64,000 nucleotides of DNA from assembly GCF_029948125.1 (NCBI RefSeq), contig NZ_JASAMB010000004.1, forward strand, positions 248,001 through 312,000, read 5' to 3'. This DNA comes from Catellatospora sp. KI3 (GTDB lineage Bacteria; Actinomycetota; Actinomycetes; Mycobacteriales; Micromonosporaceae). Below, piece by piece: positions 1 through 64,000 of the stretch (position 1 is its first letter; the number at the start of each line of letters is the position of its first letter). The notes below the pieces were generated by a model, which saw nothing but the letters and a program-made list of their open reading frames with translations, made no database searches and was not told the origin of the DNA. The position numbers were made by a program, and so were the translations under genes.

Positions 1-377
1 CTGCCGGTGCCGCCGCCCAGGCGCCGCTGCAGCGACCAGCCCATCCGGGTGGACTGGGTCTTGGCCAGCTCGGCCACCGGGCCGGTGAACAGGTCGTCGA
101 GAGTGGCGTGCCAGAGCTGGAGCCAGCGCAGGAAGTGGTCGCCGCGCAGCGGGGCCCGCTCGTGCAGCGCCACGTGCACCTGCAGCGTGTTGCCCCGGTA
201 GCTCTTGGCGTGCAGCAGCACGGTCTCCCAGAAGTCGACCATGGTCGGCAGGTGCGCGGCCAGGTCCATCCGGACGATGTCGACGAAGATCGGGCCGAGC
301 AGCGGATCGGCGAAGGCGCGCCGGTAGAAGGTCTCCACGAGGGTGGCGATGTCGTCCCGACCGCTGATGTCGCGCAT
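1..377 (-). CDS. group III truncated haemoglobin (3' part outside window)
   Basis: Reading from the ATG at 377 gives at least 125 residues with no stop before the left edge. The protein is all-helical; a WETVLLHAKSYRGN stretch (residues 50-63) is followed by LHERAPL (71-77) and HFLRWLQLW (81-89), the layout of group III truncated globins, with His72 the likely proximal haem ligand. These small haem proteins are usually linked to NO or peroxide chemistry in the cytoplasm; the substrate here is unknown. There is no Shine-Dalgarno. TACGGT (384-389) lies six bases upstream of the ATG, so a leaderless mRNA is likely. It is divergent from the HTH-ClpN gene, and the twin palindromes at 436-480 sit between them. 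Group III members are about 130-140 residues, so only the last few residues should be missing. Confidence 0.85.
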   Translation of the reverse strand, partial: MRDISGRDDIATLVETFYRRAFADPLLGPIFVDIVRMDLAAHLPTMVDFWETVLLHAKSYRGNTLQVHVALHERAPLRGDHFLRWLQLWHATLDDLFTGPVAELAKTQSTRMGWSLQRRLGGGTG

Positions 378-435
378 GCTTCGACCGTACTGAGGCGAGC
401 CCTCGCAGTGCCCGGTCCGGCGGTGTGATCTCATC

Positions 436-452
436 GTCAACCTATGGTTGAC
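436..452. promoter_or_regulatory. palindromic operator copy 1, overlapping the -35 box
   Basis: GTCAACCTATGGTTGAC is a perfect 7-bp inverted repeat around TAT. It is repeated identically at 464-480, 28 bp (start to start) further on. The right arm supplies the -35 box TTGACG (448-453) of the HTH-ClpN gene. Confidence 0.8.
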
Positions 453-463
453 GCCAAGGACCC

Positions 464-480
464 GTCAACCTATGGTTGAC
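464..480. promoter_or_regulatory. palindromic operator copy 2, overlapping the -10 box
   Basis: Second identical copy of GTCAACCTATGGTTGAC. Its centre contains TATGGT (471-476), seven bases before the ATG at 484 and exactly 17 bp after the TTGACG provided by copy 1. The promoter is therefore built out of the two operators, which predicts tight repression, most simply by the product of the adjacent gene. Confidence 0.8.
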
Positions 481-483
481 GGC

Positions 484-1182
484 ATGGCTGACACTCCGAG
501 GCTCGACGACCTCATCACCGTCATCAAGCAGCGGCACCCGGACGGGGACCCGCTGTCGCAGCTCAGCGACGCAGTGCTGCTCGGGCAGCACCTCGGCGAG
601 CTGGCCGACCACCTCATCGGCCACTTCGTGGACCGGGCCCGCCACTCCGGCGCCTCCTGGACCGACATCGGCCAGAGCATGGGCGTCACCAAGCAGGCCG
701 CGCAGAAGCGCTTCGTGCCCAAGGAGGGCGGCGAGAGCGACCTGCGGGTCTTCGCCCGCTACGACGACGCCGCCCGCCAGACCCTGGTGCAGGCGCAGGA
801 GGTGGCCCGCCTGGCCGGGCACGAGCACCTCGGCCCCGAGCACGTCCTGCTCGGGCTGCTGAGCGTGCCCGGCACCCCCGCCATCGCGGCCATCACCGAC
901 GCGGGCACCACCCCGCAGGCGGTGCAGGCGATGCTCGCCGCACGGTTCCCCTCCACCGGACGGGAATCCACCGGGCCGGTACCGTTCTCCGGAGCGGGCA
1001 AGAAGGCGCTGGAGCTCGGGCACCGAGAGTCGCTGCGCCTCGGCCATGAGCACATCGGAGCGGAGCATCTGCTGCTCGGCGTGCTGGCCATGGACGAAGG
1101 AGAGGCGGTCAGCCTCCTGCACGAGTCCGGGTTGAGCAGCCCGCAGACCGAAGCGGTGGTGCGCCGGGAGTCGGCCGCCTAG
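484..1182 (+). CDS. HTH-ClpN protein: helix-turn-helix with two Clp N-terminal repeats
   Basis: A 232-residue cytoplasmic protein. Residues 30-80 are helical with a helix-turn-helix-like segment (ASWTDIGQSMGVTKQAAQKR, 57-76). Residues about 90-155 and 165-230 are two Clp N-terminal repeats, each with the GHEHLGPEHVLLGLL / GHEHIGAEHLLLGVL signature. There is no AAA+ module, so it is not a ClpC unfoldase; the repeats may sense substrates or recruit Clp machinery while the HTH binds DNA. The ATG at 484 is chosen over upstream TTG 448 and ATG 472 because the -10 TATGGT is seven bases upstream (leaderless) and the earlier codons lie inside the promoter. Autorepression at the doubled palindrome is inferred. 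Confidence 0.8.
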   Translation: MADTPRLDDLITVIKQRHPDGDPLSQLSDAVLLGQHLGELADHLIGHFVDRARHSGASWTDIGQSMGVTKQAAQKRFVPKEGGESDLRVFARYDDAARQTLVQAQEVARLAGHEHLGPEHVLLGLLSVPGTPAIAAITDAGTTPQAVQAMLAARFPSTGRESTGPVPFSGAGKKALELGHRESLRLGHEHIGAEHLLLGVLAMDEGEAVSLLHESGLSSPQTEAVVRRESAA

Positions 1183-1293
1183 CTCCCGCCACGGCATCGC
1201 CGCCCGTCGACGCGAGGCGGACGGCGATACCTCACGGCAGCTCGGTCACCTGCTGTCCGATTCAGCTCGCCGGCAAGCCCGCACGGCCGGGAC

Positions 1294-2685
1294 CTACTTT
1301 CGAATGGTTACGAGATAGATCGCGCCGAGACCGACCACACCCACCAACGCGGCCACGACCACCGTGCGGAACGGGTCCGCGCTGTCGACACCCTGCACCA
1401 GGCTGGCCAGCCCGACGACGATTCCCAAGGCCGTGGCCACTTCATTGCGGATCCGCGCCGCTCGTTCATGCGGCTCCTCCGGAGCCCGCGCTGCGCCAGC
1501 CAGCCGAGTCGGCTCCGCGGCGGTCGGCATCGCCGACGGCGGTGACTGCCGGGCTCGCTCATCCACCAGCGCGGACGGCGGGCTCTCCAGTCGGGGTCCG
1601 ACGGCCTGCAGCCTCACGTCATCCGGTGACGGCGCCTTCACAGGCGCCGTCCAGGACTGCATGACTGCGGGGTTGGACACTGGAGAACGCTCTGGCGGCA
1701 CGCTGGAGTAGGTCCGTCGAGTGGACGGTGCCTCGATGACCGGAGCGGGCATCACCGGCGGGACAGGCGAGAGATCCGGCAGGGAGGACGGAATCTCCGT
1801 TCCGGGAGCGGTACGCCGGATCAGCGCGCGGACGGGTGCAGCGACAGCCACGACACACAGCAGCCCGGCCGAGGCGATCATGAGGTAGATAGCGACTATT
1901 CCACCCGCATCCAGGGGCGTGCTTGCCGCCTCCGCATCGGGCGACGGACCGGTAAGGCTGATCGCACCCGTCAACAGCCCCGCGATGACGTGCACGGCGT
2001 AGACGAACGTGTGCAACTTGCGCTTGGTCAGCCACCACTCGGCCAGGACACCTGGCAGCCTGAGCAGCACGGCGATCATGAGCCCGCCGAGGAAGCCGAA
2101 CACCACCGTCGCATCCGACTGCGCGGCCAGGCTGGGCGCGATCAGAATCGCCGCCGCGATGAGGAAGACGGTGTTGAACCATGACACCGCCGAGATCGCC
2201 CCGAGGGTGAGACCGCCGCGGCGCTCCGGCGGACGCCCCTTGCGACGTACAGCCTTGACAAGTGCGATCCCGGCCGCGACGAACAGGCCAGCGGTCGATG
2301 TCATCAGATAAACGCCGATCATGAAACTCAGCGGCTCGTCTGCGAACAATTGCGTCGTCTTCTGCTGCGACGGACTCGTGACGACCATGAGTGCCATGCC
2401 AACGCCCACCAGGTGGACGACGGCAATGGACCGGTACGCGTACTGGCGGGTCAGGTACCACTCCAGGGGCGCCGCCAGGAGTCTGAGGCTGGTATAGATA
2501 CACAGCCCGACCATGACTCCCATCACCAGCGGGTCGTCCGGCCGCGCGAAGGCATCGGCCGTAACCGCGATGGCGAGCACTATCCCTAGCACGTTGCCGG
2601 CGACCCATACCCAGATCGGTACGCGCCGCTTGAGGTGGCCCTCCTGCGCCGGGGTCACCGGTCCGGTCGAGAATGGTGCTGTCAC
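1294..2685 (-). CDS. multi-spanning membrane protein, function unknown
   Basis: 463 residues from a GTG at 2685. About eight hydrophobic segments occupy residues 25-290 in two similar four-helix halves: each half has a WVAG/WFNT-like first helix, a region ending in LAAPLEWYLTRQ or LPGVLAEWWLTKRK, and a segment with IGVYLMTSTAG or VAIYLMIASAG. This suggests an internal duplication. Residues 295-400 are rich in Pro/Ser and probably disordered in the cytoplasm. A final hydrophobic pair (about 415-460) closes the protein. No catalytic motif was recognised and no family is named. It is a single gene, divergent from the arginase-like gene. Coding on this strand is supported by the conserved membrane pattern; the start is uncertain. 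Confidence 0.65.
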   Translation of the reverse strand: MTAPFSTGPVTPAQEGHLKRRVPIWVWVAGNVLGIVLAIAVTADAFARPDDPLVMGVMVGLCIYTSLRLLAAPLEWYLTRQYAYRSIAVVHLVGVGMALMVVTSPSQQKTTQLFADEPLSFMIGVYLMTSTAGLFVAAGIALVKAVRRKGRPPERRGGLTLGAISAVSWFNTVFLIAAAILIAPSLAAQSDATVVFGFLGGLMIAVLLRLPGVLAEWWLTKRKLHTFVYAVHVIAGLLTGAISLTGPSPDAEAASTPLDAGGIVAIYLMIASAGLLCVVAVAAPVRALIRRTAPGTEIPSSLPDLSPVPPVMPAPVIEAPSTRRTYSSVPPERSPVSNPAVMQSWTAPVKAPSPDDVRLQAVGPRLESPPSALVDERARQSPPSAMPTAAEPTRLAGAARAPEEPHERAARIRNEVATALGIVVGLASLVQGVDSADPFRTVVVAALVGVVGLGAIYLVTIRK

Positions 2686-2978
2686 CAGTACATTGTGTCT
2701 GCGCTATCGAGACTTATGCTCACCCGAGCAGGCCGATGTGTCATCCGAGTGAGCAAATCTACGTAATCCATCACGGAAGGGTCTATCCCCGACCGATTCC
2801 ACTGTGGTATTACGACGGCGGTCAGGCCACTCCGCGAACACGGTACGAGCCGAGATCGAGCGGCACACTGCGTCCGTTGCGGAAGGGCGCTCACGGCCTG
2901 CGCGTTACCGGGCAGGCGAGTCAAGTTGCGATCTGTGTCGCGCTTGCCCAGGTCCGCGGGGACATCCAGACTGGCAGG

Positions 2979-3890
2979 ATGATCGACGAGCGGTGGCCCA
3001 CCGTGCTCGGGGTGCCGATCGACTGCGTGGGCGTGCCCGAGGCGGGCGACCCGCCGTTCGGCACCGAGCTGTCCCCCGCCGCGCTGCGCGGCGCCGGACT
3101 GGTCCGCGCCGTCGGGGCGGCCGACGCCGGGGACCTGGCGGTGCGGCTGGTCGGGCGCGACCGCGACCCGAGCACCGGGGTGCTGGCGTGGGCGTCGGTG
3201 CGCGAGGTGACCTCGGCGGTCCGGACCGCCGTACGCGACCTGGTCGGCTCCGACCGCATCCCGCTGGTCATCGGCGGCTGCTGCACCCTGCTGCCCGGCG
3301 CCCTGGCCGGTGCCCGCGACGCGCTCGGCCCGACCGCCCTGGCCTACCTCGACGGCCACCTCGACCTGTACGACGGCCGCACCTCCCCCACCGGCGAACC
3401 GGCCGACATGCCGATCGCCGTGGTCACCGGCCTCGGCCCGGCCGCCTGGGCCGCCGACGTGGGCGCGCCGCTGCTGGCGCCCGGACAGCTCGCCCTGCTC
3501 GGCCCCCGGGACCGCGCCGAGGCGCTCACCTACGCCACCGCCCTGCCCGAGCACCTCGGCCACCAGCCGGAGCGGACGCCCGACGCGCTGCGCGCCGACG
3601 GGATGGCCGCCGCCGGGCTGCACACCTGCGCCGAGCTGTCCGCCGCGACCGGCCGCTACTGGGTGCACCTGGACGTGGACGTGCTCGACCAGGCCGCCTT
3701 CCCGGCCACCGACTATCTCATGCCCGGCGGGCTCAGCCTGCCCGAACTCGGCGCGCTGCTGCGGCCGCTGCTGGGCACCACCGCCCTGGCCGGGCTGTCG
3801 CTGGGCTGCTACAACCCGGACAAGGACCCTGACGGCGCCTGCGGGCGGGAACTGGTCGACCTGCTGGCCCAGGCGCTCGCCCGGGACTGA
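2979..3890 (+). CDS. arginase/ureohydrolase-fold protein with altered metal site
   Basis: 303 residues from ATG 2979 (MIDERWPTVLGVPIDCVG). The arginase fold is visible: IGGCCTLLPG (98-107), LDGHLDLYDG (124-133; canonical DAHxD ligands Asp125, His127, Asp129) and HLDVDVLD (230-237; Asp232, Asp234, Asp237). The family's first ligand motif GGDH is GGCC here, so the histidine ligand is replaced by cysteine. A one-metal or differently loaded centre, or a non-arginase substrate, is therefore likely. Agmatinases, guanidinobutyrases and formimidoylglutamases share this fold; the substrate cannot be told. The 3' end overlaps the convergent SDR gene by 82 bp. The upstream 290 bp contain no gene. Confidence 0.75.
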   Translation: MIDERWPTVLGVPIDCVGVPEAGDPPFGTELSPAALRGAGLVRAVGAADAGDLAVRLVGRDRDPSTGVLAWASVREVTSAVRTAVRDLVGSDRIPLVIGGCCTLLPGALAGARDALGPTALAYLDGHLDLYDGRTSPTGEPADMPIAVVTGLGPAAWAADVGAPLLAPGQLALLGPRDRAEALTYATALPEHLGHQPERTPDALRADGMAAAGLHTCAELSAATGRYWVHLDVDVLDQAAFPATDYLMPGGLSLPELGALLRPLLGTTALAGLSLGCYNPDKDPDGACGRELVDLLAQALARD

Positions 3891-5374
3891 CCGGCCGTCC
3901 GCTCGGCGGCGCGCGCGATGTTGCGGGCCATGCCCCCGAAGATCAGGGCGTGGAAGGGCACGATCGTCCACCAGTACGCGTGCCCGGCCAGCCCGCGCGG
4001 GATGAACACGGCCCGCTGGTCGTACCGGCTGTGCCCGTCGCGGGCCGGGTCGGGGGTCACCCGCAGTTCCAGCCAGGCCCGGCCGGGCAGCCGCATCTCG
4101 GCGCGCAGGCGCAGCAGGCGCCCCGGCTCGATCTCCTCGACCCGCCAGAAGTCCAGCGCCTCCCCGACGTACAGGGCGACCGGGTCGCGGCGGCCGCGGC
4201 GCAGCCCCACCCCGCCGATGAGCCGGTCGAACCAGCCCCGCAGCGCCCAGGCCAGCGGGTACGAGTACCAGCCGGTCTCGCCGCCGATGCCGGTGACCAC
4301 CGACCACAGCGCGCTCGCGGGTGCGGCGACCTGCCGCGTCCGGTTGTCCAGGTACACGCTGCCGCCGGACCAGTCGGGGTCGGTGGGCAGCGGCTCGGCG
4401 GGCGCACCGGTCCAGACGGCGTTCGACCAGCGCGTCTCCACGTCCGCGTCACGGATCTTGACCAGGGCCAGCGCGACGGCCTCGTCGAAGCCCTTGAGCC
4501 CGCCGGGCGGCGGCGGCACGTACGCCTCGATGTCGTGCTCCCGGCAGACCGCCTCGTGCACCAGGCTGGCCACCAGCGGCTTGGCCAGCGCACCGGGCAC
4601 TGGCGTGACCAGCCCGACCCACTGCGAGCTCAGCCAGGGCGAGAGCGTGCGCACGCCCATGATCACGCGCGGGGTCAGCCCGGCGACCCTGGCGTACCGG
4701 TGCATCATGTCGCGGAAGGTGAGCACGTCCGGGCCGCCGATGTCGAACGAGCGGTTCAGGTCGTCGGGCACGCTCGCGAACGCGACCAGGTAGTGCAGCA
4801 CGTCGCGGACCGCGATCGGCTGGATGCGGTTGTCCACCCAGCGCGGGGTGACCATGACGGGCAGCCGTTCGGTCAGGTACCGCAGCATCTCGAACGAGGC
4901 CGAGCCCGACCCGATGATCACCGCGGCGCGCAGCGTCACGGTCGGCACACCGGAGGCGGTCAGGATCGCCCCGACCTCCTCGCGCGAGCGCAGATGCGGC
5001 GAGATCTCGCCGTCGTCGGTCTCGTGCGGCGCCGGTCCGCCCAGGTACACGATGCGCTTCACGCCCGCGCGGCGGGCGGCGGCGGCGAAGGTCTGCGCGG
5101 CGCGGCGGTCGATCCGCTCGAAGTCGCGCGAGCCCAGCGAGTGCACCAGGTAGTACGCGACGTCGATGCCGTCGAGCGCGGCGCGCATGTCGTCGGCGTC
5201 CAGCAGGTCTCCGGTGACGATCTCCGCCTTGGCCGCCCAGGGCACGTCGCGCAGGCGGTTGGCCGACCGGGTCACGCACCGTACCCGGTGCCCGGCCTCG
5301 ATGAGGCGCGGCGCGAGGCGCCCGCCGATATACCCCGTCGCCCCGGTGACGAGCACGCGTGTCTGCTCGGACAT
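3809..5374 (-). CDS. SDR-type NAD(P)-binding protein with C-terminal DUF2867
   Basis: 521 residues. The N-terminal Rossmann domain has VTGATGYIGG (9-18) and an atypical-SDR layout (YYLVHSLGS, YLGGPAPHE). Residues about 365-490 match the DUF2867 pattern (WRVEEIEPGRLLRLRAEMRLPGR, FIPRGLAGHAYW), a SRPBCC-like domain often fused to such dehydrogenases. It is probably a cytoplasmic or membrane-associated oxidoreductase with unknown substrate. The last 27 residues (Ser/Arg rich) lie opposite the 3' end of the arginase-like gene. The start at 5374 is supported by TAGGCT (5381-5386) six bases upstream, implying a leaderless mRNA. Confidence 0.85.
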   Translation of the reverse strand: MSEQTRVLVTGATGYIGGRLAPRLIEAGHRVRCVTRSANRLRDVPWAAKAEIVTGDLLDADDMRAALDGIDVAYYLVHSLGSRDFERIDRRAAQTFAAAARRAGVKRIVYLGGPAPHETDDGEISPHLRSREEVGAILTASGVPTVTLRAAVIIGSGSASFEMLRYLTERLPVMVTPRWVDNRIQPIAVRDVLHYLVAFASVPDDLNRSFDIGGPDVLTFRDMMHRYARVAGLTPRVIMGVRTLSPWLSSQWVGLVTPVPGALAKPLVASLVHEAVCREHDIEAYVPPPPGGLKGFDEAVALALVKIRDADVETRWSNAVWTGAPAEPLPTDPDWSGGSVYLDNRTRQVAAPASALWSVVTGIGGETGWYSYPLAWALRGWFDRLIGGVGLRRGRRDPVALYVGEALDFWRVEEIEPGRLLRLRAEMRLPGRAWLELRVTPDPARDGHSRYDQRAVFIPRGLAGHAYWWTIVPFHALIFGGMARNIARAAERTAGQSRASAWASRSTSSRPQAPSGSLSGL

Positions 5375-5560
5375 ATGCCCAGCCTAGGGCGTTGCGAGGT
5401 CGGGAACCCGGCGGACCGGCGAGGTGGCCCCGACTTCGGGCAACCGCGGTCCGGCCGATCCGCCACCGTCCTACGCTGGAGACGCGGCCCGATCTCGGGG
5501 CCAGCCCTGCGATCGCCGCGCCGGACGCCACCTGATCCGCGCTCAGGAAGGCAGAGCCAC

Positions 5561-5851
5561 ATGTATGTGACGGTACGTCGATACGAGGGTGTGACCGATC
5601 CCCGTGAGGCGGGGCGGCGGGTGCAGGAGGGGTTCGTCCCGATCATCAGGGCGGTTCCGGGCCTGCTGGCCTACTACTGGGTCGACGCCGGAGACGGCGT
5701 GATGGTGTCGACGAGCGTCTTCGAAAGCCAGGCCGGCGCGCAGGAGTCGAACGCGCGGGCCGCGGCCTGGGTGAAGGAGAACCTGGCCCCGCTGCTGCCC
5801 AACCCGCCCCAGATCGCGGCCGGGGAGGTCGTCGCGATCTGGGCCGGGTGA
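5561..5851 (+). CDS. small dimeric alpha/beta-barrel (ABM-like) protein
   Basis: 96 residues. MYVTVRRYEGV at the start, a helix, VPGLLAYYWVDAGDG and VMVSTSVFESQAGAQESNARAAAWVKENL follow the beta-alpha-beta-beta pattern of small dimeric alpha/beta-barrel proteins such as antibiotic biosynthesis monooxygenases. No catalytic residue is identifiable, so function is open; many relatives are orphan stress or quinone-related proteins. GGAAGG at 5547-5552 serves as ribosome binding site for ATG 5561. It is a single gene ending just before a strong shared terminator. Confidence 0.7.
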   Translation: MYVTVRRYEGVTDPREAGRRVQEGFVPIIRAVPGLLAYYWVDAGDGVMVSTSVFESQAGAQESNARAAAWVKENLAPLLPNPPQIAAGEVVAIWAG

Positions 5852-5859
5852 GGCGGACG

Positions 5860-5900
5860 CTGATCGGCGCCGAAGCCGTGCACGGTTCGGCGCCGATCAG
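5860..5900. terminator. bidirectional terminator hairpin
   Basis: Perfect 15-bp arms (CTGATCGGCGCCGAA and its complement) around an 11-base loop, between two convergent genes ending at 5851 and 5913. No U-tract, as usual in high-GC actinomycetes. Confidence 0.85.
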
Positions 5901-5912
5901 CTCGTGCGCGGG

Positions 5913-7163
5913 TCAGCAGCCGATGCGGGTGCCGCCCCAGGCGATGTCGTCGAACCAGAGGCGGTCCGCGCCGACGCCGTAGCTCTCCCAGCCCAGCCGC
6001 AGGTCGGTCAGGTTCGGACGCCAGTTGGCGCGGCTGAGCCACTGCCGGTCCACGTCGGCGGTGGGCACGCCGTCGACCCGCAGGCCGGTCACCTCGGAGC
6101 CGTCGGTCCAGGTCTGCACCTGCCCGGCCGGGCCGTCGACGCGCAGTTCGACGCAGACCCAGCGGTCGACCGGCAGCGGGCGGCTCTGGGCCACCCCGGC
6201 CGGGCTCTGCTCGGGCAGGGTCGCGTCGTCGGACTGCCGGTTCCACTGCAGAGCCGCGTTCTGGCCGCCCACGCGCAGGTCGCGGTTGCCGTCGGCGGCG
6301 TCCTTCATGGCCAGGAACGTGACGTGCGAGGCCGGCAGCGCGGTGGTGTGCCGGACGTAGAAGCGGCCGTACCAGACCCCGCCCAGGGCGCTGAAGTCAC
6401 GCGTCGACTTCACGAACACGTGGTTGCAGTACCCTTCCGCGCCGTCGACCCGGATCGACCTGCTGCCGGTACGGGCCACGGTGCTGTCGACGACGGCGGT
6501 GCCGGTGCCCTGGCAGTCCGGGTAAACCAGCGTCCACGCCCCGGACGGGACGGTGCCGGTCTGGGTCTCGAACCCGTCGCACCACAGCGCCCCGGTGCAG
6601 CCGGTGGGCGGCGGGCCGGACGGCGACGGGCTCGCCGAGCGGCTCGGCGAGACGCTCGGCGACGGCGACGCGCTGCGCGACGGGCTCGCCGACGGGCTGG
6701 GCGAACCGCTGCGCGACGCGCTGGGTGAGGCCGACGGCGACGGGCTGGCGCCGCAGGGCGCGCCGTTGACCGTGAACGCGGTCGGGGCGGTGTTGCTGCT
6801 GGTCCAGGTGCCCTGCATGCCGAACTCCAGGGACGCCCCGGGCGCCAGGTCGGCGTTGTACGCGAGGTTGACCGCGGTGACCGCGGTGCCGGACTGGGTC
6901 ACCGTCGCGTTCCACCCGTTGGTGATCTTCTGGTCGCCGGGCCAGGTCCAGCCGATGGTCCAGCCGTGGATGGCGGTGTCGCCCGCGATGAGTTTCACGT
7001 AGCCGACGAAGCCGCCGGTCCACTGGTCGGCGCGGTAGGTGACCTGGCAGGCCGCGGCGGCGTTGGCGGCGGGCGCGGCGGCGACGACGGCCCCGACGCC
7101 CGCGGCGGTGACCGCGGCGAGGATGGCGGCGGCGGACGCGCGCCATCGTGCGGACAGGTGCAT
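5913..7163 (-). CDS. secreted CBM2 protein with Cip1-like jelly-roll domain
   Basis: 416 residues from ATG 7163. Residues 1-38 form a signal peptide (two Arg/hydrophobic segment ending ANAAAA). CBM2 follows (CQVTYRADQWTGGFVGYV to APTAFTVNGAPC, about 39-140), with the surface Trp pattern of cellulose-binding modules. A Ser-Pro-rich linker (about 143-190) leads to a C-terminal domain starting ALWCDGFE and containing GVWYGRFYVR, HVTFLAMKDAADG, WVCVELRVDGPAGQVQTW and DRLWFDDIAWGGTRIGC. This resembles the polysaccharide-lyase-like jelly roll of fungal Cip1 and its bacterial relatives, enzymes or accessory proteins on plant polysaccharide. Lyase activity is inference. An in-frame extension to 8246 crosses the methyltransferase gene and is not credible. 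Confidence 0.8.
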   Translation of the reverse strand: MHLSARWRASAAAILAAVTAAGVGAVVAAAPAANAAAACQVTYRADQWTGGFVGYVKLIAGDTAIHGWTIGWTWPGDQKITNGWNATVTQSGTAVTAVNLAYNADLAPGASLEFGMQGTWTSSNTAPTAFTVNGAPCGASPSPSASPSASRSGSPSPSASPSRSASPSPSVSPSRSASPSPSGPPPTGCTGALWCDGFETQTGTVPSGAWTLVYPDCQGTGTAVVDSTVARTGSRSIRVDGAEGYCNHVFVKSTRDFSALGGVWYGRFYVRHTTALPASHVTFLAMKDAADGNRDLRVGGQNAALQWNRQSDDATLPEQSPAGVAQSRPLPVDRWVCVELRVDGPAGQVQTWTDGSEVTGLRVDGVPTADVDRQWLSRANWRPNLTDLRLGWESYGVGADRLWFDDIAWGGTRIGC

Positions 7164-7394
7164 GGATGGTCCTTCCGGGAGGCCGCGCGGCAGGTGGCCG
7201 CAGCGGCTGGGTGCGCTGTCAGACCAGCCGGCGCCCGGTGCGCGGCTGGGGCGGAACAGCCCCGGCTCCCGGATCCGCCTCGCCGCACCCGCAGCGAGCA
7301 GACCTGATGGATGAGTGTAAATGTCAGTACGAGCGGCGTCCAGCGATGCTTTATCCACTTTCGTGTGATCGGCGGCACTGGTTAGGGTTCGGCC

Positions 7395-8183
7395 ATGACG
7401 ACACCACGCGACCAGCGGCGGGTCTTCGGCGAGGTCGCCGAGGCCTATGACGACGTACGGCCCGGCTACCCGGCGGAGGTGCTGGAGCGGATCACCGCGT
7501 ACGCGGGGGGCGTGCCGTCGGGCGTGGTCGAGTCGGGGGCGGGCACGGGCAAGGGGACGGCGCTGCTGCGTACCCTCGAACGGCCGTTGACCTGCGTCGA
7601 GCCTGACCCGGCGATGGCCGGGGTGCTGGCCCGGCGCTTCGCCGGGGACGACCTGGTGTCGGTCGTGGTCAGCCGGTTCGAGGACTGGTCGCCGCCGCCC
7701 GGCGGGGTGGAGCTGCTGGCCAGCGCGCAGGCGTGGCACTGGGTCGACCGCACGGTGCGCACCCGCCTGGCCGCCGCCGCACTGGCCCCGGGCGGGGTGT
7801 TCGCCGCGTTCGGGCACGAGTTCGGGTTCGCCGACGACGGGCTGAAGGCGGCCATGGACGTGGTGTACCAGCGGTTGGCGCCGGAGATCGCCGACAAGCC
7901 CGGCCTGCCTGCCAGCGCGCAGCACCCCGACTCGTTCCACACCTCGGAGCTGCGCGTCTCGCCGCTGTTCACCGACGTCGAGCAGCAGCTGATCGTCAGC
8001 GTGGTGCCGTACGAGACCGCCCGCTACCTGACCCTGCTGACCACGTTCTCCGGCCACCGGATGCTGCCGGAACAGCGGCGGCACCGCCTGCACCAGGCGC
8101 TGGGCGAGCTGGTCGACGAGCGCGGCGGTGTCGTCGAGCAGAAGCTGACCACCGCCCTGTGCCTGGCGCGCCGGGCGGGGTAG
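7395..8183 (+). CDS. class I SAM-dependent methyltransferase
   Basis: 262 residues. The N-terminus RRVFGEVAEAYDDVRPGYP is typical of UbiE/YcgJ-like methyltransferases. Motif I is VVESGAGTGKGT (residues 38-49), with CVEPDPAMAG as the acidic loop and LLASAQAWHWVD (about 101-112) as the post-motif. The substrate is unknown; relatives annotate as small-molecule methylases. TAGGGT (7383-7388) lies six bases before the ATG, so the mRNA is likely leaderless. It is a single gene, divergent from the CBM2 protein. Confidence 0.85.
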   Translation: MTTPRDQRRVFGEVAEAYDDVRPGYPAEVLERITAYAGGVPSGVVESGAGTGKGTALLRTLERPLTCVEPDPAMAGVLARRFAGDDLVSVVVSRFEDWSPPPGGVELLASAQAWHWVDRTVRTRLAAAALAPGGVFAAFGHEFGFADDGLKAAMDVVYQRLAPEIADKPGLPASAQHPDSFHTSELRVSPLFTDVEQQLIVSVVPYETARYLTLLTTFSGHRMLPEQRRHRLHQALGELVDERGGVVEQKLTTALCLARRAG

Positions 8184-8312
8184 ACCCCACCGGCCATACC
8201 GGCGCAGTCGCCTATCCGACCGGTTCGATCCTTGGTCGGCAGGCATTGATCTGCGTACGGCCTCTCTAAACTGACGACGGTCAGCAGCGGTGCGGCGATG
8301 GAACGAGGCGGC

Positions 8313-8870
8313 ATGGGCGGGACCTCTCCGACGGACGAGCAGCTTGCCGTCGAACTGGCGCGGGTGATGTTCGAGCGCATCGTGCAGGTGGAGCCCGAGC
8401 AGTCAGCGGCCCGGCTGATCTTCGCCCAGCAGGCGCGGTCCTATCTCGACCATCCGGCCCGGGCACTGGCCGGACAGGACGCCAAGGGCCGGCCCCTGCA
8501 GTTCGGGCTGACCGGCCTCGAACTGCTGCTGGTGCCGGTGCTGATGGAGGCGTCCGTCGAGGTCATCGCCTATCTCGGCGGGCAGGCGGTGCTGCGCGGC
8601 GGGGCCGCCACGGCGGCTGTGCTGCGCAGGCTGTTCGCGAAGAAGCAGCCCTCGGCCGACACGGACGGTCCGGGCGGAGCTCAGGCTCGCGGCTCGGCGC
8701 CGACCGAGCCTGGGGATGACGATGTGGCGCTGACTGCCGCGCAGTGGGCCGAGGTCGCGAGGATCGTCGAGTCGGTGCTGGTCCGGCACGCGAGGATGGC
8801 GCCCGAGCGGGCCGACCGGCTCGCCGTCGCCGTGGTCGGCGAGGGCGTGCTGCGCGGAAGCGGCCGGTGA
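8313..8870 (+). CDS. hypothetical protein, coupled to the M48 protease gene
   Basis: 185 residues if started at ATG 8313 (GAGG at 8305-8308); an in-frame ATG at 8298 would add five. The sequence has an amphipathic helical N-terminal half, a hydrophobic stretch LTGLELLLVPVLMEASVEVIAYLGG, a charged Lys/Asp/Gly-rich middle and a helical C-terminus. No known domain was recognised. Its stop overlaps the GTG of the M48 gene (GTGA), so the two are translationally coupled. The product may be an accessory or regulator of that protease; this is inferred only from position. Confidence 0.6.
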   Translation: MGGTSPTDEQLAVELARVMFERIVQVEPEQSAARLIFAQQARSYLDHPARALAGQDAKGRPLQFGLTGLELLLVPVLMEASVEVIAYLGGQAVLRGGAATAAVLRRLFAKKQPSADTDGPGGAQARGSAPTEPGDDDVALTAAQWAEVARIVESVLVRHARMAPERADRLAVAVVGEGVLRGSGR

Positions 8871-11680
8871 CCTTCCCGGCGGGCGCCCGAGCGCCGACCG
8901 GGACCGCGAGCCGGTTCCTGCTGCTGGTGGCCGCAGTCCTCGCCTCCAGCGTGTCGGTGTTCAGCTGGGTGTATCTGGCGGTGCCGGCGAAGGCACGGCT
9001 GTTCCAGACCGTGCTGACCACCTGTTTCGGTGCCGAGCGGCAGCAGTTCGACCCGCCCGTCGTCACGGTCGCGGACTTCACCGACCGGCTGGTCCCCGCC
9101 GTCGGCCGGTTGAGCCGCTGCACCCAGCCGCTCTACCTGGACCAGGCGGCGTGGATCGCCGTCGGCGTGGGCGTGGTGTTCCTGCTCGCCACCCTGCTGT
9201 ACCTGCTGCACCCGTGGTGGATCACCCGCAGCCGCGGCCTGCTGCCGCTGGCCGGCCCCGACAGCGCGGACCTCGTCGCCGACCTGGATCGCCTGCCGGC
9301 ACAGGTCGGTCTGGTCCGCGCGCCGCGCTGGCTGCTGGACCCGCGCGCCGCGACCGCGGGCGGCCAGGCGTTCGGCCTGCCATGGCGGCCCGCGGTCGTG
9401 CTCGACGCCGGGCTGATCATGCGTTACGGGACGGATCCGGACGCGGTGCGCGCCGTAGTGCGGCACGAGCTGGCCCACCTCGGCAACCGTGACGTCGCCA
9501 GCACCTACTTCAGCATCGCGCTGTGGCGCGCGTTCGTGCTCGCCGGGTTGCTGCCGTTCGCGGCGCTGCTCCTCCACCCGGCACTGTTCTACACGCCGCT
9601 GCGCTGGTCGGCCGACCGGTTCGCCGGACACGGCGCCCAGATCGCGTACCGGGTGGGCGCCGTGGCCGCGCTGACGGTCGTGGTCTACCTGACCCGCAAC
9701 GCGATCCTGCGTACCCGTGAGCTGCACGCCGACGCGCGAAGCGCCGCCGGCGCCGACGCCACGGCGCTGCGGTCGGTGCTCGCCGGCCTGCCCCGACCGG
9801 CCGGTCCGTGGCGGCGGCTGACCTCACGGCTGGGCACACATCCGTCGCCGGCGGCGCGGCTGGCCGCGATCGACTCCCCCGGCCGGCTGCTGCGTACCGG
9901 CGTGTGGGAGATGGCCGGCGTCGGGTTCACCGCCGCGCTCGCCGCGCTCAACGCCAGCCTGCTCGCCGCGAGCGTCGCACCGAAGGCCCTGCTCGGCTTC
10001 GCGCTCAGCGGCCTGCCGGCGGGGGTCCTGGCCGCGGGCGCGCTGGCCGCCGCGATGTGGCGGACCGCTGTCGCAGACCCGGACCGGCCGCCGAAAGCAC
10101 GCGATTGGCTCGGTCCGCCCGTCGCGCTGGTCGCCGGATACGCCGCCGCGCTGCCGCTGACGCTGCTGTCGGCGACGACCAGCGGAGCGGCACTGGACCG
10201 CCCCGGTCTGCTGGTCGGTCTCGTCCTGCTGCTCGTGGGCGGCGCGGCACTGGCGGCGTGGACGCACTCGGTCGCCCGGGGCGGCCTGCGCGCGGCCCGG
10301 CGCGGCAGGGCGCAGGCGGTCGTGGTGACCGCTTCGGTCGCCCTCGGCGCGCCGCTGTTCGCGCTGTGGCACGCGTTCCTGCTGGGCGGTCTGATCGTGG
10401 CCGTGCTACCGGGGGGCACCCCCGAGCCCGGCGGTGACATCGGTTGGTTCGCCGCGCTATCGCACGTCACTGGCGCGCAGTACCTGCCGCTGCGGTACGT
10501 GATCGAGAATCCCCTGTTCACCGTCGCGCTCGTCGGCCTCTGGGCGGTCCCCGCGCTGCTGCGCCCGCACCGGTCCGCGCCACCGGCCGACCTCGGCGGC
10601 GCCGCAGCTGCGGGCACCGCGATAGGTGGCGACGGCGGCCCGGCATTCGGCGTCGCCCTGCGCGTCGGCGCGGTGGCCGGGCTGGCCGTCGTCGTCCTCG
10701 GCGTCGCCGCCGCGTTCACCGCCAAGGCCCTACTGCCGGCCCAGGTCCGGGCCAACCCGCCGCTCACCGCCGACATGCCGCCGTTCTTCGCGCTGGTATT
10801 CCTCAACACGTACTGGGCCGTCGCGGTGGTGGCCGCCGGCGTGGCCGCCTGTGTCGTCGCCGCCCGCAGCCGCACCGGCCGGCCCGCGCTGGGTGCGCTG
10901 GCCACGACCGTCGTGGCCGTCGTCGCCAGCCTCGGCCTGCTCGCCACCTACACGGTGACCCGCTGCATCCAACTGTCCGGCGGCAGCGGCCGCTGCACCC
11001 CGCCCGCCTTCTCCGCCGCCGAGCTCGCCGGCTACGTGCACACGCTGCTCGTCATCGGGCTCGCCGTGGCGATTCCGGCGGTGCTGGCGGGCGCGTTGAT
11101 CGGCCGTCGGCTGCGACGCCCGCACCCGGCGCGGGCCGCCCGCTGGCCGGTGCTCGCCACGATGGCGTTGCTCAGCGCTTCGCTGCTCGCCGCGGCGGTC
11201 GTCGTGGTGCCGCACAACATCGGCTACTGGAACTCGGCGGACAGCGAGCAGAACCCGGCGACCGCGCAGTCATGCCTGGTGGGCGACTGGACCGAAACCA
11301 GCGACATCCTCGACCTGGACATCGCCGACGTCGGCACGGTGCGGTTCACCGGTAGCGGCACCCGGCAGTCCTTCCACGCCGACGGCACGATCACGATCGA
11401 CTACGCGCAGGCCACACCGCTACGCGCGACGTCGACGGGTCATCTGCTGGAGATCACGGTCCAGGGCGGCGCCAGCGGCTCGTACCGGGCGGACGGGTCG
11501 ACGATCACCTACGGGGACTGGACCCCGCGCGGCACCGTGGTGACGCGTCTGGACGGCACCGTCCTGGCGAGCGCCGACCTCCCGGCCAGCGCCTCTCCGG
11601 AGCAGTACAGCTGCGCGGGAGAGACCATGCTGCTGTACGGCTCGGACTACCAGGTCGAACTGACCCGGGTCCGGAACTGA
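8867..11680 (+). CDS. M48-type membrane metalloprotease with C-terminal beta domain
   Basis: 937 residues from GTG 8867, which overlaps the upstream stop and has GGAAG just before it. Two N-terminal membrane segments lead to the M48 zinc site HELAH (200-204) with the third ligand Glu285 in RELHADARS, as in HtpX/BlaR-like peptidases. About twelve further hydrophobic segments follow. The last 135 residues (from CLVGDWTETSD, about 803-937) form a hydrophilic beta-rich domain, lipocalin-like in pattern (GDW, alternating strands), probably on the extracytoplasmic side. Plain M48 proteins are about 280-450 residues, so this is a long fusion. Membrane protein quality control or signalling is inferred, not shown. 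Confidence 0.75.
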   Translation: MTFPAGARAPTGTASRFLLLVAAVLASSVSVFSWVYLAVPAKARLFQTVLTTCFGAERQQFDPPVVTVADFTDRLVPAVGRLSRCTQPLYLDQAAWIAVGVGVVFLLATLLYLLHPWWITRSRGLLPLAGPDSADLVADLDRLPAQVGLVRAPRWLLDPRAATAGGQAFGLPWRPAVVLDAGLIMRYGTDPDAVRAVVRHELAHLGNRDVASTYFSIALWRAFVLAGLLPFAALLLHPALFYTPLRWSADRFAGHGAQIAYRVGAVAALTVVVYLTRNAILRTRELHADARSAAGADATALRSVLAGLPRPAGPWRRLTSRLGTHPSPAARLAAIDSPGRLLRTGVWEMAGVGFTAALAALNASLLAASVAPKALLGFALSGLPAGVLAAGALAAAMWRTAVADPDRPPKARDWLGPPVALVAGYAAALPLTLLSATTSGAALDRPGLLVGLVLLLVGGAALAAWTHSVARGGLRAARRGRAQAVVVTASVALGAPLFALWHAFLLGGLIVAVLPGGTPEPGGDIGWFAALSHVTGAQYLPLRYVIENPLFTVALVGLWAVPALLRPHRSAPPADLGGAAAAGTAIGGDGGPAFGVALRVGAVAGLAVVVLGVAAAFTAKALLPAQVRANPPLTADMPPFFALVFLNTYWAVAVVAAGVAACVVAARSRTGRPALGALATTVVAVVASLGLLATYTVTRCIQLSGGSGRCTPPAFSAAELAGYVHTLLVIGLAVAIPAVLAGALIGRRLRRPHPARAARWPVLATMALLSASLLAAAVVVVPHNIGYWNSADSEQNPATAQSCLVGDWTETSDILDLDIADVGTVRFTGSGTRQSFHADGTITIDYAQATPLRATSTGHLLEITVQGGASGSYRADGSTITYGDWTPRGTVVTRLDGTVLASADLPASASPEQYSCAGETMLLYGSDYQVELTRVRN

Positions 11681-11687
11681 CATGCGG

Positions 11688-11721
11688 GGCGCCTGGACCC
11701 GATCGTCAGGGTCCAGGCGCC
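11688..11721 (+). terminator. terminator after the M48 protease gene
   Basis: Perfect 13-bp arms (GGCGCCTGGACCC and complement) with an 8-base loop, starting eight bases after the stop codon. Confidence 0.85.
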
Positions 11722-11804
11722 GCTCGGTCATCTGAATGCTGCCGGGTCGGCGACGGTGCCCTGGTCACCGCGCATCCGATGTGGTCCTGTCGACTGGGCC
11801 GGGT

Positions 11805-11835
11805 CCGGTCGGCGGGGCAGCCGCCCGCCGACCGG
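11805..11835 (-). terminator. terminator after mannanase 1
   Basis: 12-bp perfect arms (CCGGTCGGCGGG and complement) with a 7-base loop, 12 bases beyond the stop on the transcribed minus strand. It is homologous to the longer hairpin at 16573-16610. Confidence 0.8.
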
Positions 11836-12152
11836 CTGGTCAGGCCCTCAGGCGGGCAGATTCCACTGCTGGTTGGCCTGCGCGTTGCAGGTCCAGATCT
11901 GCAACTTGGTGCCGTCGGCGGTGCCCTGACCGGTCGCGTCGAGACACTTGCCCGTCACCGGGTTGGTCAGCCGCTTTGTCGAGGCGTTGTACGTCCACTG
12001 CTGGTTGGCGTTGCCCGCCGTACAGTCCCAGATCTGCACCTTCGTACCGTCAGCATTGATCCCGCCGTTGACGTCCAGGCACTTGCCCAGCGCCCGCACC
12101 GTCCCGTCGGTCCCGACCGTCCACGACTGCGCACCCGTCCCGTTGCACGTCC
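11836..12152. repeat. duplicated CBM13-tail and 3' flank, copy 1
   Basis: Colinear without gaps with 16611-16927 (offset 4775), roughly nine in ten bases identical by eye. It covers the ricin-type tail of mannanase 1 and the flank up to the terminator, while the catalytic halves of the two genes are much more diverged. Confidence 0.75.
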
Positions 12153-13290
12153 ACAGCTGGACCTGCAGCCCGTTTGCGGTCGCGGCGCCGGGGATGTCGA
12201 CGCACCGGCCTGAGCCGACGCCGGTGATCGGGCCGGTGCCGCCCGGCGGCTGGTTGCCGACCGGGATGGATATCTCGCCCCGGTTGAGCACGCGCGGGTC
12301 GTAGTAGCTGGCCTTGACCCCGTCGTTGGTGTTGTACTCGGGCTTGATCAGCCAGTCCATCCATACGCTGAAATAGGTCCAGCGCGGCTGGGCCGCCATC
12401 TGCGCCGGAGTCGGTGTGCGGCCCACCTCGGCCAGGGCGATCGGCTTGCCGTGCGAGACGTTCAGGATCGCCTGGTACCACTCGGTCGACGGGAAGTACT
12501 GCACCCACACGTCGAGCGTCACGAGGTCCACGTAGGCGTCACCCGGGTAGTAGTCGGCGACCCGGGCGGCACCGCCGGCCACGTCCTTGACGTTCCAGAC
12601 CCAGACGATGTTGCTGAACCCGCGCCCGACCAGGTAGTCATGGGTGATCTGGTACAGCTTGCGGCTGCCGTTGGCGCCGGGGCGCCCGCCCCACCACGCC
12701 CAGCCCTCGTTCATCTCGTGCGAGGGCCGGAACAGCACCGGGATGCCCGCGTCCTTGAGCTGCTGGAAGTAGGGCGCGGTCTGGTCCAGGCGCCGCTTCC
12801 AGGACGTGTTCAGCGCGGTCCCGTCGGTGACGAGCTCGGTCCACTGGCTGTCGGACAGCCAGCTGCCCTTCACCGGCCAGCTGCCGCCCTCGAAGTTGCA
12901 GACGGCCACCAGCGGTACGCACGCGTGCCAGGTGATCGCCGGGATCGTCCCGGCGGCCCAAGCGGCCTTGGCCTGGTCGAAGACGCGCTGCCGGTTGTCG
13001 ATGTCGCTCTGGCTGAACCCGAAGTCGCCGCCCCACACACCGGGGAACAGGCCGGTGATGTCGCGGACCTTGTTGGTCCACTGGGTCGGGTTGCTGTTCG
13101 GGCCGTCCTGCTGGCCCGACAGCCAGTTGCGGCCGCTGATGCTCTGGAAGTAGTTGATGACGTCGGTCCGGGTGACGCCCGGTGCGCCGGGCGGGGCCGC
13201 GAGCGCCGGCTGGGCCGGTGCGGCGGTCAGGCCGACGGCGGCGGCGAGAAGCGCCGCTGCCAGCAGCCGTAGGGGTCGCCGTGTTGCCAT
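11848..13290 (-). CDS. secreted GH26 endo-beta-1,4-mannanase with CBM13
   Basis: 480 residues. Signal peptide 1-32 (MATRR, hydrophobic core, PALAA). The GH26 catalytic domain (about 38-345) shows VWGGDFGFS, FRPSHEMNEGWAWWGG with acid/base Glu192, and IALAEVG with nucleophile Glu288. A ricin-type CBM13 (about 352-480) carries three QxW repeats (QSWTV, QQWTY, QQWNL) for galactose or xylan-type binding. It would cut mannan backbone outside the cell, feeding the importer at 22.6-25.8 kb. A paralogue lies at 16623-18059. GAAAGG precedes the ATG. It is the last gene of the minus-strand mannan block. Confidence 0.92.
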   Translation of the reverse strand: MATRRPLRLLAAALLAAAVGLTAAPAQPALAAPPGAPGVTRTDVINYFQSISGRNWLSGQQDGPNSNPTQWTNKVRDITGLFPGVWGGDFGFSQSDIDNRQRVFDQAKAAWAAGTIPAITWHACVPLVAVCNFEGGSWPVKGSWLSDSQWTELVTDGTALNTSWKRRLDQTAPYFQQLKDAGIPVLFRPSHEMNEGWAWWGGRPGANGSRKLYQITHDYLVGRGFSNIVWVWNVKDVAGGAARVADYYPGDAYVDLVTLDVWVQYFPSTEWYQAILNVSHGKPIALAEVGRTPTPAQMAAQPRWTYFSVWMDWLIKPEYNTNDGVKASYYDPRVLNRGEISIPVGNQPPGGTGPITGVGSGRCVDIPGAATANGLQVQLWTCNGTGAQSWTVGTDGTVRALGKCLDVNGGINADGTKVQIWDCTAGNANQQWTYNASTKRLTNPVTGKCLDATGQGTADGTKLQIWTCNAQANQQWNLPA

Positions 13291-13365
13291 GGTCTGGTCA
13301 CCTTTCGGGATGCGGAGGTGCGGGTGCTCGGCTGACGGCCGCCGAGGTGGTTCCCCCGCCTGGGC

Positions 13366-15129
13366 TCAGGGCAGGCGGAAGCGCTGGAAGAACTGCCACA
13401 TCAGGGTGTTGGCGCTGATCTCGCGGGTGGTGTTGCCGTTGCCCGGTGACGCCTGCGCGGTGCCGGGCCAGGTGTGGCCGCCGTCGGAGATCGTGTACAG
13501 CTGCACGTCGGCGCCGTCGCGGCAGCCCGGGTAGGCGATCCGTGACACGTGCGCGGAGACCGCGGTGGTCACCGGAGCGCCGCAGGTGTTCAGGGCCGCC
13601 CACCGCTGCGCCGCGACCGGCACCGAGTAGCGCCACGCCTCGGAGCCGCCCCCGGCGTACGGGTTGGTGGCGTCCTGCTGCCCGTGGAACGCGATCACGG
13701 GTACCGCCCGCGTGGGCTGGCATGAGGCTGCTTCGGGCCGCGTCGGGTCGGCCGGGTCGGGGCGTCCGGCGCGCAGCCCCGCGACCGGGGCGATCGCGGC
13801 GACGAGGTCCGGCCGCGCGCAGGCGAAGGCGGAGGTCATCCGGCCGCCGCCGGAGTAGCCGGTCAGGTAGACGCGGGTGCGGTCGGCGCACAGGGTGCCG
13901 CCGGTCATGGTGGCGATCACCTGGGCGAGGAAGGCGACGTCGTCGCGGCCGGGCGGGTTGCCGACCCCGGGCACGTTCCAGGCGAAGCCGCTGCCGTTAA
14001 CGAACGCGCCGTTGGGGGCGGCCACCAGGAACCGGCCCGCGTCGGCCGCGCTCTTCAGCTCGCTGTAGGCGAGTTGGTTGCTTCCGGTGCCGGAGGTGCC
14101 GTGCAGGTTGAGCACCAGCGGCAGGCGCGCGTCGGCAGCCACCCCGGTCGGGACGTACACGGTGACCTGGTAGGTGGTGCCGTTGAAGGTGACCGGCACG
14201 GTGCGCTCGCCCGAGCCGAAGGCGCGAGTGCACGGCAGCGGGCCGGAGGTTCCGTCCGGGACGGTCCACTGCTGGTTGGCCTGGCCGTTGCAGCTCCACA
14301 GCTGCAGCTTGGTGCCGTCGGCGGTGCCCTGGCCGGCGGCGTCGAGGCACTTGCCGGTCTCGGGGTTCACCAGCGTCCTGCCCGTCGCGCTGTAGGCCCA
14401 CTGCTGGTGGGTGTTGCCGGCGGTGCAGTCCCACAGCTGCACCTTCGTGCCGTCGGCGTTGACGCCGCCGTTGACGTCCAGGCACTTGCCGAGTACCCGC
14501 AGGGTCGCGCCGCTGCCCGGGGTGAACGTCTGGGAGGCGCCGCCGTTGCAGGTCAGCAGCTGTGCCTGGGTGCCGTTCGCGGTGGCGGGCAGGTCCACGC
14601 ATCTGCCCGACGCGAGGCCGGTGATCGGCCCAGAGCCGGTGGCGGGTGCGCCGGGCAGGGTCCAGCGCTGGTTGGTCTGCCCGTTGCAGGCCCAGAGCTG
14701 CAGTTTCGTGCCGTCTGCGCTGGACTGGCCGGTGGCGTCGAGGCACCGCCCGGTCTCGGGGTTGACCAGTGCCGAGGAGGTCGCGTTGTAGCTCCACCGC
14801 TGGTGGGTGTTGCCGGCGGTGCAGTCCCACAGCTGCACCTTTGTACCGTCGGCGTTGACGCCGCCGTTGACGTCCAGGCACTTGCCCAGGGCCCGTACCG
14901 TGCCGTCCGCCCCCACGGTCCAGGACTGTCCGGTGCCGCCGGTGCAGGTCCACAGCTGCAGCTGGAGGCCGTTGGTCGCGGCGGCTCCAGGCACGTCCAC
15001 GCACTTGCCCGCCAGCCCGGTGATCGGTCCGACCGGGTCGGCGGCCGCGGCGGGTGCGGCGGTGACGGATAGCAGTCCGGCGGTGAGGGCGAGCAGGCCC
15101 AGCCGCGCCACCATAATTCTATATTTCAC
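13366..15129 (-). CDS. secreted esterase (CE1/LpqC-like) with two CBM13 modules
   Basis: 587 residues from GTG 15129, fixed by GGGAGA six bases upstream; the ATG at 15114 is too far from it. Signal peptide about 1-31 (ends APAAAAD). Two ricin-type modules (about 35-160 and 165-292), each with QxW repeats, precede an alpha/beta hydrolase (297-587): LNLHGTSGTGSNQ oxyanion region, GYSGGG with nucleophile Ser426, Asp486 (HGQQDATNPY) and His552 (GGHTWPG). This is the PHB-depolymerase/feruloyl-esterase (CE1) type. In this locus it most plausibly removes acetyl or feruloyl groups from hemicellulose to expose it to the GH26 enzymes; the substrate is inferred. It lies 85 bp downstream of the GH1 gene. 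Confidence 0.87.
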   Translation of the reverse strand: MKYRIMVARLGLLALTAGLLSVTAAPAAAADPVGPITGLAGKCVDVPGAAATNGLQLQLWTCTGGTGQSWTVGADGTVRALGKCLDVNGGVNADGTKVQLWDCTAGNTHQRWSYNATSSALVNPETGRCLDATGQSSADGTKLQLWACNGQTNQRWTLPGAPATGSGPITGLASGRCVDLPATANGTQAQLLTCNGGASQTFTPGSGATLRVLGKCLDVNGGVNADGTKVQLWDCTAGNTHQQWAYSATGRTLVNPETGKCLDAAGQGTADGTKLQLWSCNGQANQQWTVPDGTSGPLPCTRAFGSGERTVPVTFNGTTYQVTVYVPTGVAADARLPLVLNLHGTSGTGSNQLAYSELKSAADAGRFLVAAPNGAFVNGSGFAWNVPGVGNPPGRDDVAFLAQVIATMTGGTLCADRTRVYLTGYSGGGRMTSAFACARPDLVAAIAPVAGLRAGRPDPADPTRPEAASCQPTRAVPVIAFHGQQDATNPYAGGGSEAWRYSVPVAAQRWAALNTCGAPVTTAVSAHVSRIAYPGCRDGADVQLYTISDGGHTWPGTAQASPGNGNTTREISANTLMWQFFQRFRLP

Positions 15130-15214
15130 GATAATTCTCCCTGTTGAACGGCGTGAGGTGCCGTACCGCGCTCGGCGGCATCGCGGTGTTCGTGATTCGG
15201 GCGGGCAGCGCCCG

Positions 15215-16546
15215 TCAGGAGCGGCGACCGGCGATGATCTCGCGGTAGCGGTGGGCACTGGCTTTGAGGGTGCGCTGCTGGGTGGTGTAGTCGACGCGGA
15301 CGATGCCGAACCGGGGACCGTAGCCATGCCCCCACTCGAAGTTGTCCAGCAGCGACCAGACGAAGTAGCCCCGCACGTCGGCCCCCTGCGCGAGTGCCGC
15401 GTCGACGGCGTCCACGTGGGCCTGCAGGAACGCGGCCCGGCCGGTGTCCTCGACGTACCCGTCCGCGTCGGGTTCGTCGGTGAAGGCCGCGCCGTTCTCC
15501 GTGATCACCAGCGGCAGCCCCGGGTAGTCGCGGCTGAGCCGCAGTAGCAGCTCGGTCAGTCCGGACGGGGTGACCGGCCAGCCCAGGCCGGTCAGCGGAC
15601 CGGTGCGGACCTCTCCGGCCGCGTTCAGCGTGGCGTCGAAGTAGTAGTTGACGCCGAGCACGTCCAGCGGCTGCCCGACGACGGCCATGTCGCCGTCGGC
15701 GATCGGCAGGGCGACGCCGCGTTCGGCCAGGTCGGCCAGGACGTCGGCCGGGTAGCGGCCGTGGACGAGGGCGTCGAGGTACAGCCGGTTGTTGAGGCCG
15801 TCGGCGCAGCGAGCGGCCTCGGCGGCGGCTTCATCATCGGGTACGGCCAGGACGTTGCCGAGGTTGAGGGTGATCCCGAACCGGTGCGGCCGGGTCGCTG
15901 CGGCACGCATCGCCGAGACCGCCAGGCCGTGGCCGAGCAGCAGGTGGTGCGCGGCCGCCATCGCGGCCGGGAAGTCCTGGCGGCCCGGGGCGTGGATGCC
16001 GTCGGCGTAGCCGTACGTGGCCACGCACCAGGGCTCGTTGATGGTGGTCCACACCTCGACCCGGTCCGACAGCGCCGCGAACACGAGCTCGGCGTAGTCG
16101 GCGAACCGGTACGCGGTGTCCCGGTGCGGCCAGCCGCCCGCGTCCTCCAGCTCCTGCGGCAGGTCCCAGTGGTACAGCGTCACCCACGGGTCGACCCCGT
16201 GTGCCAGCAGCTCGTCGACGAGCCGGTCGTAGAACCCGATCCCGGCCGGGTTGACCGGCCCCCGCCCGCCGGGCTGCACCCGGGGCCAGGAGACCGAGAA
16301 GCGGTACGTGTCCACGCCGAGCCCCGCGATCAGGGCCACGTCCTGCGGCATGCGCCGGTAGTGGTCGCACGCGGTGTCGGCGGTGCTGCCGTCGCCGATG
16401 GCACCGGGGCGGCGGGTGAAGGTGTCCCAGATCGAGGCGGTGCGCCCGTCGGCGCCGGTCGCGCCCTCGATCTGGAAGGCCGACGTGGCCACGCCCCACC
16501 GGAACGGCGCCGGTCCGGCGGGTGGGCTGTCGTTGCGGAAACTCAT
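15215..16546 (-). CDS. GH1 beta-glycosidase (beta-glucosidase type)
   Basis: 443 residues, typical family length, no signal peptide, so intracellular. GH1 signatures: FRWGVATSAFQIEGA (15-29), TINEPW with acid/base Glu171 and ITENGAA with nucleophile Glu350, plus YRFSVSWPR (81-89). It hydrolyses beta-linked glucosides or mannosides taken up as oligosaccharides; beside mannanase genes a role on glucomannan oligomers is likely. The ATG at 16546 follows the mannanase-2 terminator, so it may be read from its own promoter in the 76-bp gap or by read-through. Confidence 0.9.
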   Translation of the reverse strand: MSFRNDSPPAGPAPFRWGVATSAFQIEGATGADGRTASIWDTFTRRPGAIGDGSTADTACDHYRRMPQDVALIAGLGVDTYRFSVSWPRVQPGGRGPVNPAGIGFYDRLVDELLAHGVDPWVTLYHWDLPQELEDAGGWPHRDTAYRFADYAELVFAALSDRVEVWTTINEPWCVATYGYADGIHAPGRQDFPAAMAAAHHLLLGHGLAVSAMRAAATRPHRFGITLNLGNVLAVPDDEAAAEAARCADGLNNRLYLDALVHGRYPADVLADLAERGVALPIADGDMAVVGQPLDVLGVNYYFDATLNAAGEVRTGPLTGLGWPVTPSGLTELLLRLSRDYPGLPLVITENGAAFTDEPDADGYVEDTGRAAFLQAHVDAVDAALAQGADVRGYFVWSLLDNFEWGHGYGPRFGIVRVDYTTQQRTLKASAHRYREIIAGRRS

Positions 16547-16572
16547 CTGCTGCGTCCTGTCGAGTGGGTGGG

Positions 16573-16610
16573 CCGGTCGGCGGGCGGCGGGGCAGCCGCC
16601 CGCCGACCGG
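16573..16610 (-). terminator. terminator after mannanase 2
   Basis: Perfect 16-bp arms (CCGGTCGGCGGGCGGC and complement) around a 6-base loop, 12 bases past the stop of the GH26 gene and upstream of the GH1 gene. Confidence 0.88.
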
Positions 16611-16927
16611 CTGGTCAGGCCCTCAGGCGGGCAGGTTCCACTGCTGGTTGGTCTGCGCGTTGCAGGTCCAGATCTGCAACTTGGTGCCGTCGGCGGTGCC
16701 CTGACCGGTCGCGTCCAGGCACTTGCCCGTCACCGGGTTGGTCAGCCGCTTCGTGGTCGCGTTGTAGGTCCACTGCTGGTTCTGGTTGCCGGCGACGCAG
16801 TCCCAGATCTGCACCTTCGTACCGTCAGCATTGATCCCGCCGTTGACGTCCAGGCACTTGCCCAGCGCCCGCACCGTCCCGTCAGTCCCCACGGTCCACG
16901 ACTGAGCGCCGGTCCCGTTGCAGGTCC
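16611..16927. repeat. duplicated CBM13-tail and 3' flank, copy 2
   Basis: Partner of 11836-12152, gap-free at offset 4775. The similarity continues into the terminator arms downstream. Confidence 0.75.
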
Positions 16928-18059
16928 AGATCTGGAGCTGGGTGCCGTTGGTGCTGTTGGAGGCAGGGACATCGACGCAGCGACCGCTGCCGACGCCGGT
17001 GATCGGGCCGGTCCGGGACCCGCCGCCACCGCCGCCGATGCTGAACTCGCCCCGGTTGAACACCCGCGAGTGGAAGTACGACGCCTGCACGGCGGCGTTG
17101 TTGTTGTACGCCGGGTCGGTGAGCCACTCGGCCCACACCATCCACCAGGCCCACCGGGGCTGGGCGTTCATGACGGTCGGGCTCGGCACCCGGCCGACCT
17201 CGGCCAGCGCGATCGGCTTGCCCCCGGCGATGTTGAGCATCGCCTGGTAGTCGGACTGGCTCGGCTCCATCTTGACCCAGATGTCCAGCGACGCGACGTC
17301 GACGTACGAGGCGCCGGGCCAGTAGTCGCCGATCGAGCCCATGTTGACGTCCTTGACGTTCCACACCCACACCAGGTTGTTCAGGCCCTGGCCGGTGAAG
17401 TAGTCATAGGTGATCTGGTAGAGCCGGCGGCTGCCGTTGGCGCCGGGGCGCCCGCCCCACCACGACCAGCCCTCGTTCATCTCGTGGATCGGCCGCCACA
17501 GCACCGGCACCCCGGCGTTCTGCAGCTGCCGCAGGTAGGGCACGACCTCGGCGAGGCGGTTCTTCCACGCGTTGTTGAGGCTGGAGCCGTTGGTGATCAG
17601 CTGGGTCCACTGGCTGTCGGACAGGCTGCCGAGGATGCCCGCCTCGTTCCAGCTGCACGTGCTGCCGATCGTCGGCGGGCACATGTGCCAGGTCAGCGCG
17701 ACGACCGAGCCGCCCTGCCACTGCCGGATCGCCTCGTTGACCATCGTCTGGCGGGCGTTGACGTCGGCGGCCTCGAACAGGAAGTCGCCGCCCCATAGCC
17801 CCGGGGTCTGCCCGGTGATCGACTGCGCGACCCGGGTGTACTTGGTCGGGTCGGAGTTGGGTTCGCGGTTGTGCTGGCCGGACAGCATGTTCTGCCCGGA
17901 GATGCCGTTCAGGAAGCTGATCAGCTGAGCCCGGGTCGAGGCGGGGAACGCCTGGGCCGGGGCGGACGGGGCCAGGACCAGAGCCAGTGCCATGGCCGCG
18001 AGCAGGGCCAGTGCCCGGCGCAGGCTCGGTGGTCCGGTTCGGTCGGTGCGGTTGCGCAT
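16623..18059 (-). CDS. secreted GH26 endo-beta-1,4-mannanase with CBM13 (paralogue)
   Basis: 478 residues. Signal peptide about 1-37 (Arg-rich n-region, ALALVLAPSAPAQA). GH26 domain (39-345) with LWGGDFLFE, WRPIHEMNEGWSWWGG (acid/base Glu193) and IALAEVG (nucleophile Glu287). A Gly-rich linker (342-347) leads to a CBM13 tail (about 350-478) nearly identical to that of the first mannanase. The catalytic domains are only moderately similar, which suggests complementary attack on mannans. It starts 33 bp downstream of manA on the same strand, so it is probably transcribed with the beta-mannosidase-ROK-manA genes. AGGAGG-like sequence precedes the ATG. Confidence 0.92.
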   Translation of the reverse strand: MRNRTDRTGPPSLRRALALLAAMALALVLAPSAPAQAFPASTRAQLISFLNGISGQNMLSGQHNREPNSDPTKYTRVAQSITGQTPGLWGGDFLFEAADVNARQTMVNEAIRQWQGGSVVALTWHMCPPTIGSTCSWNEAGILGSLSDSQWTQLITNGSSLNNAWKNRLAEVVPYLRQLQNAGVPVLWRPIHEMNEGWSWWGGRPGANGSRRLYQITYDYFTGQGLNNLVWVWNVKDVNMGSIGDYWPGASYVDVASLDIWVKMEPSQSDYQAMLNIAGGKPIALAEVGRVPSPTVMNAQPRWAWWMVWAEWLTDPAYNNNAAVQASYFHSRVFNRGEFSIGGGGGGSRTGPITGVGSGRCVDVPASNSTNGTQLQIWTCNGTGAQSWTVGTDGTVRALGKCLDVNGGINADGTKVQIWDCVAGNQNQQWTYNATTKRLTNPVTGKCLDATGQGTADGTKLQIWTCNAQTNQQWNLPA

Positions 18060-18091
18060 GGTGGAACCTCCTTGTGGGGGACGGGGAGGAT

Positions 18092-19189
18092 CTAGATACC
18101 GGGTTCGGCGCAGTACGCCGTGCCCTCACCGCGGATGGTGAGGGGGTCGTGGCGGGCAGGCAGGAAAACCGCCTGCCCGGCGTGCAGGCGGTGCTCGCCT
18201 GCGGTGACGGTGCCGCCGGTACACAGCAGGATCCGGGGCAGCGCCCCGGCCAGCCGCGACGTCGAGCCGCTGACGTGGTGCAGCCGGAACTGGGGGCAGC
18301 CGGGCCGGTAGACGCCCGAGGCGTCGGGGACCACGCGGCCGGGCTGGGCGCGCACGTCGGTGATCGCCAGCAGCGCCGGGACGTCGACCGGTTTGCCGGT
18401 CAGCCCGGCGCGCAGCACGTTGTCGGAGGCGCCCATCACCTCGACCGCGAAGCCGCCGAGGTAGGTGTGCAGCACCCCGGCGGGCAGGTACAGGGCCTGC
18501 CCGGGTGCCAGCGTGTGACGGCGCAGCAGCAGCGGGGCGAGCACGGCCGGGTCGTCGGGGTGCTGGCCGGCCAGTCGGGCCGTGGCGTCGAAGTCCTGCC
18601 CGCCCAGCTCGCGGGCGGCGGCCGCGACGGCGGTGACCAGTTCGCGCCGCGCGGTTCGCGGCCAGGTCAGCACGGTGTGCAGCGCGGCCGCGACGTCGCC
18701 CTGCCCGAGTGCCGCGACGACCGGCGCGAGCTGCGGCAGTGCCAGCCGGGCCAGCAGGTCGGCCGCCTCGGCGGCCGGACGCAGCCCGGCCAGGGCGCTG
18801 AACTCGGTCAGGGCGACGACCAGCTCGGGTTTGGCCCAAGGGTCGGCGTAGTGCGGGTCGCGGCGGGCGTACCCCTGGCGGGCCTGCTCGTCGGACGGGT
18901 GGACCTGCAGGGACAGCGCCCGGCGCGCCGACAGCAGCTTGAGCAGGAACGGCAGCCGGGGGCCGAAGCGGTCCACGGTCGCCGTGCCGAGTTCACCGAC
19001 CGGGTCGGCGTCGAGGACCTCGGCCAGCGTGTACGTCCGGCCGCCCCGGTCGAGGGTGGACGGCCCGGACGGGTGCGCGCCGAGCCAGAGTTCGGCCCTG
19101 GGCGGCCCCGGCGGCAGCCCGAGCAGGGCCGCGAGTTCGGTGGTCGAGCCCCAGTCGTACTCCTTGACGGGGTTGGTGAGCAGGTCCAT
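18092..19189 (-). CDS. manA: mannose-6-phosphate isomerase, class I
   Basis: 365 residues. Type I phosphomannose isomerase signatures: NPVKEYDWGS at the start, ELWLGAHPSGPS, LSLQVHPSDEQA with zinc ligands Gln95 and His97, KPELVVALTEF, and PAGVLHTYLGGFAVEVMGASDNVLRAGLT near the sugar site. It converts mannose 6-phosphate to fructose 6-phosphate in the cytoplasm. It lies 16 bp behind the ROK kinase gene, and the pair completes conversion of imported mannose into glycolysis. Confidence 0.93.
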   Translation of the reverse strand: MDLLTNPVKEYDWGSTTELAALLGLPPGPPRAELWLGAHPSGPSTLDRGGRTYTLAEVLDADPVGELGTATVDRFGPRLPFLLKLLSARRALSLQVHPSDEQARQGYARRDPHYADPWAKPELVVALTEFSALAGLRPAAEAADLLARLALPQLAPVVAALGQGDVAAALHTVLTWPRTARRELVTAVAAAARELGGQDFDATARLAGQHPDDPAVLAPLLLRRHTLAPGQALYLPAGVLHTYLGGFAVEVMGASDNVLRAGLTGKPVDVPALLAITDVRAQPGRVVPDASGVYRPGCPQFRLHHVSGSTSRLAGALPRILLCTGGTVTAGEHRLHAGQAVFLPARHDPLTIRGEGTAYCAEPGI

Positions 19190-19205
19190 CGGTCCTCCCT
19201 CCGGG

Positions 19206-20090
19206 TTAGACGGGTACGCCCGCGAGCGCGAAGGCGAGCGCGGCGGCGCCGTACAGTCCGGCGTCGCGGTCGAGCGAGGTCGGGGTGACCGTGACCCGCT
19301 GCAGGAACCCGAGTCCGGCCTGCTCGGCCAGCGCCCGGCGCAGCGGGGCGAACAGGACCTCGCCCGCGGCGGCGACCCCGCCGCCGACCACGACCGTGTC
19401 GAGGTCGACCAGCGCGGCGGTGGTGAGGATCGCGGTGGCGAGCGCGGTGGCGCCGCGCGCGAACGCCAGCCGGGCCACCGGGTCGCCCGCCCGCGCGTCG
19501 GCGGCGAGCGCCCTGGCGTCGGGGCCGGTCCAGCCGTTGGCGCGGGCGTACGCGGTCATGCTCGGCCCGGACGCGACCGTCTCGACGCAGCCGGTCGCCC
19601 CGCACGGGCACAGCGGCCCGGCCGGGTCGATGCTGATGTGGCCGATGTGCCCGGCGTTGCCGGACCGCCCGAAGTAAGGCTCCCCGTCCAGGACCAGGCC
19701 GCCGCCGATGCCGGTGGACACGACCACGCCGAGCATCGACGGGGCGGCGGCGCCGTGCCAGTACTCCCCCAGCGCCATGCACTGGGCGTCCCCGGCCAGC
19801 CCGACCGGCAGTCCGGTCAGCGCGCCGGCCACGGACGTCAGCGGGTAGTCGCGCCACGCGGCGATGTTGACCGGGCTGACGGTGCCGGCGGCGGCGTCCA
19901 GCGGCCCGGCCGAGCCGATCCCGACCCCGAGCAGCCCCCGCGGGTCGAACCGTCCGATCAGGTCCGCCAGCGTCGCCGACGGATCGGCGCCGATGGGCAC
20001 CTCGACCCGTCGGACGATCGTCCGGTCGGCGCGCACCGCGGCCGCGGCGAAGGTCGTGCCGCCGATGTCGACGGCCAGCACCGCGCTCAT
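19206..20090 (-). CDS. ROK-family sugar kinase, probable mannokinase
   Basis: 294 residues. DIGGT phosphate loop (8-12), GDAQ (100-103) with the catalytic Asp101, NAGHIGH (145-151) and the zinc motif CPCGATGCVE (161-170) mark the ROK family. With manA immediately downstream and a beta-mannosidase upstream, phosphorylation of mannose to mannose 6-phosphate is the most economical role; glucokinase or fructokinase activity is possible. The ATG at 20090 overlaps the GH2 stop (ATGA), so translation is coupled. The frame stays open upstream to 21041, but that is the shadow of the GH2 gene. Confidence 0.87.
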   Translation of the reverse strand: MSAVLAVDIGGTTFAAAAVRADRTIVRRVEVPIGADPSATLADLIGRFDPRGLLGVGIGSAGPLDAAAGTVSPVNIAAWRDYPLTSVAGALTGLPVGLAGDAQCMALGEYWHGAAAPSMLGVVVSTGIGGGLVLDGEPYFGRSGNAGHIGHISIDPAGPLCPCGATGCVETVASGPSMTAYARANGWTGPDARALAADARAGDPVARLAFARGATALATAILTTAALVDLDTVVVGGGVAAAGEVLFAPLRRALAEQAGLGFLQRVTVTPTSLDRDAGLYGAAALAFALAGVPV

Positions 20091-22456
20091 GGTCTGGCCT
20101 CGTTCACGGTACGCAGCACCGGGTAGGCCAGCAGCCGGGCCGGGTCCAGGGGCCGGTCGGCGGTGACGTGGAAGGTGACGCTCTCCCCCGGCAGCAGCGT
20201 GACCAACTGCTCGTCCACGGTCGCGGCCGGGTCGAGGCGGTCGGGGAACAGGGCCAGTTCGCGCAGCAGCGTCCGCGCGGTGAGGTGCACGTCCACGCCG
20301 TCGGCGGTCGGCTCGACCGTGGCGTCGAAGTCCGCGACGGGGTAGGCCATGGCCGGGTCCTCGGCGAACATCCTGATCGCCCGCAGGCCGTCGGCCTCGG
20401 CCAGCAGCAGCTCCCGGGTCGGATCGCCCGGGGCGGCGACAGCATCGGCCAGGCTGACCCGGGCCACCGACCGGGGCGCCGCCTCCACCGCGACGGCGTC
20501 CTTGGCCAGCGGCTGGCCGTGCACGTCCAGGCGGGCCAGGGTCAGGTCGGTCCGCCAGGGCTCGTCGGTGTCGTTGACCAGGGCCAGGCCGCCGTCGTGG
20601 AAGGTCAGCAGCCGGTCTGCGTACGAGCGGCGCAGCTCGTACCACAGCGGTTTGCGGCGGGCGGCGCCGTCGACGGCGGCCCACGAGGTGACCGGCCAGC
20701 AGTCGTTGAGCTGCCACACGATCGTGCCCATGCAGTACGGCATCAGCGCCCGGAACCGGTTGACCCCGTACGCGATGGCGCGGGCCTGGTTGAGCTGCGT
20801 GTAGTAGTGCCAGTCGTCGAAGTCCTCCGGCTGCGGCAGGTGCTCGCCGAGGCCGCGCAGCAGCTTGCCGTTGCCGTCGGCGGCCTTCTGGTGGTGCATG
20901 ATGCCGGGCGAGTCCGGCGCCAGCGGCTCGTCGGAGACCGAGGCTCGCAGGGTGGCGTACGACGGCGGGCCCTGGAACCCGAACTCGGCCACGAACCGCG
21001 GCGTGTAGGTGCCGTAGTAGGTGTAGTCCTCCCGCCCCCACACGGTCCAGATGTGGATGGTTCCGGTCGACGGGTCGTGCACGTCGCGGTCCGGGTCACC
21101 CGAGTACGGGCTGCCCGGCCAGTACGGCCGGGTCGGGTCCAGTTCGGCGACCACGCGCGGCAGCAGGTCGAAGTAGAACCCGGCGCCCCAGGCGCGCCCG
21201 GCCAGCGGCTCGCGCCAGTCCCAGTGCTGGTGGCCCTCGATGTTCTCGTTGTTGCCGCACCAGATGACGAGGCTGGGGTGGCTCATCAGGCGCACCACGT
21301 TCTCACGCGCCTCGGCCTCGACCTCGGCGCGCATGATCTCGTCCTCGGGGTAGGCCGCGCACGCGAACGGGAAGTCCTGCCAGATCAGCAGGCCCAGCTC
21401 GTCGGCCAGGGCGTAGAAGTCACCGGACTCGTACAGGCCGCCGCCCCAGACCCGCAGCGTGTTGGCCCCGGCGTCGATCGCCTGGCCGAACCGCTGCGCC
21501 AGCCGCCGCGGCGTGACCCGGTGCGGGAAGGTGTCGTCCGGGATCCAGTTGAAGCCCTTCACGAACACCGGCCGCCCGTTGACGACCAGCCGGAACGCGT
21601 CGGGGTCCAGTTCGACGGTGCGGAACCCGATCCGCCGGGTCCAGGTGTCGTCGCCGGCGGTCACGGTCAGCGGGTAGAGCGGCTGCTCGCCGTACCCGCG
21701 CGGCCACCAGCGGCGGGCGTCGGGTACGTCCAGGCGCAGCACCGCCTCGTCCTGCCCGGCCGGGAGCACCGCCGCGGCCGTCCGCCCGGCGACCTCGGCG
21801 GTCACGGTGACGGGGGCGTCGCCGGTGCGCTCGACGCGCACGTGCACGTCGACGCCGTCGGCGCGCACGTGCGGCCGGACCTCGGCGAGCCGCGACCCGG
21901 ACCACGAGTGCAGGCTCACCGGACGCCAGATACCGGAGGTGACCAGCGTCGGGCCCCAGTCCCAGCCGAAGTTGCAGGCCATCTTGCGGATGAACTGGTA
22001 CGGCTCGTCGTAGGGCCCCGGTAGCGGCCCGTACGCGGCCTGCCGCTCGTCGGTGTAGGCGTAGGGCGCCCGGAACACGACTTCGAGGCTGTTGGCGCCC
22101 TCGACCAGCTGCGCTCCGACGTCGAAGCGGTAGCCGCGGTGCATGTTGGCGGTGTCGCCGATCCGGACCCCGTTGAGCAGGACGGTCGCGACGGTGTCCA
22201 GCCCTTCGAACACGAGGTCGGTGCGGGCCGCCCCGGCCGGGTGCCAGTCGAAGGCGGTGCGGTAGCTCCAGCCGGTGCGACCGATCCAGGTGAGCCGGGT
22301 CTCGTTGTCGTCACGGTAGGGGTCGTCGATGAGCCCGGCCGCGAGCAGGTCGGTGTGCACGCAGCCGGGCACGGTCGCGGCGACGGAGGTGATGTCACGG
22401 TCGCCCGTGGCGGCCGACAGGGTCCAGCCGTCGTGCAGGCGGCGGTAGGTGCTCAC
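20087..22456 (-). CDS. GH2 beta-mannosidase
   Basis: 789 residues, no signal peptide. Family 2 layout: sugar-binding jelly roll (1-180, WSYRTAFDW, FEGLDTVATVLLNG), Ig-like domain, TIM barrel (about 290-560) and C-terminal beta domains. Acid/base Glu404 lies in WCGNNENIEG and nucleophile Glu491 in RFVAEFGFQ; GVNRFRALMPYCMGTIVWQLNDCWPV near 565-590 is typical of beta-mannosidases. It would release mannose from imported manno-oligosaccharides. It is the first gene of a coupled set (GH2-ROK-manA-GH26) and has an operator-like site 51-66 bp upstream of its start, so it is probably LacI-controlled. Confidence 0.92.
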   Translation of the reverse strand: MSTYRRLHDGWTLSAATGDRDITSVAATVPGCVHTDLLAAGLIDDPYRDDNETRLTWIGRTGWSYRTAFDWHPAGAARTDLVFEGLDTVATVLLNGVRIGDTANMHRGYRFDVGAQLVEGANSLEVVFRAPYAYTDERQAAYGPLPGPYDEPYQFIRKMACNFGWDWGPTLVTSGIWRPVSLHSWSGSRLAEVRPHVRADGVDVHVRVERTGDAPVTVTAEVAGRTAAAVLPAGQDEAVLRLDVPDARRWWPRGYGEQPLYPLTVTAGDDTWTRRIGFRTVELDPDAFRLVVNGRPVFVKGFNWIPDDTFPHRVTPRRLAQRFGQAIDAGANTLRVWGGGLYESGDFYALADELGLLIWQDFPFACAAYPEDEIMRAEVEAEARENVVRLMSHPSLVIWCGNNENIEGHQHWDWREPLAGRAWGAGFYFDLLPRVVAELDPTRPYWPGSPYSGDPDRDVHDPSTGTIHIWTVWGREDYTYYGTYTPRFVAEFGFQGPPSYATLRASVSDEPLAPDSPGIMHHQKAADGNGKLLRGLGEHLPQPEDFDDWHYYTQLNQARAIAYGVNRFRALMPYCMGTIVWQLNDCWPVTSWAAVDGAARRKPLWYELRRSYADRLLTFHDGGLALVNDTDEPWRTDLTLARLDVHGQPLAKDAVAVEAAPRSVARVSLADAVAAPGDPTRELLLAEADGLRAIRMFAEDPAMAYPVADFDATVEPTADGVDVHLTARTLLRELALFPDRLDPAATVDEQLVTLLPGESVTFHVTADRPLDPARLLAYPVLRTVNEARP

Positions 22457-22506
22457 AGTTGCGCTCCTTCGACGAACGCCCTTGGCGGCGTTCGGGTGAA
22501 CTCGTT

Positions 22507-22522
22507 TTACAAAACCGTGTAA
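22507..22522. promoter_or_regulatory. candidate LacI operator in front of the GH2 operon
   Basis: TTACA-AAACCG-TGTAA: 5-bp arms around a 6-base centre. It shares the core TTAC--AACCG-GTAAGT with the site at 25894-25917. Confidence 0.6.
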
Positions 22523-22557
22523 GTAACTGCTGCCGCCGGGGCGCGGCCCGGGAGCCG

Positions 22558-23439
22558 CTACTTCGCGGCGCCGGAGGTGAAGCCGTTGTAGATGAACCGC
22601 TGCAGCAGCAGGAAGATGACCAGCGTCGGCACGATGACCAGGACCGCACCGGCGGAGATGGTCTCCCAGTGGGCGCCGAACGGTCCCTTGAACCGGAACA
22701 GCGAGGTGGAGATGGTGCCCAGCTCCGGCGACGGGTTGTAGAGGAACGGGATGTAGAAGTCGTTGTAGACGGTGATGCCCTTGATGATCACGACGGTGGC
22801 GATGGCCGGCTTGAGCAGCGGGAAGATCACCGTACGGTAGATCTTGAAGCTGCCCGCGCCGTCGATGCGGGCCGCCTCGTCCAGCGACACCGGGATGCCC
22901 CGGATGAACTGCTGGAAGATGTAGATCGCCACGATGTCGGTGCCCATGTAGAGCAGGACCGGCGCCCAGCGGGTGTCGAACAGGCCCAGCGCGTCGACCA
23001 CCTTGAACGTCGCGACCTGCGTGGTCACCGCCGGCACCAGCGTGGCGACCAGGAACGCGGCCACCACCAGCTTCTTGAACCGGAAGCTGAACCGCTCGAT
23101 CGCGTACGCGGCCATCGAGCCGATCACGACGGTGCCGGTGATCGAGAACAGCAGGATGAACGCCGTGTTCCCGAACGCGGTGAGCATCTCGCCCTTGGTG
23201 AACGCGGTGGCGTAGTTGGCGAAGTTGAACCAGTCGCGCGGCGGCGACAGCGTGTCCCCGCCGGCCATCTCCTGCTCGGTCTTGAGCGAGGTGAAGAAGA
23301 TGGTCAGCAGCGGCAGCAGCACCACCACCGACGCGGCCACCAGGGACAGGTACTTCAGGGTCACCGCGACCGGGCGCAGGAGCGCGGCGCGGCGCTCCCG
23401 GCGGTCGAAGGCGGCCCGCGCGGTCGACGGCACGGTCAT
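22558..23439 (-). CDS. carbohydrate ABC transporter permease (MalG type)
   Basis: 293 residues, six membrane segments (about 22-45, 88-110, 122-145, 155-178, 200-220, 258-280). The EAA loop EAARIDGAGSFKIYRTVIFPLLKP (split over 187-210) is where the ATPase docks. It is the inner-membrane partner of the MalF-type permease, whose stop overlaps this start (ATGA). The substrate is probably manno- or gluco-oligosaccharide judged from neighbours. It ends 101 bp before the GH2 gene. Confidence 0.92.
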   Translation of the reverse strand: MTVPSTARAAFDRRERRAALLRPVAVTLKYLSLVAASVVVLLPLLTIFFTSLKTEQEMAGGDTLSPPRDWFNFANYATAFTKGEMLTAFGNTAFILLFSITGTVVIGSMAAYAIERFSFRFKKLVVAAFLVATLVPAVTTQVATFKVVDALGLFDTRWAPVLLYMGTDIVAIYIFQQFIRGIPVSLDEAARIDGAGSFKIYRTVIFPLLKPAIATVVIIKGITVYNDFYIPFLYNPSPELGTISTSLFRFKGPFGAHWETISAGAVLVIVPTLVIFLLLQRFIYNGFTSGAAK

Positions 23440-24395
23440 GGCCGGTCAGCCCTCTCGTCCGGCACCAGGCGCCGCTGCACCCAGGTGATCAGCAGGATGA
23501 TGGCGAGCAGCACCACGGCCATGGCCGAGGCCAGCCCCATCTTGTTGAAGTCGAAGGCGAGCTTGACGGTCTGGATGACGAACGTCTTACTCTCGCCGAA
23601 GCCGCGGGTCATGATGAACGGGATCTCGAAGACCGACAGCGAACCGGAGATCGCCAGGATCACGGACAGGCCGATGATCGGCCGGATGCTCGGCGCGATG
23701 ATGCCGCGGAACACCTGCCATCTGGTGGCCCCGTCGATCTCGGCCGCCTCGTGCAGCTCGGCCGGGATGGACTGCATCGCCCCGAGGAACAGCACGAAGT
23801 TCAGGCCCAGGAAGCGCCACACCGACACTCCGGACAGCGACACGTTGACCAGGTCCGGGTCGCCGAGCCACAGCTGCTTCGGGTGTACGCCGACCAGGGC
23901 CAGCACCGAGTCCAGCGTCCCGCCCTCCTTGAAGAAGTAGAGGAACACGAACGCGACCGCGACCCCGTTGATCAGGTACGGGAAGAACAGCAGCCCCTTG
24001 AACAGGTTCCGGAACCTCGTCCTGAAGGTCAGGACCGTCGCGAAGTACAGCGCCACGACGATCTGCACCGCGGCCGCCGCCAGGTAGAACAGGCTGACGA
24101 AGAAGACGTGGAACAGGTCCGGCCGGGTGAACAGCTCCACGTAGTTGTCGACGCCGACGAAGTCCTTGTCGGGGCTGACCCCGTCCCAGTCGGTGAAGCT
24201 GTAGGAGATCATGTTCGCGACCGGGACGTAGGTGAAGGCCACCAGCAGCACCAGCGCGGCGGCCAGGTATCCCCAGGGAGTCAGCCGCCGGGCCCAGGTC
24301 GCCCCGCGCGCGGGCGGCACGGCGGTCCTTGCCGGCGCGTCGGCGGCCGCCGCGGGCGCCGGGTCGACCCGGGGGCCGGTCTTGAGGTCGGTCAT
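23436..24395 (-). CDS. carbohydrate ABC transporter permease (MalF type)
   Basis: 319 residues from ATG 24395, preceded by GGAAGG about 11 bases upstream. A Pro/Ala-rich cytoplasmic N-terminus (1-35) is followed by six membrane segments, with SYSFTDWDG after the first, as usual in MalF-like sugar permeases. The EAA loop is EAAEIDGATRWQVF (about 218-231). It is coupled to the MalG-type gene by a 4-bp overlap. The intercistronic hairpin at 24435-24480 separates it from the binding-protein gene and probably lowers its expression. Confidence 0.92.
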   Translation of the reverse strand: MTDLKTGPRVDPAPAAAADAPARTAVPPARGATWARRLTPWGYLAAALVLLVAFTYVPVANMISYSFTDWDGVSPDKDFVGVDNYVELFTRPDLFHVFFVSLFYLAAAAVQIVVALYFATVLTFRTRFRNLFKGLLFFPYLINGVAVAFVFLYFFKEGGTLDSVLALVGVHPKQLWLGDPDLVNVSLSGVSVWRFLGLNFVLFLGAMQSIPAELHEAAEIDGATRWQVFRGIIAPSIRPIIGLSVILAISGSLSVFEIPFIMTRGFGESKTFVIQTVKLAFDFNKMGLASAMAVVLLAIILLITWVQRRLVPDERADRP

Positions 24396-24434
24396 GCGGT
24401 TCGTGCCCTTCCGAGGTCTGTCCGCTGGTCGGGA

Positions 24435-24480
24435 GGTGCGGGGGCCGTCAGCCCCGCTTCGGCCGGTCGGCCCCCGCACC
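24435..24480 (-). terminator. intercistronic hairpin between binding protein and permeases
   Basis: Perfect 13-bp arms (GGTGCGGGGGCCG and complement) with a 20-base loop, 15 bases after the binding-protein stop and 40 bases before the permease start. It probably acts as partial terminator or 3' stabiliser, giving more binding protein than permease. Confidence 0.75.
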
Positions 24481-24494
24481 ACGTACGGGATCGG

Positions 24495-25814
24495 TCAGCC
24501 GACGTTCTTGGCCGCTTCCGACCAGCGCTTGGCGAGGTCGGCGAAGATGCCCGCGAGGTCGCCCTCGGCGGCACCGCGCGCGACGTCGATCAGGCGCTGG
24601 CGGTACTCCGGCTTGCCGATGCCGACCTCGGAGAGGTTGTCGATCTCGCTGACCTTCGCCGCGTTGACCTGGGCCAGGTCGATGAACTGCACGCCGGCGT
24701 CGGTGAACGGCTTCAGCGCGCTGGGCAGCGGCGCGCCCTTGAGCGCCGACACGGCCTGGTTGACCGCGGCGGTGTCGGACTTCTCCAGGATCCAGTCGAT
24801 CCACGCCCGCGCGGCGGCCTTGTTCGGCGAGTGGATGTTGACCGCCGACTGGTAGTCCGGCGCCACCACCGAGCAGAACTTGCCGCCGACCTGGGCCGGG
24901 AACGGCAGGTAGCCGATGCTGTCGGGGCTCTTGCCGGCCTTCCTGGCGGCGTCCTGCATCTGCACCAGCGACCACGAGCCCAGCCACATCGTGGCGATCT
25001 TGCCGGTGGCCAGCAGACCCTTCGAGTCCTCCCAGTTCGTCGTCGTCGGGTCGGACTCCGACAGCTTGTTCTTCACGATGTCGAACAGCAGCGTGTCCCC
25101 GGCGTTGAGGTCGCCGCCCGCCGCCCACGGGTCGGACGTGGGCAGGTTGTCGCTGGCCTTGGCGTCGCAGGTGGCCGAGCCGAGCACCGACGACCAGGAG
25201 CTGAGCGGCCAGCCGTCCTTGTAGTTCGTGTAGTACGGCGTCGCGCCGGTCTTCGCCTTGATCGCCTGCAGGGCGGCGAGGAAGTCGGCGGGCGTCTTCG
25301 GCCACTCGGTGACCCCGGCGGCGGTCCAGACGTCCTTGTTGTAGACGAAGCCGTTGATGAACGAGAAGCCGGCCAGGCCGTAGACCTTGCCGCCCACCTT
25401 GCCCTTGCCGGTGCCGGCGGCGGTGTACTTGGCCTCCATCGCCGCGGCGTCGCCCAGCGAGGCGAAGAACTTCGGGTAGTCGGTGGTGACGACGGAGTTC
25501 GGGATGAGCAGGACGTCACCGTACTTGTCGGTGTTCATCCGGATCTTGACTTCGCCCTCGTAGTCCGTGATGCCCTCGAACTTGACGGTGACGTTCGGGT
25601 AGTCCTTCTTGAACAGGTCCGCGTACTTCTGCATCGTCCCGTCGGTGACCAGGTCGGTGCGGTTGGTCAGCACGGTGATGTCGCCGGAGACCTTGGCCGG
25701 GTCCGCCGGGGAGAGCGCGCTGTCGTCGGCCGGGCCCGCACCACTGCCGCCGCCGCAGCCCGCGGCCAGCAGTGCCGCTGACAGCAGCACCGCGGCGAGC
25801 GCACGTCGTTTCAT
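24495..25814 (-). CDS. sugar ABC transporter substrate-binding lipoprotein
   Basis: 439 residues. Lipoprotein signal MKRRALAAVLLSAALLAAGC with lipidated Cys20, then a Gly/Ser-rich tether. Family 1 extracellular binding protein features: ITVLTNRTDLVTDGTMQKY, VKFEGITDYEGEVKIRMNTD, YGLAGFSFINGFVYNKDVW and GKIATMWLGSWSL. It is anchored outside the membrane and delivers oligosaccharides to the two permeases downstream. It is the first gene of the importer operon and lies behind the 9-bp-arm operator at 25894-25917. No ATPase gene accompanies it, so a shared MsiK-type ATPase encoded elsewhere is expected. Confidence 0.92.
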   Translation of the reverse strand: MKRRALAAVLLSAALLAAGCGGGSGAGPADDSALSPADPAKVSGDITVLTNRTDLVTDGTMQKYADLFKKDYPNVTVKFEGITDYEGEVKIRMNTDKYGDVLLIPNSVVTTDYPKFFASLGDAAAMEAKYTAAGTGKGKVGGKVYGLAGFSFINGFVYNKDVWTAAGVTEWPKTPADFLAALQAIKAKTGATPYYTNYKDGWPLSSWSSVLGSATCDAKASDNLPTSDPWAAGGDLNAGDTLLFDIVKNKLSESDPTTTNWEDSKGLLATGKIATMWLGSWSLVQMQDAARKAGKSPDSIGYLPFPAQVGGKFCSVVAPDYQSAVNIHSPNKAAARAWIDWILEKSDTAAVNQAVSALKGAPLPSALKPFTDAGVQFIDLAQVNAAKVSEIDNLSEVGIGKPEYRQRLIDVARGAAEGDLAGIFADLAKRWSEAAKNVG

Positions 25815-25893
25815 GTCAACAACTCCATCTCCAGAAACGCCTGCTGGGGCCCGAGGTGCGGCCGCGACGTCCCTGCTCGTCAGTCGAACTTAC

Positions 25894-25917
25894 GCACTTA
25901 CTGAACCGAGTAAGTGC
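25894..25917. promoter_or_regulatory. candidate LacI operator, importer promoter
   Basis: Perfect 9-bp arms GCACTTACT and AGTAAGTGC around GAACCG, 80 bp upstream of the binding-protein ATG. It is the strongest of three sites sharing an AACCG centre. Confidence 0.75.
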
Positions 25918-26104
25918 CCAGACTTTACGACCGGGTTTCACACCTGTCAACGCGAGCCCGCCAAGCCGCCCCGGCTCCACCTGCGGTCAGCGGTTCCCAT
26001 CTGCGGCAATGCTTTCCGGCAGCCGTGGCTGGCTGCCCCACCCGCTCGGCGCGACCGCATCCGGGCGACCGCGCGCCTCTTCCCGACCCGCCGCTGCGGT
26101 ACGA

Positions 26105-26122
26105 TTGGTGAACCGAGAAAGT
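26105..26122. promoter_or_regulatory. candidate LacI autoregulatory site
   Basis: TTGGTGAACCGAGAAAGT agrees with TTACTGAACCGAGTAAGT of the importer operator at 15 of 18 positions. It lies 37 bp before the regulator's GTG. Confidence 0.55.
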
Positions 26123-26158
26123 TCAGGCGGCACGCCGCGACGGGATACGAGGGCCTCC

Positions 26159-27208
26159 GTGAAACGACCGACCATCGCCGACGTGGCAAAAGCCGCCGGC
26201 GTGTCCAAGGGCGCCGTGTCCTACGCCCTCAACGGCCAGCCCGGCGTCTCGGAGGCCACCCGCAGCCGCATCCTGGCCGCTGCCGACACCCTGGGCTTCC
26301 GCGCCAACAGCGCCGCCCGGGCCCTGGCCGGCGCGCCGTCCAACGTCGTCGGGCTGACCCTGCACCGCCCGGCCAAGACCCTGGGCGTCGAGCCGTTCTT
26401 CATGGAGCTGGTCAGCGGCCTGGAGGCCGAACTGTCGATTCACTCATACGCGCTGCTGCTGCAGATGGTCTCCGGCAGCGACCAGGAGATCGCCGTCTAC
26501 CAGCGCTGGTGGAGCGACCGGAGCGTCGACGGCGTGCTGGTCTGCGACGTGCGCGACGGCGACCAGCGCATCGAGGCGCTGACCCGGCTGGGCCTGCCCG
26601 CTGTCGTCATCGGACCGCCCGCCGCCAGCGGCGCCCTGGCCAGCATCTGGTCCGACGACGGGGTGTCCCTGGTCGAGGCGGTGGAGTACCTCGCCGCGCT
26701 GGGGCACCGGCGCATCGCCCGCGTCGGCGGGCTGCCCGAGCTGTCGCACACCGCGATCCGCAGCCAGACCTTCGCCCGCCTCGCCGAGCAGCTGCGCCTG
26801 GAGAGCGCGGTGACCGTGCCGACCGACTACACCGGCGAGGACGGCGCCCGCGCCACCCGCCGCCTGCTCAGCTCCGCCAACCGCCCCACCGCGCTGATCT
26901 ACGACAACGACATCATGGCGATCGCGGGGCTGGCCGTCGCGCGCGAGATGGGCCTGACCGTGCCGGGCGACCTGTCGATCATCGCCTGGGACGACTCACC
27001 GATCTGCCGCCTGGTGCACCCGCCGCTGACCGCGCTGACCCGCGACATCTCGGCGTACGGCACGCACGCCGCGCGGCTGCTGCTGGCCGCGATCGACGGC
27101 AAGCCGGTGACCGACGTGCACGACGAGCCCGCGCACCTGAGCCCGCGCGGCAGCACCGCTCCCCCGCCGCCCGCCCCGCGCCGACGGGCCGCCCGCCCGG
27201 ACGCCTGA
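26159..27208 (+). CDS. LacI-family transcriptional regulator (mannan locus)
   Basis: 349 residues from GTG 26159, with GAGGG about five bases upstream; the in-frame extension to 25772 crosses the promoter region. The LacI HTH TIADVAKAAGVSKGAVSYAL is at residues 4-23, with the hinge to about 60. The effector domain has PFFMELVSGLEAELSIHSYALLLQ, VDGVLVCDVR, LGHRRIARVGG, ALIYDNDIMAIAGLAVAREMGLTVPGDLSIIAWDDSP. It ends in a Pro/Arg-rich tail. It is divergent from the importer operon and most likely represses it and the GH2 operon until a manno- or gluco-oligosaccharide binds. A close paralogue lies at 28017-29033. Confidence 0.9.
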   Translation: MKRPTIADVAKAAGVSKGAVSYALNGQPGVSEATRSRILAAADTLGFRANSAARALAGAPSNVVGLTLHRPAKTLGVEPFFMELVSGLEAELSIHSYALLLQMVSGSDQEIAVYQRWWSDRSVDGVLVCDVRDGDQRIEALTRLGLPAVVIGPPAASGALASIWSDDGVSLVEAVEYLAALGHRRIARVGGLPELSHTAIRSQTFARLAEQLRLESAVTVPTDYTGEDGARATRRLLSSANRPTALIYDNDIMAIAGLAVAREMGLTVPGDLSIIAWDDSPICRLVHPPLTALTRDISAYGTHAARLLLAAIDGKPVTDVHDEPAHLSPRGSTAPPPPAPRRRAARPDA

Positions 27209-27219
27209 CCGCGCCGGTC

Positions 27220-27711
27220 TCACCACTGCGGCCCGCGGGCCAGGCGAACGGGGCCCACCGCGGCAGCCGCGTCGACCTCGACGCCGTGCTGGCGAACGGA
27301 CAGGACCCCCGCTCGCGACAGCTCACCGGCGACCTCGCGGGCCACGCCCAGCAGGCCGCGCCACGAGTCGCCGCCGGCCACCCGGGCCGCGTCGCTGGGG
27401 CAGATCGTGGCCTCGGGGCGACGGTGCCGCAGCAGCGCACGCATGGCCGCCGCCAGCCGCACCCGCGAGCCCTCGGGCGTGGGCTCCCACCAGGGGTCGC
27501 CCCGTTCGCCCAGGGCCACCTTGGCGTCCTGCACCCGCCGACGGCCCGCCTGCGGATCACTGCGGACGAGTCGGCGAGCCGCCATCAGTTCGTGCACCAG
27601 TTCCTGACGGAGCGGCTCGGGGATGGCCGGATCGGTGGTCCGCCAGCGGCGACCGGAGACGATCAGGTAGTGGCCGTCCGCCGTCCTCGGATGATCGCCG
27701 TCCGGGTGCAT
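27220..27711 (-). CDS. DUF3253-type small protein
   Basis: 163 residues. The central-to-C-terminal part LRHRRPEATICPSDAARVAGGDSWRGLL, followed by AGVLSVRQHGVEVD, fits the DUF3253 winged-helix-like pattern seen in small actinobacterial and proteobacterial proteins. The N-terminal half, with GRRWRTTDPAIPEPLRQELVHELMAARR, is typical of the same architecture. Function is unknown. It is convergent with the LacI gene 11 bp away. Confidence 0.75.
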   Translation of the reverse strand: MHPDGDHPRTADGHYLIVSGRRWRTTDPAIPEPLRQELVHELMAARRLVRSDPQAGRRRVQDAKVALGERGDPWWEPTPEGSRVRLAAAMRALLRHRRPEATICPSDAARVAGGDSWRGLLGVAREVAGELSRAGVLSVRQHGVEVDAAAAVGPVRLARGPQW

Positions 27712-27785
27712 ACCCCCATTGTCCTCGGCCGGGTCGCCGCCGGGGCGGCGAGTGGCCGGGGCCGTCCGCCCGGGTCGCCGGCGGG

Positions 27786-27953
27786 TCAGTCCTCGCGGGC
27801 TTCGTCACGCCCGCCGTCCGCGCGCCCGGGCTCGTCCTCGGGTCGCTTGGCAAGATCGGGATCATCGACGACGTCGTCGGAAGGCTGGCGCAGGAGCGCG
27901 TCATCCTCTGCGGGTACGGATCCATCACCGGAACGCGGCTCGTAGATGCTCAT
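27786..27953 (-). CDS. small acidic protein, DUF5709-like start
   Basis: 55 residues beginning MSIYEPRSGDGSVPAEDDALL and continuing very acidic with Asp/Glu/Arg-rich ending. The opening resembles DUF5709 proteins, small disordered stress-associated proteins of actinomycetes, but the usual C-terminal PPERP motif is not seen. Too short for strong support; coding is suggested by the coherent acidic composition and the start match. Confidence 0.45.
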   Translation of the reverse strand: MSIYEPRSGDGSVPAEDDALLRQPSDDVVDDPDLAKRPEDEPGRADGGRDEARED

Positions 27954-28016
27954 GAGGCCGATGTACCCGTCCGCACGCCGTCCACACTTCCCCGTCGAGG
28001 CGGCGTGCGCCTGGCG

Positions 28017-29033
28017 TCAGGCCCGGATCGGGCCGGTGCTCTCGCGCACCACCAGCGAGGCGACGTGGTCGAGCACGGTCCGCGCGGGCAGTCCGGCCAC
28101 GGCGTCGAACAGCAGCCGGGCCGCGTGCGCCCCGTACGAGACGATGTCGCGCCGCAGCACCGTCAGCGGCGGATGCACGACCTGGCACAGCGGCGAGTCC
28201 TCGTACGCCACCAGGGACAGGTCGCCCGGCACGGCCAGGCCCATCTCGGCGGCCACGGCCAGGCCCGCCACCGCCATCACGTCGTTGTCGTAGCAGATCG
28301 CCGTCGGCCGGGCCCGGGCGCTGAGGATGCGACGCGTCGCCTGCGCCCCTGCCTCGCCCGTGTAGTCGGAGGCCAGCACCGCGCCGTCGACCCCGGACTC
28401 GGCGCAGGCGCCCAGGAACACCTCGTTGCGCAGCTTCGTGTGCAGCATCTCCGCCGGTCCGCCGACCCGGGTGACGCGGCGGTGGCCCAGCGCCGCCAGG
28501 TAGTGCACCGACTCGGCGACGGCGGTGGCGTCGTCGCTCCACACGCTGCTGAGACGTGGACCGCTCACCGGGCCGCCTACCACCACGGCGGGCAGGTCCA
28601 GGCTCTCCAGCAGCGGCACCCGGGGGTCGTCGGCGACCAGGTCGCACAGCAGCACGCCGCTGACCCGGCGGTCGGCGCTCCACCTGCGGTAAACCTGTAT
28701 CTCGGCGTCCAGGCTGTCGACGAACTGCAGCGCCAGGCCCATCCCCCGCGTCATCAGCTCCGACTGCACGCCGCTGATCAGCTCGCGCCGGAACACCTCG
28801 ATGTGGAAGGCGGCCGACGGCCGGCGCATGGTCAGCCCGACCGCGGGCACCGCCGCGCCGTGCATCGCCTGCGCGGGCCCGTTCGCACTGAACCCGACCT
28901 CGCGGGCGATCCGCACGATCCGCGCCCGGACCTCGTCGGAGACCCCGGGGCGCCCGTTGAGCGCGTACGACACGGCCACCCGGGAGACACCAGCCCGCTG
29001 GGCGATGTCCGCCATCGTGGGCTGACGTGCCAT
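28017..29033 (-). CDS. LacI-family transcriptional regulator (cellulase side)
   Basis: 338 residues from ATG 29033, preceded by GGGAGGG; a start at 29051 is less good. HTH TMADIAQRAGVSRVAVSYAL (6-25) and an effector domain closely parallel to the regulator at 26159 (IEVFRRELISGVQSELMTRGMGLALQ, VSGVLLCDLV, LGHRRVTRVGG, AICYDNDVMAVAGLAVAAEMGLAVPGDLSLVAYEDSP). The two are obvious paralogues separated by 1 kb. It is divergent from the CBM2-GH5 endoglucanase and probably controls it in response to a released oligosaccharide. Confidence 0.9.
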   Translation of the reverse strand: MARQPTMADIAQRAGVSRVAVSYALNGRPGVSDEVRARIVRIAREVGFSANGPAQAMHGAAVPAVGLTMRRPSAAFHIEVFRRELISGVQSELMTRGMGLALQFVDSLDAEIQVYRRWSADRRVSGVLLCDLVADDPRVPLLESLDLPAVVVGGPVSGPRLSSVWSDDATAVAESVHYLAALGHRRVTRVGGPAEMLHTKLRNEVFLGACAESGVDGAVLASDYTGEAGAQATRRILSARARPTAICYDNDVMAVAGLAVAAEMGLAVPGDLSLVAYEDSPLCQVVHPPLTVLRRDIVSYGAHAARLLFDAVAGLPARTVLDHVASLVVRESTGPIRA

Positions 29034-29133
29034 CCACCCTCCCCAGTCCAACCACCGGTGAGCATACCGTCACCGCCTCAGCGGGGTCGCTGGCCGCGCG
29101 GCCAGCACCGGTGGCCGTCCCGGAGTTGAATAG

Positions 29134-29147
29134 TTTGAACGCACAAC
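29134..29147. promoter_or_regulatory. weak LacI-type operator candidate before the endoglucanase
   Basis: TTTGAACGCACAAC has TTG-N2-CG-N2-CAA symmetry around a central CG, the general LacI pattern, in the 205-bp divergent gap. The outer bases do not pair, so support is slight. Confidence 0.3.
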
Positions 29148-29238
29148 TTAGTGTCTGACCTATCCGCCATCGTCACTGCGCGGCGAGGCGGCCTCCGGGC
29201 GGCTGCCACCTCGCGCGGTCCCGTACCGAGGAAAGGCC

Positions 29239-31344
29239 ATGACGCAACCTCTGCCGCGATCTGCCCGATGGAAGGTCGCCCTGTTCAGCAGCGCCGTGAC
29301 GCTGCTCGCCGCCGTCGGCGTCACCCTGAGCACCAGCGCGTACGCCGCTGCCGGCTGCCGGGTCGACTACACCGTCCCCAATCAGTGGACCGGCGGGTTC
29401 ACCGCCAACGTCGTCATCACGAACCTCGGCGACCCGGTCAACAACTGGAACCTGGTCTGGACGTACGCCAACGGCCAGAAGGTCACCAGCATGTGGAACG
29501 CGAGCTACACGCAGCCCGCGGCCACGGTCACCGCCACCAACATGTCGTACAACGCCGCGATCGGCACCAACGGCAACGTCCAGTTCGGCTTCAACGGCTC
29601 GTGGTCGGGCACCAACACCGCGCCGACCGCGTTCACCCTCAACGGCACGGCCTGCACCGGTGCGGTCGGCTCCCCGAGCGCGTCGCCGTCGGCGTCCCGC
29701 TCGGCCAGCCCGTCGCCGTCGGTCAGCCCGTCCACCAGCCCGCCGCCGACCGGCAACGCGATGGCGACGGTGGCCGCGATGCAGCCGGGCTGGAACCTGG
29801 GCAACTCGCTGGACGCCACCGGCGCCGACGAGACCTCGTGGGGCAACCCGCTCATCACCCAGGCGCTGATCAACAACATCAAGGCGCAGGGCTTCAAGAG
29901 CATCCGCATCCCGGTCACCTGGGGCCACCACCAGGGCGGGGCGCCGAGCTACACCATCGAGGCGGCGTACCTGGCGCGGGTGAAGCAGGTCGTCGACTGG
30001 GCGCTGGCCGCCGACCTGTACGTGATGGTGAACATCCACCACGACTCGTGGGAGTGGATCGCCAACATGCCCGGCGACCACGACAACGTGCTGAACCGGT
30101 ACAAGGCGATCTGGACGCAGCTGGCGAGCGCCTTCAAGGCCTCGTCGCCGAAGCTGGTGCTGGAGAGCATCAACGAGCCGCAGTTCACCGGCAGCTCCGG
30201 CGACGCGCAGAACGCCAGCCTGCTCAGCGAGCTGAACACTTCGTTCCGCACCATCGTGCGGGCCTCCGGCGGCGGCAACGCCACCCGGCTGCTGGTGCTG
30301 CCCACCCTGCACACCTCCAGCGACCAGCCCCGCATCGACGAGCTGCTCAGCACGTTCACCAGTGTCAACGACCCGAACCTGGCCGCCACGGTGCACTACT
30401 ACGGGTTCTGGCCGTTCAGCGTGAACATCGCCGGGTACACGAAGTTCGACGCGACCACGCAGCAGGACGTGACCGACAGCTTCGACCGCGTCTACAACTC
30501 GTTCGTGTCGCGCAACATCCCGGTGATCGTCGGCGAGTACGGCCTGCTCGGCTTCGACCGCAGCACCGGCACCATCGAGCAGGGCGAGAAGCTGAAGTTC
30601 TTCGAGTACTTCGGCTACTGGGCCAAGACCCGCAAGCTGACCACCATGCTGTGGGACAACGGCCAGCACCTCGGCCGCACCTCGCTCGTGTGGAGCGACC
30701 CGGAGCTGATCGCCCAGATCAAGTCGAGCTGGACCACCCGCTCCGGCACCGCCGACACCGACCAGGTGTTCACCGCCAAGACCGCGACGATCGGCGCCAA
30801 GTCGGTGACCCTGAACCTCAACGGAGCGACCGTGACGGCGGTCCGGCAGGGCAGCACCAACCTGGCCCAGGGCAGCGACTACACGGTCTCGGGCAGCACG
30901 CTGACGTTCACCGCCGCGGCGCTGACGCGCCTGCACGGCAGCCGGGCGTACGGGGTGAACTCCTCGGTGCAGGTGGTGTTCTCGCAGGGTGTGCCGTGGC
31001 GGATCAACTTCGTCACGTACGACCCGCCGACGGTGTCGGCCGCGACCGGCACGACCGGCTCGTTCGCCATCCCGACCCAGTTCCGCGGCGACACGCTGGC
31101 CACCATGGAGGCCAAGTACGCCGACGGCAGCAACGCCGGGCCGCAGAACTGGACGTCGTTCAAGGAGTTCGACTACACGTTCACGCCCAACTACACCGCC
31201 AACACGATCGTGCTGAAGCCGGAGCTGTTCAACGACTTCAACGACGGCGCGAAGGTGACGCTGACGCTGCACTTCTGGAGCGGCACCCGGGTGACGTACT
31301 ACGTCACCAAGTCGGGCGGGAACGTGACCGGCTCCCTGAGCTGA
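29239..31344 (+). CDS. secreted endo-beta-1,4-glucanase: CBM2-GH5-X2-CBM46
   Basis: 701 residues. Signal peptide about 1-38 (ends AYAAAG). CBM2 (39-140), Ser-Pro linker (144-172), GH5 barrel (about 178-497) with GWNLGNSLD, INEP acid/base Glu313 and VGEYG nucleophile Glu433. An X2/Ig-like module (about 503-583) and a CBM46-like module (about 585-695, PWRINFVTYDPP, VTLTLHFWSGTRVTYYVTKSG) follow. GH5-X2-CBM46 is the order known from GH5_4 beta-glucanases active on mixed-linkage glucan, xyloglucan and cellulose; here CBM2 is added at the front. AGGAAAGG precedes the ATG. It is divergent from a LacI regulator. Confidence 0.93.
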   Translation: MTQPLPRSARWKVALFSSAVTLLAAVGVTLSTSAYAAAGCRVDYTVPNQWTGGFTANVVITNLGDPVNNWNLVWTYANGQKVTSMWNASYTQPAATVTATNMSYNAAIGTNGNVQFGFNGSWSGTNTAPTAFTLNGTACTGAVGSPSASPSASRSASPSPSVSPSTSPPPTGNAMATVAAMQPGWNLGNSLDATGADETSWGNPLITQALINNIKAQGFKSIRIPVTWGHHQGGAPSYTIEAAYLARVKQVVDWALAADLYVMVNIHHDSWEWIANMPGDHDNVLNRYKAIWTQLASAFKASSPKLVLESINEPQFTGSSGDAQNASLLSELNTSFRTIVRASGGGNATRLLVLPTLHTSSDQPRIDELLSTFTSVNDPNLAATVHYYGFWPFSVNIAGYTKFDATTQQDVTDSFDRVYNSFVSRNIPVIVGEYGLLGFDRSTGTIEQGEKLKFFEYFGYWAKTRKLTTMLWDNGQHLGRTSLVWSDPELIAQIKSSWTTRSGTADTDQVFTAKTATIGAKSVTLNLNGATVTAVRQGSTNLAQGSDYTVSGSTLTFTAAALTRLHGSRAYGVNSSVQVVFSQGVPWRINFVTYDPPTVSAATGTTGSFAIPTQFRGDTLATMEAKYADGSNAGPQNWTSFKEFDYTFTPNYTANTIVLKPELFNDFNDGAKVTLTLHFWSGTRVTYYVTKSGGNVTGSLS

Positions 31345-31354
31345 TCCACTCTCG

Positions 31355-31387
31355 GACGGCGGGTCGGGCTGGTCCCGGCCCGCCGTC
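31355..31387 (+). terminator. terminator after the GH5 gene
   Basis: 14-bp stem (GACGGCGGGTCGGG against CCCGGCCCGCCGTC, one G-U pair) with a 5-base loop, ten bases past the stop. Confidence 0.82.
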
Positions 31388-31494
31388 GCCGTGCGCGCGA
31401 AACTCGGCACATCCGTGATCTTGACTGCCCACAATTCGACACCATTGAATGTAGAAACATTTCATCGGTACAGTCGAATCAGAAAGGCAGTTCC

Positions 31495-32103
31495 ATGGCG
31501 CACACCCTCCGCCGCGGAGCCCTCGCGACCCTGCTGTCGGTCGCCGCAGCCGCCACCATCGGCCTCACCAGCGTCGACACCGCGCACGCCGCCACCGCCA
31601 GGACGCTGACCACCTACTCCTTCCAGGCCCAGCAGACCGGGTACTGGTGCGGCCCCGCCGCCACCCGGCTGGCCCTGACCCAGCGCGGCTACGCCCCGAG
31701 CCAGAGCTCGCTTGCCTCGAAGCTGCCGACCGACACCGCCGGCACCGACTCGATCACCCAGGTCATGCGCGTGCTCAACAGCTACGCCAACGTGAACGGC
31801 TGGTACGAGCACAAGGTGGTCAACAGCAACAGCGCCGCCGAGCAGAACCTGCTCAAGTACGACATCGTCTTCGACGTCGACCGCAACTACGCCCTGGTCC
31901 TCAACGTGCGCGGCGGCCGCACCGACACCGCGGGCGTCTACCACAACTACCCCGGCGGCCACTACCTGACCGTCGTCGGCTACACCAACTCCGGCGCGTA
32001 CGCGGTCATCGAGGACGTCGCCCTGGGCAGCGGGCACCGGTACACGATGAGCCTGGCCAACCTGTCCTGGTGGGTATGGAGCACGACCGGCTACACGGCC
32101 TGA
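31495..32103 (+). CDS. secreted C39-like cysteine peptidase-fold protein
   Basis: 202 residues. Signal peptide about 1-33 (ends DTAHAAT). The mature part has QQTGYWCGPAATRLAL with Cys52, a helical middle, and GGHYLTVVGY with the candidate catalytic His (about 160), then YAVIEDVAL. This is the C39-like (papain-fold) pattern; it is not fused to an ABC transporter, so it acts free outside the cell. Protease activity is plausible but not proven. AAAGG at 31483-31487 is the ribosome binding site. The upstream A/T-rich stretch (31430-31480) holds ATTCGAC and GTCGAAT as a 33-bp-apart inverted pair, a possible control site. Confidence 0.75.
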   Translation: MAHTLRRGALATLLSVAAAATIGLTSVDTAHAATARTLTTYSFQAQQTGYWCGPAATRLALTQRGYAPSQSSLASKLPTDTAGTDSITQVMRVLNSYANVNGWYEHKVVNSNSAAEQNLLKYDIVFDVDRNYALVLNVRGGRTDTAGVYHNYPGGHYLTVVGYTNSGAYAVIEDVALGSGHRYTMSLANLSWWVWSTTGYTA

Positions 32104-32108
32104 ACAAT

Positions 32109-32130
32109 TCGATAGACTTGCTTCTATCGA
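32109..32130. promoter_or_regulatory. A/T-rich palindrome upstream of the GH43 gene
   Basis: TCGATAGA and TCTATCGA, a perfect 8-bp inverted repeat with 6-base centre CTTGCT, six bases after the previous stop and 39 bp before the next ATG. It is a candidate operator, too A/T rich for a typical terminator here. Confidence 0.55.
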
Positions 32131-32168
32131 TGTACTTCTTCCCCGTCCCGCCCATTCGAGGAGGCTCG

Positions 32169-33527
32169 ATGCTCCGCCCCCGATCATCCCGCATCACCCG
32201 GTGGCTCGCCCTCGCGGCCGCCGCCGCGACCCTCGCCTCGGTCCCGCTCACCGGTTCCCCGGCGGCCGCCGCGGACGTGTCGATCGCCGCCACGACCGCA
32301 CCCGCGCTGGTCATCGGCAGCGACTTCCCCGATCCCGACGTCGTCAAGTTCGACGGCGTCTACTACGCCTACTCCACCAACAACGGCAACGGCAACGTGC
32401 CCGTCGCCTCCGCCGGCTCGCTCACCGGGCCGTGGACCCGCCGCGGCAACGCGCTGCCCGCTCTCGGCGCCTGGGCCAGCGGCGGCCTCACCTGGGCACC
32501 CGACGTGTCGCGCCGCGCAGACGGCAGGTATCTCCTCTACTACACCGCCCGCAGCACCAGCGTGGGCCGCCAGTGCATCGGCGCGGCCCTGGCCACCTCC
32601 CCCGTCGGCCCGTTCACGCCGGTCGGCACCCAGCCGCTGGTCTGCAACGGCGGCGAGGGCGGCGACATCGACGCCTCCAGCTTCACCGACAGCACCGGCG
32701 TGCGCTACCTGCTCTACAAGGACGACGGCAACGCCATCGGCCAGCCCACCAGCCTGTGGCTGCAGCAGGTCGCCGCCGACGGGCTCACCCTGCAGGGCGC
32801 CCGCGTGGAACTGCTGCGCAGCGGCCGGGCCGAGGAGGCCGGCGTCATCGAGGCCCCGGTGCTGACCAAGGTCGGCACGCAGTACGTGCTGTTCTACTCC
32901 CTCGGCGGCTACGGCGGCGACGGCTACCAGACCAGCTACGCGACGTCGGCCGCGCTGACCGGGCCGTACACGAAGGCGTACCGGTCGCTGATCACCACCG
33001 ACAGCGTCAACGGCACCGTACGCGGGCCGGGCGGCGCCGACATCGTCCGCGACGCCGCCGGGGACTCCATCGTGTTCCACGGCTGGATCAACAACTACTC
33101 CGCCCGGGGCATGTACGTCGCGGCGCTGGGCTGGGCCGGCGGCTTCCCGGTGGTCCGGGGCAGCCGGGTGCGCACCGAGACCGAGCGCGGCACGCTCAAC
33201 CACTGCGTCGTACGCAACACCACCAGCGCCTCGCAGGGGCAGGTCGTGGCAGGCATCGACTACGCCGACAGCTGGGTCCAGCTGAGCGTCTTCGCACCCC
33301 GTGCCGGCGGCTACAACGTCTATGTCGCCTACTCGGCCGGTTACGGCGACGCCCAGCACACGCTCACCGTCAACGGCGGCTCGCCGGTGACCGTGAACTA
33401 CCCCAACACCGGCTGGGAGACCTGGCGGCAGGCACCGGTCGGGGTCAACCTGGTGGCGGGCTGGAACACGGTTCGCCTGACGTTCCTGTCCCGCTGGGCC
33501 GAGCTGGACTACATCGAGGTGGCCTAG
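32169..33527 (+). CDS. secreted GH43 glycosidase with C-terminal CBM6/35-like module
   Basis: 452 residues from ATG 32169, fixed by AGGAGG at 32159-32164; an ATG 39 bases earlier lacks a binding site. Signal peptide about 1-35. The five-bladed GH43 domain (about 45-330) shows FPDPDVVKFDGVYYAYST (base Asp55), GDIDASSFTD (Asp168) and VIEAPVL (acid Glu228). The last 115 residues form a beta-sandwich with WVQLSVFAPRAGGYNVYVAYSAG and WNTVRLTFLSRWAELDYIEVA, as in CBM6/CBM35. It probably removes arabinose or xylose side chains, or cuts arabinan, outside the cell. The exact subfamily cannot be told. Confidence 0.88.
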   Translation: MLRPRSSRITRWLALAAAAATLASVPLTGSPAAAADVSIAATTAPALVIGSDFPDPDVVKFDGVYYAYSTNNGNGNVPVASAGSLTGPWTRRGNALPALGAWASGGLTWAPDVSRRADGRYLLYYTARSTSVGRQCIGAALATSPVGPFTPVGTQPLVCNGGEGGDIDASSFTDSTGVRYLLYKDDGNAIGQPTSLWLQQVAADGLTLQGARVELLRSGRAEEAGVIEAPVLTKVGTQYVLFYSLGGYGGDGYQTSYATSAALTGPYTKAYRSLITTDSVNGTVRGPGGADIVRDAAGDSIVFHGWINNYSARGMYVAALGWAGGFPVVRGSRVRTETERGTLNHCVVRNTTSASQGQVVAGIDYADSWVQLSVFAPRAGGYNVYVAYSAGYGDAQHTLTVNGGSPVTVNYPNTGWETWRQAPVGVNLVAGWNTVRLTFLSRWAELDYIEVA

Positions 33528-33534
33528 CCGGCAC

Positions 33535-33590
33535 TGATCGGGCCGGGTGCCGTGGCAGCCGTTCGAGCGCGACGGCACGCGGCCCGATCA
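33535..33590. terminator. bidirectional terminator between GH43 and TIR genes
   Basis: TGATCGGGCCG at 33535 pairs with CGGCCCGATCA ending 33590, and an inner GTGCCGT/ACGGCAC extends the stem. It lies between convergent stops at 33527 and 33595. Confidence 0.82.
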
Positions 33591-33594
33591 TTGT

Positions 33595-34251
33595 TCAAGC
33601 TCCGCTGCCAGGTCGGCTGGACGCCGCCGGGTGAGAGCATGCAGAACCCTCGTGCCCTCCGGCCACCAGCGGTGAGTCGACTGCACCGATGTCTGCCTGG
33701 CCGTCCTCGGCGGTGGTGAACGTCTCCGAGTGGCGGCACGGCACAGCCGTGCCCGGCTTGATCAGCGGGAAGAACGCGCCTCCCCTGACCTCGATGCCGA
33801 TCGCGGTCGCGAGCCCGGCCTTGACGACCGGCACATGGATACCCGATGCCGACGGCTCCGGCACGACGCCTGGTCCCGGATGCGCCCCGAGCCGCCGCAC
33901 GAGATCGGGGCCTGGCATGCCGCCGGACGTCACATCCTCATGGCCGTGCGCCCCCAGGTCGCGAAAGGGCCTGCCGCGCAGCAGCAGCGGCACGATCGGC
34001 TTGCCGCCCAGCCGCGCGTGCTCGATCTCCCGGGCCACCCACCCATCCTGTCCGGACTCCGGCGTCATCACGACGACCACCGCGTCGCACGAGTCGATCT
34101 GCGCCTGGGTGTAGGTCGACCACCAGGTGTCCGACATCGGCTGCGTGTCGTAGACGGGCAGGAGCCCGGTGCCCGCGAGGTGCGCCGCGAGGCGGGAGGC
34201 GTAGGCGGCGTCGTGCTGGCGGCTGAAGCAGAGGAAGACGCGTCCGCTCAT
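33595..34251 (-). CDS. TIR-domain protein
   Basis: 218 residues from ATG 34251. TACCAT (34259-34264) is seven bases upstream, so a leaderless mRNA is likely; an ATG nine bases earlier falls next to that box. Residues 1-130 form a TIR domain: VFLCFSRQHDAAYASRLAAHL, WWSTYTQAQIDSCDAVVVVMTPESG, DGWVAREIEHARLGGKPIVPLLLRG. The W-A-R-E helix holds the position of the NADase glutamate. HEDVTSGGMPGPDLVRRL completes the fold as in other actinomycete TIR proteins. The last 80 residues match nothing recognised. Bacterial TIRs are NAD-degrading or NAD-derived-signal effectors, or scaffold domains. No sensor partner is adjacent. Confidence 0.8.
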   Translation of the reverse strand: MSGRVFLCFSRQHDAAYASRLAAHLAGTGLLPVYDTQPMSDTWWSTYTQAQIDSCDAVVVVMTPESGQDGWVAREIEHARLGGKPIVPLLLRGRPFRDLGAHGHEDVTSGGMPGPDLVRRLGAHPGPGVVPEPSASGIHVPVVKAGLATAIGIEVRGGAFFPLIKPGTAVPCRHSETFTTAEDGQADIGAVDSPLVAGGHEGSACSHPAASSRPGSGA

Positions 34252-34277
34252 GCCCGGCATGGTAGTCGCTGCCAGCG

Positions 34278-34319
34278 CTCACACCTGTGAGGTTGTACGC
34301 ACAACCCCACAGGTGTGAG
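34278..34319. terminator. long hairpin between purH-like and TIR genes
   Basis: 19-bp arms (34278-34296 and 34301-34319) with a single A-C mismatch and a 4-base loop, 33 bases beyond the purH-like stop. It would end that transcript and insulate the TIR gene; it overlaps the TIR gene's likely -35 area. Confidence 0.75.
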
Positions 34320-34352
34320 ACCGCGACCAGTACACCTCGGGTGCCGGTGTCC

Positions 34353-35510
34353 TCAGTGGTGGAACAGCCGCAGACCGGTCCGGGCCAGCGCGATCCCGTA
34401 CTCGCGGCACGCGTCCGCCACCTCGCCGGAGCGGATCGATCCGCCCGGCTCGGCGATGTACTCCACACCGTGCCGGTGGGCGTGGTCGACGTTGTCACGG
34501 AACGGCAGGGCGCCGTCGGAGACGAACGCCACCCGCGTCAAGCCCGCCAGCCACTGCGTACGCTGCTCGGCGCTCAGCTCGGGGGCGGGCGTGGACAGCA
34601 CCGCCGCCAGCCGCCCGCTCTCGTCCGGTGTGAGGTCGCCCTCGATGAAGCGGATCTGCCAGTTGATCTGCTCCTGGCGGCGGACGTGCGGCTGGAAGGC
34701 GAGCGTGCGGACCGCCGGGTGGCGCCGCAGCCACCAGGTGTCGGTCTTCGCCCCGGCCAGGCGGGTGCAGTCGACGCGGGACTGCTGGCCTGCGCCGATG
34801 CCGAGGGTGGCCCCGTCGCGCAGGTAGCACACGGAGTTCGACTGGGTGTACCGCAGCACGGCCAGGCCCAGCAGGAGATCGTCGGCGGCCGCCGGGGTCA
34901 GCGCGCCGCACACGACGTCGTCGAGCAGCGCGGGCGACAGCGGCGCGTCGTCGCGCTGCTGGGTCAGCCGCAGGCCGAAGACCTCGCGTCCCTCGTACCG
35001 CGGCGGCTGGTAGCTCTCGTCGCCCTCCATGACCAGGAACCGGCCGCCCTTCTTGCGGCTGAGCGTCGCGACGGTGCCGGGGGCGTAGCCCGGGGCGATG
35101 ACGCCGTCGCAGACCACCCCGGTCAGCAGGTCGGCGAGCTCGGCGTCGACCGGCTCCGAGACGGCGGCGAAGTCGCCGTACGAGGACTTCGGATCGGCGT
35201 CGCGCGCCCGCAGGTAGGCGCTGGTCAGCGCCCCGACGCCGGCAGGGTTGACGCCGTACAGCCCGGCGACGACATCGTCGAGCGGCCCCGCGACCGCGGC
35301 TCCGGCGGGCGAGACGTGCTTGAAGGACGCGGCGGCCGGTCGGCGCAGGGCCCGGCTGGCCGCCAGCACCAGCTGCCAGCCGTTGAGCGCGTCGAGCATG
35401 TTGATGTAGGACGGGCTGCCGTGCAGCACCCGGACCGGCCAGCGGCCGGGCCGCACAGGGGCGGCGGTGGCCGCCTGCTGGCGCGGGTTGGTTCCGTAGC
35501 GTAGATCCAC
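34353..35510 (-). CDS. stand-alone AICAR transformylase (PurH C-terminal half)
   Basis: 385 residues from GTG 35510, with AGGAGG seven bases upstream; an in-frame ATG at 35537 lies before that site. The sequence corresponds to the formyltransferase half of PurH: DLRYGTNPRQQ, FKHVSPAG with catalytic Lys64 and His65, GDFAAVSEPVDAELADLL, LRYTQSNSVCYLRDGATLGIGAGQQSRVDCTRLAG, FVSDGALPFRDNVDHAHRHGVEYIAEPGGSIR. It transfers a formyl group from 10-formyl-THF to AICAR in purine synthesis. The N-terminal IMP cyclohydrolase domain (about 200 residues) is absent, so it is either half of a split pathway or serves a side pathway; no other pur gene is close. Confidence 0.9.
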   Translation of the reverse strand: MDLRYGTNPRQQAATAAPVRPGRWPVRVLHGSPSYINMLDALNGWQLVLAASRALRRPAAASFKHVSPAGAAVAGPLDDVVAGLYGVNPAGVGALTSAYLRARDADPKSSYGDFAAVSEPVDAELADLLTGVVCDGVIAPGYAPGTVATLSRKKGGRFLVMEGDESYQPPRYEGREVFGLRLTQQRDDAPLSPALLDDVVCGALTPAAADDLLLGLAVLRYTQSNSVCYLRDGATLGIGAGQQSRVDCTRLAGAKTDTWWLRRHPAVRTLAFQPHVRRQEQINWQIRFIEGDLTPDESGRLAAVLSTPAPELSAEQRTQWLAGLTRVAFVSDGALPFRDNVDHAHRHGVEYIAEPGGSIRSGEVADACREYGIALARTGLRLFHH

Positions 35511-35700
35511 GTCGTGGCCTCCTGGGTCAGCGGACATCACTGACGCAGGCGCCCAGGCGGTCGACGCGCACGCGGAACAGCAGCCGCTCCCCGGTGGTCC
35601 TCCACCTTCGCCAGTCGCGGCCGGACCAGAGCATACCGGTGGTGACCACGCTCGGATTCCGGGCACCGTGCCGCGTCCCGTTCCTGGCTACGATCGCGGC

Positions 35701-36666
35701 ATGCGTGTGCTGATCGTCGGGGGTACGAAGTTCGTCGGGCGCCACCTCACCGAGGCGGTGCTGGCCGCCGGGCACGAGGTGGCGCTGCTGCACCGGGGCC
35801 GCACCAACCCCGACCTGTTCCCGCAGGTGACCCACCTGCTCGCCGACCGCAATGAAGACCTGTCGGTGCTGGCCGGGCACGAGTTCGACGCCACCGTCGA
35901 CGTCGTCGGCTTCCACCCGGATCAGATCACGTCGCTGGCCGAGGCGCTCGGCGGACGGGGCGGCCACTACACGTTCGTGTCGTCGGTGTCGGCGTACGCG
36001 CCGCCGTCCGGTCCGGGCTATCCCGAGGACTCCCCGCTGCTGGAGCACACCGGCCCGATCGAGGGCGTCGCCGTGACGGCCGAGACCTACGGCTCGATGA
36101 AGGTGCTGTGCGAGCGGCGCGCGCGGGAACTGTTCGGCCCCGACGTACTGATCGTCCGGCCGACGTACGTAGTGGGCCCGTGGGACCCGTACGGCCGCCT
36201 CGGCTACTGGGCGCAGCGCCTGGCTCGCGGCGGGCGGGTCCTCGCCCCCGGCGACCCGGCGCTGCCGACGCAGGTCATCGACGCCCGCGACCAGGCCGCC
36301 TGGATGGCCTCCATGCTGGGCCGGGGCGGGGTCTTCCACACCGTGACCGCGTCGGTGCCGCTGGCGGAGCTGCTGGAGGACCTGGCCCGCGAGTTCGCGC
36401 CCGCCGGCACGGAGCTGGTCTGGGTCGAGGACGCGTTCCTGCTGGAGCACGGCGTCGACAGCAACGCCCTGCCGCTGTGGGGCGACGGCATCGCCGCGGA
36501 CTACTGGGCCGGTGCCGCCGACCCGGCCGCCGCGGCGGGCGCGGGCCTGGTCACCCGGCCGGTGGTCGAGTCGGCCCGCGACCTGCTGACCGTCGGACTG
36601 CCGGAGCGGCTGCTCACCGGGCAGCGCGAGGCCGAACTGCTGGCCGCCTGGACGGCCCGGTCCTGA
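35701..36666 (+). CDS. NAD-dependent epimerase/reductase (extended SDR)
   Basis: 321 residues. Rossmann motif LIVGGTKFVGRHL (4-16), FVSSVSAYA, then ETYGSMKVLCERRA containing the Tyr-x-x-x-Lys pair, and VRPTYVVGPWDPYGRLGYW. This is the epimerase-like SDR group close to isoflavone-reductase/CSP41 proteins; the substrate is unknown. TACGAT (35689-35694) lies six bases before the ATG, giving a leaderless mRNA. It is divergent from the AICAR transformylase gene, and a terminator follows. Confidence 0.85.
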   Translation: MRVLIVGGTKFVGRHLTEAVLAAGHEVALLHRGRTNPDLFPQVTHLLADRNEDLSVLAGHEFDATVDVVGFHPDQITSLAEALGGRGGHYTFVSSVSAYAPPSGPGYPEDSPLLEHTGPIEGVAVTAETYGSMKVLCERRARELFGPDVLIVRPTYVVGPWDPYGRLGYWAQRLARGGRVLAPGDPALPTQVIDARDQAAWMASMLGRGGVFHTVTASVPLAELLEDLAREFAPAGTELVWVEDAFLLEHGVDSNALPLWGDGIAADYWAGAADPAAAAGAGLVTRPVVESARDLLTVGLPERLLTGQREAELLAAWTARS

Positions 36667-36672
36667 CGATGA

Positions 36673-36705
36673 CCGTGGGCCCGGTGGATCAGGCCGGGCC
36701 CACGG
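36673..36705. terminator. bidirectional terminator
   Basis: Perfect 12-bp arms (CCGTGGGCCCGG and complement) with a 9-base loop, between convergent stops at 36666 and 36730. Confidence 0.85.
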
Positions 36706-36729
36706 AGTCAGGACGTCACGGTCGCGGGG

Positions 36730-39615
36730 TCACGGTGCCCACGGCGAGGCGGTCAGCCAGCTGGTGTCGGGCGCGAAGTTGGCCGTGGCGTCGGCGGCCA
36801 GGGAGCCGCCGTTGCTGCCGACCCAGACCTCGCTGTTGTAGTGGCGCAGGTAGCGGTTGGCGAAGTTGTACGACTGCCACGACAGCCCTGTGCCGCTGTT
36901 GCCGGGCTGGGCGCAGAACGTCGCGTCGGCCGCGTAGAGCGGGGTGGCGGCGTACGCGTCGAGCCGGATGCGGTAGTCGGAGTGGCGCAGGTAGTAGCCG
37001 GGGAAGTTGCGCGACTCGAACGAGTAGCACGAGTTGTCGGCCAGGCCGGTGACGATCCGGAACGTCGCGTCCTGCTTGTCGGTGGCACTGGACCCGCTGG
37101 TGATCTGCGCGGTGTAGCCGACGTACGCCTGGTGGCGCACGTACCGGTCGGTGTAGCCGGGCGTGGTCGCCTGCAGCGACTGGTACGACCCGGAGGTCAC
37201 GTTCGCGTCGCTGCGCCACCAGGCCGAGCCCAGCCGCCAGGTGGTGTCCTGCGCCCAGTTCGCGGTGGCGTCGCTGGGCAGGGTGCCGCCGTTGCTCGCG
37301 ATCCACACCTGGCTGTTGTAGTGGCGCAGGTAGCGGGTCGGGAAGTTGTACGACCGCAGCGAGATCCCCTGCCCGCTGTTGCCGTCGGCGGCGCAGAACG
37401 TCGCGTCGGCGGCGAACTGGGCGGTGCCGTCGTTGGCCGCCAGCCGCACCTGGTAGTTGTAGTGGCGCAGGTAGCTGCCGGGGTTGTCGCGGGACTCCAG
37501 CGAGTAGCAGCCGGTGCCGGCCAGCCCGGCCCGTACCAGGAAGGATCCGTTCTTCTTGTCCGCGGCGGCGCTGGCGGCGGTGAGGACCGAGGTGACCGCG
37601 ACGCCGCCGGAGTGGCGCACGGACCGGTCGGTGTAGCCGGGAGTGGTGGCCCGCAGCGAGGCGCCCTTGCCGACTGCCAGCAGCGGGGTCGCCGCGCCGG
37701 TGGTCGTCAGCGTCAGCACGACCACCGAGTTCGCCGGGAAGGTCCGTACGAAGCTCGCCCCTACCGCCGCGCTGGTCGTGGTGGGCGCGATGGTGTTCGG
37801 GGCGGTGATGCTGTTGCGGGCGTTGGGGTCACCGGTCAGCGTGGTGACCGTGGCGGTGCCGCCGACGCTGCTCGCCCCGTTGATGGTCAGCTGGGTCTCG
37901 ATCGCGGCGGCGGTCGAGTTCACCACCGTGACGTACAGCGTGCCCGAGGTGGTGCGGGTGGCGACGGCGCGCAGGTCGGCGGGCGCACCGGTGAGCCCCA
38001 CCGGCACGACGTGGTCGCCGAGCAGCGTGCCGAACATCTTCTGCACGTGGTACGACGGCGACCCGTAGGAGGACACCGCGTTGAACCCGATCAGGTTCGA
38101 CGACCACTGCCAGTTGTCGACCGAGGTCAGCGCCGGGGCGTACGCGGCGCCCATGACCAGGTCGGCGTTGCGCAGCATGCCGGTCATGAACGCGGCCTCG
38201 CCGATCGCGCCGGACAGCGTGCCGGTCGGGTTGGCGGAGCTGCCGTTGGTCACGCCGTACTCGCCGACGAGCACCTTCGGGCCGTTGCGGTCGGCGCTGT
38301 CGTAGCGGGTGGCCAGCCCGGCGATCCCGGCCGGGTCGCCGTTGTAGTAGTGGTCGTCGATGACGTCCATCGGCCGGGAGGTGACCGGCATGGAGGCGAC
38401 GATCTGCAGCTGCGGGTAGGCGGCCTTGATCGCGTCGTAGAACATCGGGTACCGGTAGCTGTTGTAGCTGCCGCTGCCGTCGAACCAGTCCTCGTTGCCG
38501 ATCTCGACGTAGCGCAGCGGGAACGGGGCGGGGTGGCCGTCGGCGGCGCGGCGGGCGCCCCAGGTGGTGCTGGTGCTGCCGGTGATGTACTCGATCTCGT
38601 CCAGCGCCTCCTGCACGAACGGCGCGAGCTGGTTCTGCGGGGTGACGCTGCCGTTGAGGGTGTATCCGGCGAAGACGCCCAGCAGCGGCTCGGCCCCGGC
38701 CTGCTCGGCCATGAGCAGGTAGTTGAGCAGGCCGAAGTGGTCGGTGGACCAGTAGCCCCAGGCGTCGTTCTGGTGCCCGGCGCGCTGCTCGACCGGGCCG
38801 ATGGTGTTCTTCCACGCGAACCGGTTGGCCAGCACGGCGCCTTCGAGGTAGTTGCCGCCGGGCACCCGGATGAAGCCGGGGTTGGTGTCGGCCAGCTTCT
38901 GCTGCAGGTCGGCGCGGATGTTGCCGGAGGCGGCGAAGGTCGGGGCGTTGCACTGCACCACGGTCAGCCACAGGGTGCGGCCCGCGCCGGTACCGTTGGC
39001 GGAGATCACGAACCGGTTGGCGGTGGAGGTGGGCGCGGACGCGGGAGTGGTCAGCGTGGCGGTGTAGCGGGCCCAGCCGGTGCCCACCGTACCGACCTGC
39101 GCGCTGGCGTAGACGGTGCCGCCGGTGCTCTCCAGGCTCACCGTGACCGGCCCGAACGCCTGGTCGGCGCGGGCGAAGAAGGACACCTGGTACATCGCCG
39201 ACGGGCGCACCCCGACCCCGTAGAACCCGGCGTTGGCGGCGCCGACGCGCTGCCCGGCGCCGTCGGCGCCGATGGTCAGGCGCAGCGAGTTCGGGTTGGC
39301 CGCGTTGAGGCCGCCGCCGGTGTCCAGGGCGACCGATCCGCTGCCGCCGCCGGAGGTGAGCAGCGACCAGGAGGAGATGCCGTTCTCCTTCAGGTTGGCG
39401 TTGCGCACCACGTTGGCGTTGAGTCCGCCTTCGACGGAGTGGTTGATGTCCTCGACGATGTGTCCGAACTGGGTGCTGTTGACCGCGGCGGTGGTGTGTC
39501 CGGCGTCGACGGTCAGGAAGGCGGTGGGCGCGGCCGCCGCCGGTGTCGCGGGGCCCGCGGTCAGCCCGGCGGCGAGGGCGAGGACGAGCAGGATGGGCCG
39601 TGCTCGGTGCTGCAT
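36730..39615 (-). CDS. secreted alpha-L-arabinofuranosidase: GH51 with two CBM42
   Basis: 961 residues. Signal peptide about 1-29. An N-terminal CBM4-like beta region (about 85-225) is inserted before the GH51 barrel: RVPGGNYLEG, EIGNEDWF with acid/base Glu375, and VLVGEYG with nucleophile Glu452. The GH51 C-terminal beta domain ends near 645. Two AbfB/CBM42 modules follow (about 657-812 and 813-961), each with ATTPGYTDR, Cys-containing FESR/LESR and SYNFPTRYLRHYNSQ-type repeats that bind arabinose side chains. It acts outside the cell on arabinoxylan or arabinan. GGAGGAG precedes the ATG; a LacI-type operator lies at 39704-39717. Confidence 0.92.
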   Translation of the reverse strand: MQHRARPILLVLALAAGLTAGPATPAAAAPTAFLTVDAGHTTAAVNSTQFGHIVEDINHSVEGGLNANVVRNANLKENGISSWSLLTSGGGSGSVALDTGGGLNAANPNSLRLTIGADGAGQRVGAANAGFYGVGVRPSAMYQVSFFARADQAFGPVTVSLESTGGTVYASAQVGTVGTGWARYTATLTTPASAPTSTANRFVISANGTGAGRTLWLTVVQCNAPTFAASGNIRADLQQKLADTNPGFIRVPGGNYLEGAVLANRFAWKNTIGPVEQRAGHQNDAWGYWSTDHFGLLNYLLMAEQAGAEPLLGVFAGYTLNGSVTPQNQLAPFVQEALDEIEYITGSTSTTWGARRAADGHPAPFPLRYVEIGNEDWFDGSGSYNSYRYPMFYDAIKAAYPQLQIVASMPVTSRPMDVIDDHYYNGDPAGIAGLATRYDSADRNGPKVLVGEYGVTNGSSANPTGTLSGAIGEAAFMTGMLRNADLVMGAAYAPALTSVDNWQWSSNLIGFNAVSSYGSPSYHVQKMFGTLLGDHVVPVGLTGAPADLRAVATRTTSGTLYVTVVNSTAAAIETQLTINGASSVGGTATVTTLTGDPNARNSITAPNTIAPTTTSAAVGASFVRTFPANSVVVLTLTTTGAATPLLAVGKGASLRATTPGYTDRSVRHSGGVAVTSVLTAASAAADKKNGSFLVRAGLAGTGCYSLESRDNPGSYLRHYNYQVRLAANDGTAQFAADATFCAADGNSGQGISLRSYNFPTRYLRHYNSQVWIASNGGTLPSDATANWAQDTTWRLGSAWWRSDANVTSGSYQSLQATTPGYTDRYVRHQAYVGYTAQITSGSSATDKQDATFRIVTGLADNSCYSFESRNFPGYYLRHSDYRIRLDAYAATPLYAADATFCAQPGNSGTGLSWQSYNFANRYLRHYNSEVWVGSNGGSLAADATANFAPDTSWLTASPWAP

Positions 39616-39703
39616 GTGGCTCCTCCAGGGACGGTGAGGTGCATCGCATGCCGCTGCGGTGAGGCTCCGGAACTGTGCCGGAGCGCCGGCCTGGGACGAC
39701 CAT

Positions 39704-39717
39704 TGTTAGCGAGAACA
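39704..39717. promoter_or_regulatory. LacI-type operator upstream of the arabinofuranosidase gene
   Basis: TGTTAGCGAGAACA fits TGTT-N2-CG-N2-AACA symmetry with a central CG. It overlaps a larger inverted repeat, GTTAGCGA (39705-39712) and TCGCTGAC (39719-39726), seven of eight pairing. Close to the TGTTAGCGCTAACA type assigned to LacI-type pentose regulators in actinomycetes. It lies 89 bp before the start codon. Confidence 0.6.
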
Positions 39718-39872
39718 TTCGCTGACGTCACTTTGTAACCCACGTGAAATCGAGTGTCAACGACTTCCGAAATGTTTAGTGTTCGCGCTCACATTCGGTC
39801 CGCTGTGGACGTTGCGGAAGGTGACGGCTACCCGTCATCGGCCTGGGACGCCCCCTCGCGACCTCCCGGGCC

Positions 39873-41789
39873 TCAGCCGCGGGCCGCCTCGAACAGGGTG
39901 CTGACCTCCGGCGCACCGAGCACCCGGTCGAAGTAGGCGAAGTCGCTGAGCCCGCCGGAGAGGTAGCCCACATCGCCGGTGGTCTCAGCCCAGTGCGACC
40001 ACTTGCCGCCGCCCGCATAGGCGTACGAGGGCACCAGGTACTGCGCAGGGCCCTTGAGCCGCCGGGAACCCGCCTGGGCACCGTCCAGGTACAGCACCTC
40101 GTCGCGGCCGTCGGCGGACTTGGTCAGCACGACGTGGTGCCAGCGCCTGTCGTCGACCCGGGCCCGCGTGGTCATGCTCTTCGCGGGCCCGCTCCGGACA
40201 CCGCTGTCGTAGTAGCCGGCGTGCAGCAGCCCGTCCGTGCCCACGTACAGGCTCGGCTCCAGACCGAACTCCAGGTACTCCAGCAGCGGCTTCTTGGCCG
40301 TGCCGTACAGCACGCCGGGCCCGGCGGCCCGGAACCACAGCGTCACCGACAGCGGCCTGGACCGGACCGGCGAGTCGCGGCGCGGCAGCTCCACGAACGC
40401 GGGACCGCCGCCCGGGCCGCCCTCGGCCCCGCCGAAGGAAGCGGCCGGGGTCTTCGGACCGAACGGGCCCTCGACGGCGGCCAGGCGGACGCCGTGATAG
40501 ACGGCCGACGGGCCGGAGGCCGAGTTCGCCGCGGCGGTCCCGGCCCGCTCGCGCAGCGGGAAGTAGTCCACCGGCCGCGCCGCCAGGACCGCCGCGGTAT
40601 ACCGGTCTGCCCGCGAGACCGCCGCCGCCGAAGGGCTGCCGGCCGCGCTACTGCCGGGCGTGCTCGTCGTGACCGGGCCGGGCCCGTCGGCCTGGCGCTC
40701 GCCCGCGACCTTCACCAGGATCACCGTGATCACCACGGCCACGGCCACCCCGGCCACCACCGCCGACCGCAGCACCCACCGGGATGCGGACCGGGCGGCG
40801 ACCCGCGTCCCCAGCGATGGCCGCGCCCCGGGCGGGGACGACGCGGCCGTGACGTGCGCAGACGGCGGCAGCGGCGTGACCGGCGCTGCCGCGGTCGGCT
40901 GCGGCGCGGCGGCGAGGACCATGGTGACCGGACGCGGGATCGGCGGCGGCGCGGCCGGCTGCGGTGCCGCCGCGCCGCCGGAGGCGGCCAGCAGCAGCTC
41001 CCGGGCCCGGTCGGCGGGCATCCGCTGGTTCGGGTCCTTAACGAGCAGGCCCTCGATCACCTCGGCGAGCCCGTCGGTGCCCGCGTTGACCGCAGGCTCA
41101 TGCGGCCGCGACGCGCTGGCGAACAGACCGACCATGGGGTCGCTGTGCGAGAACGGGGACACGCCCTCGACCAGGAAGTACAGCACCGCACCCAAGCCGA
41201 AGTAGTCGCCCGGCGCGCCCATCCGGCCGGTGAGGATCCGCTCGGGTGCCACGTACCCGGGCGAGCCGAACGCCAGTCCGGTATGGCTGCGCATCGCGTC
41301 GGTCACCACCCGCGCGATGGAGAAGTCGGTGACGAACACCTGGCCCTGCTCGGTCATCAGGACGTTGGAGGGCTTGACGTCGCGGTGCAGCACCTGCCGT
41401 GCGTGCGCGTGCGCCAGCGCGTCGAGAATGGACAGACCGATCCGGGCGGCGGCGGCCGGCGGCATCGGGCCGTGCTGCTCGACGTGCTGCTGCAGCGACA
41501 GCCCCGGCACGTACTGCATCACGATCAGCGAGACGGCGGGGTCGACGATGACGTCGTGGACGGTCACGATGGCGGGGTGTGACAGCCGCGCCGCGGCCTT
41601 GGCCTCGGCCGCCGCCCGCGCGGCCACGTCGTCGGCGCCGTTCCCGTCCGCCGCGGCGAACAGCTCCTTGACCGCGACCGTACGACCCAGCAGCTGATCG
41701 GTGGCGCGCCAGACCCGGCCCATGCCGCCGACGCCGAGGACGGACTCCAGCAGGTACCGCCCGGCGGCCAGTTCACCCTCGTGTAGCAC
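39873..41789 (-). CDS. transmembrane Ser/Thr protein kinase with LamG ectodomain
   Basis: 638 residues from GTG 41789 (GGGAG five bases upstream). Kinase domain 10-270: G-loop GVGGMG (19-24), Lys41, HRDVKPSN with Asp137 and Asn142, APE at 181-183. The metal-binding motif is DFS (155-157) rather than DFG. A Pro/Ala-rich juxtamembrane segment (270-335), one membrane helix (about 340-362) and an extracellular concanavalin/LamG domain (about 405-638, VTLWFRAAGPGVLYG, WHHVVLTKSADGRDEVLYLDGAQAG) follow. LamG domains bind carbohydrate or protein, so it may sense cell-wall or plant-polysaccharide ligands; this fits the surrounding glycoside-hydrolase genes but is inference. Confidence 0.9.
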   Translation of the reverse strand: MLHEGELAAGRYLLESVLGVGGMGRVWRATDQLLGRTVAVKELFAAADGNGADDVAARAAAEAKAAARLSHPAIVTVHDVIVDPAVSLIVMQYVPGLSLQQHVEQHGPMPPAAAARIGLSILDALAHAHARQVLHRDVKPSNVLMTEQGQVFVTDFSIARVVTDAMRSHTGLAFGSPGYVAPERILTGRMGAPGDYFGLGAVLYFLVEGVSPFSHSDPMVGLFASASRPHEPAVNAGTDGLAEVIEGLLVKDPNQRMPADRARELLLAASGGAAAPQPAAPPPIPRPVTMVLAAAPQPTAAAPVTPLPPSAHVTAASSPPGARPSLGTRVAARSASRWVLRSAVVAGVAVAVVITVILVKVAGERQADGPGPVTTSTPGSSAAGSPSAAAVSRADRYTAAVLAARPVDYFPLRERAGTAAANSASGPSAVYHGVRLAAVEGPFGPKTPAASFGGAEGGPGGGPAFVELPRRDSPVRSRPLSVTLWFRAAGPGVLYGTAKKPLLEYLEFGLEPSLYVGTDGLLHAGYYDSGVRSGPAKSMTTRARVDDRRWHHVVLTKSADGRDEVLYLDGAQAGSRRLKGPAQYLVPSYAYAGGGKWSHWAETTGDVGYLSGGLSDFAYFDRVLGAPEVSTLFEAARG

Positions 41790-41871
41790 CCGAACTCCCG
41801 GAAGACGTCGCGGCGGGCAGGCCGCGCCGCACAGACTGTACCGCCAGCCGGCCCTCGCGATTGGATCCCGC

Positions 41872-42369
41872 CTACCGGCAGTGCTCCAGCACCTCGGCCA
41901 GGCAGCGGTCCGCGCCGGCGGCGGTGTCGACGGTCAGGCGCGGTCCGGTCCACGGGTCGTGCCGCAGCCCGGTCACGTCGTCCCAGGTCGGCACCTGCGG
42001 CTGGTCGGGCTCCGGCGGACGCTGCTCGATCCGGCGCCGGTGCTCGACCGGGTCCGAGCAGACGACCTCCACCAGCCGCAGCGGCACGTCATGGCGCACG
42101 GCCAGGTCGCGCCACCCCTGCCTGGCCTCCTCGACCGGGTTCACCGCGTCGACGACCACCGTGCCGCCCAGGGACAGCTGCCCGGCGGCGGCCGCGTGCG
42201 CGACCGCGTACGCGGCCAGGCCGACCGGGCCGTCGTGCGGCAGCCCCACCCGCCACATCGCCGCCTCCAGCGCGTCGATGCGCAGCCACACCGCACCGAG
42301 CTGCCGCGCCACCGGGCGGCTGAGGCTGGTCTTGCCCACCCCGGGCAGGCCACCGAAGACGATCAGCAA
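41872..42369 (-). CDS. small P-loop ATPase/kinase (AAA_33 type)
   Basis: 165 residues if started at TTG 42369, which has GGGGAG five bases upstream; ATG 42396 would add nine residues. P-loop GGLPGVGKTS (6-15), then LRIDALEAAMWRVG and GGTVVVDAVNPVEEARQGWRDLA, and VEVVCSDPVEHRRRIEQR, the layout of zeta-toxin/chloramphenicol-phosphotransferase-like small kinases widely found alone in actinomycetes. The substrate is unknown. It is divergent from the Nudix gene. Confidence 0.75.
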   Translation of the reverse strand: MLIVFGGLPGVGKTSLSRPVARQLGAVWLRIDALEAAMWRVGLPHDGPVGLAAYAVAHAAAAGQLSLGGTVVVDAVNPVEEARQGWRDLAVRHDVPLRLVEVVCSDPVEHRRRIEQRPPEPDQPQVPTWDDVTGLRHDPWTGPRLTVDTAAGADRCLAEVLEHCR

Positions 42370-42483
42370 GCGCGCTCCCCGGCTCGGTCGGCACATCGGA
42401 CCGACGCCACTGTGCCAGGCGGGGCCGCGCGGGCGCACCCCGGCGTCCCACGAGGTGGGCCGGGCCGGGTTAGGGTGGCGGGC

Positions 42484-42915
42484 ATGAGCGAGCCCGTACA
42501 GCTGTCCGCCGTGCTCCTGGTCGACCGCGCCGGGGCGCTGCTGCTGCAGCTGCGCGACGAGCACGCGCCGAACTACCCCGACATCTGGGGGCTGCCCGGC
42601 GGGCACGTAGAGCCCGGGGAGACGCCCGAGCAGGCGGCGCCGCGGGAGCTGTGGGAGGAGACGTCGCTGCGGGCCGACGGGCCGCTGACCCTGTTCGAGA
42701 CCCAGCACCTGCCCGAGCACAACCGGATCAAGCACTACTTCTACGGAGCCACCTCGGCGGTGCAGGACGACGTGGTCGTCGGCGAGGGCGCGGCGATCGT
42801 GTTCGTACCGGCCGCGCAGGTGCTCGACGGGCGCCCGTTCACCCCCGGCACCCGGCAGACGCTGGCCCGGTTCCTGGCCTCCGACGTGTACGCGGCCCTG
42901 GCCGCGCGCGCCTGA
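42484..42915 (+). CDS. Nudix hydrolase
   Basis: 143 residues. The Nudix box spans residues 40-62 (GHVEPGETPEQAAPRELWEE region) and keeps the RE and EE metal ligands; the final Gly of the box is Ser. It hydrolyses a nucleoside-diphosphate-linked substrate, unidentified. TAGGGT (42471-42476) is seven bases before the ATG, implying a leaderless mRNA. The stop overlaps the next ATG by one base (TGATG), so it is co-translated with the histidine phosphatase, a pairing suggesting stepwise breakdown of a phosphorylated metabolite. Confidence 0.87.
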   Translation: MSEPVQLSAVLLVDRAGALLLQLRDEHAPNYPDIWGLPGGHVEPGETPEQAAPRELWEETSLRADGPLTLFETQHLPEHNRIKHYFYGATSAVQDDVVVGEGAAIVFVPAAQVLDGRPFTPGTRQTLARFLASDVYAALAARA

Positions 42916-43508
42916 TGGCCGCCCGCACGCTCTACCTGGTCCGCCACGGCGAGGCCGGTGCCGACGGCTACCTCACCGACGACGGTCGGCGCCAGGCGGA
43001 GCTGACCGGGCGGCGGCTGGCCGCGTCGCCGATCGCCGCCGTGCACCACGGGCCGCTGCCGCGCGCCGCGCACACCGCCCAGCTCATCACCGCGCAGCTG
43101 CCGGGCGTGCCGGTGACGGCGAGCGAACTGGCCGACGACTACGTGCCGTACGTGCCCGAGCCGGCGCTGATGCCGTCGGGCCTGACAGGCTTCCTGGACG
43201 GCTACACCGAGCAGGAGCGCGCCGACGGCGCCCGTCGCGCCGCCGCGCTGGTCGACCGGTTCGCCACCCCGCCCGAGCAGGACGTCCACGAGCTGGTGAT
43301 CACGCACGCGTTCGCGGTGGCGTGGCTGGTGCGGCACGCGCTGGACGCGCCCGAGCACCGGTGGCTGGGCCTGAACCAGGCCAACTGCGGCGTGACCGTG
43401 ATCCGGTACAGCGAGCAGCGGCCGCCCGCGCTGCTGGTCTTCAACGACCTGTCGCACCTGCCCGAGCAGCTGCGCTGGACCGGCTTCCCGCCGCGGCTGC
43501 GACCCTGA
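42915..43508 (+). CDS. histidine phosphatase (phosphoglycerate-mutase-like)
   Basis: 197 residues. LYLVRHGEAG (6-15) carries the catalytic His11 of the RHG motif; HHGPLPRAAHTAQLI gives the second Arg site; ELVITHAFAVAWLVRHAL holds the second catalytic His. It is a cytoplasmic phosphomonoesterase of the branch-1 family, substrate unknown. It overlaps the Nudix gene by one base and clearly shares its transcript. Confidence 0.87.
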   Translation: MAARTLYLVRHGEAGADGYLTDDGRRQAELTGRRLAASPIAAVHHGPLPRAAHTAQLITAQLPGVPVTASELADDYVPYVPEPALMPSGLTGFLDGYTEQERADGARRAAALVDRFATPPEQDVHELVITHAFAVAWLVRHALDAPEHRWLGLNQANCGVTVIRYSEQRPPALLVFNDLSHLPEQLRWTGFPPRLRP

Positions 43509-43558
43509 CGCGGTCAAAGCGGTTGCGCCCGGCGTACCCGGTGCCATAAGAAACGATC

Positions 43559-44476
43559 ATGCCCGAACTCCTCGACGCCGCCGCGGCGCTCGCCCAGCGG
43601 TGCCGGACCGAAGCCGCGCTCGCGCACACCAGCAGCCTGCTCGTCGCCCACCGGGGCGTCGAGCTCGCGGCGTACGACCTGCACGCCGACGGCCTCGACA
43701 CGCCTGTGCCGACCATCGCCAGCGTCACCAAGTCGCTGCTGTCCACGGTGACCGGCTGGGCCTGGCACGACGGGCTGGTCCGGCTCGACGACACCCTCGG
43801 CGCGCTGCTCGGCGACCGGGTGCCGCCGGCCCGCCGCGGTGCGACCGTGCACCAGCTGCTGTCGATGACCTCGGGCGCGGCCGGCGGGATGCTCGAGATC
43901 GACGAGATCATGGAACTGCCGCGCGGCTGGGTGGACGAGCTGCTGCGCTTCCCGCAGACCGATCCACCCGGCACGGTGTTCCGCTACGACAACGGCGCCC
44001 CGCACCTGCTCGCCGCCGCGCTGCACCAGGTCACCGGGGACCTGCCCGGGTACGCCGGACGGGTGCTGGCGCGGATCGGCTGCGCCGGCGCGGACTGGCC
44101 GGTCGACCCGGAGGGTGTGCCGTACGGGTTCGGCGACGCCCGGCTGTCGCCCCGGGCCCTGCTGCGCTTCGGCGAGGCGTGGCGCACGGGTGCGGCGGTG
44201 CCGCCGGCGTACCGCGAGCTGGCCTGGACCGCCCACTCCCCCGGCGGCCCGCCGCTGGACCGCGGGTACGGCTACCTGTGGTGGGTCGCCGCCGACCGCC
44301 CCGAGACCGTCCATGTCGCCGCGGGCTGGGCCGGGCAGTGCGTGCTCGTGGCGCCCGCCCTGGAGCTGACCGTGGTCGCCACGGGCAGCCCCGACCGCTG
44401 GCGGGAGGGGTTCTCCCGCTCGGTGTTGGAGGAGCTGGAGCCGCTGGTCGTGGCCGCTCGGCGCGGCGCAAGTTGA
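43559..44476 (+). CDS. serine hydrolase, beta-lactamase/esterase family
   Basis: 305 residues, no clear signal peptide. SVTK (55-58) is the Ser-x-x-Lys nucleophile motif and YDN (143-145) the Tyr-x-Asn motif of class C-type serine hydrolases. The third motif (usually His/Lys-Thr-Gly) corresponds to AAGWAGQ near the C-terminus. Without a signal peptide it is more likely a cytoplasmic esterase or amidase than a resistance beta-lactamase. TAAGAA (43547-43552) six bases before the ATG suggests leaderless expression. Confidence 0.82.
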   Translation: MPELLDAAAALAQRCRTEAALAHTSSLLVAHRGVELAAYDLHADGLDTPVPTIASVTKSLLSTVTGWAWHDGLVRLDDTLGALLGDRVPPARRGATVHQLLSMTSGAAGGMLEIDEIMELPRGWVDELLRFPQTDPPGTVFRYDNGAPHLLAAALHQVTGDLPGYAGRVLARIGCAGADWPVDPEGVPYGFGDARLSPRALLRFGEAWRTGAAVPPAYRELAWTAHSPGGPPLDRGYGYLWWVAADRPETVHVAAGWAGQCVLVAPALELTVVATGSPDRWREGFSRSVLEELEPLVVAARRGAS

Positions 44477-44498
44477 GTGGCGCTGCCGGACGGGCGGA

Positions 44499-44861
44499 TC
44501 AGCGGTCGCGGACCAGCCGTACGAGCATCTCGGTGTCCTGGTTGTTGCCCACGAACTCGGAGAACTCACCGCCGGCGAAGGTCCAGCCGCCCTCGGCGAT
44601 GATGGTGCGGAGCTTGCCCAGGGGCAGCTGGACGGCTGCGGCGGGCATGTTCCAGTCGCGGACGACGGTCTGCGCGACCCGCTCGGCGAGGGCGTCGAAG
44701 GTGTCGAACTCGTCCGGTGCCGCGTCGTCGACCTCGAACCAGTCCCCCTCGGCCGCCACCCGCAGCAGGGTCGCCTCCGCCGCCTGCGGCCCGTCGATGT
44801 CCTCCTCGATCCAGTCGTGTTCGAAGTACGAGAAGCGGAGAAGGATGCTCTGCGCGGCCAT
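44499..44861 (-). CDS. hypothetical protein, 120 residues
   Basis: Acidic protein (ILLRFSYFEHDWIEEDIDGP, then alternating helices, GKLRTIIAEGGWTFAGGEFSEFVGNN). No domain recognised; the pattern suggests a small alpha/beta fold. TACGAT (44868-44873) lies six bases before the ATG at 44861, supporting both the start and coding. It is convergent with the serine hydrolase and divergent from the methyltransferase. Confidence 0.65.
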   Translation of the reverse strand: MAAQSILLRFSYFEHDWIEEDIDGPQAAEATLLRVAAEGDWFEVDDAAPDEFDTFDALAERVAQTVVRDWNMPAAAVQLPLGKLRTIIAEGGWTFAGGEFSEFVGNNQDTEMLVRLVRDR

Positions 44862-44942
44862 CCGCGAATCGTACGAACCACCCGGTCGGCCCGGCCACCG
44901 CCGGCGGTTTGCTAAGTTGGTCGACTTGTGGAGCCAGCAGCG

Positions 44943-45743
44943 ATGACGGGCCGTCCCGCGCCGGAGCCCGCCCCGGTCGGCTACGGGCTCACCGTCACCC
45001 GGCCGAGCGCCGCCGGGCCGGCGCTCGCCGAGGACGACCTGGCGATGGCGTACGACCTGGTCTTCGGCGACTCCGTCGGCAAGAGCTACGCCACCGAGGC
45101 GTACGACATCGCCGAGCTGGTCCACCAGCGCCACCCCGGCGCGGCCAGCCTGCTCGACGTCGCCTGCGGCAGCGGACTGCACCTGTCGCACCTGCGCGGC
45201 GTGTTCGACCACGTCGAGGGCCTGGAGATCGCCGCCGGGATGCGCCGCCGGGCCACCGACCGGCTGCCCGGGGTGGCGGTGCACGCGGGCGACATGCGCG
45301 ACTTCCGGCTCGACCGGACCTTCAGCGCCGTCACCTGCCTGTTCTCCGCGATCGGGTACGCCCAGTCGGTCGCCGAGCTGCGGCAGGCCCTCGACTGCAT
45401 GGCGGCCCACCTGGAACCGGGCGGCGTGCTGGTGCTGGAGCCGTGGTACACCCCCGACCAGTGGACCCCCGACACCGTGCACACGGCGGTCGCCCGCGAC
45501 GGCGACCGGCAGCTCACCGGCGTCTGCCACTCGCGCCAGGACGGGCACACCTCGATCATGGCCATGCACTACCTGCTCGGCGAGCCGGGCACCGGTGTCC
45601 GCTACTGGACCGAGGAGCACGCCATGACCCTGTTCACCGACGAGCAGTACCGCGATGCGGTGCGGGAAGCCGGGTTCGGCCGCATCGAGTGGCTGCCCGG
45701 CTGGTACGACGTACGCCCGCGCATCGTGGCCGTCAAGGCCTGA
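44943..45743 (+). CDS. SAM methyltransferase resembling sugar N-methyltransferases
   Basis: 266 residues from ATG 44943 (GGAG at 44930-44933); a GTG at 44928 is also possible. Motif I is LLDVACGSGLHL, followed by VEGLEIAAGMRRRA and SAVTCLFSAIGYAQSVAELRQAL, then EPWYTPDQWTPDTVH and a beta-rich acceptor part (HAMTLFTDEQYRDAVREAGF). This matches the layout of dTDP-aminosugar N-methyltransferases such as TylM1/DesVI. No deoxysugar genes are nearby, so the acceptor is unknown. Its 3' end overlaps the convergent oxidoreductase by 11 bp. Confidence 0.8.
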   Translation: MTGRPAPEPAPVGYGLTVTRPSAAGPALAEDDLAMAYDLVFGDSVGKSYATEAYDIAELVHQRHPGAASLLDVACGSGLHLSHLRGVFDHVEGLEIAAGMRRRATDRLPGVAVHAGDMRDFRLDRTFSAVTCLFSAIGYAQSVAELRQALDCMAAHLEPGGVLVLEPWYTPDQWTPDTVHTAVARDGDRQLTGVCHSRQDGHTSIMAMHYLLGEPGTGVRYWTEEHAMTLFTDEQYRDAVREAGFGRIEWLPGWYDVRPRIVAVKA

Positions 45744-46710
45744 CCGGCTGGATCTCCACGACGATCTTGCCGCGGACGCCGCCGTCCTCCAGCGCCCGGT
45801 GCGCGGCCGCGATCTGCGACAGCGGGAAGATCCGGTCCACCACCGGCCGCACCGCACCCCGCGCGACCAGGGCGGCGAGCCGGTCCAGGTCGGCGCGGCG
45901 CGGATTGCCGCTGAAGAAGCGCACCCGCCGCGGCCCATGCACCGCCGACGCGGCCAGGTACCCCAGCGAGGACGCGGCCCGGTCGAGGTCGAACGAGACG
46001 GCGACCATGCGCCCGCCCGGCGCCAGCAGCCTGCGCCATGCGCGCAGGTCCGTGCCCACGGTGTCCACCACGACGTCGAACCGGCCGAGGTCCGGCGGGG
46101 CCGCCGTACGGTAGTCGACGCACTCGTGCGCGCCGAGTTCGCGTACCAGGTCAAGGGTCGACGCCCCGGCCAGCGCGGTGACGTGGGCGCCTTCGGCTCG
46201 GGCGAGCTGTACCACGATGCTGCCGACACCGCCCGCCCCGCCCCGGACCAGCAGCCGTTCGCCGGGCCGCAGGCGCGCCTCGTCCCGCAGCGCGGTGACC
46301 GCGGTCGTGCCGACCCCGGCCAGGGCCGCGGCCTGCGCATAGGTCAACTCCGGCGGCAGCGGGGCCAGCCGGTTCGCGTCGATCGCCGCGTACTCGGCGG
46401 CCGTGTTCATGGCGCGGCTCACGCCCCACACGGGCTGGCCAACGGTCAGGCCGGTGACGTCCGCGCCGAGGGCGGCCACCTCGCCCGCGAGGTCGATGCC
46501 GAGCCGCTTCGGGAAGCCGCGTCCGCCGACCAGGCCCGTCACCGCCTTGACCCGGCCCGCCCGGCCGTAGAGTTCGCCGCCGTTGACGCTGGTCGCGTGC
46601 ACCCGCACCAGCACCTGGCCGGGTCCGGCCGCGGGCCTGGGCAGGCTGCCCTCGTAGAGCACCTCCGGCGGGCCGTACCTGTCGTAGAGCGCGGCGCGCA
46701 TCTGTGCCAC
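45733..46710 (-). CDS. quinone oxidoreductase-like MDR protein
   Basis: 325 residues from GTG 46710 with GGAGGG about nine bases upstream. MDR signatures: MRAALYDRYGPPEVLYEG, VNGGELYGRAG, DLAGEVAALG, and the nucleotide-binding LLVRGGAGGVGSIVVQLA. The structural and catalytic zinc cysteines are absent, so it belongs to the zinc-free quinone reductase branch using NADPH. It is divergent from a TetR regulator, with an inverted repeat at 46777-46800 between, so it is probably repressed by it and induced by an electrophile or quinone. Confidence 0.88.
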   Translation of the reverse strand: MAQMRAALYDRYGPPEVLYEGSLPRPAAGPGQVLVRVHATSVNGGELYGRAGRVKAVTGLVGGRGFPKRLGIDLAGEVAALGADVTGLTVGQPVWGVSRAMNTAAEYAAIDANRLAPLPPELTYAQAAALAGVGTTAVTALRDEARLRPGERLLVRGGAGGVGSIVVQLARAEGAHVTALAGASTLDLVRELGAHECVDYRTAAPPDLGRFDVVVDTVGTDLRAWRRLLAPGGRMVAVSFDLDRAASSLGYLAASAVHGPRRVRFFSGNPRRADLDRLAALVARGAVRPVVDRIFPLSQIAAAHRALEDGGVRGKIVVEIQPVRP

Positions 46711-46776
46711 TGAACCCGTCCCTCCGGTCGCGGCGACCCGAACGGCTCGGGTGCCCGCGGGACGAGGCTAGCGCCA

Positions 46777-46800
46777 GAAACGGACAAGGCAATCCGCTTC
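46777..46800. promoter_or_regulatory. candidate TetR operator
   Basis: GAAACGGA and TCCGCTTC, seven of eight pairing, around an 8-base centre. It lies four bases before the regulator's -10 box and 67 bp before the divergent oxidoreductase start. Confidence 0.65.
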
Positions 46801-46816
46801 GGCTAAAGTGAGGAGG

Positions 46817-47512
46817 ATGAGCGCGCGGACTTCTCGGTTGCCCCAGAAGACGCCGGGCAGGACCCGGTCGGACGCGGTGCGCAACCGGGCGCTGGTGCTG
46901 GCCGCGGCCGGTGCGGCGTTCGCCGCGGCCGGGTTCGACGTACCGATGGCGGCGATCGCGCGGCGCGCCGGGGTCGGCATGGCCACGCTCTACCGGCACT
47001 TCCCCACCCGCGAGGTGCTGGTCACCGAGGTCTTCGCGGACCGGTTCCGGGCCTGTGCCGCCGTCGCGGAGGAGGCGTTCGCCGACGACGACCCGTGGCG
47101 CGGCTTCTGCACCCTGGTGACGAAGGTGTGCGCCATCCAGGCCGAAGACCGGGGCTTCACCGCCGCGTTCCTGACCGCCTTCCCGACCGCCGTCGACTAC
47201 GAGCGGGAACGGGCCCGCGCCGAGGACGGTTTCGTACGGCTGGCCGAGCGTGCCGTCGCCGCCGGATCGCTGCGCGCCGACTTCGCCCTGGCCGACCTCA
47301 TCATGCTGCTGGTCGCCAACGACGCGGTCATCGCCGCCGCGCCCGCCGGGCAGGCGTCGGCCGCATCGCGGCGGCTGGTGGCGTACCTGCTCCAGTCCTT
47401 CGCCGCCGGCCACGACCGGCCGCTGCCGCCGGCGCCCCGGCTGGAACTGCACCACGTGCCCGGCCATGGACCGGCCCGGACCTCCGCATCAGGCGGCTCG
47501 GCCACCGCCTGA
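46817..47512 (+). CDS. TetR-family transcriptional regulator
   Basis: 231 residues from ATG 46817. TAAAGT (46804-46809) is seven bases upstream, so a leaderless mRNA is likely; the AGGAGG directly abutting the ATG is too close to act as binding site. The HTH is VPMAAIARRAGVGMATLYRHFPTREVL (about residues 39-65). The helical ligand domain is of the TetR_C SbtR-like type. It presumably represses itself and the divergent quinone oxidoreductase through the intervening inverted repeat. Confidence 0.87.
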   Translation: MSARTSRLPQKTPGRTRSDAVRNRALVLAAAGAAFAAAGFDVPMAAIARRAGVGMATLYRHFPTREVLVTEVFADRFRACAAVAEEAFADDDPWRGFCTLVTKVCAIQAEDRGFTAAFLTAFPTAVDYERERARAEDGFVRLAERAVAAGSLRADFALADLIMLLVANDAVIAAAPAGQASAASRRLVAYLLQSFAAGHDRPLPPAPRLELHHVPGHGPARTSASGGSATA

Positions 47513-47516
47513 CCCG

Positions 47517-47735
47517 TCAGGCAGGCGGCTCGGCGGTGCCAGGGGTGCCGAAGTCTGCGCTGTGTTCGACGCGCCCGTCGGCGGCGACCACCTCCAGGTG
47601 GCTGGGCGCGTTGGCGCGGGCGGCGCGAGCGGCCAGGCGGACCGCGTCGGGCCTGCGTTCGTACACTCCGACCAGCTCGTCGTCGTCGAGCACGTCCCAC
47701 ACGTCGTGATTGGCCACCACGTCGATCCGTCGCAT
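47517..47735 (-). CDS. small DUF2188-like protein
   Basis: 72 residues: VVANHDVWDVLDDDE, RRPDAVRLAARAARANAPSHLEVV, DGRVEHSADFG. The order strand-helix-strand with a C-terminal G-x-V strand is that of DUF2188 proteins. GGAGAT precedes the ATG. It is one of a run of three small genes likely involved in general stress physiology; function unknown. Confidence 0.65.
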   Translation of the reverse strand: MRRIDVVANHDVWDVLDDDELVGVYERRPDAVRLAARAARANAPSHLEVVAADGRVEHSADFGTPGTAEPPA

Positions 47736-47771
47736 GTTCGATCTCCTCGGCTCAGCCGCGGCGCTCGGCCG

Positions 47772-47957
47772 TCAGTGGGTGAGCCGCACCCGGACCTGGT
47801 GGGCGGCTTCGTCGGTCAGCGCTTCGCCACCCGGCTCGGCTGCCGTCCGGGCGATGACCGCCGGCTCGCCGTCGCGCTGGACCAGCTGGTCCACATAGTC
47901 CTGGACCTGCTGCGGGGTCACATCCAGCTCCTGTGCCAGAGCGGTGATCGTGTCCAT
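47772..47957 (-). CDS. small helical protein, 61 residues
   Basis: MDTITALAQELDVTPQQVQDYVDQL at the start reads as a small helix-turn-helix-like or helical motif, followed by an acidic tail. AGGAGG four bases before the ATG is a very good binding site, which supports coding. No family recognised. It lies 36 bp upstream of the DUF2188-like gene on the same strand. Confidence 0.6.
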   Translation of the reverse strand: MDTITALAQELDVTPQQVQDYVDQLVQRDGEPAVIARTAAEPGGEALTDEAAHQVRVRLTH

Positions 47958-48020
47958 GATGCCTCCTGTGGTCTCACGCGTCCTATTGCCCGCCGCGCGC
48001 CCTGATAACCAGGTGCGCGC

Positions 48021-48215
48021 TCACTCGTCCGACCGGGTCGGGCTGCCGGCGGCGTCGATGTCCGGCTCCTGCGCCTCGCCGGTCGGCGGGTCGACGAACA
48101 TGCCGGGCGTCTGCCCGAGCTGCTGGCGACGGCGCAGTTCGTCGGCCGACGGCTGGCGCTCGGAACCATCGGCGCCGGACGGCCCGTGCGGACGGTTGCC
48201 GCGTTCGTCTGTCAT
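48021..48215 (-). CDS. small disordered hydrophilic protein, 64 residues
   Basis: Starts MTDERGNRPHG at ATG 48215 with a GGGGGA binding site about six bases upstream. It is rich in Asp/Glu/Gly/Pro/Arg with SADELRRRQQLGQTPGMFVD, and so probably disordered. No family recognised. Together with the two small genes downstream it may form one short operon. Confidence 0.55.
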   Translation of the reverse strand: MTDERGNRPHGPSGADGSERQPSADELRRRQQLGQTPGMFVDPPTGEAQEPDIDAAGSPTRSDE

Positions 48216-48404
48216 CTCGTTCCCCCTTCGCGGACTGCCTCCTGCCACGTCGATACCCAGCAGCCGCCCGCCCACGCATCGCGCGGCGTACCCGACCCGG
48301 CGGTCGGCCCAGCGGGGTGGCGGTATCGCCGAAGGTGGATGATGTGGGCCAGCGCACGCGAAACGGGCACGCGGCGAGGACAGCGGCAGCGCTAGCGTCC
48401 CAGC

Positions 48405-49643
48405 ATGCCCACCTGGTTGACCTCCCGCCTGCCCACCGACGAGGCCACTCGGGCCCTGATCCTGAGCACGCTCGCCGGGTCCACGTCACGCGGCCTGTTC
48501 ATCACCGTGAGCGTCATCTTCTTCACCCGGTCGGTGGGGCTGTCGGCGGCCGAGGTGGGGCTGGGCCTCACCGTCGCCGCGGTGGCCAGCCTGTTCGCCG
48601 GGGTGCCCGCCGGGCACCTGGCCGACCGGATCGGCCCGCGCGGGGTCATGGTCACCTTCGGCGTCACCCGCGCCGCGCTGATGCTCGGCTACCTCGCGGT
48701 GGACAGCTTCGCCGGGTTCGTCGTCGTCGCCGCCGGGGTGCAGCTGCTGGAGACCGGGTTCGGTGCCGCCAACGGCGCGCTGATCGCCGGTTCGATCCCG
48801 GGTGAGCAGCGCGTACGCACCCGTGCGCTGCTGCGCTCGGTGACCAACGTCGGCTGGGCGATCGGCGCGGCGATCGCGGGCGTGGGGCTCAAGTTCGACA
48901 CCCGCGCCGCGTACACGGCCATCATCGTGGTGTGCGTGGCGATCTCGCTGCTGGCCAGCACCCTGGTGCTGCGCGTGCCGCCGGTGGCCGCGCGGCCGAA
49001 GACGGCATCGGGTCCGACGCTGATCGTGCTCCGCGACCGGCCGTACCTCGCGCTGGCGGCGCTCAACGGGGTGCTGTGCATCCACTACGGCATGCTCAAC
49101 GTGGCCGTGCCCCTCTGGGTGGTCGAGCGCACGGACGCGCCCACCTGGGTCGTCGCCGGGATGACCATGCTCAACGCGGTCGTCGTCGCCCTGTTCCAGG
49201 TCCGGGCCAGCCGCGGTACGGGCTCGGTCGACGGCGCCGCGGCCGCGCAGCGCGTGTCCGGGCTGCTGCTGCTCGGCGCGTGCGTGCTCTACAGCCTCGC
49301 CGCCGGGGTGCCCGGCTGGGCGGCCGCGCTGATCCTGTTCGCGGCGGCCCTGGTGCACGTGCTCGCCGAGCTGCGCCAGGCCGCGGGGTCGTGGGGCATC
49401 TCGTTCGGCCTCGCCCCCGAGCACGCCCAGGGGCAGTACCAGGGCCTCTTCGGCACCGGGTTCTCCGTGGCCGGGGTGGTCGCCCCCGCGCTGCTGGCCA
49501 CGGTGGTGGTGGGCTGGGGCTGGCCGGGCTGGGTCCTGTTCGGTGTCGTGTACGCCCTCGCGGGCGCGGCGGTGCCGGTCGCGGTGCGCTGGGCCCGGCG
49601 TGCCCGCGCCCAGGCGGCGCAGCTCGAACCGGTGCCGGCGTGA
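48405..49643 (+). CDS. MFS transporter
   Basis: 412 residues, about twelve membrane helices. The A-loop motif between helices 2 and 3 is GVPAGHLADRIGPRGVM (about 66-82), the major-facilitator signature. It resembles drug/proton antiporters in length and layout; the substrate is unknown. TAGCGT (48393-48398) lies six bases before the ATG, implying leaderless expression. It is a single gene. Confidence 0.87.
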   Translation: MPTWLTSRLPTDEATRALILSTLAGSTSRGLFITVSVIFFTRSVGLSAAEVGLGLTVAAVASLFAGVPAGHLADRIGPRGVMVTFGVTRAALMLGYLAVDSFAGFVVVAAGVQLLETGFGAANGALIAGSIPGEQRVRTRALLRSVTNVGWAIGAAIAGVGLKFDTRAAYTAIIVVCVAISLLASTLVLRVPPVAARPKTASGPTLIVLRDRPYLALAALNGVLCIHYGMLNVAVPLWVVERTDAPTWVVAGMTMLNAVVVALFQVRASRGTGSVDGAAAAQRVSGLLLLGACVLYSLAAGVPGWAAALILFAAALVHVLAELRQAAGSWGISFGLAPEHAQGQYQGLFGTGFSVAGVVAPALLATVVVGWGWPGWVLFGVVYALAGAAVPVAVRWARRARAQAAQLEPVPA

Positions 49644-49698
49644 ACGCCGGGTCGGCGCAGGCGGTCGCCTCCGCCGACCCGGTGACCGGGGCAGCCGG

Positions 49699-50223
49699 TC
49701 AGGCCTGGGAGTCGCCGTCGTGCGGCTGGAAGGACGCCACGTAGCGCTGCGGGTCCTTGTCGCGGAACGTAAGGCCCCTGCCCGACGGGTGCTCGCCGTA
49801 GAAGGCCAGCCACTGCGCGCCGAGCTCGGCGCGCAGTTCGTCACTGGCGTGGCGGCGGAAGTCCGGCAGGCCCTCGTCCTCCTCTTCGCCGAGGTGCTCG
49901 GTGTTCTCCCGGCGGGCCTGCCACACGGCGGCCCACCACGGATCCGTGCCGACATCGTGCCTGCGCGACTCCGCGATCGCGTCCCGGATCTTGTTGTGGT
50001 CGCGGATCGCGTCCAGGCTCTCGTCCTCGGCGTCGTCGCCGCCGCGCCGCAGCAGGTGGGGGTAGAGGATGCGCTCCTCGGCCTCGGCGTGGATCTCCAG
50101 GTGGAGCGCGAGCGGCTCCCACACGGCACGCATCTGCTCAGGATCCTTGGCGTCGTCGAGGCGGGCGAAGCCGCGCCGGAAGGAGGCGTGGTCGTCGAGG
50201 ATCAGTGCGGTGATGTCGTCCAT
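49699..50223 (-). CDS. hemerythrin (HHE) domain protein
   Basis: 174 residues. Four-helix HHE pattern: LILDDHASFRRGF (His12), LALHLEIHAEAEERILYPHLL (His/Glu ligands), AIRDHNKIRDAI and ENTEHLGEEEDEGL. It binds a di-iron centre for oxygen or NO handling. TAGAAG (50230-50235) six bases upstream of the ATG suggests a leaderless mRNA. Confidence 0.85.
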   Translation of the reverse strand: MDDITALILDDHASFRRGFARLDDAKDPEQMRAVWEPLALHLEIHAEAEERILYPHLLRRGGDDAEDESLDAIRDHNKIRDAIAESRRHDVGTDPWWAAVWQARRENTEHLGEEEDEGLPDFRRHASDELRAELGAQWLAFYGEHPSGRGLTFRDKDPQRYVASFQPHDGDSQA

Positions 50224-50393
50224 ACCATCCTTCTACCGCAGAACCTCCCTGGTAAACCGCAGCCACACGGCCCGTCGCGCGCCGGGCCGCCGCCCTCGTC
50301 CGGGTGATTCCGTCGTACGTCGGCGGCGCCCATTGCTACCATCACGAGCAGGTATTCCCAGAATTTTCCATTCTCGCCTTTTGGGGTGACTCG

Positions 50394-50726
50394 ATGGAGT
50401 TCGAAGCGCGTGCCCTGCGGGTGCAGCTGCCATGCCAGTCGGTCACGGTGTTCGACGCGGACGGCGAAGACGCCCGGCTGGACGTCCATCGCTACTGGCA
50501 GGCGGTCGCGGCGGGGTTGGTCGGCGGGGTCGACCTGGGCGGGATGTGCGACGACTGCAGTGCCAACCCGTCCGAGCCGCTGTGCACCAACGCGAGCGAG
50601 GACATGGATCCGTTCGCGTTCATCGACTACCGGGTGCTGCCTGTCCTGCGGCGGCAGCTGGAGGCGCGGCTCAACGAGATCGCGCAGGCCGAGCAGGCCG
50701 TGGCAAGGGCCGTCGGCAACGGATAG
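50394..50726 (+). CDS. 110-residue Cys-containing small protein of the lanthipeptide-like operon
   Basis: Starts at ATG 50394 with GGGGTGA seven bases upstream. An open GTG at 50304 would add 30 residues but crosses the A/T-rich promoter area. The N-terminal half is mixed (VQLPCQSVTVFDADG, then a helix). A short segment at 52-70 has three Cys (52, 55, 64) and four Ser/Thr. Residues 73-106 form a long amphipathic helix (FIDYRVLPVLRRQLEARLNE). It lies six bases before the lyase-like gene, so it is surely in the operon. It could be the modified substrate with an internal core and C-terminal follower, or a structural partner of the synthetase. No match to a known precursor family was recognised; the role is unproven. 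Confidence 0.6.
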   Translation: MEFEARALRVQLPCQSVTVFDADGEDARLDVHRYWQAVAAGLVGGVDLGGMCDDCSANPSEPLCTNASEDMDPFAFIDYRVLPVLRRQLEARLNEIAQAEQAVARAVGNG

Positions 50727-50732
50727 CCGCTG

Positions 50733-51809
50733 GTGGAGAAGCGATTCCGCGCCAATCCGCGCTACGAGCTCCACGCCGGCGAGCAGTCGGCGGAGCCGTC
50801 CGAGGAGCCGGTGTACGGCTACCTGCGACCCGTAGCCCCCTCGTCGTCGGCCGGCCGGGCGGTGTCGGCCGACGCGGCGCTGCTGTTCCTGACCCTGCGA
50901 CAGGCAGGCCCGGTGCCGGGGTACTTCCGCTCCCGGCTGGGCGGCCGGACCGACACCCTGCTGCTCCGCCTCGTGCTCGACGGCGTACTGGAAGTGGAGC
51001 ACGCGGGTGGGTTCCTGTCGGGCGACCCCGCCAGACAGGTGCTGCTGGGCGACTCCGGCTACCACGGCGACGGGCCGCTCGCCCGCCTGTCGATCGAGGC
51101 GGTGCGGTACGGGGAAGCACTGGGCGAGCTGCCCTTCCCGGAGCTGACCCGCCGGTTGTACGGCTTCGGTCGGCGCCCCGCGACCGCGGCGCGCAAGCGG
51201 GCCGCGCCCGACCCGGGCCGCGACCGCGCCGCCCGCAGCCGGTACTGGACGCCGGCGTCCGAAGACGAGCACTGGGTCATGTGGCGTCCGCTCCGGCCGC
51301 AGGACACCGCCGAGCAGGCCAGATTCAAGCTCTACATCAGCCCCGACCCGAGCCGGACCGCCGAGGCGTTCGAAGCGGCGGCTGACGTCCTGGGCCATTA
51401 CGCCGGTGCCCGAGGGCTCAAACTCGGACGGGGCCCGGCCGGGCTGACCCGTCCCGACAAGCTCGTCGCCTACTTCTCCCGGCTCGACGATCTCCACGAG
51501 GCGGGTCACGCCCTGCACCGGCGGCTGGCCGGCTGCCCCGTGCACGGCGTCCCCTTCAGCGCCGAGCTGTCGCCCGACGGCCTGCTGTCCTGGGGTGCCG
51601 ACCGGCCCCGCTCCGCGCCCGGCCAGCCCGCGAGCTGGCGCCTGTGGATCGCGGCCCGGCTCGCCGCCCATCTCGGTACGGCTCGCACCAGCGGCGTTCG
51701 CGGCGCGCTGTGGCAATTCGCGCTCGACCGGCTGCGCCTCGACGGGGTGGACACGCGGTCCTGGGCGCCCACCGACGAATTCTGGCTCTCCATGGCGGCC
51801 CCGACATGA
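50733..51809 (+). CDS. stand-alone phospho-Ser/Thr lyase-like protein (HopA1/OspF fold, putative)
   Basis: 358 residues from GTG 50733. The first 170 residues are variable, with a helical LLFLTLRQAGPVPGYF region. Residues 196-293 resemble the lyase domain of LanL/LanKC synthetases and HopA1-type proteins: RFKLYISPDPSRT, GLKLGR, LTRPDKLVAYFSRLDDL, HGVPFSAELSPDGLLSWGAD. Candidate catalytic residues are Lys199, Lys230, Lys243 and Tyr247. The Lys-x-His pair of OspF is Lys-x-Tyr here (199-201). Such enzymes remove phosphate from phosphoserine/threonine to give dehydroamino acids. The stop overlaps the next ATG (ATGA), coupling it to the kinase-cyclase. Assignment rests on motif order, so moderate confidence. 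Confidence 0.6.
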   Translation: MEKRFRANPRYELHAGEQSAEPSEEPVYGYLRPVAPSSSAGRAVSADAALLFLTLRQAGPVPGYFRSRLGGRTDTLLLRLVLDGVLEVEHAGGFLSGDPARQVLLGDSGYHGDGPLARLSIEAVRYGEALGELPFPELTRRLYGFGRRPATAARKRAAPDPGRDRAARSRYWTPASEDEHWVMWRPLRPQDTAEQARFKLYISPDPSRTAEAFEAAADVLGHYAGARGLKLGRGPAGLTRPDKLVAYFSRLDDLHEAGHALHRRLAGCPVHGVPFSAELSPDGLLSWGADRPRSAPGQPASWRLWIAARLAAHLGTARTSGVRGALWQFALDRLRLDGVDTRSWAPTDEFWLSMAAPT

Positions 51810-54142
51810 TCGAAGGTCGGTTCACCCTGCCCGACGACGTACGGCTCGAAGCCGTCGAGTCGATGCCGGCCCAGGTCCTGGCCGGGTTCGCCTACGCGAC
51901 CGGCGACTTCGTGCTGACCCGGCCGCGATCGCGGATGCCGACCCACGTCGTCAACGAGCCGACGATGCGGCTGCTGCGGCTCTTCCGCGAACCGATGACC
52001 ATCACCGACGCCGTCATCGCGTTCTGCGACACGGCGCGGGCCGATCCGGCGACCGTGCTGGACCGCGCGTTCCCGGTGCTGCGCACCCTGATCGGGGCCA
52101 AGCTGCTGCTGCCGGCGGAGTCGCAGCTGGCGTCGCCGATCGAGTTCCTCCTGGCCCCGGGCGAACGGGCCGGCGACCTGGTCATCGAGGAGCCCGTCGC
52201 CATAGTCGCCGACACCGAGGTGTACCGCGCCCGGACCGCCGACCGGGCCTGGGCGGCGATCAAGATGGCGCGCCCAGGGGCGGAGGAGTTCCTGCGGCCG
52301 GCGCTGGACCATGAGGCGTCGGTGCTCGCACTGCTCGGCGGCGGTCACAGCCCGCGGATGCTGGCCCGAGGCGATCACGGCGGTCGGCCGTTCCTGGCGA
52401 TGGAGTGGTGCCAGGGCGTGGACGCGCTCGCCGCCGCCGAGCTGATCCGCGGTCGCTCGCCGGTCGACTGGCAGGAGATGACGCGGCTTGTCATCGCGGT
52501 CGCCGACGCGTACACCGCACTTCACGGACAGGGCGTCCTGCACGGCGACGTCCACCCGCGCAATCTCCTGATCGGCAGATCCGGCCAGGCCACATTGATC
52601 GACTTCGGCCAGGCCCGCTGCCTGCGGGCCGGACCGGTACGCCAACGGCCCGGCCGGGGCGTGGTCGACCTGTACATGGAGCCGGAACTGGCCCGGACCC
52701 GCCTCGCCGGGGACGGCGCGCCGCCGCCCACCGAGGCAGGCGAGCAGTACTCCGTCGCCGCACTGGTCTACTTCCTGATCTCAGGCTCGCACACGCACGA
52801 CTTCGTCCTCGAAGAGCGGCAGATGCTACGACAGGTCGCCGACGACGCACCGAGGCCCCTCGCCGAGCGGGGCCTACGAGGATTCGACCGCACGGACCGG
52901 GTGCTGCGGCGGGCCCTGGCGAAGGAGCCCGAAGCCCGCTACCCGGACGTCGCGCAGTTCAGGACCGCGCTGCGGCAGGCGCTCAGGCGGGACCGCAGAC
53001 CGCGGACCTCCCCGGTACGACCACAGCCGGGCGCGCCCCTGCTGGAGGCGTTCCTCGAACGGTCGGCTGTCGGCGGCTCGCTGATGTCGGAGGGTCTCGA
53101 AGCGCCACTGGCCTCACTCAACCTCGGATCCGCAGGACTGGCGTTCGCGCTCCTGCGGATCGCGCAGCGCCGCGACGCCGCGTCGCTACTGGCCGCCGCC
53201 GACGTCTGGAGCCAGCGGGCGCTGCGCGCGTTCGAGTCCGCCGGTCCGGCCGCGTTCACCGCCCCGGACCTGGAGATGACGCCCGAGCTCGTCGGTGAGG
53301 TCTCGCTGTTCCACTTCCGGCCCGGTGCGCTCTGCGTGGCGGCACTGGTCGCCGACGCGCAGTCCGATGAGGTCAGATGCACGCAGGCGGTCGAGTCGTT
53401 CATCGCCTCCGCCGCTGCCCGCGATCCGCGCGCCGAGGTCGTGTTCGGCCAGGCCGGGCTGCTTCTCGGCTGCGGTCTGCTACTGGACGCGATCGGTGCG
53501 CGACCCGGGCTGGCGGCGCTGGGCGGCGACCTGCACAGCGGGCTGCTCGACCAGGTCGGGGACATAGGCGAGTCGACCAGCCTCGGGGTGGCCCACGGCT
53601 ACGCGGGCGTCCTGTACGCACTGCTGCAGTGGACGAAGACGGCCGGCGCGGAGGTGCCCGGTGCGCTCCGACGACGCCTCGGACAGCTGGCGGACCTGGC
53701 CCGGCCCACGGGCAGAGGGCTGGGCTGGCCGGTGTCCGCGCGAGCCGGCCGCGCCCTCGACGGCCTGCGCGGCACCTGGTGCAACGGGGCCGCGGGCCAG
53801 CTGCACCTCTGGCTGCTGGCCCACGAGCTGCTGGAGGACAGCCGCTACCTGGACCTCGCGACGCAGGCCGCCTGGACGTGCCACGAGGCGCAGAGCACCG
53901 GAGGCGATCTGTGCTGCGGCTCGGCCGGCAGGGCGTATGCGCTGCTGCGCCTCTTCCGCCATACCGGTAGCCAGGTCTGGCTCACGCGCGCTCGGCAGTC
54001 GGCCGACCATGCCGCGACGGCGATCCGCCGCCGCCGGCTGCGAAGCAGCAGCCTGTACCGGGGCGAAGCAGGTGTCTGCCTGCTGACCGCCGAACTGGAC
54101 GACCCGCACCAGGCCCGCATGCCGATGTTCGAGCTCACTTGA
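51806..54142 (+). CDS. RRE-like - protein kinase - LanC-type cyclase fusion
   Basis: 778 residues from ATG 51806. Residues 1-105 look like a PqqD/RRE-type winged helix (VVNEPTMRLLRLFREPMTITDAV, VLRTLIGAKLLLP), a precursor-binding module. The kinase domain (about 128-395) has Lys153, Glu170, HGDVHPRN with Asp248 and Asn253, and DFG at 266-268. The LanC-like barrel (about 430-778) has AHG (His597), WCNG (Cys659) and CCG (Cys703, Cys704). The usual Cys-His zinc pair is Cys-Cys, giving a three-cysteine zinc site as in ProcM. The N-terminal lyase domain of class III/IV synthetases is missing and is probably supplied by the upstream gene. Predicted role: phosphorylate Ser/Thr and close thioether rings. 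Confidence 0.85.
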   Translation: MIEGRFTLPDDVRLEAVESMPAQVLAGFAYATGDFVLTRPRSRMPTHVVNEPTMRLLRLFREPMTITDAVIAFCDTARADPATVLDRAFPVLRTLIGAKLLLPAESQLASPIEFLLAPGERAGDLVIEEPVAIVADTEVYRARTADRAWAAIKMARPGAEEFLRPALDHEASVLALLGGGHSPRMLARGDHGGRPFLAMEWCQGVDALAAAELIRGRSPVDWQEMTRLVIAVADAYTALHGQGVLHGDVHPRNLLIGRSGQATLIDFGQARCLRAGPVRQRPGRGVVDLYMEPELARTRLAGDGAPPPTEAGEQYSVAALVYFLISGSHTHDFVLEERQMLRQVADDAPRPLAERGLRGFDRTDRVLRRALAKEPEARYPDVAQFRTALRQALRRDRRPRTSPVRPQPGAPLLEAFLERSAVGGSLMSEGLEAPLASLNLGSAGLAFALLRIAQRRDAASLLAAADVWSQRALRAFESAGPAAFTAPDLEMTPELVGEVSLFHFRPGALCVAALVADAQSDEVRCTQAVESFIASAAARDPRAEVVFGQAGLLLGCGLLLDAIGARPGLAALGGDLHSGLLDQVGDIGESTSLGVAHGYAGVLYALLQWTKTAGAEVPGALRRRLGQLADLARPTGRGLGWPVSARAGRALDGLRGTWCNGAAGQLHLWLLAHELLEDSRYLDLATQAAWTCHEAQSTGGDLCCGSAGRAYALLRLFRHTGSQVWLTRARQSADHAATAIRRRRLRSSSLYRGEAGVCLLTAELDDPHQARMPMFELT

Positions 54143-54237
54143 GCGAGTCCCGGCGGAATTGCGCACCTGCGCGCCGGCGGTCAGCTGTGGCACGCAAGCA
54201 GGCAGCGCGATCGCGGCGACTAGCCTAGGCTGCGACC

Positions 54238-54882
54238 ATGGCCGAGATCAAATCTCCCACCCCGGCGAAAGCCTTCGAACTGCTGCTCTCCGGGAACCAC
54301 CGCTTCGTGGTCGGCTCCCCGGAGCACCCGAACCAGGACGCGATCCGGCGTGCCCAGATCGCGCCAGGTCAGCGGCCGTTCGCCGTGGTCTTCGGCTGCT
54401 CCGACTCCCGCCTTGCCGCCGAGATCATCTTCGATCGCGGCCTGGGCGACCTCTTCGTGGTCCGCACCGCGGGCCACGTGATGGGCGCCGAGGTGCTGGG
54501 CAGCATCGAGTACGGAGCAGCCGTGCTCGACTGCCCGCTCGTGGTGGTCCTCGGCCACGACTCGTGCGGCGCGGTGGGCGCCGCGTGCGCCGCGCTGGAG
54601 GACGGCATCGCACCGAGCGGGTACATCCGCGACGTCATCGAGCGGGTGACCCCGAGTGTGCTCGCCGCGCGGGCCGCGGGGCGGTTCGAGCCGGACGAGA
54701 TCCTGGCTGAGCACATCCGGCACACCGTCGAGCTGATCCTGGACCGCTCGCGGGTGCTGTCGGAGCGGGTCGAGGCCGGCCAGGCCGCGGTCGTCGGCCT
54801 GTGCTACCGGCTCGCCGACGGAAGCGCCCAGGTGGTGGCGGCCCGGGGCCTCGACCTCTCGGCGACCGCTCCGCGCGCCTGA
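54238..54882 (+). CDS. beta-class carbonic anhydrase
   Basis: 214 residues. Zinc ligands Cys54 (CSDSR, with Asp56/Arg58 dyad), His107 and Cys110 (GHDSCGAV) mark the beta class. It interconverts CO2 and bicarbonate in the cytoplasm. TAGGCT (54226-54231) six bases before the ATG suggests leaderless expression. It is independent of the upstream lanthipeptide-like operon and convergent with the SARP gene. Confidence 0.93.
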   Translation: MAEIKSPTPAKAFELLLSGNHRFVVGSPEHPNQDAIRRAQIAPGQRPFAVVFGCSDSRLAAEIIFDRGLGDLFVVRTAGHVMGAEVLGSIEYGAAVLDCPLVVVLGHDSCGAVGAACAALEDGIAPSGYIRDVIERVTPSVLAARAAGRFEPDEILAEHIRHTVELILDRSRVLSERVEAGQAAVVGLCYRLADGSAQVVAARGLDLSATAPRA

Positions 54883-55040
54883 CGGGGAGCGGGCCGGAAG
54901 ACCGTAATCGGCTGGCGGCCGCGAACGCCTTGATACATCGGCATGACCGATTTCGATTAAGGGCAGTTCGACGGCGGCCAGAGGCGACGGCTCGGTGCGC
55001 CCGGAGGCCGCCTGGGTCGGATGAGGTCGGCCGGCGCCGG

Positions 55041-57929
55041 TCAGGTGCGCACGAGCGGGTCGTTGCGCAGGGTGGGATCGGCCTGGCGCAGCCGTTCCCG
55101 GATCTGGGCGGCGTCGGGGTGGCCGAGCTGGTCCAGCGTGGCCAGGGCCCGCCGCAGCGCGGCCCGGGCCGCCTCGGCGTCGCCGACCGCCCAGTGGGTG
55201 GTGGCCAGGTTGGCGTCGCTGACCGCCCGTCCGTACTGGTCGCCGACCTGCTCGAACAGGGTGATCGCCCGCTGGTAGCACGCGACCGCGCGGGCGTGCT
55301 GCCCCAGTTGGTGGTGGGCGTGGCCGAGGCTGTCCCACGTGTCGGCCTCACCCTGCCGGTCGCCGACGTCGCGGAGCAGGTCGAGCGCCTGCTCGCAGTA
55401 GGTCACCGCCTGCTCGTGGTCACCCAGCAGGGTCAGCTTCCAGCCGATCATGTTCAGGGTGTACGCCTGCCCGGCCGGGTTGCCGTCGCGCCTGAACTCC
55501 TCGCGGGCCAGCCGCGCGTGGCGCAGCGCGGCGTCCAGGTCGCCCTGCCGCTCGGTGAGCATGGACAGGTTGACCCGGGTGTGCCCGGCCCCGGACGCCT
55601 CGCCGAGCTCCTCGAACAGGCGCAGCGCCTGGTCCAGGTGACCGGCGGCCTGGCGGTCGCCGCCGAGGCGGAAGTACGCCATGCCGAGTTCGCGGTGGCA
55701 GTGCGCCCGTCCGGTCAGGTCGCCGCCGCGTTCGGCGGCCGCGAGCGCGGTCTCCTGGACCGCGAGCCGGTCCGCCCACTGCCCGCGCCGGTCCAGGTCG
55801 CGGGCCATGCTCCAGGCGAGCTGCCAGGCGTGGACGGGGCTGCCGCCGCGCGCGGCGTGTGCCACGGTGAGCAGCAGACCGGCCCGTTCGGCCGCGAACC
55901 ATGCCTGCGCCGCGGACTCGCCGCCGATCTCCGGCAGCACCGTGCCCGGGGCCGCCGCGGCCAGGCGCAGGGAGCTGAACGGCGGGTGCAGTGCGAGCGT
56001 CGCGGCGTAGGACGTGTGCAGGTAGTGGTCGAGCATGCGGGTGCGGGCGTCATCGCGCCGACCGCGCCCGCCCGCGCCGTCGGCGAGGTCCTCGGCGTAG
56101 GCGCGCAGCAGGTCGTGCAGGACGTACCGGTCCGAGCCCGACGGGGTGACCAGGTTCGCGCCGACGAGTTCGGCGAGGACGGGGTAAGTGCGCCGTACGG
56201 GCAGCCCGAGCAGGCTCGCTGCGGCACCGATCCCGAGGTCGGGGCCCGGGTGCAGGCCGAGCAGGGTGAACAGCTCCGCCGCCGGGGCGCTCAGCCCACG
56301 GTAGGACCAGGAGAAGACCGCGCGCAGGTCGGTCGCGGGGTCGCCGTCGCCGCGCAGCGTGTCGAGCACTCCCGCCGGGTCGGCGAGCTGGTCGGCCAGC
56401 GCCGCGAGGGTCTGCTGCGGGCGGGTCGCGGCCAGGGCGGCGGCGATGGACAGCGCCAGCGGCAGCCCGCCGCAGCGGGCGACGATCGCCTCGGTAGCGG
56501 CGGGCTCGGCGGCGACGCGGCGGGCGCCCAGTCGGCCGTGCAGCAGCTGGCAGGCCTGCTCGTCGGTCATCGGGCCTAGGTCGACGGGGCGGGCGCCGTC
56601 GGTGGCGACGAGTCCGGTGAGCCGGTTGCGGCTGGTCACCAGCACCAGGCTGCCGGGTGCCCCGGGCAGCAGCGGCCGCACCTGGGCGACGTCGCGGGCG
56701 TTGTCGAGCAGCACCAGCATCCGCCGCCCGGCCAGCAGGCTGCGGTAGAGGCCGAGTTGCGCGTCGACGCTGTGCGGCATGCGGGCGGCGGGCACGCCCA
56801 GCGCGTCGAGGAACGCGCGGACCACCGCCGCGGTGTCCAGGACCGCCTCGTCGTCGGGGTCGAAGCCGCGCAGGTTGACGTACAGGCTGCCGTCGGGGAA
56901 CCGGTCCATGACCCGGTGCGCCCAGCTGACCGTGAGCGCCGTCTTGCCGATCCCGGCCGGGCCGGAGACGATCACCGGCGGCGCCGGTGCGGGCGCCCCG
57001 GTGCCGGGCAGGGCCTCGTCGAGCTGGGCGAGCTCGTCCGCGCGACCGGCGAAGCCCGGCACCGGGGGCGGCAGCTGCGCGGGCAGCGGCCACGCGGCCT
57101 GCTCCGGCGCGACGGGCGCCGCGTCGGCGGGGTCGGATCGCGGGGCCGGTCCGGCCTCAGCCGACAGCTGCGGGTCCTGGGCGAGGATCCGCCGGTGGAC
57201 CTCGGCCAGCTGCGGCGAGGGCTCGATGCCGTACCGGTCGGCGAAGACCGTCCGCACCTCGCGGAACACCGCGAGCGCCTCGGCCTGCCGATCGGCCCGA
57301 TAAAGGGCGATCATCAACTGGCTCCAGAGGCGCTCGCGCTCAGGGTGCGCGCGGCACAGCGCCTCCAGCTCCGCGACCACGTCGGCGCCGGTGGCCAGGG
57401 CGGAGGTGAGCCGCTCCTCGCTGATGCTCAGCCGCAGGCGCCGCAGGCGGTCGGCGGCGGCCGGGAGGGCGTCGCCGCCGTCGAACTCGGCGAACGCGTC
57501 GCCGCGCCACAACCCGAGGGCCTCGTCCAGCAGCGCCACGGCCTCGGCATGGCGTCCGCCGGACGCGGCGTCGCGGCCGGTCTTGGCGAGCTGCTCGAAG
57601 CGGGTGGCGTCGAGGGCGTCGCGGTCGACCCGCAGCAGGTAGCCGGGTGCCGCGGTGACGAGTTCGACGCCCCCGGCCCGCACCAGCGGCCCGAGCGCGG
57701 CCCGCAGGCGGGAGACGTAGGTGCGGATGGTCCGCTCGGCGTCGGCCGGAGCGTCATCGGCCCAGACCTCACGGGCCAGCGCGGTGACGCTGACGGCGCG
57801 CCCGGCCTGGGCGAGCAGTCGGGCCAGGACGGTGCGGATGTTCGGCCCGCCGACCGGCACCGGGTGCCCGTCGTGACTGACCTCCAGCGGCCCGAGCACC
57901 CGGAAGGTGAGACCGTGCGTCGCTTCCAT
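55041..57929 (-). CDS. SARP-family regulator: DNA-binding - BTAD - NB-ARC - TPR (AfsR-like)
   Basis: 962 residues from ATG 57929, with AGGAGGG four bases upstream. Winged-helix DNA-binding domain about 8-100 (FRVLGPLEV, TVLARLLAQAGRAVSVTALAREVW, YVSRLRAAL), BTAD 108-252. The NB-ARC ATPase has Walker A GPAGIGKT (323-330) and Walker B LVLLDNARD near 400. TPR repeats fill about 690-940. The AfsR type activates secondary metabolism from tandem heptamer sites. Four such heptamers lie in the divergent gap at 58052-58091, so it probably activates the PLAT gene directly, and perhaps the PKS genes beyond. Confidence 0.92.
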   Translation of the reverse strand: MEATHGLTFRVLGPLEVSHDGHPVPVGGPNIRTVLARLLAQAGRAVSVTALAREVWADDAPADAERTIRTYVSRLRAALGPLVRAGGVELVTAAPGYLLRVDRDALDATRFEQLAKTGRDAASGGRHAEAVALLDEALGLWRGDAFAEFDGGDALPAAADRLRRLRLSISEERLTSALATGADVVAELEALCRAHPERERLWSQLMIALYRADRQAEALAVFREVRTVFADRYGIEPSPQLAEVHRRILAQDPQLSAEAGPAPRSDPADAAPVAPEQAAWPLPAQLPPPVPGFAGRADELAQLDEALPGTGAPAPAPPVIVSGPAGIGKTALTVSWAHRVMDRFPDGSLYVNLRGFDPDDEAVLDTAAVVRAFLDALGVPAARMPHSVDAQLGLYRSLLAGRRMLVLLDNARDVAQVRPLLPGAPGSLVLVTSRNRLTGLVATDGARPVDLGPMTDEQACQLLHGRLGARRVAAEPAATEAIVARCGGLPLALSIAAALAATRPQQTLAALADQLADPAGVLDTLRGDGDPATDLRAVFSWSYRGLSAPAAELFTLLGLHPGPDLGIGAAASLLGLPVRRTYPVLAELVGANLVTPSGSDRYVLHDLLRAYAEDLADGAGGRGRRDDARTRMLDHYLHTSYAATLALHPPFSSLRLAAAAPGTVLPEIGGESAAQAWFAAERAGLLLTVAHAARGGSPVHAWQLAWSMARDLDRRGQWADRLAVQETALAAAERGGDLTGRAHCHRELGMAYFRLGGDRQAAGHLDQALRLFEELGEASGAGHTRVNLSMLTERQGDLDAALRHARLAREEFRRDGNPAGQAYTLNMIGWKLTLLGDHEQAVTYCEQALDLLRDVGDRQGEADTWDSLGHAHHQLGQHARAVACYQRAITLFEQVGDQYGRAVSDANLATTHWAVGDAEAARAALRRALATLDQLGHPDAAQIRERLRQADPTLRNDPLVRT

Positions 57930-58051
57930 CAGCCCTCCTGTCAGGGCAATTCTGACCGCGGACGGGATCGGCTGCCACTGATATCGGGTACCGGACACAG
58001 TGGACGGCACGGGGCATCCCGTCCCTGGTCGCGGCTGGCGGGCGGAGTGCT

Positions 58052-58091
58052 GTCGACGCGCTGTCGACGGATCGTCGACGGGTCGTCGAAA
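58052..58091. promoter_or_regulatory. SARP-type binding site: four heptamers at 11-bp pitch
   Basis: GTCGACG at 58052, 58063 and 58074 and GTCGAAA at 58085, each separated by exactly four bases. Direct heptamer repeats of one helical turn are the classical SARP target. They sit 53 bp before the PLAT gene start and face the SARP gene. Confidence 0.82.
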
Positions 58092-58144
58092 CCGGGCCGC
58101 ATCGTCGTCGGCAGGAACGAACCAGTCCGATCGACGGAGGAATC

Positions 58145-58621
58145 ATGAACATCAGGGCAGCGCTCTCGGCGACCGCGATCGCGATCACCGCAGTGGTGGC
58201 CTTCACCGGCCAGGGCGCCTCGGCCGCGCCCGCCACCCCGGCCGGCACGACTGCGGGCGTGGTCACCCTCGCGGGTCCGGGCTACAACGTGACGGTCCGC
58301 ACGGGCGACCTCTCGAGCGCGGGCACGGACGCGAACATCTACATCCGGGCGTACGGCCTGCTGGCCGTCTCCTCGGAGAAGCAGCTCGACGACTCGCGCG
58401 ACAACTTCGAGCGCAACAGCACCGAGACGTTCGGCGTGACGAGCTGGGCCGACCTGGGCCGCATCGACGGCATCGGGCTGCGCAAGGACGGCAGCGGGTC
58501 GGAGTGGTACCCGGAGTGGGTCAGCATCCAGAACCTGGTCACCGGGGCGGTGGCGTTCTGCTCGGTCTACACCTGGTACCCGGACGGCGCGGCGACGAAG
58601 TACTTCTCCTGCGCCAACTGA
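58145..58621 (+). CDS. secreted PLAT/LH2-domain protein
   Basis: 158 residues. Signal peptide about 1-28 (ends GASAAPA). The mature part is a single PLAT/LH2 beta sandwich: YNVTVRTGDLSSAGTDANIYIRAYG, FERNSTETFGVTSWADLGRIDGIGLRKDGSGSEWYPEWVSIQN. These domains bind lipid or protein surfaces; small secreted PLAT proteins in actinomycetes have no settled function. GGAGGA five bases before the ATG. The four SARP heptamers just upstream make it the most probable direct target of the divergent regulator. A strong hairpin follows. Confidence 0.88.
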   Translation: MNIRAALSATAIAITAVVAFTGQGASAAPATPAGTTAGVVTLAGPGYNVTVRTGDLSSAGTDANIYIRAYGLLAVSSEKQLDDSRDNFERNSTETFGVTSWADLGRIDGIGLRKDGSGSEWYPEWVSIQNLVTGAVAFCSVYTWYPDGAATKYFSCAN

Positions 58622-59441
58622 CGGTGCACCGAGCCGGGCCTGGCCGCCGAGCGATCGCTCGGCGGCCAGCCGCCGTCGGGCAGCGGGTGATGCGTCGGAT
58701 GGTCGGCGCTCGTCGGCGAACGTCAGGCCGCCGATGCTAACGCGCGGTCGCGCGGCTCAGGGCCGGCGGACGCCGGGTCGGGGGCGACGCGACCGGGAGG
58801 ACCGCCCGAAGCCCGGGCCGGCCCGGCCGTCGAGCCGACGACGCGGGCGCGCCGCCGGCCCGGCACCGCTGGCCGGGTGGAGCCGCAGGTTCAAGCGCTG
58901 CGAGGCCGTCAGCCGCGCCGGGTCCCTGCGGCCGGTGCACAGCGCCAGCAGCCAGACGTCGGCCAGATCGGCTCCGGCTCCGACGAGCGGCCCCGGTCGC
59001 GATGCGTGGCGGCAGTGGAGGAGGTGCGGCAGAGAGGCGGGGATGGCCGCCTGGTTTTCGAGCATGGAAGTACACCGTTCCTAGTGAGAAGTCCGCAGCA
59101 GGAAGGAGCGCGCGGCGCAGGGCGCACGCGCGGCAGATCAGCACTCGGGATGTCTCACAAGGTGTACAACGGCGGACCTTCGGCTGGACGCGACTCGGCT
59201 ACCGGCACGGTAAGGGCGTACAGCGACCCCGGTCCAGCGATTTCGGCGCGGCTGTAAGCGGATCCCGTCGGGAGCGGACAGCTCGGGGCAACGACCGGCG
59301 TACATCGCATTCGCTGACCGGACACCGGTCCGCCGCGCCGATATCATATGATCCACTTTGGGGTGGCGGCGTCCGTCGAATCAGCGTGCTGCCTGGCTTT
59401 ATCGATCGGTTCCATTGATGGGTCGTGTTACGCTGCCGCGC
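58622..59441. other. gene-poor stretch
   Basis: 820 bases without a convincing gene. Apart from the terminator at 58640-58669 only low-quality Arg/Pro-rich frames are open. A minus-strand frame 58757-59065 (102 codons, AGGAAC before its ATG) is the least bad, but it shows no domain and degenerates into Arg/Pro. Toward the right end the sequence becomes less GC rich (about 59330-59430). Confidence 0.6.
58640..58669. terminator. loop-less 30-bp palindrome after the PLAT gene
   Basis: Perfect palindrome with 15-bp arms (CTGGCCGCCGAGCGA and complement) and no spacer, 18 bases past the stop. As RNA it folds with a small loop and should terminate. Confidence 0.82.
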
Positions 59442-60296
59442 ATGTCCACCCCACCGGGCAACCGGGTCTCTCCTGAGCGATGGACGGCTGTAGCCGCCGT
59501 TATCGCCGCTGTGCTGGGAGTCGTCAGCTCGCCGGTGTGGGGACCGCCGCTGTGCGCCGCGGTCGGCGTGTGCCAGAGTGCCCCTGGCCAGCCTTCGCCG
59601 GACGACCCGGGCGGGTCCGCCGCCACCGGCGCCACGGGTTCGCCGAATACGCGCCAATCCCCCAATCAGCCGCCGCAATCGGCTGCCGTCGTGCCGGTCG
59701 AATTGAACTCGATAAGCCGTAACGAGCCCGGCTGCGATGAGCGCGACACCAGGGTGGTGTGGGACCGGGTAAAGGCCGATGTCGAATGCTCGGCGGAAGG
59801 CACGACGCTGCGCAAGCAGATAGGCTGGGACGACGGTTACCTGAAGTCGTACGCCGAACTGCGCATGTCCTTGAAGGACCAGCGGTTCCCCAGTGCCTTC
59901 AAGGTCACGTTCGTCATCAGCGGCTTGTCCGCCCCCGAGCTGGACATGAACCGCGGCGGCTGCGGCGGCCTGGCGGTGCACACGTCGGCGGACTCCGGCA
60001 CCTACGACTACTTCAACGTGTGCGGTGACGGCTGGGTCGAGACGATCCGGGTGATCGGCCATTCGGGAGCCGACAACCAGACGCGCCAGCTTCCACCGAG
60101 CGGGTCCTACGCCGTCATCGTCGACGTCACGGCGGCGGAGGTGCGGGTCACGGTCAGCAACCGGATCGGCCAGTCCACGACCGTGTCGTCGCCGGCGGTC
60201 GGTGGCACCACCGCCTACCTCAGCCTGATGACGACCTGGCGCAACGCCGGCGCGACCGCCACCTTCTCGGACTTCTCCTACAGCACCGCCGGTTGA
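59442..60296 (+). CDS. membrane-anchored extracellular protein, function unknown
   Basis: 284 residues from ATG 59442. TACGCT (59429-59434) seven bases upstream implies a leaderless mRNA; the frame is open earlier but without a start signal. A short cytoplasmic N-terminus, one membrane segment (about 14-36, WTAVAAVIAAVLGVVSSPVWG), a Ser/Pro/Gly-rich stalk (50-85), then a beta-rich domain (about 90-284) with four Cys and strands such as FKVTFVISGLSAPELDMN and YAVIVDVTAAEVRVTV, reminiscent of concanavalin-type beta sandwiches. No family is named. Confidence 0.65.
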   Translation: MSTPPGNRVSPERWTAVAAVIAAVLGVVSSPVWGPPLCAAVGVCQSAPGQPSPDDPGGSAATGATGSPNTRQSPNQPPQSAAVVPVELNSISRNEPGCDERDTRVVWDRVKADVECSAEGTTLRKQIGWDDGYLKSYAELRMSLKDQRFPSAFKVTFVISGLSAPELDMNRGGCGGLAVHTSADSGTYDYFNVCGDGWVETIRVIGHSGADNQTRQLPPSGSYAVIVDVTAAEVRVTVSNRIGQSTTVSSPAVGGTTAYLSLMTTWRNAGATATFSDFSYSTAG

Positions 60297-60418
60297 GACA
60301 CCCCCTGTCCGCCGATCGGGGCGGGTCATCACTGTGGGTGTTGGCAGCATAATCACTCTCCGTGTCTTATTGACAACAGAAAGGAACCGCCGCTGCTGAC
60401 CATTTAAGGGGCCTGCCG

Positions 60419-61753
60419 GTGACCGCAGCCATGACGACACCATCCGCATCGCACTCTCCGTCGCGCCACGCCGTGGTCACCGGGATGGGCTTCTGCCTTC
60501 CGGGGCTCGACCGCCCCGTGCTGACCGGCGACGACCTCTGGCAGGTCGCCGCCACCGGCCGGACCTGCCTGCGCCAGCAGGGGGTCTACTACGGCTCGGT
60601 GGGCCTACCGCCCACCATGTTCACCGACCTGGTGCCCTGGGTCCCCGACCATTTCGCCCGCCACTTCACCGACGCCCACCGCTACGGGCTCATCGCCATG
60701 GCACAGGCCTGCGCCGACGCGGGCCTGGACCCTGCCGCCGGCGACCTGGTCGAAGCGGCGGTGCTGGCGGGCCGGGGCGGCGTCGACACCACGATCGAGC
60801 GCTACCTGGCGGTGCTGCGCGCCGACCCGGCCACCGCGACCCCGCACGACGCGATGAACCTGTTCATCGGCGGCGAACTCGGCGTGACACTGTCCGACCT
60901 GGCCCTGGTACAGAGCGCGGTCGCGCGCTCGACCGGCCCGTGCCACACCGTCTCGTGCGGCTGCGCCTCCTCGGCCGTCCAGATCGGGCACGCGCAGAGC
61001 ATGATCGAACGCGGTGAGGCGGACGTCGCCGTGGTGACCGGCGTCGACGTGTTCAACATCGACCTCATCCGCCGGACGCAGAGCCTGCTGAACGCCGTAC
61101 GCGACGCCGACGAGCACCCCGACGGCCTGCCCGCGCTGACGCCCGCGTTCGACCGGCTGATGCGGCCCTACGACCGGCGTGCCGACTGCGTGAACTACGG
61201 CGAGGGCGCCGCGACCGTCATCCTGGAGAGCCGCGAGCACGCCGCAGCCCGCGGCGCGGCGCCCTACGGCCGGGTCGTCGCGCAGGCGACCACCCGAGAC
61301 GGCCTGGCCCACCCGCTGACCAGCGACGACAGCGGCGCCGGACTCGTCGCGGCGGTGCGCCGCTGCCTCGCCCGGCACTGCGACATCCGCGAGGTCGGCT
61401 ACGTGCACGGCGGCAGCGACGGCGACGCGCTGGTGACCGCGTTCGAGGCCAACGCGGTACGCGAGCTGTACGGCGACGCCGTCGGCGGCCTGCTGATGAC
61501 CTCCCAGGAGGCGTGCTTCGGCCACAACGGCGCCCCGGCGGGCGCCCTCGGCGTGGCGCTGACGCTGCTGATGCTGCGCCACGGACAGGCGTGCCCCACC
61601 GCCAACTGCGAGCAGCCCGACCCGGCGATCCCCTTCGACCCGGTGCCCGGCACCGCCGCCCGGCCCCTGCGGACGGCGTACGCGCTGAGCCTCAACTACC
61701 AGGTGGGCGGGGTGAAGAGCGCGATCCTGCTCAGCCAGCCAGACCTGCGCTGA
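60419..61753 (+). CDS. discrete beta-ketoacyl synthase, FabF-like, non-canonical
   Basis: 444 residues from GTG 60419, with AAGGGG eight bases upstream; ATG 60431 is too far from it. Thiolase fold with active-site Cys182 in SCGCASSA, His in VHGGSDGDAL (about 335) and His in CFGHNGAPAGA (about 370). In canonical KS proteins the second His is preceded by a Lys (K-S-x-x-G-H); here the position is Glu (EACFGH), and HGT is HGG. It retains the Cys-His-His triad, so condensation or acyl transfer is possible, perhaps chain initiation or ring closure. It lies 29 bp before the type I PKS gene and must belong to that cluster. Confidence 0.85.
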   Translation: MTAAMTTPSASHSPSRHAVVTGMGFCLPGLDRPVLTGDDLWQVAATGRTCLRQQGVYYGSVGLPPTMFTDLVPWVPDHFARHFTDAHRYGLIAMAQACADAGLDPAAGDLVEAAVLAGRGGVDTTIERYLAVLRADPATATPHDAMNLFIGGELGVTLSDLALVQSAVARSTGPCHTVSCGCASSAVQIGHAQSMIERGEADVAVVTGVDVFNIDLIRRTQSLLNAVRDADEHPDGLPALTPAFDRLMRPYDRRADCVNYGEGAATVILESREHAAARGAAPYGRVVAQATTRDGLAHPLTSDDSGAGLVAAVRRCLARHCDIREVGYVHGGSDGDALVTAFEANAVRELYGDAVGGLLMTSQEACFGHNGAPAGALGVALTLLMLRHGQACPTANCEQPDPAIPFDPVPGTAARPLRTAYALSLNYQVGGVKSAILLSQPDLR

Positions 61754-61782
61754 CCCGGCCGCCCGAACGAAGGAGCAGAACA

Positions 61783-64000
61783 GTGGACCGCACCCGAACC
61801 GACGCCGAACCGCTGGTCGCCGTGATCGGCATGGCCTGCCGGCTGCCGGGCGGCGCCGACGACCCGCAGCGGCTGTGGCAGCTGCTGACCGAGCGGCGTG
61901 ACGTGATCGTGGCCCGCCCGGCCGACCGGGACCTGCCCGGCCCGGCCCAGCTACCCGCGTACGGCGGATACCTCGCCGACGTGGCCGGGTTCGACGCCGA
62001 CTTCTTCGGGGTGTCGCGCCGCGAGGCCGACGTCATGGATCCGCAGCACCGGCTGCTGCTGGAGGTGGCGTGGGAGGCGTTCGAGCACGCCGGCCTGCCG
62101 CCCGAGCGCCTGGAGGGCAGCCGCACCGGCGTGTTCACCGGGATCTCCTACACCGACTACATGGAGCGCCTCGCCGAACACCCGGCCAGCCTGGAAGGGT
62201 CGGTGCTCACCAACGGCGCGTGCCTGGCCCCGGGGCGCCTGTCGTACCTGCTGGGGCTGCGCGGCCCCAGCATCGCCGTCGACACGGCCTGCTCGTCGTC
62301 GCTGATGGCGCTGCACCTGGCCGGGCAGGCGCTGCGCGAAGGCGACTGCGACGTCGCCCTGGCCGTCGGCGTGTCGCTGATGCTGTGGCCGCGGGCCGCG
62401 CAGGCGTTCGCGCGGATGGGCATGCTGTCGCCCACCGCCCGCTGCCGCACCTTCGACGCGGCCGCCGACGGCTTCGTCCGGGGCGAAGGGTGCAGCGCGG
62501 TGGTGCTCAAGCTGCTGCCCGACGCGCTGCGCGACGGCGACCGGATCCTGGCCGTCGTACGCGCCTCGGCCGCCAACCAGGACGGCCACTCCGACGGCAT
62601 CGCCGCTCCGTCGCCGGACGCGCAGCGGGCGCTGCTGGCCGAGACCGTCGCCCGCGCCGGTATCGCCGCCGCCGACGTCGGCCTGGTCGAAGCGCACGGC
62701 ACCGGCACCCCCGTCGGCGACCCGATCGAGTTCGGCGCGCTGGCCGACGTCTACGGCACCGGCGAGCACCGCTGCGCGCTCGGCTCGGTGAAGACCAACC
62801 TCGGCCACCTCGAACCCGCCGCCGGGCTCACCGGCCTGATCAAGGCGGTGCTGTGCCTGCAGCACGGGCAGATCCCGGCCAACCTCCACTTCGACCGGTG
62901 GAGCGGCGACATCGACGCCGCCGCGACCCGCTTCTTCGTACCCGGCGAACTCACCGCCTGGCCGGTGCCGGACCGGGAACGGCTGGCCGCCGTCTCCTCG
63001 TTCGGCTACGCCGGCACCAACGTGCACGTCATCCTCGAGCAGGCGCCGCCGCCGCGCGGCAACCGGCCCGACGTGCTCGCCCGCATCCCCGCCAGCCGCC
63101 GCCCCGAGCCCGGCGGCGCCCGGCCGCCCCATCCGGCGCCGGTGACGCTGCTGGTCGCCGCGGGCTCGGCCGCCGCCCTGCCGCGGGCGGCGACCCGGCT
63201 CGCCGACTGGCTGACCGGTCCCGGCCGGGGCAGCCCGCTGCACGACGTGGCCCACACCCTGGCCCGGCACCGGTCAGCCGGGCGGGGCCGGCTGGCCGTG
63301 ACCGCCGCCGACCGCGCCGGGCTGGTCGAGGCGCTGCGGGCGCACGCCGCCGGGCAGGCGCATCCGGCGGTGGTCGCCGGCGCCGTCGGCGCGGGTGTCA
63401 CCCGGGCGCCGGTGTTCGTGTTCTCCGGGCAGGGCTCGCAGTGGGCCGGCATGGGCCGTGCCCTGCTGCGCACCGAACCCGCCTTCGCGCACACCCTCAC
63501 CGAGCTGGACGGCCTGATCCGCGCCGAGGCCGGGTTCTCCCCGCTGGAGCTGATCGACTCCGGGCAGGACGTCACCGGACCGGGGCAGGTCCAGCCGACG
63601 CTGTTCGCCATCCAGGTCGCGCTCGCCGCGGCCTACGCCGCCTACGGGGTACGGCCCGCCGCGGTCATCGGCCACTCCATGGGCGAGGTGGCCGCGGCCG
63701 TGGTCGCCGAGGCGCTGAGCCCGGCCGACGGTGTCGCCGTCATCTGCCGCCGCTCGGCGCTGCTGGCCCGGATCGCCGGCACGGGCGGCATGGCCACCGT
63801 CAGCCTCGACCGCGCCCAGGTGCAGACCCGGCTGGTGGAGGCCGGGGTGAGCGGGTCGGTATCGGTGGCCGTGCTCGCCGGGCCGTCCTCTACCGTCATC
63901 GCCGGTGACGCCGGGCAGGTCCGGGCGCTGACCGAGGACTGGCAGTCGGCCGGAGTCCCCGCGCACCTCATCGCGGTCGATGTCGCGTCACACTCGCCGC
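61783..64000 (+). CDS. type I polyketide synthase, KS-AT start (truncated by window edge)
   Basis: 739 residues seen from GTG 61783 (AAGGAG seven bases upstream). KS domain about 10-420: VDTACSSS (Cys170), EAHGTGTPVGDP (His305), KTNLGH (His342). A linker leads to the AT from about 540: VFVFSGQGSQWAGMGR, VIGHSMGE with active Ser632, and VDVASHSP at the very end. The VASH motif is neither clear malonyl (HAFH) nor methylmalonyl (YASH), so substrate cannot be set. No docking or ACP domain precedes the KS. Directly downstream of the FabF-like gene; reductive domains and ACP should lie beyond the edge. Confidence 0.93.
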   Translation, partial: MDRTRTDAEPLVAVIGMACRLPGGADDPQRLWQLLTERRDVIVARPADRDLPGPAQLPAYGGYLADVAGFDADFFGVSRREADVMDPQHRLLLEVAWEAFEHAGLPPERLEGSRTGVFTGISYTDYMERLAEHPASLEGSVLTNGACLAPGRLSYLLGLRGPSIAVDTACSSSLMALHLAGQALREGDCDVALAVGVSLMLWPRAAQAFARMGMLSPTARCRTFDAAADGFVRGEGCSAVVLKLLPDALRDGDRILAVVRASAANQDGHSDGIAAPSPDAQRALLAETVARAGIAAADVGLVEAHGTGTPVGDPIEFGALADVYGTGEHRCALGSVKTNLGHLEPAAGLTGLIKAVLCLQHGQIPANLHFDRWSGDIDAAATRFFVPGELTAWPVPDRERLAAVSSFGYAGTNVHVILEQAPPPRGNRPDVLARIPASRRPEPGGARPPHPAPVTLLVAAGSAAALPRAATRLADWLTGPGRGSPLHDVAHTLARHRSAGRGRLAVTAADRAGLVEALRAHAAGQAHPAVVAGAVGAGVTRAPVFVFSGQGSQWAGMGRALLRTEPAFAHTLTELDGLIRAEAGFSPLELIDSGQDVTGPGQVQPTLFAIQVALAAAYAAYGVRPAAVIGHSMGEVAAAVVAEALSPADGVAVICRRSALLARIAGTGGMATVSLDRAQVQTRLVEAGVSGSVSVAVLAGPSSTVIAGDAGQVRALTEDWQSAGVPAHLIAVDVASHSP

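What the first reader, a model, noticed from the sequence alone, without database searches (positions are those of the whole stretch)
50394..54142. Lanthipeptide-like synthetase split into lyase and RRE-kinase-cyclase polypeptides
Seen: three genes separated by six bases and a 4-bp overlap encode a 110-residue Cys-containing protein, a 358-residue lyase-like protein and a 778-residue RRE-like-kinase-LanC fusion. Known: class III/IV synthetases are lyase-kinase-cyclase in one chain, and class V uses separate kinase and HopA1-like lyase without a classic LanC. Inference: this is an intermediate architecture, with the lyase detached and an RRE put in its place, and so possibly an undescribed class.
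Basis: partly seen in the sequence, partly recalled or inferred. Interest (0 to 1): 0.9.

Follow-up and report, generated by a model that had tools for sequence, protein, structure and literature searches.

The report
Split lanthipeptide synthetase with docking domains
Three neighbouring bacterial genes look like a complete, probably undescribed kind of factory for ring-bearing peptides, in which a small precursor protein appears to be modified by two separate enzymes that each carry their own docking domain.

Summary
The 358-residue protein has a phosphothreonine-lyase fold (HopA1, class V LxmY, LanKC, SpvC/OspF). The 778-residue protein is an RRE-fold domain, a kinase and a LanC cyclase with a Cys-Cys-Cys zinc signature. 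The 110-residue protein belongs to a precursor family: conserved N-terminal strand-like motif, variable Cys/Ser/Thr-rich middle, conserved Cys-free C-terminal segment. A profile built without a given locus ranks its small ORF first in 11 of 11 loci. The lyase links, by profile, the LanY/HopA1 and LanL/LanKC lyases. Nine kinase-cyclases form one clade (100/100) apart from classes III and IV. Ten full-text searches of an open-access library gave no description of it in the rows listed. The chemistry is inferred, not shown. I rate it a probable new synthetase class within lanthipeptide-type RiPPs.

The parts
50394..50726 (+). Precursor (LanA-like), 110 aa
   Evidence: leave-one-out profile of the other precursors ranks this ORF first of 729 in the window, E 1.7e-10; alignment A9
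50394..50435 (+). N-terminal strand-like motif (residues 1-14), conserved across the precursors; possible leader for an RRE
   Evidence: strand and role inferred
50544..50603 (+). Putative core (residues 51-70), with Cys52, Cys55, Cys64 and Ser56, Ser60, Thr65, Ser68
   Evidence: role inferred
50634..50723 (+). Conserved Cys-free C-terminal helix-like segment; possible follower/recognition element
   Evidence: 0 Cys in this zone in 11 of 11 precursors aligned; helix and role inferred
50733..51809 (+). Phospho-Ser/Thr lyase, HopA1/LanY-type fold, 358 aa
50733..51017 (+). RRE-like N-terminal domain of the lyase (about residues 1-95)
   Evidence: score 30.3, 80 shuffles at most 18.2; secondary structure; not confirmed by a fold search of its own
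51240..51767 (+). Catalytic lyase region (about residues 170-345) with invariant K199, Y201, K230, R240 and nearly invariant Y247
   Evidence: assignment by comparison with CaoY/SpvC (PMC9486802 passages)
51806..54142 (+). RRE-kinase-LanC synthetase, 778 aa
51806..52120 (+). RRE (winged-helix, bbb-aaa), about residues 1-105
52196..53005 (+). Ser/Thr kinase domain (about residues 131-400) with HGDVHPRN and DFG motifs
53114..54136 (+). LanC cyclase (residues 437-777) with AHG, WCNG and LCCG motifs (Cys-Cys-Cys zinc triad)
   Evidence: meaning of the motif from PMC11251773 and PMC10027976 passages

Best explanation
The trio is a self-contained lanthipeptide-type RiPP system. The 110-residue precursor carries a Cys/Ser/Thr core between a conserved N-terminal strand-like motif and a conserved C-terminal helix. 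The kinase of the RRE-kinase-LanC protein phosphorylates core Ser/Thr; the separate RRE-lyase removes the phosphate to give Dha/Dhb; the zinc-type LanC domain adds core Cys to them to close (methyl)lanthionine rings. Both enzymes dock on the same precursor through related RRE-like domains, which takes the place of the physical fusion of lyase and kinase found in classes III and IV. Shown here by computation: the gene set, the folds, the conserved catalytic residues, the precursor family and the co-occurrence. Inferred: each chemical step, which flank each RRE binds, and what the product does.
For: Co-occurrence: 11 of 11 loci hold lyase and kinase-cyclase; 7 were found by the lyase, 3 by the kinase-cyclase, 1 is the window. 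Lyase: the first 30 of the 50 Foldseek rows printed (323 matches at E<=10) are HopA1, LxmY, class III synthetase or SpvC/OspF/VirA structures, best 5.2e-8; profile match to 11 LanY/HopA1 domains scores 62.1 (60 column shuffles at most 18.2), to 5 LanL-type lyases 47.7 (at most 22.8); K199, Y201, K230 and R240 are invariant in 10 of 10, Y247 in 9 of 10; spacing K199-K230-R240-Y247 is 31/10/7 against 32/10/7 for CaoY R187-K219-R229-Y236, of which the first three were mutated in PMC9486802 and the fourth is named there. RRE: order bbb-aaa, and 19 of the first 20 Foldseek rows are RiPP enzymes or RREs. HGD, AHG, WCNG and LCCG are kept in the 9 uninterrupted synthetases compared. Precursor: first of all ORFs in 11 of 11 loci, the Paenibacillus one being a three-core repeat that was in no training set; in 11 of 11 precursors aligned, the C-terminal zone has no Cys and every Cys but the one of the LPC/IPC motif lies in the middle.
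Against: No chemistry was tested. RRE Foldseek E-values are modest (best 4.4e-3, none <=0.001). Models rest on 8 sequences each. The place of the catalytic His106 of SpvC/OspF holds Tyr, so the general acid is unidentified. The window's own core has only three Cys. No exporter or protease was shared among the stretches compared (8.4-26 kb). Two of the eleven synthetase genes are interrupted (L014 by an in-frame stop, L027 over two frames); L025 and L028 have DFP and DFR for DFG, L027 has DYG and WCHG. The RRE-like domain of the lyase rests on profile similarity (probability 50-59%) and secondary structure only.
Confidence: 0.82

Rival explanations
1. It is a class V lanthipeptide system with the APH-type LanK and the separate cyclase swapped for a kinase-LanC fusion: a subtype of class V, not a class of its own.
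For: The lyase is nearest to HopA1/LanY in fold and profile and on its own chain as in class V; class Vb uses a LanC (PMC12328550 passages); the kinase also passes the Pfam cut-off for APH (29 bits, cut-off 23.2).
Against: No PF17914 match for the lyase; the kinase scores higher as Pkinase (44.4 bits) than as APH (29 bits); RRE-like domain on the lyase, which 11 LanY N-termini lack; Lys in place of the LanY Arg187; precursor with the core between two conserved flanks.
Confidence: 0.3
2. It is a class IV LanL that was split, with the lyase piece moved to its own gene.
For: Best NCBIfam match of the 778-residue protein is LanL (142 bits, positions 197-807, that is, without the lyase part); the lyase profile matches LanL-type lyases; in the tree the row nearest to the new clade is a LanL-like protein, L056, with 89/86.
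Against: Far below the LanL cut-off of 650 bits; the kinase-cyclases form one 100/100 clade on a long branch; the lyase is closer to LanY than to LanL; Cys-Cys-Cys triad.
Confidence: 0.15
3. The 110-residue protein is an accessory or structural protein, not the substrate; the enzymes act on something else.
For: The N- and C-terminal parts are the conserved ones; the window core is Cys-poor; both flanks could serve another purpose.
Against: The middle is the variable, Cys/Ser/Thr-rich part and is repeated in some relatives (CTCSCT runs, ten AGASC/Y units, three cores in Paenibacillus); beside the lyase in 11 of 11 loci; in the 11 genomes or records searched the precursor-profile matches at E<=0.1 fell at the cluster, bar one at E 0.02 in G368.
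Confidence: 0.1
4. The system dehydrates but mainly makes something other than lanthionine rings, for example Dha/Dhb peptides, labionins or further tailored products.
For: Extra enzymes at some loci: a full LanB and an RRE-2OG-oxygenase in Cupriavidus, two B12-radical SAM proteins in Nitrospira.
Against: LanC motifs including the zinc Cys are kept in the 9 uninterrupted copies compared.
Confidence: 0.12

Closest known systems
Class V lanthipeptide enzymes (LanK, LanY; cacaoidin, lexapeptide, SmoA/SmoC)
   Same: Stand-alone HopA1-type lyase with Lys, Arg and Tyr at the CaoY K219, R229 and Y236 positions (PMC9486802 passages)
   Different: Kinase is Pkinase-like and fused to LanC; Lys where LanY has Arg187; RRE-like domain on both proteins; core between two conserved flanks
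Class IV LanL / class III LanKC
   Same: Kinase followed by LanC-like domain in one chain; lyase of related fold and profile
   Different: No lyase in the chain; RRE at the N-terminus; zinc triad Cys-Cys-Cys; separate clade
Class VI LanKCb (streptococcal)
   Same: Kinase with LanC-like part
   Different: By the passages read class VI has truncated lyase and cyclase parts in one protein and miniature products; not compared by sequence here
RRE-bearing RiPP enzymes (PqqD, TbiB1, MccB, MibB, PbtF)
   Same: Winged-helix RRE fold
   Different: No row title among the 50 printed names an RRE joined to a kinase-LanC or to a pThr lyase
ProcM-type CCG LanM
   Same: CCG zinc motif in the cyclase (PMC10027976, PMC11251773 passages)
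   Different: Different dehydratase; in the 11 genomes or records searched the precursor family was found at the cluster, not scattered, bar one weak match

Membership tests
Class IV lanthipeptide synthetase (LanL) | lyase, kinase and cyclase in one chain | tested here: not met
   lyase on its own ORF; NF038150 142 bits against cut-off 650, positions 197-807
Class IV lanthipeptide synthetase (LanL) | zinc-binding LanC domain | tested here: met
   WCNG and LCCG motifs; triad is CCC rather than CCH
Class III lanthipeptide synthetase (LanKC) | lyase-kinase-cyclase in one chain, zinc triad absent | tested here: not met
   NF038151 63 bits against 575; triad present
Class V lanthipeptides | LanY of the HopA1 family (PF17914) | tested here: inconclusive
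   no Pfam match, but fold and profile-profile match
Class V lanthipeptides | separate APH-type kinase LanK (PF01636) | tested here: not met
   kinase fused to LanC; Pkinase 44.4 bits over APH 29 bits, both above the Pfam cut-off
Class VI (LanKCb) | single protein with kinase and truncated lyase and cyclase | tested here: not met
   separate lyase and full-length LanC domain; class VI features from paper passages
RRE | winged helix with order bbb-aaa | tested here: met
   synthetase N-domain: strands 13-16, 35-38, 47-49, then helices 51-61, 66-77, 81-97, with a short helix 22-25 after the first strand; definition from PMC12710340 (passage)
RRE | binds leader or follower of the precursor | not testable with these tools
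   no complex prediction available
RRE (lyase N-domain) | winged helix with order bbb-aaa | tested here: inconclusive
   profile match to the synthetase RREs and similar secondary structure; no fold search of the domain alone
pSer/pThr lyase (OspF/HopA1/LanY) | fold and catalytic Lys | tested here: met
pSer/pThr lyase (OspF type) | catalytic His106 | tested here: not met
   Tyr201 invariant at the aligned place
Lanthipeptide | (methyl)lanthionine in the product | not testable with these tools
   needs mass spectrometry

The most novel reading that the evidence does not exclude
A separate class of lanthipeptide synthetase in which two (in Cupriavidus possibly three) different modifying enzymes, RRE-lyase, RRE-kinase-cyclase and RRE-oxygenase, are brought to one precursor by copies of one docking domain, the core being held between a leader strand and a follower helix; and its lyase is a sequence link between the HopA1/LanY and the OspF/LanKC lyase lineages.
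Probability: 0.55. Interest if true: 0.9.

Novelty: new variant of a known kind. Interest (0 to 1): 0.85.

Why it matters
Lanthipeptide classes are told apart by synthetase architecture, and this one fits none that I could find described. It offers unusual cores (runs of CTCSCT, ten near-identical AGASC/Y units, three cores in one precursor) and a modular docking plan that could suit enzyme combination. The lyase family also gives a sequence link between HopA1/LanY and LanKC/LanL lyases: PMC9486802 notes that earlier sequence alignments of HopA1-like RiPP proteins with OspF and LanKC/LanL showed no significant similarity, and itself aligned them by predicted secondary structure (passages).

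Tried and rejected
Pfam and NCBIfam for the small protein and the lyase: nothing of use. PDB sequence search with the lyase profile: only one row, an antibody chain at E 1.5. Viral contigs with the lyase, single and as alignment: 4 and 112 stretches matched a pattern, none confirmed. Phages with the Paenibacillus synthetase: 21 records, 0 with 80% of the query, the 20 rows listed all in the kinase part or just around it. L011 (G008) matched the lyase at E 8.9e-4 over 82 residues in an ABC-transporter region and was rejected as chance. L013 (Thermomicrobiales) matched residues 196-398 only and was not counted. Small protein by tblastn in plasmids: no match at E 0.1, although two plasmids carry members that the profile finds. 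A gene other than the trio common to the loci: none; the only shared neighbour seen outside the trio (antisense frames aside) is a SARP-type regulator in 2 of 11. A text search for CTCSCT-type cores held 7,449 papers; the ten listed were primers and noise, so it says nothing. Whether the GMFRTVDLAANV stretch of the Paenibacillus repeat is the N-terminal strand motif could not be settled: the profile aligned it to the stretch after the helix.

Rows dropped or mixed: structure prediction used 8 of the 10 lyases and 8 of the 11 RREs then in hand. The hhalign tests used 10 of 11 lyases (L036 was found later; it has the same motifs). The tree used 9 of 11 synthetases, leaving out the interrupted L014 and L027. 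The LanY profile used 11 of the 15 loci (L038, L047, L050, L051 left out as partial or near-identical). Class III used 9 loci and class IV 5 of those listed; of the five, L056 lies below the LanL cut-off (621 of 650 bits) and L055 passes both cut-offs and scores higher as class III (652 against 805 bits), and the tree puts it with class III, so class IV is not one group there. Neighbour ORFs tested at 54801-56579 and 56757-58148 were probably the wrong strand; the gene there is the minus-strand 989-aa ORF. Searches of genomes scored only part of the first-look candidates (for example 5 of 101), so misses are possible.
Full report
WHAT IS THERE. The window holds three ORFs on the plus strand: 50394-50726 (110 aa), 50733-51809 (358 aa) and 51806-54142 (778 aa), with a 6-base gap and a 4-base overlap. 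Neighbours are an MFS transporter (48405-49643, plus), a hemerythrin-domain gene (49699-50223, minus), a carbonic anhydrase (54238-54882, plus) and a 989-aa SARP-type regulator (55041-58010, minus; BTAD 7.8e-39). Third-position G+C of the trio is 0.89-0.91, of three neighbours 0.92-0.97, so the trio is slightly lower but not foreign by this measure.

DOMAINS OF THE LARGE PROTEIN. Pfam gives LANC_like (8.1e-25, residues 437-777) and Pkinase (1.7e-11, residues 140-331); the best NCBIfam match is LanL, 142 bits against a cut-off of 650, over the kinase and cyclase part of that model only. The first 128 residues match no Pfam family at E<=1. A model built with 8 sequences (pLDDT 86.6, pTM 0.73) has three strands followed by three helices, with one short helix after the first strand; bbb-aaa is the order by which PMC12710340 defines an RRE (passage). 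In Foldseek against the PDB 19 of the first 20 rows are RiPP enzymes or RREs (PqqD 5sxy, TbiB1, TigE, MibB, MadB, TglHI, MccB, McbBCD, PbtF); the exception is a Rickettsia methyltransferase. E-values are modest: best 4.4e-3, none at or below 0.001. That MibB, MadB, TigE and TglHI carry RRE-like parts is recalled. The same domain sits in Cupriavidus in front of a 2OG-Fe(II) oxygenase (L016:14378-15286, minus; profile E 1.1e-36, Pfam 3.2e-12), so it is a transferable module.

THE LYASE. The 358-residue protein has no meaningful Pfam or NCBIfam match. Its model (8 sequences, pLDDT 84.0, pTM 0.84) gives 323 Foldseek matches at E<=10, 19 of them at E<=0.001; the first 30 of the 50 rows printed are HopA1 (4rsw 5.2e-8, 4rsx), LxmY of class V (9dk2_B 2.6e-6), class III synthetases (SalKC, PneKC, CuvL, ThurKC) and SpvC/OspF/VirA. 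PMC9486802 (abstract and passages) names SpvC K104, H106, K136, R148, Y158 and CaoY R187, K219, R229, Y236. By alignment the family has K199, Y201, K230, R240 and Y247; the first four are invariant in 10 of 10, Y247 in 9 of 10. Spacing K199-K230-R240-Y247 is 31/10/7, against 32/10/7 in CaoY. So the lyase has the OspF/LanKC-like Lys at the first site but, like LanY, no His106. Profile-profile scores: family against LanY 62.1 (60 column shuffles at most 18.2), against LanL-type lyases 47.7 (at most 22.8), against LanKC lyases 34.1 (at most 25.7), LanY against LanL and LanKC together 22.0 (at most 19.9). The family thus links two lineages that scarcely match each other here; the profiles are small (5-11 rows).

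A SECOND RRE-LIKE DOMAIN. The first 115 residues of the lyase align end to end with the RRE family: score 30.3 (10 rows) or 31.9 (8 rows), 80 shuffles at most 18.2 and 19.8, probability 50-59%. The secondary structure fits in part (strands 11-15, 29-33, 42-44, helices 46-54, 63-82). The N-terminal parts of 11 LanY proteins match neither this domain nor the RRE (scores 8.5 and 12.4; 40 shuffles at most 13.3 and 15.0). So it is a feature of this family, not of the LanY proteins tested. It is not confirmed by a fold search of its own.

KINASE AND CYCLASE. HGDVHPRN, LIDFG, GVAHG, WCNGAAG and LCCGSAG are present in the window protein. Of 9 uninterrupted copies all keep HGD, AHG and LCCG; WCNG is printed for 8 by the script and seen for the ninth (Paenibacillus) in alignment A2; L025 and L028 have DFP and DFR. 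The interrupted L027 has DYG and WCHG. The Cys-Cys-Cys triad is the CCG type described for ProcM (PMC10027976 and PMC11251773, passages and section 3.2). In a maximum-likelihood tree of kinase plus cyclase, 9 members form one clade (100/100), apart from 9 class III and 5 class IV-type proteins; class IV is not one group in it, and its nearest row to the new clade is L056, with 89/86. Inside the clade Cupriavidus pairs with L036 (92/90) and Paenibacillus with L024 (91/91), against taxonomy, which suggests horizontal transfer; two of the records are plasmids.

THE PRECURSOR FAMILY. Every one of the 11 loci has a small ORF beside the lyase. A profile made from the other loci ranks it first among all six-frame ORFs of 40 residues or more in 11 of 11 loci (E 2.5e-17 to 1.3e-7; 117-729 ORFs each). 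The next rows have E from 0.0057 up, save one at 0.0016 in L025 that is that locus's second precursor. The Paenibacillus one, in no training set, has E 7.1e-14 and four copies of the helix around three cores. N-terminus: [FY]-x4-[LV]-x-[VIL], then LP, IP or MP; middle variable; C-terminus L-x-x-[LF]-[RK]-x-x-L-x-x-x-[LM]. Cys in the middle: 3 to 15; Cys in the C-terminal zone: 0 in 11 of 11 precursors aligned (two from L025, none from Paenibacillus). L025 and L028 have alternating CTCSCT-type cores, L036 ten AGASC/Y units. Across 11 genomes or records the precursor profile (E<=0.1) hits at the cluster, apart from one match at E 0.02 in G368. A core between two conserved flanks is unlike the leader-then-core plan that I recall as usual; I made no survey.

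DISTRIBUTION. Lyase hits at E<=0.001, own genome included: 3 of 249 in the order, of which one was chance; 3 of 396 in the phylum; 5 of 300 in the family; 3 of 345 in the class; 1 of 118 around the Nitrospira genome, that is, itself. Samples overlap and only part of the first-look candidates were scored. In plasmids 2 of 72,556 records hold both genes. In genome contigs one scan with the single window synthetase gave one full-length relative, Nitrospira RSF1. So it is rare and scattered. The order precursor-lyase-synthetase on one strand holds in 10 of 11 loci; in Cupriavidus the synthetase is convergent and an RRE-oxygenase follows the lyase.

NEIGHBOURS. In stretches of 8.4 to 26 kb (20 kb of the window) the two enzyme families were the ones common to all 11; apart from antisense frames of these genes and one precursor pair, only a SARP-type regulator was shared, by the window and L028. 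No shared exporter or protease was seen.

HOW IT PROBABLY WORKS. Kinase phosphorylates core Ser/Thr, lyase eliminates phosphate, LanC closes thioether rings. This follows from the enzyme families and was not tested. The strand-like N-terminal motif is a fit candidate for the RRE cleft and the C-terminal helix for the kinase or lyase face (in ThurKC the leader helix lies between kinase and lyase; PMC10604976 passages), but which flank binds which domain is a guess.

NOVELTY. Ten full-text searches of open-access papers listed no paper that describes a separate RRE-lyase with an RRE-kinase-LanC. Several listings were partial (for example 20 of 87, 20 of 85, 10 of 24), one search was uninformative, and for most listed papers I saw title and start of abstract only. 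The two RRE survey papers do not hold the word kinase (PMC12710340, PMC7470986). Subscription papers are mostly absent from that library, so prior description cannot be excluded. Class VI is taken (He et al. 2023, seen only as cited in PMC12328550 and PMC10676316). PMC11251773 section 3.2 reports that the four cyclase-dehydratase combinations not described before also turn up in a survey; a lyase with a CCC cyclase would by its scheme be one of them, so a bare domain combination of this kind may have been counted there, without this architecture being described in the section read. I file it as a new variant, probably a class of its own, of lanthipeptide-type synthetases.

Noticed in passing
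L016 (Cupriavidus oxalaticus plasmid NZ_CP038636.1), 14378-20188, minus: Beside the trio lie an RRE fused to a 2OG-Fe(II) oxygenase and a full-length LanB (PF04738 3.5e-136, PF14028 1.1e-53), so two unrelated dehydration systems share one cluster.
   Followed up: partly
L012 (Nitrospira sp. RSF1), 9748-13763, plus: Two B12-binding radical SAM proteins follow the trio and may tailor the product.
   Followed up: partly
L015 (Paenibacillus peoriae plasmid NZ_CP011513.1), 9783-10592, plus: Precursor with three near-identical cores (CGITCLASCGLFSV type), each between helix segments.
   Followed up: yes
L025 8515-9233 minus; L028 6387-6806 plus: Cores of alternating Cys and Ser/Thr (CTCSCTCSC type); in this subclade the lyase N-terminal part is shorter and DFG is changed.
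   Followed up: partly
L036 8674-9336, minus: Precursor with ten AGASC/Y units in a row, then a proline-rich Cys stretch.
   Followed up: partly
L014 about 4347-6722 minus; L027 7938-10479 plus: Two synthetase genes are interrupted, one by an in-frame stop in the cyclase part, one by a frame change; sequencing error or decay not decided. Intact relatives exist.
   Followed up: no
G000:C17:91712-94216 (L088): The window's genome also has a class III LanKC above the NCBIfam cut-off (697 bits, cut-off 575).
   Followed up: no
window 55041-58010, minus; L028 2640-4727, minus: SARP-type regulators (BTAD, NB-ARC) lie near the trio in 2 of 11 loci; a regulatory link is possible but untested.
   Followed up: partly
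window 58145-58621, plus: Small PLAT/LH2 domain protein (PF01477, 4.7e-16).
   Followed up: no
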